42,636 nt of DNA, from NCBI GenBank assembly GCA_018398765.1, contig JAHBMJ010000381.1:6585-49220 (forward strand), given 5' to 3'. Under the pieces are notes generated by a model. The model was not told the origin of the DNA, ran no database searches, and saw only the letters and a list, made by a program, of their open reading frames with translations. This stretch comes from Chromera velia. Taxonomy: Eukaryota; Sar; Chromeraceae. Position numbers and translations under genes: made by a program. This document shows positions 1-42,636 of this stretch, piece by piece; within the stretch, counting starts at the first letter, position 1, and every line of letters starts with the position of its first letter.

Positions 1-120
1 AAGCCCCAAAAGAGAAAGCGAGAGAGAGACAGGCAAAATCAGGCACGTCCAAAATAAGTCAACCCAGTCAATTAACCAAACAGACCTCTAACCAAGCCTC
101 TGACTGACTGACTGACTGAC

Positions 121-1659
121 TCATTTCTACCCATTTTTCGATTTCGGCTTCCATATCTTCTCTTTTCTCCTCGGGTCCCTTCATGCTTTCCATGATCACA
201 GTCTTCACCTCCTCCACCTGCAACACAAGGGAAACCACAAACGATCGGGAGTCCATGCACAGTTACCCACCGTAGTGCTTCTCATGGTTTCCCCCCCGGG
301 CCAACATGATGCAACCAAGTTAGGAACTACAAGAGTGAGGGAGTCCCCGGGAATGAGGGAGAGATAGAGCGGAAAGGAAAGAAACAAAGGTTGAGTATTT
401 TCTGGTTGACGGAATCTTCACCCTCATTCTCAAGCTTATCCTTTTACTTTTGCAGGCAAACAAACAAACCCACCTCAATGAAACCGCTCCCGTCTGTGTC
501 AAGTTGATCGAATTCATCTTCGATCTCTTGACGTTCCTCTTCGTCCACTGCATCCACCCACCCATCCATCCATCCACCCATCGTTTTATCCGGGTATGCA
601 TTCATCCATCCATTCACTCATTCAGAAATTTGTGTGCACACCCACCTAACCAGCCAGCCAGCTGGAACGAAAGAAAAGAGGACACAAGAAAGGAAGCGAC
701 AAATCAGACGGAAGGGACAAGCGATGACAATCCACAAAAGACGAAAAAAAGGCAGCTGTTCGGTGTTCGAAAACGTGTGAGGACAATGCCCTCCCTCAGG
801 GCCAGCTAGGAGGAACACCGATCGATCGATCGATCACAAAGCCAAAGAAAGATAGGGCCGGGGGGCCAGAATCGACTTCGACACTCACCTCCTTCCAGAA
901 ATTCGTCCTTAGATATTTTCCCGTCTTTGTCTGTGTCCTTTGACTGCAACCACCCAGTCAATCATCAAGTTAATTTCACACACACACACACACTCAATCG
1001 CTCCCTCATGCACGCAGAACGAGCAGAAGAGGCAGAAAGCGAGAACGAGACAATCGACTAAGCTCGCGCCACACCTCTTCCAGGCTGGGTGAGCGCACTC
1101 ATTCAAAGAAAAGAGGGGAAAAGAGAAGCCATGAATAACCAGTCCTCATTCTGTCAATCAATTTCCCCTCGTGCTGCCATGTCAATTCACGCCTCCAACC
1201 ATGAAGTCAAAAGGTTTTGTGTGAAGCAGTGGACAGCGAATGTCGCGGACTCATTCCGTTCTTCATAAGGAAAGGGATTCGATCATTCACCCACGCGCAA
1301 GCTTACAGAGAGACAAGACAGTTTCTCGTGCTTCTGCATGCCCCTCCCTCTTTCTCCACATCCGCTTGAAAGGGGAAAAAATGAGGAGAGCGTACGCACA
1401 CCACGCAGCCCTGCTCACTGGCTGACTTATGACAACCCTCCTTTCTTCCTCTTTCCAAAATTCAAGGTGACAGAGAGAGACTGACCGACCTCCATGATCT
1501 CGTCGATTTCGATTCGCATCATATCGTCGTGTTTCTGTGGGTGCATGAGGACCATCATTTCCTCTGCGTCCAGAAAACCGTCCTTGTTGCGGTCTGCAGC
1601 GTCGAACCTCTTCACCAGACTCGGCTGCTCGATCGGATGCAGGGATGGACCCATGAAAC

Positions 1660-1722
<63 letters not shown>

Positions 1723-2261
1723 GCACGCACACGCACGCACGCACACACGGGCGCGCACGCGAGAGAGAAACAACTAGACAACCATTTTCGCGTCAACGCC
1801 AACAGAGACAGAGAAACACGTGAGCGGGAGTGAGCGAGAGGAAAGCAGAAAGAGAGGTGCGACCGCCCCGTAAAGCAAAAAAGACGACCAAAGAAGACCG
1901 AGTGCACAGACATGGGAGTTGAGAGGACAGGTGCTCGAGGGAGGAGACGGCCAGTCAGTTTGAAGGGAAACAGAAAACACCGGGAAGCCATAGAGACCGT
2001 CATTGGGGGTCCAGCTGGCCGATCCTAATCGGTTGACGTTCCCCTCACAACTGAACTTCCATCCCTGTCTGTAGTATGGAAACCATTCAAAAAATGCGTC
2101 TGCGTCATTGTTCTTTCTACCTTTCCTCTCCTTCCACTTCATTCCCTCTCCCCGCACCGACTCACCCTTGCCCGTTCCCGCTCTGACTCATCGGCTCCGT
2201 CATCTCCAAAGTAAGATTCGATCATTTCCTCTTTGTCGATCTTTCCGTCCTGAATGCATTG

Positions 2262-2303
<42 letters not shown>

Positions 2304-2928
2304 ATCATCCTTCGTGTTTTTTAAAGTCCTTTTTGCACTTCGATCTTGGCACATATGCAACGCACAAAAACCATGAACGATCAACGGCTCCATACAGTCG
2401 TCTTTTCGTCCATATTGAACGGAGTTGGATGGGAACGGAGAAAAGTGTGTAAGTGAGCCGTTTGGAGGCGTCGCAAGAGTGTGGAGGAGGGGACGACTCA
2501 TTGATTTGCGTGCATCAGCGTTGTGGAGATGGGCCAGACACGCGCTCATGCAGTTGACTGACCCCGCTCGTGTCAATTGTCTCGAAGTCCTGAAGTTTTT
2601 GTTTTTCCTTCATGGTATCGTGGGTCCACTCGATGAAGGCCAAAATTTCGTCTGTGGTTGCAATTCCGTCTTTGTCTCTGTCTATGTATTCAAAGATTTT
2701 GGAGATTTTGACCCCCATCTCGTCACTCGTCATTCCAAGCGCTTCAGCCAATTTCTCAAAGTCCTCTTCATCATCAAAATCCCCCCCGTCATATTCATCG
2801 TCTTCGTCCTCGAAATAATCTTCTGTGTCGTCGACGTATTCATCGTCGTCGGTCTGCTGGGCTCTTACAAAGGAAACACAAAACAAAACATGGAACAGCA
2901 GCAGCAAGAGTAACAGAAGACGCGACAT
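121..2928 (-). CDS. Calumenin/reticulocalbin-like EF-hand protein (3' end off window)
   Basis: This is probably a Ca2+-binding protein of the secretory-pathway lumen (CREC family). Exons, in gene order: 2928-2563, 2249-2166, an uncertain exon near 2088-1994, 1624-1490, 943-889, 547-474 and 217-121. The start ATG (2928-2926) opens a hydrophobic signal peptide of about 23 residues, followed by an Asp/Glu-rich stretch. EF-hand loops are visible as DRDKDGIATTDE, DTSG/DGKIDKEE (split by intron 1), DRNKDGFLDAEE, DTDKDGKISKDE and DTDGSGFIE. The segment RFDAADRNKDGFLDAEE followed by MHPQ matches the CREC pattern in which an EF-hand is followed by an HP motif. Phases agree across exons except around 1994-2088, where the translation does not look like an EF-hand. 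The last visible donor is at 120, so the C-terminus, including any HDEL-type ER signal, is outside the window. The gene is divergent from the esterase at 3601. Confidence 0.85.
1663..1750. repeat. (CA)n microsatellite in an EF-hand gene intron
   Basis: This is a long uninterrupted CA run that degenerates into CACG and CGCA units. It lies in the intron upstream of exon 1624-1490, read on the minus strand as a (TG)n tract. Long ORFs on both strands here translate only the repeat. Confidence 0.95.
2264..2301. repeat. (GA)n microsatellite in EF-hand gene intron 1
   Basis: About 18 GA units sit just upstream (gene sense) of the acceptor of exon 2249-2166. On the minus strand they form the CT-rich polypyrimidine tract of that acceptor. 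Confidence 0.95.
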
Positions 2929-3600
2929 GTTTTTCTACCTTTCTTTCTTTGGAAGGTGGAAGAGCTCTGAGGCACACAAACAACGGCACGGAGAGGTGCG
3001 AGTTGCTCTCACAAAAGAAAGGTCTCCCTCAGCAGTGGTACTGTAACACAGTTGTTTTTCTTTCACTGTTGGATCAGCGATCAGCTTAATTCATTGCCAA
3101 AATTGTCCACCATTTGGCAACGCAAATGACAGCGACCGCCAATGGATGTGGAACTTTAGCCCGTCGTTGTCTGGGCAGGTCGGACGCGTGGTGAGGTGAT
3201 GTAAGGTGACTATATATTGGGAGTGGAATGGAGAGGAGGAAAGTTTTCTTGGAGACGGATCCACTCGAGCTCGTCTTTCTTGCCTGACAAACCATGACAA
3301 ACCGTCTCGCCTCGCCGCGGGCTGAGAAATTTAATTTGTCAAAAAGTTTGTGGCGGACATATATAGTTTGCATGCGCATATTGCAGCGATGTGGCGCATG
3401 CAGTTTTTTTCGCGCGCAATTTGCGCGATCCGACAGAATTCGGCTTTGAATTCGGTGAGATCCGATTTTTCGCTTAATTGTGATGTTGACTGTTGCTCTG
3501 GAAGTAGCTTTGAAGAAGACTCTTAGAAGAGTCAAGCAAAGCTCCGATGCGTCAATCTGGCACCGCTTTGCGATTTGAAGTTTCCAATAACTCAGCCAAG
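2929..3600. promoter_or_regulatory. Divergent upstream region, EF-hand gene / carboxylesterase
   Basis: These 672 bp separate two start codons that point away from each other, so the promoters of both genes probably lie here. Visible elements are two TATATA-like stretches (about 3211 and 3359), an 8-bp inverted repeat GCATGCGC (3370-3377) / GCGCATGC (3394-3401), a CG-rich near-palindrome at 3411-3427, and the octamer GAATTCGG repeated near 3436-3456. The TTGCGC core recurs in the other divergent promoter of this window. No transcription start can be assigned from sequence alone. Confidence 0.5.
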
Positions 3601-6600
3601 ATGGGGTCGCCCTCAAAGATGATGTTGGGGGGTGCCCTTCTGAGCTGCTTGCTCAGTGTTGCTTTGAGTTTTCCGACAACAGTGCAGCTCCCTTCGGGAG
3701 GACTGGTGAATGGTCTCCAGGACCCTGACGAAGCAGTAGTCGCCTTTAAAGGCATCAGATACGCATATGCTCCTCGATTCTCTAGACCCACAGTGCTCAC
3801 ACACAAAGATGGTGACTCACCCATCGATGCCTTTGAGTTCGGAGCAGCCTGCCCTCAATTGTGCTCTCCTTCTTTGCCTTCTTGGTGGTGTGCTGAGAAG
3901 ATCTCTGATGACTGCCTGTTCCTGAACGTTTGGGTGCCTGAAGGCGCAAAGGCTCAGGATGACCTCCCTGTCCTCGTGTGGATGCACGGAGGGCTCTTCC
4001 TGGCAGGGAGCGCTTCTCTGGACTCACACGATGGCGCTGCTTTCGCTGCAATGACAGGTCAGTCAATTTCTTTCGTTCAGCATAGCTTTTTTGTCTTGCC
4101 CCTTCTCCTGCATATTGCCGAGGAAGAAGTGTGGGCAATAAGTAGGAGGAAGAGAAAGTACATAGAACGGGCTCCAAGGCGTGTGTATGCGGCCCCTGCG
4201 GGATATGATGCACACCATGCATACTCTAATCCCTCTACACTTGCTGGTATGAATTCTTTTCCTGACAGCATTAGTCAAAGGTCCCGCCTTCTCTCCCTCC
4301 TTCCTTCCCCAAGCTCTTCCATTGTCATATCATTTCTCTCTCCCTCATGCCACCTTCCCCCCGCCCCGCAGTGCCTCTCTCCATAACCACCCTGGCCTCA
4401 CTTCTCCCTTCCACCCAACTCAGCTGAACTTCTGCAAGGGCCTGGACTCCAAAAATGGTTTAGCATGCAGATCAAGTGACGCCGCAGATCCATGAATCAA
4501 TCAGTCCTTGACAACACCTTTTCTTTTCCGCAGGTGCCGTTGTGGTGACGATCAACTACCGACTCGGTGTAACGGGTTTCCTTACTACCCATGAGTGGCA
4601 AGGCGGGTTCGAGGGCAACAACGGGATCAGAGACCAACAGGCTGCTCTGAGATGGGTGCAGGATAACATCCAGGTCAGGGGGTCGATTGGTCGCTTGATC
4701 AGATTGCTTCAGCCTGTGTCATTCATAAAGCTACAAGCTGCAGCTGTGCTCGTGATTTTCATCTCCTCCTTCCACTTCCTCCTTTCTGCAGGCGTTCGGC
4801 GGTGACCCCTCGACCATCACCCTGATGGGTGAGAGTGCGGGTGCCTCCTCGATTCTCTGTCATTTGGTGTCTCCATATTCCAAGGGCCTCTTCCACAGGG
4901 TGGTCATGCAGTCCCCTGCCATCCAGTCAACAAAGGACGTTGAGTTCTCTCAGAGAATGGGCGCAGCGACTGTGAGGTCCAAGTCTCTGAGGGACCACTG
5001 TGGCCCCCCCCCGAAGAGTATGTGGGACTATCTGGATGAGGTCGAGTATGAGAAGGAGTGGGGGAGTCCGAAGAAGGTGGAGGAGTGGATGCAGTGCGTG
5101 CAGAATGCGCCTCTGCCTTCGTGGCTCATTGCGGGGAGAGCAGGACGAACATGGGCCTCCATTCATGATATTTTCAACGCACTTCTGTCTTACGGGCCCG
5201 TAATTGATGGTGACGTCATCCCTGAAGACTGCTACGACGCCGTATCCGCAGGAAGATACGACCTGTCCATTCCCATCATCATCGGTACGTACGTGGAAGT
5301 TTTCAATAGATAAATGAAAAGGAGAAACCACAGTGAAGGGATCTGCGTGACGAATGTGTGTTTTACTTGATTTTTCAACGTGTGCCGTCTTTTGTCTCCT
5401 TTCGGAAAAAAGAGTGTCCAATTGTCCTCAATCCATCCCTCCGGGTTGCTTTCAGGAAACGACGGAGAAGAGGGACTTCCCTTCGTGCAGGGGGCCTACA
5501 GGATTCTTCCTTCAAAGTGGGTGAGTGAGTGAGTGAGTGAGTGAGGGAGTGAGTGAGTGAGGGAGTGAGTGAGTGAGTGAGTGAGTGAGTGAGGGAGGAT
5601 GAAGAGTGGAGTCGCAGTGCATGAGAAAGGAAGATCAAGAACGAGGGAGAAAGACGTGAGGAAAGGAAAGGATCGAATTGACGGACAAGCGGTAGGAGGA
5701 GGAATTGGAGAGAGCGAGAGAGGCTCATGGGGGCATTGAAATAAATAGAAACAATGGGAAGGAATTGGAGGCTGCCGTTTACTCTTGGAGTAGCTCCGCA
5801 TTCGTTTGCCAAGATGCTGTCGCCTCTGTCACCCTCTGATTGAGTTGAACCAAGCAACAGGATTTCTTGACGAACTGCACTGTACGCAGCTTTTTTTCTC
5901 TCATCTCTCGACTTATTCATGTCTTTCCATCACTCAAACTACATGCATGCATGCATGCATCTCGCAGGTTTGCGGACAGACTGAGCAACGAATTCGGCTA
6001 CGCACCTGGTACAAAAGATTTCGATAAGAGCAACAGGTCAGGCAAGAAAAGTCGGCGTGTACAGATGGCTGACGGTGCTTTTTTTTCATAGAGCTGACTT
6101 TCTGAACGCATTTGAAATCCCCTTCGAGCAGCAGCTCGCTCTTGGGCGATCACAGTCTGTACTGAGTGAGTGATTTATCTCCCATCCCATTCATTCACTT
6201 TCTCTTCTGCAGGCTCCAGCACCTTCTTGCCCGTCTGGCTGTCCGTGTCCTCTGGGGAAAGGACGAGAGGGACAACATCCTGGGAGCCTATGGGGAGACG
6301 AAGGAGGAGATGGAACCTCTCAGAAAGTCCAGCGAGGAGGAGTTCTGGGGACATGATTATTCTCAGTCAGTCAGTCAGTCAGGCAGGCAGGGAGGGAGGG
6401 GGGGAGGGAGGGAGGGAGTCATCCTTTGACAACTCTGCGAGACACGTTGTTAGGGAGGGTACATGCATGACCTTTTTTCCTCTGTTGATCACCTGCAGCC
6501 CTCTTCCCGAGCTTCCTACCGCCTATCCAGAGAGTCCCCAATCGCATCCCCTCTCGGCATCATCTGCTCATGTGCCCAGCCTTTGCAATGGATCCGTGAG

Positions 6601-9071
6601 AAGAGGGAACGTTTTTATTCATTTCCTGCCTGTCGGCCAGCTGGCTGGCTGGCTGGCTAGCTGGATAGCTCAGTGTGTGGACAGATATGCAACAGGAGTA
6701 TGGGGGGATGTCTATAATGACTGCCTGCAGCTACACCCCCGAGAACATGGGAGACGATGCTTGGGACTATGTGGACTTTGAGGAAGAGGGATTTGAGGAC
6801 CTCGACTTGGAGGTTTGTTATTTCGTTCGTTTCTCTGTTTGTTTGTTCTTTAAAAAATCTCCTTCCTTTTTGTTTTCTGCCCCTCCTGTTGTTTTTGGTG
6901 GTCAGCATGGCGGGTGACTTTGAACAAATACAGGGGATGGCAGAGATTTCATAGTCTGAGCTCAAGGGGTCGCACTGGGTGATCGACCTTTGTTGTCCGA
7001 GGGTAGACTTTGTTTGGGTTGTTTCCTTTTCCCTGCTTGCCTCTGTATGGAAGTAAGTAAGGCAAACGACCAGGACAAACTTGTTGGTCTCGTACTTCAT
7101 TTTGTGATTCTTCCACACTCTGCTGCAGTTTGACGAAATTGCCCTTGAGCAGAGCGCTCTTGGAGATAAGGGGGTCGGGGACCTCACCAAATTCTCCCCC
7201 CACACAGACTTTATTGCAATGACCCCCCAGTCTCTTGACGGAGACCCTGAGGACGTTAGAGAGAAGAGATCGAGGTGGGAAAGGATACATGTATTTGTGT
7301 TCCGTAGGTGAGAGTAAACAAGTTTCATGTGTCTGTATTCGCAAAGCTTGAAGATTGAAAGAACATTAGAGAAAATAGGGAAAGACGGGATGCAAGCGAG
7401 GCGAGAGGGGAGGTCTCAACAAACAAATAAGTATAGACTGAAGGAGGACGAGCTAAAAGTCAGGAATCCCAAATGGGACGTTGATATCGTGCTTTCTACA
7501 AAAAATAACATGCAAAGCATGCGTACCACTACGAAGCTTCTACTGTGGTACAATTCGGGCTGCACCACGGTGTTTAGTACACCGTAGGCTAACAGCATAT
7601 ATTGCATGTGCATTCCAAAAAACAGTAAGTGTATGCATGAACGCGTATGGGTGATCGGCCTCCCCTCCACCGTGCAGGTTCCTGGAGCGCGCCTATGGAG
7701 ACTACCTCTTCTCATGTCCCGCTAGGTCCCTCGCTAGAGGCGCCACTGAGGCAGGAGGCACTGTGTACCTCTACACAATTCCTCAGGGCTTTGACTGGAC
7801 ACGAAACCTCAGACACCAGTACTGTCCCACTGAGAACAGATTCGTCGGAAGCAAAAGACCTGTGATGGACGTCGGCTGTGTGACCTATGCAGGAAGGTAA
7901 GTTTTGGGGTGGTTTTTCTTTCAGTGAAACAGCAAGAAATTGATTTGGACTTCCCAGTTCGCCTTTTGGGCAGACCCGAAGGATAAGGACGGAACCAAAT
8001 GAACTTATGATGATCTTCATAAGTTTATTTTTTTCCTCTGAATGAACTGCCTGCAGATGTTCCCAGCTGCCCTACGCATGCCATGCCGAGGAGATCACAT
8101 GGTTCTTCCAATCTGGAAAGAAATTCATTCAGGACGAAAAGGGGCAACCCTATGAGGGACCGGAGTTCGAGAGGGCTGCTGCAGAGGAACACGCACAGTT
8201 CATTGCGAACTTCGCTCTTACGGGTGGGTCTGTCTGAATGCATCCCATGCCTCTCTTCCGGTTCGTCACTCTCTTTAGCTGCTTGCGCCTGTCTTCTGAT
8301 GCGCGTTTTTGTCCCTCTGCGTATGCATTTATCTGTTCTTTTTTCGATTTCTTCATTGCATCCTGTTCCCCTTCACTGCAGGAATCCCGGCAAGTGCCGC
8401 AGCGGGCCACTGGCCCGCCACCACTGGAGCCACCCGCAACATGTTCGGTGTGTGGCAGTTCGGGGGCCGCAACGCCGACGCATTTAAGGTCTTGGGGGTG
8501 CCCCAGGGTCCTGTGCTGTCGGACTATAAGAAGGAGGTATGTGTTCATATGGATGCGTATGGATGTGTGAAGCCTTCTTTTTTCTTCTTTGCCTGCCTCT
8601 TTCGTGCTTTCTCGCACCGAATCTTGACACAGACAGAAGAGTGTTTTACGGAACGGTGAGTTCTCGTGTGTGCAGGTATGCGACCTCTGGGACGGTCTGT
8701 CTCCCTCTTACAGTTGGAGCTGGATGGACAATTTTTGGGACAGACTTCGGAGAGACGACAGAAAGACGATGAGAAGAATTGCAAGCAAGGTGTTGAGGAA
8801 AGTCGCCAACCGGGTGGCAGAGAAAATGGGCAGCGGGGTGTCTCACAGGTACAACGCCTTGGGTGCAATGAAGATCGACTGTCGGAGGGTGGTGTATGGC
8901 AGTGGGGGGGCTGTTGGGAAGAAGGGATACGTGGAAGTGACCCACGGACACGGGGGAAGGGGGGGAACAGTTGTTGACGAGTGCACAGGGGACAAGCCTT
9001 TTGACACAGTGGAGGGGCACTTTGATGGGAAGCTTCTGTTCAGGGGGAAGCGGAAGGGGGACGAGGACTGA
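3601..9071 (+). CDS. Secreted carboxylesterase/cholinesterase-family protein
   Basis: Predicted type-B carboxylesterase with an alpha/beta hydrolase fold, about 910 residues. Exons: 3601-4057, 4534-4673, 4792-5284, 5456-5516, 5968-6036, 6092-6154, 6213-6365, 6499-6595, 6696-6812, 7129-7274, 7678-7896, 8057-8223, 8382-8536 and 8676-9071; all phases agree. The ATG at 3601 is preferred because it opens a signal peptide directly; an in-frame ATG at 3547 would add 18 residues. Landmarks are the oxyanion-hole HGG in VWMHGGLF, the nucleophile elbow GESAG (Ser about 214), a GEEG acidic site (Glu about 369) and the catalytic His in [10 protein letters not shown] (about 681). [10 protein letters not shown] and WPATTG are further family motifs. 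It is much longer than the usual 530-600 residues: exons 7-10 add an acidic insertion and exon 14 a Gly/Arg/Lys-rich tail. The triad is intact, so it is probably active. The substrate cannot be told. Confidence 0.88.
5517..5593. repeat. (GTGA)n microsatellite fused to a splice donor
   Basis: GTGAGT units run for about 75 bp straight from the intron 4 donor region of the carboxylesterase gene. The donor preferred on phase is GTGGGT at 5517; the adjacent GTGAGT at 5521 would break the reading frame. Confidence 0.9.
6366..6418. repeat. (GTCA)n / GGGA-rich repeat at carboxylesterase intron 7 donor
   Basis: Four to five GTCA units begin at the donor after exon 7 and run into GGCAGG and GGGA-rich repeats. 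Each unit is a possible GTCAGT donor in a different phase. The first one keeps the frame into exon 8. Confidence 0.85.
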
Positions 9072-10830
9072 AAAACACACTGCCTGCGTGCGTGCGTGAG
9101 TGACTGACTCCGTGAGTGAGTGTGTGAAGGTCAAAAACACCACCTCTGCTTGACGGCAGGAGAAAAGGGTAGTTTAGAGAAGGCATTCACGTTTTTTCGC
9201 TTTTTGATCAATCGATGCGTGAATGAGTGAAGTGCATGAATGGGTGTGAGGGTGCATTAGCATTCATGAGAGGGATCTAACGCGATCCGACGATCTTTGC
9301 GGAATTCGGAGAGGTTCTCTTTCTGATGAAGTTTGTGCGTGTGGTGAGGCACCGCGTGCGTTAGTGCATGCATTTAGTCAGAGGGCTTCCCGTATCTGTT
9401 AGGCCGTTCAACTATGTGTAGTTTAAGTGCGTGCTTTATACTGGCAAATTCACGGAGGCAAAGGCGATTTCTCTGACATATCGCTATTTTCTTAAGCCCT
9501 ATGCCCGGCTTAATGAATGATCGACTCTGCTTTTTCCCCAGTTTGCTCCTGAGTTTGCAAAAACCTTGCAGAGTGTTGATAAACGCTTCTAGTAAACGCT
9601 TATACTGTTATACACCTAGTTATACACATCTTTTCTATAATTTGAATAGATATAAATTATAAGTTATAACAGCAAAACTAACAGCAAAAACCCGTATATA
9701 AAAAATATATAATCATCATGATCATGATACGCTAGATCATATACATTACAAAAATGGGTTAACTTTGAAATTCCCCGGGAATTTAGTGGAATTTCATGGA
9801 AGTCGAGACCCGGCAGTGGACCATAGACAATGGACCGTGGGGTAACCCGGAACATAAATCCTATCCCATCCTACTTTTAGAATTCAGTAGAATTTGGTGG
9901 ATTTTAATTAGTGGAATTTACTGTAGAATTTACTCCTCTAGAATTTCTTTAAATTCCGTGTACTAAATTCCATAAACTTTGGAGGCTTGTTTCTCGCCAT
10001 CTAGAAAGAGTTGAACGTCCAAATTAACAGTGGTTATACATCTTATAAAGTCCTATAACTGCAGTAAATTTTGACTCCTAATTCTTTTTAGATCGCAAGG
10101 AAAAAAGCCTCCAAAGTTTATGGATAATTTGCATGTGGCCCGGGAATCTATAGACGAGCAGATTCCTAGAGATTACTTAGTCTAGTAGTACCCCATTTCC
10201 TAAGTTGGGGCCCAATTTCTGAAATCTAAATCAAATTTCAAAAAGAAACTCTAGAAGAAACTTTGAAAAAAATATGTAATTAACGCGTTTCTGCCTGTTT
10301 AAAACGGCAGTAAAACCAATTTTACTTGCACTGACAATCTTAAGCAAACAGCGGTGACAAAGATCTGATCCTACTAGACCCGCACTTTCGGAGAGCAATC
10401 TGGAGAACAATGCATTAGTAGGGACGCAGCGATACTCAACGAAATTGCCCATCGACAGTACATAGGGAGAGGCAATGCGCTTTCATTCTTTCCGCCTACA
10501 AATGGCTTTTTGTCTAGCTTTTTGCTCACATCGATGAATTCATTCCACCAAAGCCGGGCAACATTCTTCGTACTCCAACAATTCACAGGAAGGATGAAGA
10601 AGGACGGCCAGTCTGCTGGAAACAAACAACAGGAGAGGGAAGGGTGTCTCTCGCCCTGAGGCTTTTTTCTTTTGTCTATTCCTCCACCTTCCATCTGCAT
10701 CACTTTGCATCTCTGCCAGACCGTCGAGTCAGAAGGAGGAAGATGCAGGGGTCAAGTATGAAGACAGAGTGATGCAATGAGGGAGAACAAATTGAGCACA
10801 CGAGAAGAGAACGAGCTACGATTGAATTAT
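9072..10830. other. Convergent intergenic region, partly AT-rich
   Basis: These 1.76 kb lie between the 3' ends of the carboxylesterase and the CCDC47-like gene. The first 250 bp are rich in TGAGTGAG-type repeats. From about 9580 to 10370 the sequence turns AT-rich, contains several GAATTTAGTGGAATTT-like runs and a fold-back structure (listed separately), and looks like transposon debris. No ORF here shows recognisable protein features. Confidence 0.6.
9970..10123. repeat. Fold-back: 19-bp perfect inverted repeat
   Basis: CCATAAACTTTGGAGGCTT at 9970-9988 is the exact reverse complement of 10105-10123. Weaker complementarity continues about 20 bp inward (CATCTAGAAAGA against the reverse of TCTAAAAAGAATT). 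It may be a small MITE or fold-back element. No target duplication was found. Confidence 0.8.
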
Positions 10831-11369
10831 CTAAATTCCCTTCATCACTTTCATTCTCGGGTTTTTCCTTTTGTTTTCTTTCTTCTCCTTCTTTTCATCG
10901 AATTTGCGTCTTTGTTCTGGTGTCATCTTCTCATACGCCTCCTCTTCCTCTCTCTTCTTCTCCTGTCTCTTCTTCTCCTTCTCTTCCTCTCTCTCCTTCT
11001 CCCTCTCCTTTGCCTGCGCCTCCATCGCTTTCTTCCTCACGTCCGCCTGCTGCTGCAGCACCCGCGGATCCAGGCGGATGGCGGCCACTCGGTCCACCAA
11101 GGTGAAACAAAAGGTGAGTCCCTCAACGAGCTCCTCCAACCCCCTCCCTCCCCTCACAGCGCCAGGAGGAATCTTCAAGAGGACCTCCACCAGTCGGAGA
11201 GGACTACCTGTAGAGAGTGAGAATGTGGATGTACGAACGTGTCTGTTTGAATGGGTGAATGTGAGTGAGTCTGAGTGTGAGGGAGAGTGTGAGTGTAAGT
11301 GAGAGTCTGAGTGAGAAAAATCGTGAAGATGGGCATCTCTCTCCCTTGTCTTTTTCTCCTCCTCTGCCG

Positions 11370-11408
<39 letters not shown>

Positions 11409-12335
11409 GCAGAAAGAAAGGACGGAAGAACGAACACACAAAACACGAACACACCACGAACGAAAAAACAAAAGAACGAAAGACGGAACCGAAGGAAGGA
11501 AGAGAGAATGGAACGAAGAGAGAAGGGAAGGGAAGAAAGAAACAAAAAAACAAACAAAGACCGATACCACACTGGGTCAATGGAAAGACCTCAAAGGATT
11601 TCAACAAAAAAAACAAGGAGAAATGTAAGTATGGAGAAGAGCAAAAACAAAACCGACCCGAGAGAGACCCCGCGATCGATGACGACCTCTCCGCAGAAGC
11701 CGAGACCCCTGCTCCTGACATGTTCAGACCAGAAGAGGATGGCGAGGTCTGTCTCTGCAGTGCTGTTCCAGGAGAGGGTGCAGAGGGCATCCCCACGGCC
11801 TCAGAGGAGACGATCAAGTGCTGGATCAAACGCTCGTGCTCGGCCAGACCTTTCACAATCTGCACGGAGGGAGAGAGACACGCGGGGGGCGGGCAGAGCA
11901 GTCGGCATTCATCAAGCAACACTCGGGGACAAGTGAGCAATTAGGTCCTGTGCACACCCGCCGAATCGAGATGGTCTGAATTTTGACTTCCCTTTCACTC
12001 TTTACACAAACCGGAATGGAGCTTGACGGCCCCCCTCGATCACCCCAGAGGTCTCTGTGCTCTCTTTCATTATCTGCATGCGTCTTCACTCTCCCTCTTT
12101 AATTTTCTTCCGTCAACATCAGAACAAACGAGAGAGACGAACAGAACAAATCGACTGAGTGAGACGGGAGCATCGATTTTGCACGTGTGTGTCACTTTGA
12201 GTGAGAACGATTCCAACATGAATAAGCGAAATGTCGGCAGCTCCCCCGTTCTTTACTCCACCCGACTGTCCAAGCAATTGGACTGCGAGCCCTCTCTCAA
12301 CGAAAAGAATGGTGAAGACGGGCATTCCTCTCCCT

Positions 12336-12417
<82 letters not shown>

Positions 12418-14164
12418 CTTGCGTGTATGTGTGTCTGCGTGTGAAGGTGTGAACCCCCCCCCCCACTCTTGCTCTCTGGCCTTTACACGAACAGGCACAC
12501 CCACTCACGGTAATCAAACTGTAGCACGGGCAACAGCAAAGAGGATACAAGCAGGGAAAGAAATGGCAAAGATACACGAATGAAGCGAATCACTCGAGAC
12601 ATGCACAGAAAAAAAAAACACCAAAAAGACTACCGACCGGGTCAGAGAGTACCTTCATCATGCCCTCATGGTTGTCTGCCAGAACTGACAGAGACGATGG
12701 GAGGCCTGCAAACCCAAACCCAAACAAACAGACAAACAGCAAAAGGCCAATTCCAGTAACTCATCGGGATACTTGCAGCCCCCCCTGACATTCAAGTGAG
12801 GGAGGACAGGGCGACAGAGGAGCGGAGAGAGAGATCGAGAGAGAGAAGGATTTGACAGATCTGTGGGGAATCTCGTTCTTATTAACAACCAGTGGACGAA
12901 AAACCAAAAAGCCGACTATGCTCACAGACTGTATGTTTTTCTTCCCTCTCTTCTTCTTTGCACCGACACAGCCAAAAAGGAAAGGAAGAAGAGACCAAAG
13001 GTGGGTAGGATAAACAAACAAAAAGCTCACGATTCAAGCCAACAGGCAGACAGATAGACATAGACAGACCTGCCCTGGTTCTGCTCCTTGCAAGGTCCTT
13101 CAGGTCTATACAGTCCTCATGGAGCTTCTTCACGCTCTTGTTGCGACAGACCTGCAAGCACATGTACGGACATGGAGTGACGGGCTGCGGCAAAAGAACT
13201 TAAGTGTACAGCTGGCTCGAGAATTTGTGGAAAACAAAAACTGAATGCTTTCTCGCGGCACAGTTCATCTTCTTTCCTCATAAGTCCACTGTTCTTCCTT
13301 GCATGCACCTCTGCAATACAGGTCTCAAATCCTCACCCTCCCATTTGGATGGTCTTTACTCCTTTTCCCGTTCACTTTCGTCGGGGCTAAAACAAAAGAA
13401 ATCGAATTGGAAAAAACAAAGCGAAAGTCGCAGTCACGCAGAGCGACACGCACACACCGACTCACCGCCACAACTAGTGGGTCCATCTGAGAGAGCTCAA
13501 ATCGCAGTCGCAACATGTCCCCCTGTGCCTGCCCGATGAGGCTCAAAAACACACTGGTCAGAAGATCCTGTCGGGGCTTCAGTTCGAAGGTACCAGTCAC
13601 ACAGTAGCAGTTCCTTCTCCCTGTGCAAAAAAATTCGTATGAGTCGTAGGAGACAAGCTCAAGAAAGTTCCCGCCCTCTTTGGTGTCCACGAAAGAGAAA
13701 TTCTCTGCAAAAGACTCCCGAAGTCCCCTGGCGAGGCCTTCTGCTATTTTCTGATTCTCCCCGCTGCCCGTAAAGATCAGAACCAACGAGAGCACACACC
13801 ACCCGAGGACCAAACTTTCACGCCAATAGAACGACATCATATCCTCAAAACTCATCGGAGGAGGGCGCGAATGTCCACCCGGTCGTCCCTGTCCCTGCGC
13901 CCCCCCTCCAGAAGGCATACTGAAGGGAGGGTCGCCGTCTCCTCCGTATGAATTTTGTGTGTCCTCTTCAATGAACTGCACCGTGCCACCAGAACTGCTC
14001 TCATCCTCAGCAGCCGCTACAGGCAGAGGAAAAAAAGAAAAAGCTGGAGCTCTGCCCTGTCCTAAGGCATCCCGACTCAGGTCTGCGCAAAAGAAAATTA
14101 CCACACAGACAACGCAGGACAGCAGAAACAGACGGGGTCGTAGTCCACGAGACGTCGTTTTCAT
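10831..14164 (-). CDS. CCDC47-like ER membrane protein (DUF1682)
   Basis: Homologue of CCDC47, which in animals belongs to the PAT complex that helps multipass membrane proteins fold at the ER translocon. Exons in gene order: 14164-13466, 13151-13070, 12705-12653, 11859-11658 and 11207-10831. Phases agree and give about 470 residues, close to animal CCDC47. The start is the ATG before a basic then hydrophobic signal sequence (residues 1-30). An acidic/Gly-rich luminal stretch and a transmembrane segment (LGWCVLSLVLIFTG) follow. Family-typical motifs are FEDMMSFYWRESL, YEFFCTGRRNCYCV, ELKPRQDLL, and a C-terminal charged coiled coil with MTPEQRRKFDEKK ending in a basic MKVMKGI tail. Sequence between exons 3 and 4 (GMMK/IVKGLAEHERL) is less conserved. 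The gene is divergent from the glycosidase gene. Confidence 0.9.
11371..11401. repeat. (TG)n microsatellite in CCDC47-like intron 4
   Basis: About 15 TG units follow a segment (about 11315-11361) that resembles the one preceding the repeat at 12341. Confidence 0.95.
12341..12413. repeat. Compound (TC)n(TG)n microsatellite in CCDC47-like intron 3
   Basis: About 16 TC units pass directly into about 18 TG units. The antisense ORFs over this tract are repeat translations. Confidence 0.95.
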
Positions 14165-14969
14165 TTTCTGGTTCTGCGGAGCCGGCACACCTGTACACAG
14201 CCAGACACACTCTGGGCACAAGACAAAAAGACGAGCGCTGCGCTGCCAGAAAAGAGGGAGAGGAAAGATGGGGAAAGGGCGTTCCAATGAAAAAGGAAGC
14301 TAGGAGTGAAGATGATCGATTGAAGATGAAAATCTATGAAAATCTCGACTCTCTGACAGCGCGAGATGCGCGCGGCACGCGAGGGCCGCCAAAAGCATGC
14401 ATGCCAAAACTGAACGCGCACGCGCTTTTTTTTTCGTGGGTCGCGGAATGTCGCGGAATGTCGCGGAATGTCGCGGATGGTCGCGGAGTGTTGCGCAATA
14501 TTGCGCAAGATTGCGCAAGACAATCGAAGACAAGGGCGGAGATTTGCGGAGCATACATCGTTGTGCTACGTTGTGCTGCCAGCTCTCCGAGGTTGACTGA
14601 ATTCCCGGTTGATTGTTTGAGCTTCAATGCTGAGCAATGAAGCCTGAGAATCAAATGAACTCAAAGAGAACAGCGTGATAAGAATTCGACCGACAAGGAA
14701 CAATCCTGAGCCAGCAAGTGCGTGTCAAAGTCAACACAACAGCGAATCTCAGAGATTCAGACTGAGCACCGTACCTTTTCCTTTCTCCGTTGAAACCGTA
14801 AGTCTGTCGATTCCCTTCGGGTTGGCAGACAAGCGCACAGGGACGTCCTGTACAAAGTAAACCTGAATCCCATAGACGAGATCGACGGATCGACGAAGAA
14901 CCAGTCTGTCCACCCAACAAACCAAGCAAAAGAGCAACAGTCGTCAAACGAAAGAAAGAAACCGACCAA
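14165..14969. promoter_or_regulatory. Divergent upstream region, CCDC47-like gene / glycoamylase-like gene
   Basis: These 805 bp separate two outward-pointing start codons and probably hold both promoters and 5' UTRs. The outstanding element is the 10-bp-period array at 14441-14520. A further 10-bp tandem pair (TTGTGCTACG/TTGTGCTGCC) sits at 14561-14580. No clear TATA box was found. Confidence 0.55.
14441..14520. repeat. Eight-unit, exactly 10-bp-phased GC-core array
   Basis: Five consecutive decamers of TCGCGGAATG type (14441-14490) are followed without a gap by three of TTGCGCAAGA type (14491-14520). The unit boundary stays on a strict 10-bp grid. TTGCGCAA is itself a palindrome. One unit per helical turn in a divergent promoter suggests phased protein binding, but this is inference. 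Confidence 0.9.
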
Positions 14970-17966
14970 ATGACACGCTCCGTAGGCTCACCCCCGTCGT
15001 TCCGTTTGCTTTTGGTCAGCTTCTTCATTTTCCACATTGCCATTCAGCTATCCGCTGCCGCTGGAACTCCAAAGAAGGCAAAAGGAGAAGAACCCCAGCA
15101 GACGACAACCAACCCAAAAGGGCTCCTTAGAGGTTCCAAACAACTCCCAAGAGAGATCTACGCAACAACAGAAGCAGCACAAATCGGCACCGACCCATTT
15201 GACATTGAAGTAGAGAGAGCAGACATGGACAAAGGGGCCCATTCCATCAAGATTGGGGGACGTTTGGTGTTCGAAGAAAGAAGCAGAGAGACGAACCGCG
15301 AGTTCATCAGACAAGAAGCGTTGAAGAATTGGAAGTTTTTCGAAGATTTCACCTCCACAGACACAGGTCTCGTGGAAGATTCGGTCGACTTCTCTGACGT
15401 CGACCTAAGTTCCATCAACCCGAATGACCCTGCCTCCAGAACACAAGGGAGACGGGCAGAATACACCAGTCCCACAAACGTAGGCCTGTCCCTCACAGCC
15501 GTTGTTTCTGCATTTCAATTGGGGTTCATTGACAGGGCGGACGCCATTCGTCGCCTGTCTGCAACCCTGAACACTCTGAGTACAATGGACCACTGGAAGG
15601 GTTTGACATTCAACTGGATCACTGTACCAGAGGGGAATTCTCGAAGCAACTGGGTCTCCTCAGTTGACTCAGGCAACCTGATGGCATCCCTGTTGGTTGT
15701 CTCCGCAGCCTTTCCAGACGAGCTCCCCCAAGCTGACATGCTCTACAAACGTGCACAGTCAGCAGAGTCGCTCTGGAATACAGAGAGACAGCAATACAGA
15801 ATCGGTGCCAATGTTCTCATTCCCGGCCTAGGCGCCAATCCCCTCCACAAGGACGTCCCTCTGGGAGAAGAGGGCAAGCAGAAGGGGGAAGAAGAGGGCC
15901 CACCTGTAGCGGCATCAGAAGAAGCACAAGAGAAGAAGGAGAAAAGCGAGACGGAGCAGGGAGAACAGGACTTCCCTGCAGTTCCCAGCATCTACCACTA
16001 TGGTCAGTCTGCTGCCTGGGAGAGCAGTCTTTCTTTGTGGTTCCATGAGTACTCCAGACATCCCATAAGATTGATCAAGGCTTCTGTTCTCTCCTTATGT
16101 CTTCTTTGCTTCTGCTTCGATGGCTTCATTGATTCCACTAGATAGGGAAAAGGTGTGTTTCTGTGTGTAGGGAGGCAAGAAATCTCTTTGCGTACCTGTC
16201 TGCTTTTCTCACTGCCTTCACTCATCGACGGATTTCCCTCCCACCCCCAGTAGTTCTCATGACTTTCCTTCTTTCCTTTCCCTCTCTCTTGTTTTTGCAG
16301 CGGTGTTCAATTCAGAAGCACGCACCCTCTACTACCTAGCAGCAGCAGAGAGAGCAATCTCGCAGGAACAACTTGTTGAGGTCTGTCGAGAAAGAAAGAC
16401 AGGGGGAGTTCTCTTGTGTGTCTGTCTCTGTCTCTTTCCTTCTCCACTGCTGCCTCCTCTTCGTTCCTTCCTTTCCACCAAGTATTTCGCTTTTTCGACC
16501 ACTCCCGGAAATCTGGGAAAGGATCGAGGCCAAATTCTGTCTGTCCATATTCTTGTCTCTTGACCCTCTCCTTACGTCTCTCCCTTTTCTTTTCATATTA
16601 ATATTTTGAAATCATATTTGCCGTGCCTCGAGAGGGCTCCGATTGCCTTGTGTCAGTGAGTGACCTTCGCTGAGACGGCACCTCTTCACCGTCTCCCTTT
16701 GTCATGCAACATTCCGAAAGAGCCGCCTCTCCTCCTATTTACTTGTACTTGCGCACAGGGTCCAAACTTCACCCTCCCCGTCCCCGAGCCGGAAGAGTTC
16801 GGTTGGGGTCCTGTCGAGCCTCGGGAGATTTTCTTTGGTGGTCGGCCCGTGAACCTGGGCAGAAGCGGGAAGACTCTGTCGCCTACAGGTGGGTGAAGGG
16901 GAGAGGGCTTTTCTCTTTCCTTCTCGCTCTCGCTTTCTCTGCCTCTCTCTTTCTCTCCCTCTCTCCCTTCATCTCTCTGTGTCTGTATACGTGTGTAAAC
17001 TCGAGTAAATCACTTTCTGCCTTTTTGCAGGCGGAGCCTACTATGTGACTGCCCTCGGTGAGCGTGTGCTGGCCTTGCTCCCTTCCTGGGGAGGCAGCGC
17101 TTTCGAGACGATGCTTCCCTCCCTGTTTGTGGACGAGTGGGCACTCTGCAGGTCTGTCTGCATGTCTGTCTGTCTGTTTGTCTGTCTGCCTGTACAGGAG
17201 AAGAAGAAACATACAGTCTGTCTGCATGTTTACGCGGATACTGGTGTACATTGAAATGGAGAGACAGTGAAGGACAGGGTCAAAAAGGGCTTTGCATCTG
17301 TTGATTTCCGGGTCTAAGAGAAGATTGCAAGAGTTTCATCTCTTTTTGTGTCCTTCCAAAAGGAGTCTGCATGGCCCCATCAGGAAGAAAAGAGAGGATC
17401 AGTTTGGTTTTTGAGAATCTCCTCTGTGGTCTCGATGATTCAATGTGTCTTTCCCCCGTCCTCTCCGAGCGCCTCTGCCTGCCTTCCCTCGACAACAAAA
17501 TTTTCTCCAGCACGCCTCACCTCTCTTCTTCTTCTTGTCCCGCCATCTCTACCTTTTCAGACCTTTTTCACTTCTTCTCTTTCACCCCCCTTCCCCTTCT
17601 TCTCTCTCTGCCCTTCCAGAGGCAGAGGGGAGAGCCGAACCCAGGGCCAGGGCCTGGCAGCCAATCAGGTGGCCCAGTACAGTGCTCAGAGACTGCAGGC
17701 CATCGAGATCGGGCACACGCTGTGGGGCTACTCGCCTGCGAGACGTCTGGATGGAACCTATGGGGAGATGGGCGTGTCGGTCGCAGGAATCAAAGGGTCC
17801 GTCAGTAGAGTAGAGTAGAGAGACAGAGGGCAGGGAGAAGTGTATGTGCCGCTGGGGACTTTCTGGGAGATTGAGGTGCAAAACTGAAATATGCATACAG
17901 AGACGGAGGTAGGAAGGCAGATAGACAGACAAAAGAGAGAGAGATTGACGCACACACAAACATCAA

Positions 17967-18009
<43 letters not shown>

Positions 18010-18012
18010 CGC

Positions 18013-18047
<35 letters not shown>

Positions 18048-18820
18048 AAGACAGAGAGAGAGAAACACAATGCTTGCTTTTTGATGTGTCCTTTCTTGTT
18101 TTGTTTTGTTTTGTTTTTAGTCCTGCTTCCATTTATTAGAGTCAGAAAAATCCCCGCAAAGGACACTTTCTCCTCTTCGTGAGTGTCGTGAAAGCTGTCT
18201 AGCCAATCTGAGATCCATGCGGTCTTGTTTGAGCATGTGAATGAGTGTAAGGAGTGCAATCTGTCTGCTTTCACCTTTTCTTCTCTCTCTGTGCATGATG
18301 CAGGTACAGACCCACCGACGTGACCCCCCACGCCTCCATGGTGTTCCTCGAGATCGATCCCGACGCGGTCGTGGCCAACTGGAGGAAGCTGTACGATCCT
18401 GAATACGCACAGACAACAGGAGCGGTGCACCCGGTGTACGGTCCTTTCGACGCGGTGCCGCCCCAGAGGCACGAGAAGGCGCGGAGGGAGAGGGAGAGAC
18501 TGGAGTTGGAGAGAGACGATGGCAGCGGGTCCGAGAAGCAAGCAGCAGAGCACCCAGGGAGACGGCACCCGGGGGTGGCACTTCCCGTGTTGCTTTCTTT
18601 GGATGTAGGTATGCAATTTCTTTCGATGAGTAACTACCTGCTTGCTGGGACTGGGAAGAGTCCCAAGGAGCTGTTGATGTCAACAATGGGGGACACCCTC
18701 GCCGAGGGGGGTATGATGCTTTGGGACAAGGTGATATTCGACCAGGCAGGGGAGGAGGCTCTAGTTGCTGCAGCTCTCGAACTGCAGAGGGTAGATGGGG
18801 GGGGTGACGCGGTCTTTTAG
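14970..18820 (+). CDS. Secreted glycoamylase-like glycoside hydrolase
   Basis: Resembles the bacterial glycoamylase-like domain (PF10091-type, related to GH144 and cyclic glucan synthase C-terminal domains). Exons: 14970-16002, 16301-16380, 16759-16888, 17031-17151, 17620-17796 and 18304-18820. All phases agree, giving about 685 residues. A signal peptide covers residues 1-32. Family-like motifs come in order: TSPTNVGLSLTAVVSA with a FIDRADAIRRL helix, LNTLSTMDHWKGLTFNW, SVDSGNLMASLLV, SWGGSAFETMLPSLF (residues 433-447), a Q-rich helix leading to IGHTLWGYSPARR, and DVTPHASMVFLEI. Residues about 295-340 are a Glu/Lys-rich low-complexity insertion. Exon 5 ends at the GTCCGT donor at 17797 because only this keeps the frame. 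Substrate is likely a beta- or alpha-glucan; unproven. Eukaryotic members are uncommon, so bacterial ancestry is possible. Confidence 0.85.
17964..18051. repeat. Compound (AC)n(GA)n microsatellite in glycosidase intron 5
   Basis: About 21 AC units are followed by about 14 GA units within the intron 17797-18303. Confidence 0.95.
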
Positions 18821-19030
18821 GATCCGTAGAGGCAGCAGAGAGAAGAAGGGGGAATGGGTAGACGAACAGAGGGAGGCACGAAAGAAGAGAGTCATTTCTC
18901 TCACGTCCATTTCTCGTAAATGTCGTTCTGGTCCTATTTCCCCTTTTCTTTTCAATGCGCCTTTGGGCAATCCGTCTCGCTCCGTCTCCCTCTTTTACAC
19001 CAAGCCTTCAACCTTTTTTCTTTGCCTGTG

Positions 19031-19614
19031 GGCACGCACAGAAAAAAGAGAGAGACAAATCAAAAGGACTGGTGCGTGCCTCTAGAGAGCAAGACGGAGG
19101 AGGGTGTCTGGCTGTTTTTGCTGCTCTTTGCTCTGATCCTTCGCCTCCTCTTCCGACTTCATGCGACATCATTCTATTAATATTTAGAAAGGGAATGCAG
19201 GGAATCAAACGGTTGAAAGCAACAACAACATCAACAAACTCTACCACTTTTCTTTCTCACTCCCCCTCTCCTCTTTTCCTGTTTTCTCTTTCCCTTCCTG
19301 CTTTTCCACCCCTCTCCCATCCGGCAGGCAAAGAAAAAAGAGAGAGACAAATCAAAAGGACTGGTGCGTGCCTCTAGAGAGCAAGACGGAGGAGGGTGTC
19401 TGGCTGTTTTTGCTGCTCTTTGCTCTGATCCTTCGCCTCCTCTTCCGACTTCATGCGACATCATTCTATTAATATTTAGAAAGGGAATGCAGGGAATCAA
19501 ACGGTTGAAAGCAACAACCACATCAACAAACTCTACCACTTTTCTTTCTCACTCCCCCTCTCCTCTTTTCCTGTTTTCTCTTTCCCTTCCTGCTTTTCCA
19601 CCCCTCTCCCATCC
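19031..19614. repeat. 292-bp tandem duplication, two copies
   Basis: Copy 1 (19031-19322) and copy 2 (19323-19614) abut exactly. By eye they differ at three positions: 19035/19327, 19039/19331 and one site in the CAACAACAACA/CAACAACCACA run near 19225. The near identity implies a recent unequal exchange or replication slip. Confidence 0.95.
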
Positions 19615-20177
19615 TTCATTCCACCTCCCTCCCCCTCCGACCTTTCCCTGTCTCTCTACCTTCTTTCCTATGGTATCGGTCTGGGTAGGTCAGGGGAAGA
19701 GAAAAGAGGAAGAGGCAGAGACAAGAGGGAGGGAGAGAGCTATCAGAGCAAGCAAAAAAAGAAACGAAAGTTCGCTCTTTATGATCATTGGTTAGTTGGG
19801 TTCCTTGTTTGTTTGTCTGCTGCTGGCACTTCCTTTCTTCCTTCCTTTTTCTTTCGAAAAGTCCTTCCTTCCTTTCTTCCCTCTTCCCTTCCTCCTGTTC
19901 CTCCGTCCTTCTTTCTTCATCTTCTGCCTCGCTTCTCTTTTCTTGACAGAATTGATTCAAGAGACGTAGACAGAACTCAATGCAAGCAGACATGCAGGCA
20001 GAGAGAAATGGATAACGTCGTTGAGGAAGGCGTTTGGATGGACTTGGCCTGTCAAACGGTACAGGAGGGAAGGAGATAAAAGGGGGAAGTCTCAAACGAC
20101 GGGAGCAGTCAGAGAGAGCCCCGATGGGTCGACAGACTGCACGTGATGGCTGCGACTGAATGCCGGAACGACGTTGC

Positions 20178-20216
<39 letters not shown>

Positions 20217-20458
20217 AGAGAACAACAGAATGTAGGGGAAAGAAGATCGAATACCTCATGCGGAGTCCTTCCTCCCACCTGCATGGACATGCGCGGGAAG
20301 AAAAAGAAGGGAACAGAGACCAAGAAGATGGAGAGAAGCTGATTCTCTCTTTTGTCGGTCTATCTGAATTCATTCTTTTGTCAATCAAAAAACGCTTCCC
20401 CGTGCTCCATGGACTGATGTCGGTCTGTCCCTCTGACCCTCCTTCCTTCCTTCAGACA

Positions 20459-20529
20459 GCAGCGAGGGGGCGATCGAAGAACTCCTCTACGAATTCGAGG
20501 AGAAAGAGGAGGAGTCAAACGGGGCGTGA
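20459..20529 (+). other. Possible terminal exon, acidic tail
   Basis: After a CTTCCTTCAG acceptor, one frame reads DSSEGAIEELLYEFEEKEEE and a few more residues to a TGA. If the glycosidase used a GTGACG donor at about 18803, phases would match and this acidic tail would replace its last five residues, with a 1.65-kb intron. The unspliced TAG at 18820 is the simpler model. Confidence 0.25.
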
Positions 20530-22000
20530 GCAAAGAAAGAAATGAAAATGGAATGACGAAGCCCCCAAACTCACTGCATGAAGTCAGAAAAAGAAGAGAA
20601 AGGTTGAGGGCATGATGAGGGAATGAAGAGAAGAAGGAAGCAAAACCAGCAGATAGAGTGGGGGACGATCGACCCAGGGGGAGCACGTCAGTCAGGCGCC
20701 CCTTGATTTAAGAATTCATACTCCATTTCTCTTTCTTCCACCGTCTCTCTTGTTTGCTCGGTCGGAGAGACAACCTGTGTGTCTGTCTGTTTGTGTCTCA
20801 ACCTGTCTGTCCGTCCGAGCTTTTTCTAGGCCATTCTTCCTCGCCGTCTTCCACTCACCGTTTTTGCGATCCTTCCTGCCCTCGCTCCTCATAAATTTCA
20901 ATGAGGCCGAGACGTGACTGCAGCAGCAGTATTGCTCTTAGACCTCTATGGTCAGAAGGAGATGAAGGCCATCCGTCGATCGACTCTTTTGCATGTCCAT
21001 TACATGGTGCGTCGTCTTGAGGTGCCTCGTGGTGACTCAAACATGTGGTAGATGCTCTGCAGGCGCAGGCATTTCTGGGCAGTTTGTGACAACAGGCAGA
21101 TTGATGCAAAGGAGGAGAGGAGCAAACAGGAACAAGTGAAGGGGGGCAAAGAAGTCACCCCGAGCGGGAGAGACACAACGGAAGAAGAGAGGGAGGGAAC
21201 ATGTTGGCATGGATTATGACTGCACAGACGTTGTGTGGCTGGCTGGCTACCGAATTCACGAAAGAAGGAGAAAGAGGTTGGCAGAGAGAGAGAGTTCCGT
21301 GACGCTTCCGGTCCCTCTGCCTGCCCATCTCTTTTCTTCTCTTCCTTCTTTCGAGTTACCTGTGAAGTTGTCCTGCCTGCATGCAAGCACAATTTGATCC
21401 ACATGCATCCAAGCTGAGCAAGACTCGGACAAGTTCCCGGTCTACGAGTTGTCCAGGTGTTTGCTTCTTCTAAGTCATTCTTTCTGCCTGCACTTCGATT
21501 AACGCATTTGTTGATCGCTTTCTCTCTGAGTTGCCGGGCGATGAGAAGAGAAAGCAAAGAAAGCAATGTTGATGCAAGTGCTTCCTTTTTTCATCATCTG
21601 TGCAAGTGTGGTGGTTAGCTGCTGATGCTTCAAAGAGAAAGACCTGTTGACGCTACACGTACAGTGTCTTAAAAAAAAAGAGTGAACATTGAAAAACCAC
21701 TCACTTGGACTAGGACTTGGCTAGGGACTTGGATAGACTTGGAATGCCAAGTGGCTGAAAGACGCGCTACAAGCGGGCTTTATACACGCTGGTGTGCAAA
21801 TAACTACATAAAATATGAGAACTTCCATTTAAAATGGATCCGTTCATACCTATAGGCTATAGCTAAGATCGAAAAGGGCATTTGAAGGTGGTATCACAGT
21901 GCTTACAACATCAAATTCTACATCAAATTGTCATCAATTAAGGTGTTTACTCATGATATAATTATACTGCTAGTACCCATATAAAAAAATCCTGAAATTG

Positions 22001-23698
22001 GTCTTAACTAGGGATATCTATCGTATTGTATCGGTATCGTATCGGAATTTAACGTTCCAAAAAAAGGGGGTATCTTTGATAATTTTGATGCTGAAATAAA
22101 ATTTTTAGCATACGAGGTAGTGACTATGTTTGATTTGATTTGATTTGATTTGATTTGATTTAAGTTAGGGCTTAAGCTCAAATCAAATATCCAGTCAGGG
22201 AGGACCTAGTGTTTAAAGACCTATCAAATACGATCAAATATTTGATCAATATGACTTTCAACCTCAAATATGAAGGTCCCGAAAAAACTTTTGTAAGTAC
22301 CGATCCGTCACGCATGCTGATTCAAATGAAAAAACCTAAATCTTGATGGTTTGCTCTCAAAAAAAAAAGTTTTGAGCTGCATTGAAATTGATGTTTCACC
22401 CCCTTTTACTTCATGCAGAGGTAAACCGATCAGCTGAACGTTTTCCCGAACAGCTGTGTTGACTTTTCTGGTGCTGGAACATCTTTTACGGCCCTCTTTT
22501 TGAGCGTCTGCAAACATTTTACACCCCATAAAGACATGTCACACAATCCGACAAGGTCGAACGGGAAGAAGGAGGCATTTGTTTTTAGAGCCGGGTACGC
22601 AAAAAAAATATGGTCCATGCAAAAGGGGGCAAATGTGATTTAGTGTCAGATGAAAATATAAGGAGCTGAGGGGGAAAGAGAAACTATTTGCGGCTGTGAG
22701 TATACAGCAGCGGCAACCAGTTCTTTTCAAACCCACCTCATCAATCAGCATGGCTTGACGATCACGTCTGACAAACAAATAGCAAACGTGTGCGCGGTTC
22801 TCGTCTTTTTCACCCAGGAGCACCCACTCCTGGAAAGCCGAAAAGCCAGAGAAAAAGCTCTCAGCAGCTCCCACCACCGATCGATTCGATTCATATTGAA
22901 GAAAGTGATCATGAAAAAGAGGAAAAGGAAGTGCCATAAAGCTGAGTGATTGTCACCTCAATTTTGGTACGTGCTCTAACTTTATCGTATCAACAAAAAG
23001 TCATATACAATTTCAAATCTATTAATTTTACGTTCTTAATCTCTATTAGTACTAGAGTGAGTCTCAGTGACTAGTGTATATACACTGCCACACAGGCATA
23101 TTTTTTTTACGGAACTGATAAGTTATAATTTTATATATATTTTTTTAAATTTTTGAAACACACATCAGAAATGTTCTGATAACTATTGTCATGAGAAAAA
23201 TGATCAGAGTGACAGTAAGTCAGTGACTCAGTGAGGAACTCTAAGAGGTTAACCTCAAATCTTACCTCAAATATCAAATATTTGAGGTTGAAGCTCAAAT
23301 CAAATCAAATCAAATCAAATCAAATCACATCAAATCAAATATAATCAAATCAAACATGGTCACTAGTACGAGGCTAAAACCTATAGTGCAAACAGTATCA
23401 TTCGTCAAACTAAAAACTTTTTGTAAAAACCTCATGTTTTTAAAGAGTCAACTTTACTTAGAAAATGGGCTTCGAAACGTTTAGAAGGCCAAACTACCCC
23501 CCTAACCCCCCCTTTTAAAAGAGTCAACACATCATCAGATTAGTAGTAGTCCTTCACAAATATTCACATGCAAGCTCTAAGCAGGCCGATACTAACCAAT
23601 ACTCGGCCGCTCGAGAAAGAACCAATAGTCAATACTTCGATACCGATACCAATATAATACGATACGATATCGATACAATAGCTATCCCTAGTCTTAAC
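22001..23698. mobile_element. hAT-like MITE in unit A, split by a nested insertion
   Basis: Terminal inverted repeats begin TAGGGATA(T/G)CTAT and continue into CGTAT/CGATA-rich sequence. The element spans 22009-23690 and is flanked by a perfect 8-bp target duplication GTCTTAAC (22001-22008 and 23691-23698). Removing the nested element and its duplication leaves 426 bp, exactly the length of the copy in unit B. The 8-bp duplication and TAGGG terminus fit the hAT superfamily. There is no coding capacity, so it must have been moved by a transposase encoded elsewhere. Confidence 0.88.
22110..23373. mobile_element. Nested 1,248-bp hAT-like element with GATTT-repeat termini
   Basis: The element (22118-23365) has terminal inverted repeats TAGTGAC(T/C)ATGTTTGATTTGAT, extended by (GATTT)n at one end and (AAATC)n at the other. 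It is flanked by an 8-bp target duplication, ATACGAGG (22110-22117) and GTACGAGG (23366-23373), which differ at one base. Unit B has a single uninterrupted GTACGAGG at the equivalent place, an empty site that proves the insertion. Internal ORFs, the largest a 132-codon minus-strand ORF at 22539-22937, show no recognised transposase motif. Confidence 0.9.
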
Positions 23699-23721
23699 AC
23701 TATAGTCTTAATATCTAGCTC
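23548..23721. repeat. Left copy of the ~174-bp duplication flanking retrotransposon A
   Basis: It starts AGTCCTTCACAAAT and ends ATATCTAGCTC, and includes the right end of the MITE plus about 30 bp of flank. It matches 28296-28469 over its full length, apart from scattered transitions. Confidence 0.88.
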
Positions 23722-26700
23722 AGTTAGTTAGTTAGTTAGTTAGTTAGTTAGAAGATGCCTAACCCCAGTAACTGTTGGAGCGCTAAGCTCCCGGGCGGCA
23801 TATACATGCATGGTTGTTGTTTGTTAAGTCGCCGGTGGAGTTGATCAGTTAATCACTTTCTAGAATAGAAAGAGAAGCATCAAAGAGACAGAGCGTAGAA
23901 GCGATCGAATGACATTACAGATAAAGAGTTCAGATATACTTGCACCGGGGAGTGGACAGTTACAATCATTTAAATTAATGGATTCCAGCTCAGCCAGGCA
24001 GTGCAGGAATTCTCTTTCATCCAGCTACTTGGCACATGAAGAAAGTCTATGCATGAAGTCATCAACATACTGAATACAAGAATCATGTACACAGAGTTTG
24101 TGGTCGCTACATTCAAAAGACAGAGCACTGCTTTCGCCTTGTGGTTTAAATAAGAGCAGACGTAAGAAACCGAACAGAGAGCTGTCGGTTACTATGAGAA
24201 CAGATCGAGGGAGAGCAGAAAAGGAGTAGAGACTAGAGGCGGATTTATTGTAAAGAAGAAACATAAACATGCGATGAGAGGAGGGAAAAGCTTGTTGAAG
24301 GGGGGTGAGCTTGGCAAGAGGAGGGAAATGTGAAGAAGCGATATTAGCCCCCGCCCGCCGCGTGCAGACCTCTTCCATAACTGTATGTCTAGCTCTGCCC
24401 TTAAAAAAGAGAGAGCCGGTTCCATGAACTCTCTGTCACTGCTGTCCGCTGGTGCTAGGGTGTTGCAGCACTCCCACCCCTAACGAACAAACAAAATCCA
24501 GACCAGCCCAACGAAGCAGCCACAAGGAGGCTCTCAAAAACTCTGGACAAGTGTTTCTCTTCCAGCTTGGCACGTAGCATTGCAGCGGGAACGGTATGCA
24601 TGGTTTGTGAGAGCGAGCACCACCAGTCGGCCACTTTAGAGCAAAGCAGGGCTTTTGCAGGAAGCAGGCCGAAAATACACAGGGAGGGCAAACGAAGACT
24701 GCGAGCAGGCAGACGGCCAGACCAGCGTGCAAAACGGAGCTGCAAAGCATCGATTGCAAGAAGATCGGCATCACAAAGAGGGAAGGATTCGAGGCAGTAC
24801 AGTATAACAGAGGACCAACATGCTTTAAAAATAGTCATTTACGTATCTACACTGAGGGAATCTATGCTGGCAATCAGACCAAACACAGCCCCCAGCGTGC
24901 AGGAGGCCGAAGCAATACGCAATTCAACTGTCTCACTGAGGCTTCCCCCCTCAAAGAACAGGCACCCCAGGTACTTGTATTCCGTTGCCTATTCAACCTC
25001 TTTCCCTTCATATTGTAACACCACCACACTGGAGCTTTTCCCAAATGCAGAGGCAGACAGGCGAAGAATCTTTGTCTTTTTCAGATTAACTGTAAGTCTC
25101 CATTCTTTGCAATACTTCTCGAGAGCAGAGAATTTCTTTTGAAGGTCTGAGACGGAATGGCCAAGAAAGCAGAGATCGTCAGCATAACTCAAACTGTCCA
25201 GGATACAATCATCTAGCAAAACTCGCTCCGGCTCACTTTCTGGCTCCTCTCCACTGCCCGTTTCCATTTCAGAATCTAATATGTCTGCCCGCTCTCGCTC
25301 TACTGCCTCGCTGGTATGCCTTGCCTCGCTCTTCTAGCTCGCTCTTGCTTGCAGAACACACACGGGGGAGATCATTTATGTACAAAAGAAAAAGAATAGG
25401 CGAGAGGGCATCCCCTTGCTTCACTCCAGTGCCCTCCCAAAAATGTAGAGAGTCCCCGTCAACCTTGCCCCATACCTCTCTGTACATTTCACAGATCATG
25501 CAGATGTCTGCCTCACTCACACCTTCATTTCTCAGTTTCTGAATTAACTTTGCTCTCGGCACAGTGTCAAACGCCTTTGAAAAGTCAACAAAACCTGCTA
25601 ACAGAGCCTTTCTTTTCTTTTTACATGAAGAAACAACAGAGACAAGAGCACCGACCCCCTCTCTGAGGCTCGTTCCCACCCCTTCACGGAACCCTAGCTG
25701 TTTGAAGTTAAGACAGACCTGGGAATGCATACGGCAGTCCATCAGGAGGCCGAAAAGTTTTGCAAAAGGGTTTACAACATGGATTGGTCTCCATTCGTTA
25801 GGAGAGGGGGAAGCAGCCTGAGGGCCTTTCAGAACTAGGCAAATGTGCAAAACGTTCCATGAAGGAGGCCAGCAAGCATGAATATGCATCAGGGCTAGGC
25901 ATCAAATTAAATAAAACAAAAAGTAAAAAGCGGGAGAGAGCAGATTTGGCAAAGCAGAGATCTAGCTGTGCAAAAGAGATGCCTTCAAGGCCAGTAGCTT
26001 TCTTCTTGTTCATTTTCTTCAGGTGGGAAGAGATCTGGTGAAAAGAGAAGGGCAGAGCAGAGGGGTGGAAGGGAGGAGAGGCAGGGGGATGGACCAAAGG
26101 GAGAGGCTCCTTGTTCAGATCTTCAAAAACACCCGCCCAATAGTTCAAAAATATGCGGGAGGACGGGCATGATACACCACCAGCCGACGAGGCGGCTTTC
26201 TTCTTCCTTTTCCAAAGGGAGAGAGGATCCTTGAGGAATTCTTCTTGAACCCTCTGTGCTTCTTTCTTCTTCTAAGCAGCCTGTTTGCGTTTAAAGAGGC
26301 TACGGCGGACCCGGAGTAGTCTCTGAAGGCGATCGAATTCCAATCCTCTCCCACCCATATCTCTCACCAACTTCCAAACGCGGTCCGCCTCTCTTACTTC
26401 CTTTTGTATGGACTTACATTCTTCATCAAACCAAGCCTCTTTCATTCTACGCTTAACCCCCAACCCAAACCTTGCTCCGTTCTTTTTCAGTTTCACAGGC
26501 CCAACGAGCAGTCGAGACCACTCCTGGACAAATCTGAGGAGGCAAGCATGACTGTCCTTGGCCCCCCCTTGCGGAGAAAAGAGGGGATCAGGCGAGTCAG
26601 GGGGGCAGAAGAGAAAGGGCGGGAGGATTCGGGAGGGGGAGGAGGGACAGGCGGCTCTACAAAAGGCTCAATCTAGTTGTGATATTCCCATAGACCCAGC

Positions 26701-28295
26701 CAGCGCTATTCTACGAATCTTTTGACTGCAGCTGCCAACAGTGCAAGCTCTTCATCTGATATGGGGGTGGAGCGGTTAGAACAGAAGAGCAAAGGGCATT
26801 CAGAGAGGTTCTGGTGGGGCAGAAGGGCGTCTTCTTGCTCTGGTTTGATTGAAGGGGGGCAGAGGGAAAAAGAGACAGATGCGTGGTCAAGGGAGGCAAT
26901 ACCATCAAATTTAACCTTCTAATCAGCGATCTTCTTAACAACAGAGGGGTCAGTTAACATATAATCTATGACGGAGGTGGGCTTTGACATCTGCGACTGT
27001 CTGGAGTAATGCGTACAGAGACCAGGGAAGTCAAACTCTTTTCCACCCACTTTTTCTTTCAATCCGTTCAGGGGGACAAGGTTCGAATCGCTGCAGAGCT
27101 GAATAAAATTCTTTCCGCAGGGCTTGACTTCTTGTATACATTCAGAGGACCGTTTGAACAACGGTGTGTCTGCTTCAGTTTTGGGCCCCTCCCCTACAAT
27201 ACTACCATCTCCATTGCCTCCCCCCTCAAAAGGCTCCTCACTGCTACCAGACTCATTGGGCAGAAGAAGGAGATCTGTACAGGACCAGAGAAGATTCTCG
27301 GGTAAAAGGGAGCCTATATGTGTGTTGCAGTCCCCAACCACAACTCTATCGACATCCAGAGGGACCCCTCCAAAAAGGTTACTCAAATGGCCAGAGACCT
27401 TGTTGTCTCTGTGATCTAACCAGGAGCCAAGCAGGTAGACGCCAAAGATGTGAACCCTTCTAGAACCCCCTAACAGAACTTTTGTTTCCATTATACTGGG
27501 GCCGACCAACAAGATTTCAGGTTTCAATTCGCTCCATCTTTCTTCTTAAACTAACATACAAACTCCCCTAGTTTTCAATTCCCTGTCATGTGCTGCCCTA
27601 CGCGTGCCCAACTGCCGCCGGTACCATTCTCTGTAACAGTCACTGAAATTCTTTCCCTTCCACCCCTTACACAAAACGTCCCTCATAACCTCTGACATAT
27701 CTGTCAAGATTACAATATTGCAATCAATCTCATTTAGCCAACAAGCGAGGGAACCGTCCTCTTCCCTGGCCTTCAGGCCGGCAACATTTAGGGTAACAAT
27801 CTTTACTCTCCCATCCCGGGCCCTAATTGCAGCTAAAACCTTCCTTTCTACCATCTTCCTTCTCTCTCTCCAAAAAGCTCTTCTCAATTCTTCCGAATGC
27901 TTCAAATTATCTGCTGACTCCCACAAATACGAAAAAGCAGGGCCCCAATTTTAATCCATATAATACTCCCTCTACTCCCCTTCATTGATGTGAGTGTCTA
28001 ACACCTACACCACCTCCCACTCCGTCTCCAAAGCAACCAAGCCCCCTGCTTCCCCCGGCTGATCTAGCTGAGACTCTCGGGACGCGACGCCTGCCCTCTT
28101 GCTTTCTCTTCTTTTCTTCCCCCTTCCTTTTCTACGATTCTTCCTCTCTGCCCCACATAAAAGAGACGGATCCAAATAAAAAGACTCTAGAGAGGCTTAG
28201 CTGCAGGGGGGGGAAGAAGACAAAAAGTCAGGTACGATATCAGAGGCAAGAGGGGAGAGAGTCGAGTCGGAAAGAGAGGAGAGGGACTTACCTGC
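23722..28295 (-). mobile_element. Non-LTR retrotransposon, copy A (degenerate)
   Basis: A 4.57-kb LINE-type element read on the minus strand. Its 5' end is near 28295 and its 3' end is a (CTAA)n tail, seen as AGTTAGTTAG at 23722-23751. There is no poly(A) tail. It encodes an apurinic-type endonuclease followed by reverse transcriptase in one ancestral frame (see the pseudogene entry). Both sides carry the same ~174-bp sequence, which looks like a long target-site duplication. The retrotransposon appears to have landed at the right edge of the older MITE. Confidence 0.85.
23860..28230 (-). pseudogene. Endonuclease/reverse transcriptase ORF, copy A
   Basis: Pieces of one long protein can be followed from a basic N-terminal region to a C-terminal Cys/His motif. 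The endonuclease lies at about 27830-26920 (IVTLNVAGL, VVVGDCNTHIGS in place of the GDFN motif, SVIDYML). A KKATGLEGI linker leads to reverse transcriptase at about 26000-24980: EWRPIHVVNPFAKL, GFVDFSKAFDTVPRAKL, KQGDALSPILFLLYINDLP, SYADDLCFL, then ATEYKYLGCLF. The C-terminus has a C...H-x4-C motif near 24050-24110. In-frame TAA/TAG codons lie near 27946, 27546, 26919, 26274, 24989, 24836 and 24025. A one-base insertion near 25890 and a frameshift near 25270 also break it. It is therefore not functional as a standard-code ORF. Confidence 0.88.
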
Positions 28296-28469
28296 AGTCC
28301 TTCATAAATATTCATATGCAAGCTCTAAGCAGGCCGATACTAACCGATACTTGGCCGTTTGAGAAAGAACCGATAGTCGATACTTCAATACCGATACCGA
28401 TACGATACGATACAATATCAATACGATAGCTATCCCTAGTCTTAATACTATAGTCTTAATATCTAGCTC
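28296..28469. repeat. Right copy of the ~174-bp duplication flanking retrotransposon A
   Basis: Same sequence as 23548-23721. It contains a MITE right end (…AGCTATCCCTA) with no matching left end, as expected if it arose by duplication of the target at retrotransposon insertion rather than by a separate MITE insertion. It is followed by CT and TA microsatellites. Confidence 0.88.
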
Positions 28470-29970
28470 TCTCTCTCTATATATATATATAATATATATA
28501 CATATAGTATTAATTTATATTGATTTTTTCTTTATTTGGTCTAGTAGTATTCAGTATATGACTCGAAAAAACCTGGTATTAGGCTGGTAATAAACTGTAT
28601 AAGGTAGTGACCATAATATATAACCGAGCAGGCCGGCCAACTTGAAGGACGTCTGATGTGCTAGCTGATGCTTCTTTTTAAGTTTAGAAGCTGGACCTAG
28701 AGCTGGATATCGGATATTCGCTAGGATATTCCAATCATATTCGGCAGTGAATTGACACTAAACTCGGCATTAGGGCCAGGGCTAGCCTAAGGGCCAATCC
28801 TCTGGACATCGTACATAACTTCTTATCGGAGGCCTAGTCGGAGGCTCATCTTATTAATAATATTAAGTATAAATCCTATATTTATTATGCTAAAATAATT
28901 TTTGTGAATCACATTGCTAGTTACATTGATAATTATAATATCTCAGCCAAGCTAATTATCATGGTGCGTCGTCTTGAGGTGCCTCGTGGTGACTCAAACA
29001 TGTGGTAGATGCTCTGCAGGCGCAGGCATTTCTGGGCAGTTTGTGACAACAGGCAGATTGATGCAAAAGAGGAGAGGAGCAAACAGAAACAAGTGAAGGG
29101 GGGCAAAGAAGTCACCCCGAGCGGGAGAGACACAACGGAAAGAAGAGAGGGAGGGAATATGTTGGTATAGATTATGACTGCACAGATGTTGTGTGGCTGG
29201 CTGGCTATCGAATTCACGAAAGAAGGAAAAAGAGGGTGGCAGAGAGAGAGAGTTCCGTGACGCTTCCGGTCCCTCTGTCTGCCCATCTCTTTTCTTCTCT
29301 TCCTTCTTTCAAGTTACCTGTGAAGTTGTCCTGCCTGCATGCAAGCACAATTTGATCCACATACATCCAAGCTGAGCAAGACTCGGACAAGTTCCCGGTC
29401 TACGAGTTGTCCAAATGTTTGCTTTTTCTAACTTAAAGTCATTCTTTCTCAGACTGCCTGTACTTCGATTAACGCATTTGTTGATCGCTTTCTCTCTGAG
29501 TTGCCGGGCGATGAGAAGAGAAAGCAAAGAAAGCAATGTTGATGCAAGTGCTTCCTTTTTTCATCATCTGTGCAAGTGTGGTGGTTAGCTGCTGATGCTT
29601 CAAAGAGAAAGACCTGTTGACGCTACACGTACAGTGTCTTAAAAAAAAAGAGTGAACATTGAAAAACCACTCACTTGGACTAGGACTTGGCTAGGGACTT
29701 GGATAGACTTGGAATGCCAAGTGGCTGAAAGACGCGCTACAAGCGGGCTTTATACGCACTGGTGTGCAAATAACTATATAAAATATGAGAACTTCCATTC
29801 AAAATGGATCTGTTCATACCTATAGGCTATAGCTAAGATCGAAAAGGGCATTTGAAGGTGGTATCACAGTGCTTACAACATTAAATTCTACATCAAATTG
29901 TCATCAATTAAGGTGTTTACTTATGATATAATTATACTGCTAGTACCCATATAAAAAAATGCTGAAATTG

Positions 29971-30412
29971 GTCTTAACTAGGGATAGCTATCGTATTGTA
30001 TCGGTATCGTATCGGAATTTAACGTTCTAAACAAAGGGGGTATCTTCGATAATTTTGATACTGACATAAAATTTTTAGCGTACGAGGCTAAAACCTATAG
30101 TGCAAACAGTATCATTCGTCAAACTAAAAACTTTTTGTAAAAACCTCATGTTTTTAAAGAGTCAACTTTACTTAGAAAATGGGCTTCGAAACGTTTAGAA
30201 GGCTAAACTACCCCCCTAACCCCCCCTTTTAAAAGAGTCAACACATCATCAGATTAGTAGTAGTCCTTCACAAATATTCACATGCAAGCTCTAAGCAGGC
30301 CGATACTAACCGATACTCGGCCGCTCGAGAAAGAACCGATAGTCAATACTTTGATACCGATACCAATATAATACGATACGATATCGATACAATAGCTATC
30401 CCTAGTCTTAAC
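29971..30412. mobile_element. Intact 426-bp hAT-like MITE in unit B
   Basis: The element (29979-30404) runs from TAGGGATAGCTATCG to AGCTATCCCTA with GTCTTAAC target duplications at 29971-29978 and 30405-30412. It is uninterrupted and supplies the reference structure for the split copy in unit A. The interior has no coding capacity. Confidence 0.92.
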
Positions 30413-30435
30413 ACTATAGTCTTAATATCTAGCTC
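30262..30435. repeat. Left flanking duplication of retrotransposon B
   Basis: A 174-bp counterpart of 35005-35173. Its left/right differences (CACAAA/CATAAA, ACTCGG/ACTTGG, AACAC/AATAC) are the same as in unit A, so they predate the tandem duplication. Confidence 0.87.
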
Positions 30436-33400
30436 AGTTAGTTAGTTAGTTAGTTAGTTAGTTAATTAGTTAGAAGATGCCTAACCCCAGTAACTGTTGG
30501 AGTGCTAAGCTCCCGGGCGGCACATATATGCATGGTTGTTGTTTGTTAAGTTGCCGGTGGAGTTGATCAGTTAATCACTTTCTAGAATAGAAAGAGAGGC
30601 ATCAAAGAGACAGAGCGTAGAAGCGATCGAATGACATTACAGATAAAGAGTTCAGATGTACTTGTACCGGGGAGTGGATAGTTACAATCATTTAAATTAA
30701 TGGATTCCAGCTTAGCCAAGCAGTGCAGGAATTCTCTTTCATCCAGCTACTTGGCATATGAAGAAAGTCTATGCATGAAGTCATTAACATACCGAATACA
30801 AGAATCATGTACACAGAGTTTGTGGTCGTTACATTCAAAAGACAGAGCACTGCTTTCGCCTTGTGGGTTAAATGAGAGCAGACGTAAGAAACCGAACAGA
30901 GAGCTGTCGGTTACTATGAGAGCAGATCGAGGGAGAGCAGAAAAAGAGTAAAGACCAAAGGTAGATTTATTGCAAAGAAGAAACACAAACATGCGATGAG
31001 AGGAGGGAAAAGCTTGTTGAAGGGGGGTGAGCTTGGCAAGAGGAGGGAAATGTGAAGAAGCGATATTAGCCCCCGCCCGCCGCGTGCAGACCTCTTCCAC
31101 AACTGTATGTCTAGCTCTACCCTTAAAGAAGAGAAAGCCAGTTCCATGAACTCTCTGTCACTGCTGTCCGCTGGTGCTAGGGTGTTGCAGCACTCCCACC
31201 CCTAATGAACAAACAAAATCCAGACCAGTCCAACGAAGCAGCTGCAAGGAGGCTCTCGAAAACTCTGGACAAGTGTTTCCCTTCCAGCCTGGTACGCAGC
31301 ATTGCAACAGGAACGGTATGCATGGTTTGCGAGAGCGAGCACCACCAACCGGCCACTCTAGAGCAAAGCAGGGCTTTTACAGTAAGCAGGCCGAAAATAC
31401 ACAGGGAGGGCAAACGAAGACTGCGAGCAGACAGACGGCCAGACCAGCGTGCAAAACGGAGCTGCAAAGCATCGATTGCAAGAAGATCAGCATCATAAAG
31501 AGGGAAGGATTCGAGGCAGTATAGTGTGACAGGGGACCAACACGCTTTAAAAATAATCATCTGCGTATCTACACTGAGGAGATCTATGCTGGCAATCAGA
31601 CCAAACACAGCCCCCAAGGCGCAGGAGGCCAAAGCAATATGCAATTCAACTATCTCACTAAGGCTTCCCCCCTCAAAGAACAGGCACCCCAGGTACTTGT
31701 ATTCCGTTGCCTATTCAACCTCTTTCCCTTCATATTGTAATACTACCACACTGGAGCTTTTCCCAAATGCAGAGGCAGACAGGCAAAGAATCTTTGTCTT
31801 TTTCAGATTAACTGTAAGTTTCCATTCTTTGCAATACTTCTCGAGAGCAGAGAATTTCTTTTGAAGGTCTGAGACGGAATGGCCAAGAAAGCAGAGATCG
31901 TCAGCATAACCCAAACTGTCCAGGATACAATCATCTAGCAAAACTCGCTCCGGCTCGCTTTCTGGCTCCTCTCCACTGCCCGTTTCTATTTCAGAATCTA
32001 ATATGTCTGCCCGCTCTCGCTCTACTGCCTTGCTGGTATGCCTTGCCTCGCTCTTCTAGCTCGCTCTTGCTTGTAGAACACACACGGGGGAGATTATTTA
32101 TGTACAGAAGAAAAAGAATAGGCAAGAGGGCATCCCTTTGCTTCACTCCAGTGCCCTCTCGAAAATGTAGAGAGTCCCCGTCAACCTTGCCCCATACCTC
32201 TCTGTACATTTCACAGATCATGCAGATGTCTGCCTCACTCACACCCTCATTTCTCAGTTTCTGAATTAACTTTGCTCTCGGCACAGTATCAAATGCCTTT
32301 GAAAAGTCAACAAAACCTGCCAACAGAGCCTTTCTTTTCTTTTTGTACGAAGAAACAACAGAGGCAAGAGCACCAACCCCCTCTCTGAGGCTCGTTCCCA
32401 CCCCTTTACGGAACCCTAGCTGTTTGAAGTTAAGACGGACCTGGGAACGCACACGGCAGTCCATCAGGAGGCCAAAAAGTTTTGCAAAAGGGTTTACAAC
32501 ATGGATTGGTCTCCATTCATTAGGAGAGGGGGAAGCAGCCTGAGGGCCTTTCAGAACTAGGCAAATGCGCAAAACGTTTCATGAAGGAGGCCAGCAAGCA
32601 TGAATATGCATCAGGCTAGGCATCAGGTTAAATAAAACAAAAAGTAAAAAGCGGGAGAGGGCAGATTCGGCAAAGCAGAGATCTAGTTGTGCAAAAGAGA
32701 TGCCTTCAAGGCTAGCAGCTTTCTTCTTGTTCATTTTCTTCAGGTAGGAAGAGATATAGTAAAAAGAGAAGGGCAGAGCAGAGGAGTGGAAGGGAGGAGA
32801 GGCAGGGAGATGGACCAAAGGGAGAGGCTCCTTGTTTGGATCTTCAAAAACACCCGCCCAATAGTTCGAAAATGCGCGGAAGGACGGGCATGATACACCA
32901 CCAGCCGATGAGGCGGCTTTCTTCTTCCTTTTCCAAAGGGAGAGAGGATCTTTGAGGAATTCTTCTTGAACCCTCTGTGCTTTTTTCTTCTTCTAAGCAG
33001 CCTGTTTGCGTTTAAAAAGGCTACGGCGGACCCGGAGTGGCGATCGAATTCCAATCCTCTCCCACCTACATCTGTCACCAACTTCCAAACGCGGTCTGCC
33101 TCTCTCACTTCCTTTTGCATGGACTTGCATTCTTCATTAAACCAAGCCTCTTTCATTCTACGCTTAACCCCCGACCCAAACCCTGCTCCGTTCTTTTTCA
33201 GTTTCACAGGCCCAACGAGCAGTCAAAACCACTCCTGGATAAATCTGAGGAGGCAAGCGTGACTGTCCTTGGCCCCCCCTTGCGGGGAAAAGAGGGGATC
33301 AGGCGAGTCAGAGGGGTCAGAAGAGAAAGGGCGGGAGGATTTGGGAGGAGGAGGAGGGACAGGCGGCTCTACAAAAGGCTTAATCTAGTTGTGATATTCC

Positions 33401-35004
33401 CATAGACCCGGCCAGCGTTGTTCTGTGAAACTTTTGACTGCAGCTGCCAATGGTGCAAGCTCTTCATCTGATATGAGGGTGGAGCGGTTAGAACAGAAGA
33501 GCAAAGGGCATTCAGAGATGTTCTGGTGGGGCGGAAGGGCGTCTTCTTGCTCTGGTTTGATTGGAGGGGGGCAAAGGGAAAAAGAGACAGATGCGTGGTC
33601 GAGGGAGGCAATGCCATCAAATTTAACCTTCTAATCAGCGATCTTCTTAACAACAAAGGGGTCAGTCAACATATAATCTATGACGGAGGTGGGCTTTGAC
33701 ATCCGCGACTGTCTGGAGTAATGCGTACAGAGACCAGGGAAGTCAAACTCTTTTCCACCCACTTTTTCTTTCAATCCGTTCAGGGGGACAAGGTTCGAAT
33801 CGCTGCAGAGCTGAATAAAATTCTTTCCGCAGGGCTTGACTTCTTGTATACATTCAGAAGACCGTTTGAACAACGGTATGTCTGCTTCAGTTTCGGGCCC
33901 CTCCCCCATAATACCACCATCTCCATTGCCTCCCCCCTCAAAAAGCTCCTCACTGCTACCAGACTTATTGGGCAGAAGGAGGAGATCTGTATGGGACTAG
34001 AGAAGATTCTCAGATAAAAGGGAGCCTGTATGCGTGTTGCAGTCCCCAACCACAACTCTATCGACATCCAGAGGGACCCCTCCAAAAAGGTCACTCAAAT
34101 GGTCAGAGACCTTGCTGTCTCTATAATCTAACCAGGAGCCAAGCAGGTAGACGCCAAAGATGTGAACCTTTCTAGAACCCCCCAACAAAACTTTTGTTTC
34201 CACTATACTGGGGCCGACCAACAAAATTTCAGGTTTCAATTCGCTCCATCTTTCTTCTTAAACTAACACACAAACTCCCCCAGTTTTCAATTCCCTGTCA
34301 TGTGCTGCCCTACGCGTGCCCAACTGCCGCCGGTACCATTCTCTGTAACAGTCACTGAAATTCTTTCCCTTCCACCCCTTGCACGAAACGTCCCTCATAA
34401 CCTCTGACATATCTGTTAAGATTACAATATTGCAATCAATCTCATTTAGCCAACGAGCGAGGGAACCGTCCTCTTCCCTGGCCTTCAGGCCGGCGACATT
34501 TAGGGTAACAATCTTTACTCTCCCATCCCGGGCCCTAATTACGGCTAAAACCTTCCTTTCTACCATCTTCCTTCTCTCTCTCCAAAAAGCTCTTCTCAAC
34601 TCTTCCGAATGCTTCAAATTATCTGCTGACTCCCACAAATGCGAAAAAGCAGGGCCCCAATTTTAATCCATATACTACTCCCTCTGCCCCCCTTCATTAA
34701 TGCGAGTGTCTAACACCTGCACCACCTCCCACTCCGTCTCCAAAGCAACCGAGCCCCCTGCTTCTCCCGGCTGATCTGGCTGAGACTCTCGGGACGCGAT
34801 GCCTGCCCTCTTGCTTTCTCTTCTTTTCTTCCCCCTTCCTTTTCTACGATTCCTCTCTGCCCCACATAAAAGAGACGCATCCAAACAAAAAGACTCTGGA
34901 GAGGCTTGGCTGCAGGGGGGGGGAGAAGACAAAAAGTCAGATACGATATCAGAGGCAGGAGGGGAGAGAGTCGAGTCGGAAAGAGAGGAGAGGGACTTAC
35001 CTGC
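30436..35004 (-). mobile_element. Non-LTR retrotransposon, copy B (degenerate)
   Basis: Same 4.57-kb minus-strand LINE-type element as copy A, with its (CTAA)n 3' tail at about 30436-30473 and its 5' end near 35004. Shared flanks and shared lesions show that it was copied with the tandem block and did not insert independently. Confidence 0.85.
30582..34932 (-). pseudogene. Endonuclease/reverse transcriptase ORF, copy B
   Basis: The endonuclease pieces lie at 34638-34258 and 34239-33631, with DCNTHTGS and SVIDYML. The reverse transcriptase lies at about 32800-31700, with FVDFSKAFD, ILFLLYINNLP and GYADDLCFLG. A Cys/His C-terminus follows near 30790-30830. An N-terminal basic stretch (RRKGRGKKRRESK) precedes the endonuclease. 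TAA/TAG stops at the LV/EERW, AD/KVKF, AA/KKK, VE/ATEYKY and AK/LDERE junctions are shared with copy A. Copy B has TGA where copy A has TGG (PPSWNVL, near 32579) but has an open CAG where copy A has TAA (near 31558). It also lacks the one-base insertion that breaks copy A. Confidence 0.87.
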
Positions 35005-35173
35005 AGTCTTTCATAAATATTCATATGCAAGCTCTAAGCAGGCCGATACTAACCAATACTTGGCCGTTCGAGAAAGAACCGATAGTCGATACTTCGATAC
35101 CGATACCGATACGATACGATATCAATACGATAGCTATCCCTAGTCTTAATACTATAGTCTTAATATCTAGCTC
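35005..35173. repeat. Right flanking duplication of retrotransposon B
   Basis: Counterpart of 30262-30435, five bases shorter through loss of one GATAC unit. It is followed by the same CT and TA microsatellites as in unit A. Confidence 0.87.
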
Positions 35174-35664
35174 TCTCTCTCTCTCTATATATATAATATA
35201 TATACATATAGTATTAATTTATATTGATTTTTTCTTTATTTGGTCTAGTAGTATTCAGTATATGACTCGAAAAAACCTGGTATTAGGCTGGTAATAAACT
35301 GTATAAGGTAGTGACCATAATATATAACCGAGCAGGCCGGCCAACTTGAAGGACGTCTGATATGCTAGCTGATGCTTCTTTTTAAGTTTAGAAGCTGGAC
35401 CTAGAGCTGGACATCGGATATTTGCTAGGATATTCCAATCATATTCGGCAGTGAATTGGCACTAAACTCAGCATTAGGACCAGGGCTAGCCTAAGGGCCA
35501 ATCCTCCGGACATTGTACATATCTTTTTATCGGAGGCCTAGTCGGAGGCTCATCTTATTAATAATATTAAATATAAATCCTATATTTATTATGCTAAAAT
35601 AATTTTTGTGAATCACATTGCTAGTTACATTGATAATTATAATACTTCAGCCAGGCTAATTATC

Positions 35665-38163
35665 ATAGACTTAAGCAGTTACCACTGTTTAGTTGTATCT
35701 GGAGACTTCCTCGTCTCCGAGGAAGGAGTATATTGCTAACCTAGGCTAATAGCCTAGGCATAATAATTCTCGGGCACTGCTAGTCGTCTATCCTTACCTA
35801 GTTTGTGAGAAGGAGGTAAAGAGAGAAGAAAGGACCATAGAAAAGATGTTAGTCTGCTATACAGAGGCACCCTGCGTATAGAAGACTGGGCACGCGAGCC
35901 GCTGAAACAGTTATGAGTAGCCCAGAGCGACTCGACCCTGTTTCCCCCCAAGGCTCTGTTGCTGTATAGCAATCTCTAATATCTCTATCCTATTGGTGGT
36001 CCCTAGGCGACTGTTACCCCCTACCTCATGTAAGCTTGGTGTAAAGGAGGAATAGAGTTGGGATACTACTAGTATAGGTTTAATATATTTTAGTTGTATG
36101 GTTATCACCAGAGCCTTATTAGTGGAAGTACTGTGGAACTACCAATAAACAAGACCTTTGGTATATATGTCTGCAACAATTGTCGAAACATATAGGGTGG
36201 AGAGGGAGGGTAAAAGGAAATACCTATGGACCGCGAAGCCAGACGAAGAGGGCCCAAGTTCGTATGGCTCGAAAAACATTCGAATGAGTAGGCCGCCTAG
36301 TGAAAACAAACCCCACGAAGTCTCTCCTCGACTTGAACTAATTTGCCTTTCTTGAAACCTTGGAGCGACTCTATTTTTTGGAGACTGCCAATTTTATTGT
36401 TTTACTCGCATATGTATGCTTTGCGGGGCCATTAACGTAGCGACGTGCCCCGGCCTTACGGTGCTGCGCGCGGTGGGCTCCGCCACCCACTATCTTATGC
36501 GAAACGCGCTGTGTCTTAAGAGATAAAGGGTTCTAGCTCGCCCTGCCCGACTCACGCTAGGACTCACGCCTCCCCAGACCCTAACTAAAGATAGTGGATT
36601 GCTCCCGTCTGTGCCCTACGCTATATAAAGGAGAGCCCTCGGCTGCGCTTCACAGATGAATCTGCTAGTGGATTGAATTATAAAAAATTCTAGAAAAATA
36701 TAACTTATAGTTTGATCTAGTAGTTTGATCAGCGTTGTAAAGCATTGATTATAGTATAATTCAATCTAGAACTCAATATGATGATGATGATGTGATGATG
36801 ATATATGGGGTTAAAGCCGGTGAGCCGTATAGACTCTGGCCAACCTAGAGCGTCATACATAGAGTTAAACTTTCGACTTAGGCCCCACTGGGGTAAATTG
36901 AATCGAAGGGAGCCTGACAGGGGTGGGGAGGCGGATGGAAGTGGAGGGTGGCTCCACCTCTAAGCAAACAGGCTTTTGCTTCATCTGGTAGTTCTCTTAC
37001 AGGCTGAGTTACAACACGCTCTCTATCCCACCCTTAAGACGATCGAGGACTGCCTGCATTTCATATAGCTGTCGAGCGAGTTTCTTTGAGAAGTGCTTCG
37101 CAGTTACTCGCATTCTTTCAATTTCTTTCAAATTTTTTATATGTACGGGCCTAGGCAGTGTAGGCACGGGCAGTTGGATGGACGGTTGTACATGCTGTCT
37201 CGATCATATGAGACTCACTGTATGAGCCTGTATCAAGCAGTCCCAACCAAGCACACCCAGAAGCACACGTGCCCGGAATGCACTGCTCTACAAAGTTGAA
37301 TCAGTTAATGAATCACCAAGTCGCGAGAAGGCGACGTCACGACTCAAAGAGAACCCTTCCCCCGATTTAGTCGCACACGCACCCTCCAGACTAAATAAAT
37401 TTAGACGTTCTCTCGATATGTTCCGTGGTGTGCTTAGAGTAGGGGCACGGATTCCGAGAAAATCTCCTCATTTGAGCAGCCAGCCTCCTTGCTCAAGGAG
37501 CCGAGACAAAAATAGAATTTTCAATGAAGGAAGAAAGAATGAGAGAGGAAAATAACTTAGAAAGTAAAAAAAGAAGAAAGAAAGGACCAAAAGATAAATA
37601 GAGAGGCAAGGCAGGAGGGCCAGATGGAGAAGGGCAGGCACACATGCAATCAAGGGAACCGGTGATAAATTTAAACGTCTCTTCTGATTCTCTCTCCCGA
37701 AAAAAACGAAAGGTAAGTGAGCACCTCTCTTTATGAATCCATTTTACCCTTCCTTTTTTCGTTTGCTCTTCTTTCCGGTCAAGAAAGGACTTCAGCTGTC
37801 GGACGCTTTGCGCTTTCCTAGCTGCCCCCTGAAGGCTAAATAAAAGGGAGAGTCGATCAAAAAAAGGCAAAAAACACAGCTAGAGCGAGAGCAGGAGAAT
37901 TACTTAATGCTTAGATACGATAGAAGAAAAAGAAGAGAGACAGAAAGGAGGAGGCAATGAGAATAAACAAGAAAAAAGGTTGAGTTGACAGAACCCCCCC
38001 CCCTCCCGTCCGTAGAAGCATCCTTCCTTCTAAGAGTTCCTGCCTCCCTCCAAAACATACAGGGGGCACTTAGTCTGATCTTACGTTCCATTGACACTAC
38101 CAATCCTGCACTTTTTTGGCATGAGGGATCGGTCCGTCAACTATTCCTTCTCAGTTTGGTTTT
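35665..38163. other. Region without recognisable gene
   Basis: These 2.5 kb of mixed composition lie between the transposon block and the lipase gene. A GC-rich block (about 36420-36560) precedes a TATA-box-like CTATATAAAGG at 36621 and a 12-bp inverted repeat GATTGAATTATA (36671-36682) / TATAATTCAATC (36755-36766). A GATGAT microsatellite at about 36779-36803 adjoins GGGTTAAA. Beyond 37470 the sequence becomes purine-rich. This could be an old retroelement, but no domain supports that. Confidence 0.4.
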
Positions 38164-40770
38164 CTACATCATCGGTTCTCCGTGGAGCATTTGGGTAATC
38201 AGATAACTTCCAAAGTCAGCAGAAGTCGTGTTATCGTCATCTGGAACTGGCATCCTATCCTCCTCCCCAAAGCACTTGTTTTTTGTGCACAAATCCCAGG
38301 GGGAAGGCTCGTTAGAAAGAGAACCTGACCCCGATATGCGGGAGTGTCTTTCTGTCTGTTTGGCTGCCTGGTCACTACTCAATAGAAGAGGGGAAGAGGA
38401 AGAGGATGATGACAGAAAGGAAAAGGATTCACTGACGTGGATGTAAGAGAAACACATGTACGAACAGACGTGGGCTGCATCGACGTATCGACCATCTTTC
38501 TTGATGATCAGGCCATGATTCAAAAGCCTCCAGTTATTTAGCCAATTATCCGCAAACCTCAACACACCCACAGCGTCGGCATACTTAGCCCATGTCACGT
38601 TTCCTGTCGCTTTCTTCTTTTCTTTCTGTCGCGACTTCACAAGGGATAGGCCAGAGTGAGTGGACCTTGGGACAACAAGATCGGTGTGGGGCGTTTTGGT
38701 TTTGGATGGTTGGTGGAGGTCGGAGGAAACAGGGGAGGAAAGAAGAGACGTCTTCAAGCTTTTGGTACTAGTTTCGGTATCACTTCTACGGGCCATTTGA
38801 TAGGCTGGGGAGAGGCGCTCTGTCTGATTTCCCCCCATGTTGAATAGTCAAAAGTTCCCAGAGGTCCACACAAAATTGAATCTCTACAGACCATCGAAGG
38901 GATTGGGTCAACAACAAACTGCACAACCCGAAGGTTGGTTGTCTCGCTCGCTGCCTTCTGCCATTCCTCATCCCCTACTCTTCCTGCAGCAAACACCGTC
39001 CCAAACACCTTGGTGGGATATCCCATGATCGCCACATGTTTCTGCAGACCGACAGTAATTAGAGTCCCCACAAAGCCCCCCAGTGAGTGACCCGTAACGA
39101 TCACCCTCTCTGTTTCTTGGTTGATCATTCGCTTCAACACCTCAAGGGCCTGTCCCCCTATGGAACCAAAACCTCAAGAGACCTTACCGGGCATACCGAG
39201 AGGGACCTCGATCTGCTCCCAGTCCAGATCGCTCACCTGCATGAATTTGCATCCATCCATCCATATGGAGATTTGCATCTTTGTATCAGTAAGGATTTAT
39301 GGAGATTTCCTTCATCGTCGTGCCTCATTTCCCTAGCACCGACGTGCGTAGCCCTCCTCTGCATGTATGGATACTTGCATGTGTAATCACCATCGGAATA
39401 CATATCATCTTTCAGCATCCATCCAACCCCCCCCCTGGAAAGACACTCACCGCATCTGCAAACGTTGCTGTGCCTCTAACCGCCACCAGAAGACTACGGC
39501 CTCGAGAAGAAATAGAAATCCAGGGCAGCCCCTCTTCATTCGCCCCCATGTACTGGGGTGTGAAGATGCTTTTAGGCTTCCACCCAGGTAGAACCTCCCT
39601 GTCCAGGAAGCTCTTCTTTCTGCCCTCTGCACATTTGAAGTTTTTGGACATTTGATACATTCTCCAACTGGCCATCCAGAGTAGGGTGGCTGTTTTCTCC
39701 TCTGCATCGCTTAGAAACCCCTTGATCTGTGCAGACAGTGGCAACTCAGGAGTCTCAAATAGGAGCTCCAGCTCGGGTGCGTCTGACAGGAGAGGCACCT
39801 CTGGCGGCTCGAGGCCTACACCCGCTTTCCTGGCTTTGCAGTAGTTGATGTTCTTCGTGCACAGGAACTTTTTCATCGCCCACTGGAGATAGGGGCACAC
39901 GTCGACGTCAACTTTATTCGTGGCTGTGTGTACAATCTGGAAGCAGCTGTAAAGAAGGTCGGTGATCTCCCCTGCATGCACAGAGAGAAAGGCAGGCAAG
40001 AACATCGATCTATTCTATGAGTTGCTCTACATAGAGAAATAAGGACCTTTTCACACGAGCAGCAACAGGAAGTAAGTGGTGGGGCAGCGTGCAATCTCTC
40101 TCCCCCTCTCCTTCTCTCTCTCTGGTGTGTATCTGTATGTGTATACGTGTGTGTATATGTGTGTGGGGAGCGGTGGGTGGGTGGGGGGGGGGGGATAGGG
40201 TGTGTGTGAGTGTGTGTCTGCGCGAGTGTGCTTGTGTGTGCGTGTGCGTGCTTTCGTTCGTGTGTTACATTGACAACCGTTGATTTCGCTTCGAGGAATG
40301 GGCCACGGCATCCTGATCGGCAGTCAGCAAACGCACAAATGGGAGAAGGAGTTGAGGTGGCAGATTAAAAAACACAGACTTGGTTGAATATTATGTCATG
40401 AAAGTGTATATAGGTGTTTTGCATCCAACTGACTTTTCTTCCAGATAAAACCCCACAATCCGTGGAACACACACTTTTTCAGCTCTTTTGCCCAGCTCTC
40501 TGTCTCCACCATGGATGTGTTGGTCGTGGCTTCATCGGGAGGGGGTTCCTCAGTGTTGCACGGAATGCCCAGAGTTTGGGCGTTGGCAGGGTACAGGAAG
40601 GAGACGGGACGGACGCTCAGAATAGTTGAGACAGAATCGGAGAAAGCCTCCCCAATCTCCTCGCGGGAAACCTTGCGAAAGAGAAGCGAGCCGCTGCTCA
40701 GTGACACTAGCGCAAAAAAGACAAAAGCTGCAATCAGCTTGGCTCGGTTCATCACGGATCCGAATGACAT
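38164..40770 (-). CDS. Secreted class 3 (fungal-type) lipase
   Basis: Predicted triacylglycerol lipase of the Lipase_3 alpha/beta hydrolase family. Exons in gene order: 40770-40434, 39971-39451, 39236-39188, 39157 to about 38772, about 38636-38437, and 38367-38164. The start ATG opens a hydrophobic signal or anchor sequence (LIAAFVFFALVSLSSG). LLVAVRGTATFADAV is the family's oxyanion-loop strand (consensus VVxFRGT), VTGHSLGGFVGTL is the nucleophile elbow, and VFGTVFAAGRVGDEEW with VVQFVVDPIPSM matches the FGxPRVG and DPIP motifs holding the catalytic Asp. DGRYVDAAHVCSYM may hold the catalytic His. Phases agree for exons 1-4; the exon 4/5 junction is not settled. Length is about 560 residues. 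The intron between exons 3 and 4 is only 30 nt. The gene stands alone between repeats. Confidence 0.82.
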
Positions 40771-41956
40771 TGTATGTATATCTTTCAATTTTTTTCTAGG
40801 GTCTCGATCTTAAGCCAAAGAGATGCCGATTCACGGGCAGGAACAGAGAGGCAACCGTCTGTAGGTAAGTAAGTATTTCACGGGATGTAAAGAATAAAAG
40901 ACTCGCCAGCAGTGGACGTATGCGCTGGCCAAGAAGTTATTGTCTACTTGAAGTAATTGGTCCTACGTTGCAAGCACTTTGCAAGCACAATTTCGATCTA
41001 GTGGGAGTCTTGCGGTTCATGGGTGGGTAGAAAGATGCGCATGGACCAAGGGATCAGATTAAACACTCTGACTTCATCTGACTTCTCGCATTCGGACTGC
41101 ATTGAGACGCGATGAAATCCCATTCAGATCAACGTTCCCATACGTTCCCCCATATCCTATATAGATTTGAATTCAGAACTGACTCCACCACCACAAAATA
41201 TTAATAATTTTCTGACAAAAAAAAAAAAACATTCCCCTATGTCCCCCCCCCATCTCCCATCATCTCCCGGCGTCGATCACTGGCCGTCTCCTTTATTAAT
41301 ATACATGCAGCTTTCGTTATCTTAATCTGATGCAAGCAAGCTTGTGAACGGCCCCGAAAAGCAAAAAAAATGATAATTGCTTGACGCACGCTATTCGTAC
41401 GCACTAGATGCATGCTATATGGCTGCATGGTTGAAGCTGCGGAAAGATACGCTCGCGGTCACGAGAATTATTTGGTCTATAGTTGTTTCATAATTTAGTG
41501 CCCCCTGTTTTGTTTTCCAGAGTCATGGTGGTTTCACCCTAGGCATACCATGAACATTCTGATTTACTCAGATTTGAATTAATGATATATAATGGCAGAA
41601 GCTGCCCAGACATTTTGACGCTTAACAAAAGCCACCGACAACTTGTTTTTTATATGAGCATAAACTTTAGTGAAGCTTACATAGGCTTTTTGTAAACTCG
41701 TATATTTAAGAATACTTCTGTATGGGTTTTTTACAATGCTATGCTATGCATCTTTAAAAATATTTAAACATCTAATAAGAGAATTGATTTTTTTAAAATA
41801 TCATTTTAATATGATGATAATGATGATTGAGGGTTAAATCCTAGATTTAGCGACGCCAAATCCCAAGCCACTAGCAAGGCTTTGAGGACAACCCAGAGCA
41901 CACATTCATGGGGGGGGGGGATGAGGAAGCCTGCATGCCAATCGGATCGATTCGCC
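40771..41956. other. Lipase upstream region and AT-rich spacer
   Basis: The first few hundred bases upstream of the lipase start probably hold its promoter; no clear motif stands out. From about 41460 the sequence is AT-rich. ATGATGATAATGATGATTGAGGGTTAAA near 41811-41838 may mark the 3' end of the adjacent retroelement. No gene seen. Confidence 0.4.
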
Positions 41957-42636
41957 TCAACTTGCCTTATCGACAGAATGGACCTTCTTGAGACAGTCGG
42001 CTATAGCTTTGGAACCGCTTCTAGGCAGAATTGTGCACAACAGCAACACCATATCCTTCATTTTTTTCTCATTATCAGAAGTGCCCCTCCTGGTTGCACC
42101 TGCAACGCGTTGTGCGATTTGTATTCTTATGTCAATGGGTGCTTTCTGCTTCGCAATTTCGTACAGTTTTTTCAGCCTATTGCGTTCCCTTTCTGTGTCC
42201 TTACATTCCATCAGAACATGAACCTTATCTTTGATCACACGCGAGGGGGACAAACATTTATCGCACAGCCGTTCCGGTTGGGTTCTATCTATATCCCCCC
42301 CTATGAGAGCCCTAAAAAGCGTACGAAAGCCTGCGGAGGACTGCAACAGACTCTTTGGCAGAGGTTCAACACTGCACTCTATCATTTCACTTCTCGGACG
42401 CCATTTCCTTTCACTCAGAAGGTGCATGGCCAAACGCTGTCTGGACGGATTCTCTGATTGGAAAGGGGAGAGATTCGCAAGGTGGGGAAAAATTCCATCT
42501 CTATCTCTAACGTTTCTAGTTTCTTCTTTCAACCAGTCGGACAGCCAGGCACCCTCTACGATCTTTTTTGCCGCCCTTTTCCTTCTGCCCTTGCCCTTCC
42601 CTTTAAACTTGTCCCCCACCGTGCTTGGCAATGGAG
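41957..42636 (-). mobile_element. C-terminus of a second non-LTR retrotransposon protein (partial)
   Basis: An open minus-strand frame of at least 224 codons runs off the right edge. It contains a Cys/His motif, CDKCLSPSRVIKDKVHVLMEC, of the C-x2-C...H-x4-C type seen after the reverse transcriptase of many LINE-like elements. Basic N-terminal residues (KGKGKGRRKRAAKK) and RLAMHLLSERKWRP precede it. No stop interrupts the visible part, so it is better preserved than the retrotransposons at 23722-35004, and it has a different sequence. The reverse transcriptase domain should lie just beyond 42636. Confidence 0.7.

Follow-up and report, generated by a model that had tools for sequence, protein, structure and literature searches.

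Judging from its sequence, the repeated locus found in the window analysed here, a stretch of 42,636 bp of the Chromera velia genome, very probably arose through a layered history of transposon insertions followed by a segmental tandem duplication. The order of events proposed in the initial annotation of this DNA, in which a MITE was followed by a non-LTR retrotransposon, then by the tandem duplication and finally by a hAT-like element, is supported by the junctions, by a four-way comparison of the copies of a 174-bp repeat, by a 9-bp insertion shared by both units and by a clean empty site in one of them. The region is part of contig C380, and genome-wide comparisons were made against the assembly of 177.8 Mb in 4,040 contigs. 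Of two rRNA patterns run against this assembly, one had no hit and the other located an SSU of bacterial type, probably plastid, on contig C4040, which points to a plastid-bearing eukaryote as the likely source. The coordinates of the features are collected in Table 1.

Table 1. Positions in the window of the two tandem units and of the elements nested in or adjoining them.
Feature	Positions	Length	Strand	Remarks
Unit A	21003–28959	7,957 bp		From self-comparison and global alignment; edges uncertain by the 3-bp CAT microhomology
MITE left 8-bp duplication, unit A	22001–22008	8 bp		GTCTTAAC; right copy 23691–23698
MITE, unit A	22009–23690			Split by insertion of the hAT-like element with one copy of its 8-bp duplication; 426 bp without these
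hAT-like non-autonomous element	22118–23365	1,248 bp		Unit A only; ends TAGTGACYATG; 8-bp duplications 22110–22117 and 23366–23373
Left target duplication, unit A	23548–23721	174 bp
Retrotransposon copy, unit A	23722–28295		−	3' end with (TTAG)n tail on the left; truncated 5' end on the right
Reverse transcriptase fragment	25269–25901		−	Pfam RVT_1, E 1.4e-15
9-bp insertion common to both units	25271–25279	9 bp		In 0/25 other family loci covering that place
Right target duplication, unit A	28296–28469	174 bp		158/174 identical to left copy
Unit B	28960–35663	6,704 bp		From self-comparison, global alignment and junction inspection
A/B junction	28960–28962			CAT microhomology, present too at 21003–21005 and 35664–35666
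MITE, unit B	29979–30404	426 bp		Uninterrupted; 29971–30412 with flanking duplications
Empty site of hAT-like element, unit B	30080–30087	8 bp		Single GTACGAGG, no footprint
Left target duplication, unit B	30262–30435
Retrotransposon copy, unit B	30436–35004		−	From self-comparison and unit alignment
Right target duplication, unit B	35005–35173			5-bp deletion
Repeat X	35664–36654	~990 bp		Begins where unit B ends; absent from the initial annotation

Two tandem units and their breakpoints

The self-comparison of the window revealed a direct repeat in two parts, 20999–22117 with 28955–30087 (96.0% identity) and 23366–28962 with 30080–35666 (95.3% identity). In a global alignment, the two head-to-tail units, which the initial annotation had proposed to compare by dot plot, showed 96.0% identity over 6,682 aligned columns; the 267 substitutions are 250 transitions and 17 transversions. 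Besides nine small indels, unit B has a single gap of 1,256 bp (opposite positions 22110–23365, in unit A), corresponding to the 1,248-bp hAT-like element plus its 8-bp duplication. Both analyses bear out the tandem 6.7-kb block that had been described, the unit coordinates given there being accurate but for the 3 bp of microhomology at each edge, and the length arithmetic holds (7,957 minus 1,256 gives 6,701, against 6,704 for unit B). The two units are joined directly, and the triplet CAT is found at both outer edges as well as at the junction.

The 4.0% difference between the units, their private indels and the one private insertion would also be expected between two haplotypes of a single locus, set end to end by the assembler, with the hAT-like insertion being heterozygous, and the edges of such a false tandem can fall anywhere. 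We nevertheless regard this assembly artefact as unlikely: the window is free of N, and at the junction the units abut directly across a microhomology of 3 bp; the neighbouring region 13300–16200 has a single match in the assembly, so the haplotypes are not kept apart there; and the right edge is a transposon end, though repeats do attract contig ends. A genuine tandem duplication is the reading followed below.

The left breakpoint lies in single-copy DNA, and in the 177.8-Mb assembly the non-repeat stretches 20400–21900 and 28420–29020 were matched elsewhere by short pieces only. The right breakpoint falls at the left end of repeat X, to which 12 of the 40 matches listed belong; one further match is the window itself, and the other 27 are to a different short repeat at about 36778–37062. 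All eight left ends of X that were fetched begin with (C/T)ACAGA(C/T)TTA, and the seven right ends fetched all finish with (C/T)TTCA(C/T)A; judged by eye, the flanking sequences are unrelated on either side. Neither the window copy of X nor the four copies for which both ends were available showed a clear target duplication. By a hand estimate made post hoc, the chance of a breakpoint within 3 bp of a transposon end is about 1%, and the presence of X at this place could be a coincidence. The position of the breakpoints, in single-copy DNA and at the left end of X, suggests a break at a transposon end followed by joining through microhomology, which is the likeliest account. The direct join with the 3-bp CAT resembles known microhomology-mediated tandem duplications, from which this case differs in that one of the breakpoints coincides with a transposon end.

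This same coincidence could call to mind reversed-ends (alternative) transposition, which generates tandem duplications as in maize Ac/Ds and is documented for hAT elements (PMC3744419). The junctions described in the same source adjoin the transposon and carry 8-bp target duplications, whereas the A/B junction is a direct CAT join with neither a transposon end nor an 8-bp duplication, and X shows no clear 8-bp duplication either. We consider this route, which would require that the element was afterwards lost from the junction, very improbable and retain the joining of a break through microhomology.

The nested insertions and their order

The oldest recognizable layer is the MITE. As the initial annotation had stated, an element of 426 bp with an 8-bp duplication is present in both units, with GTCTTAAC flanking it at the junctions; in unit B the two copies lie at 29971–29978 and 30405–30412. 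Its relatives in the assembly gave 176 first-look candidates, 40 of which were scored, and the main non-self matches among those listed have 80–91% identity. In the five relatives examined (L004–L008) the 8-bp duplication is recognizable with at most one mismatch in three, and none could be recognized in the other two. All five have about 1.4 kb of further sequence between the left part of the MITE, which goes up to 30255, and the right part, which begins at 30258, so that the MITE is an internal deletion of a longer DNA transposon. The hAT-like label given to it fits the ends and the duplication, and can be extended to that of an internally deleted copy of this longer element.

The hAT-like element itself was found, as claimed, in unit A only, while unit B keeps the empty site with a single 8-bp copy and no footprint; the sequence of the empty site is the same in the MITE relatives L005, L006 and L008. 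The element carries TAGTGACYATGTTTGATT as terminal inverted repeats at both ends, judged to be of hAT type from the consensus of hAT terminal repeats, and its flanking duplications ATACGAGG and GTACGAGG ([A/G]TACGAGG) are one transition apart. Duplications of 8 bp, with at most one mismatch, also surround 3/3 of its relatives. Its sole ORF of at least 120 aa (22539–22952) had no match above the cut-off in a Pfam search. Both this element and the MITE share with the hAT superfamily the 8-bp target duplications, the terminal inverted repeats starting with TAGTG or TAGGG and the occurrence of many short, internally deleted copies; they differ in that no transposase was found in the copies of the window, where the assignment is based on the ends and on the length of the duplications. 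The nearest copies of the hAT-like element have 96–97% identity and are closer than the main non-self matches of the MITE and of the retrotransposon (86–93% among the matches listed, 40 scored of 330 candidates), which would fit, without proving it, an insertion more recent than the 4.0% divergence between the two units.

The retrotransposon belongs to a high-copy family, with the same 330 first-look candidates. The best solved relatives of its reverse transcriptase are those of R2 (E 1.1e-16) and L1 (E 8.1e-7), and the 9-bp insertion common to both units sits where the reverse-transcriptase frame stops. The upstream reading frame may contain APE-like motifs; no endonuclease model matched this frame, for which Pfam had no match at E 1 and the PDB none that was meaningful. 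Beyond the 5' end of the window copy, after CCTG(C/T)AGT, six of the ten stretches fetched from relatives continue in one identical sequence and three in a variant, while one (L073) breaks off earlier; since most of these stretches continue past this point, the window copy is 5'-truncated. Repeated TTAG-like units form the tail of all 26 non-window copies in the survey of target duplications presented below. A reverse transcriptase of the R2/L1 kind, a simple-repeat 3' tail and 5' truncation are features of non-LTR retrotransposons (LINEs); the differences are an upstream domain that matched no endonuclease model, and a target duplication that measures 174 bp in one copy and 137 bp in another but is not clear in 25 of 27.

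The relative age of the layers can be read from the repeats. Since the 174-bp duplication takes in the MITE's right end together with the 8-bp duplication of the MITE and a further 23 bp, the MITE preceded the retrotransposon. When the four copies of this repeat are compared, nine columns separate left from right copies in both units and six hold single-copy changes (the remainder being one other column, five gapped and 153 invariant); the nine against the six indicate that the retrotransposon is older than the tandem duplication.

On these grounds the following history is the best explanation. The first insertion was that of the 426-bp MITE, a non-autonomous element derived from a longer hAT-like DNA transposon, which generated its 8-bp duplication. 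A 5'-truncated retrotransposon copy then landed beside it, presumably by target-primed reverse transcription with nicks in the target about 174 bp apart, whereby the right end of the MITE was copied to the far side. After a period in which this copy decayed, chiefly by C>T changes, the 6.7-kb block duplicated in tandem, presumably through a break at the left end of repeat X joined by the 3-bp CAT microhomology. Both units kept decaying, and the 1,248-bp hAT-like element entered the MITE of unit A only.

The 174-bp target duplication and the retrotransposon family

The duplication of about 174 bp that had been attributed to the insertion of the retrotransposon at the right edge of the MITE proved to be 174 bp long and to abut both ends of the element, with a score (matches minus twice the mismatches) of 126, against at most 6 in 108 mispaired controls. 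How typical it is was judged from a survey of 27 copies with both junctions, using a threshold score of 8. Two copies reach it, namely the window copy and L020, which has the same arrangement with a duplication of 137 bp (122/137 identical); the other 25 score at most 7, and none of the 108 controls reaches 8. The highest of the 25 is L018, with a score of 7 from nine of ten bases at its ends, within a TA run.

Searches of the flanks by 500-bp local alignments and anchored scans found, besides the window, a clear duplication in L020 only, and so did BLAST of 1,294–1,450 bp of left flank against 246–1,500 bp of right flank for 21 loci and the window copy. For C3383, C3469, C38, C676 and C1094, the comparison covered only about 430–500 bp of flank. 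Matches off the anchor, given by BLAST in L036 and L037 and by the local alignments in L018 and L038, were rejected as target duplications, lying away from the ends of the element. Nine further copies were compared, eight of which have no sure 5' end in the fetched stretch and are hence outside the count; C2248 and C710, in which no tail was found, were left out of it as well. In C1154, a copy broken inside, no target duplication was seen. C3402 (in two places), C3476 and L038 have flanks in common on both sides, beside the tail and past the 5' end, and therefore look like one insertion copied with its surroundings; no duplication was found in any of them, of which only L038 belongs to the 27.

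Long target duplications thus appear, on these alignments, to be a recurrent but minority outcome in the family. In the other copies, the lack of a clear duplication may reflect either insertion without one or later damage to the 5' junction. That MITE relatives are common in the genome, and that most of the retrotransposon copies tested (25/27) have no clear target duplication, would suit the alternative in which the right copy of the 174-bp repeat is an older, separate MITE fragment beside which the retrotransposon happened to land. The repeat, however, also holds 31 bp that lie outside the MITE (the 8-bp duplication and the 23 bp of flank), it directly borders the retrotransposon copy at either end, and L020 has the same arrangement, making a separate fragment very improbable. 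The 174-bp repeat is accordingly read as a target duplication, one that would be explained by target-primed reverse transcription with widely spaced nicks.

Long target duplications are known from RTE elements. Membership in this group was considered for this reason and for the simple-repeat tail; an RTE study gives 10–12 bp for the two elements it describes (PMC1291365). According to the same study, L1 target duplications may be as long as several hundred nucleotides (PMC1291365), against which 174 bp stands out less. The family can also be set beside R9, the rDNA-specific element of rotifers. The title of the R9 paper reportedly calls its target duplication exceptionally long. Its 126 bp are described as resulting from a quite distant cut, the usual range being 10–20 bp (PMC6895275). 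The two share a very long target duplication, but R9 targets rDNA, whereas here two differing target sites carry duplications of differing lengths. It is conceivable, although less likely than not, that in this family the second-strand cut either produces no duplication or falls, at unrelated sites, very far from the first (137–174 bp, exceeding the 126 bp quoted for R9), which would make it a LINE with an unusual, two-outcome target cleavage in a genome where the family also decays almost only by C>T.

One-way decay and meaning of the locus

Changes in the retrotransposon body were polarised at 2,667 sites where 70% or more of the family copies compared, with a minimum of eight, agreed on one state, and the sites lacking such a majority, 11 of which differ between the units, were set aside. 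By this measure, 72 changes are common to both units, 46 are private to A and 72 to B. C>T or G>A account for 110 of the 118 private changes, and the reverse transitions for three. The 102 private C>T/G>A changes with neighbouring ancestral bases called occur most commonly in the contexts CpG (27/188) and CpA (41/346), followed by CpT (22/386) and CpC (12/335), and 3/1,263 A/T sites are changed. The same direction prevails in 28/28 family loci examined, where C>T/G>A outnumber the reverse. In this comparison, made within the repeat family, the decay looks like cytosine deamination via methylation or a repeat-directed process.

The claim that decay had begun before the tandem duplication is favoured by the 9-bp insertion and the 72 changes common to both units, some of which, like the shared insertion, may be subfamily traits rather than decay at this locus. 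The stop codons on which the claim had relied are weaker than supposed. The upstream frame has two in-frame stops common to both units and one private to B; at one of the two, L033, the sole relative covering it, likewise has a stop, and the other shared stop is covered by none of the relatives, so that they are no proof of decay before the duplication and were set aside as such.

Such nested insertions and tandem duplications are common, every layer of the locus is of a known kind, and the whole is mostly ordinary genome history. The locus is, at the same time, a clean relative clock, since a target duplication later duplicated as a pair splits the changes into those that preceded and those that followed the tandem duplication. 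The points most worth following are the long target duplications and the one-way decay. The second-strand cleavage half of the LINE reaction is called very poorly understood (PMC6895275), and long target duplications, if common in this family, would help the study of how LINEs choose the site of the second-strand cut. A one-way C>T decay, for its part, would bear on the silencing of repeats in this organism.

Sequences flanking the tandem block

The exon-like frames listed in the table flank the tandem block on both sides. About 1.4 kb to its left, self-comparison reveals a 292-bp segment present twice, head to tail (19031-19614), with 3 mismatches between the copies; this is a second tandem duplication and, judged by its identity, a younger one. 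Elsewhere in the assembly (G000), a divergent bacterial-type SSU rRNA, probably of plastid origin, occurs at C4040:19500-20300 (L123), on a 64-kb contig.

Features of the window on either side of the block
Feature	Position	Strand	Length	Characteristics
Exon-like frame	4756-5313	+		carboxylesterase match (Pfam)
Exon-like frame	14802-16145	+		DUF3131 match (Pfam)
Repeat X	35664-36654		~990 bp	termini CACAGACTTAAG / CTTCACA, shared by most copies inspected
Short repeat	36778-37062		~285 bp	matches at 92-97% identity
Exon-like frame	38754-39173	-		class 3 lipase match (Pfam)

Repeats to the right of the block

For repeat X, a transposon of some kind that begins at the right edge of unit B, a target duplication was sought at the copy ends and none was clear apart from the common CACA. 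The short repeat accounts for 27 of the 39 non-self matches listed in the search with the sequence right of the block and, because of this share and the identity of its matches, looks like a young, high-copy family.

Dispersed copies and decay of the retrotransposon family

In the assembly, 4 kb of contig C2364 (9700-13735) are crowded with elements of the hAT-like family, several copies as well as fragments, perhaps nested one inside another. Truncated retrotransposon copies with common flanks are found on C3402 (two places), C3476 and C3264 (L038), and apparently derive from a single insertion, multiplied when the surrounding segment duplicated. In all 28 retrotransposon loci examined (L011-L038), C>T/G>A changes outnumber the reverse ones, an excess which suggests that this family is subject to a process of decay at work throughout the genome.
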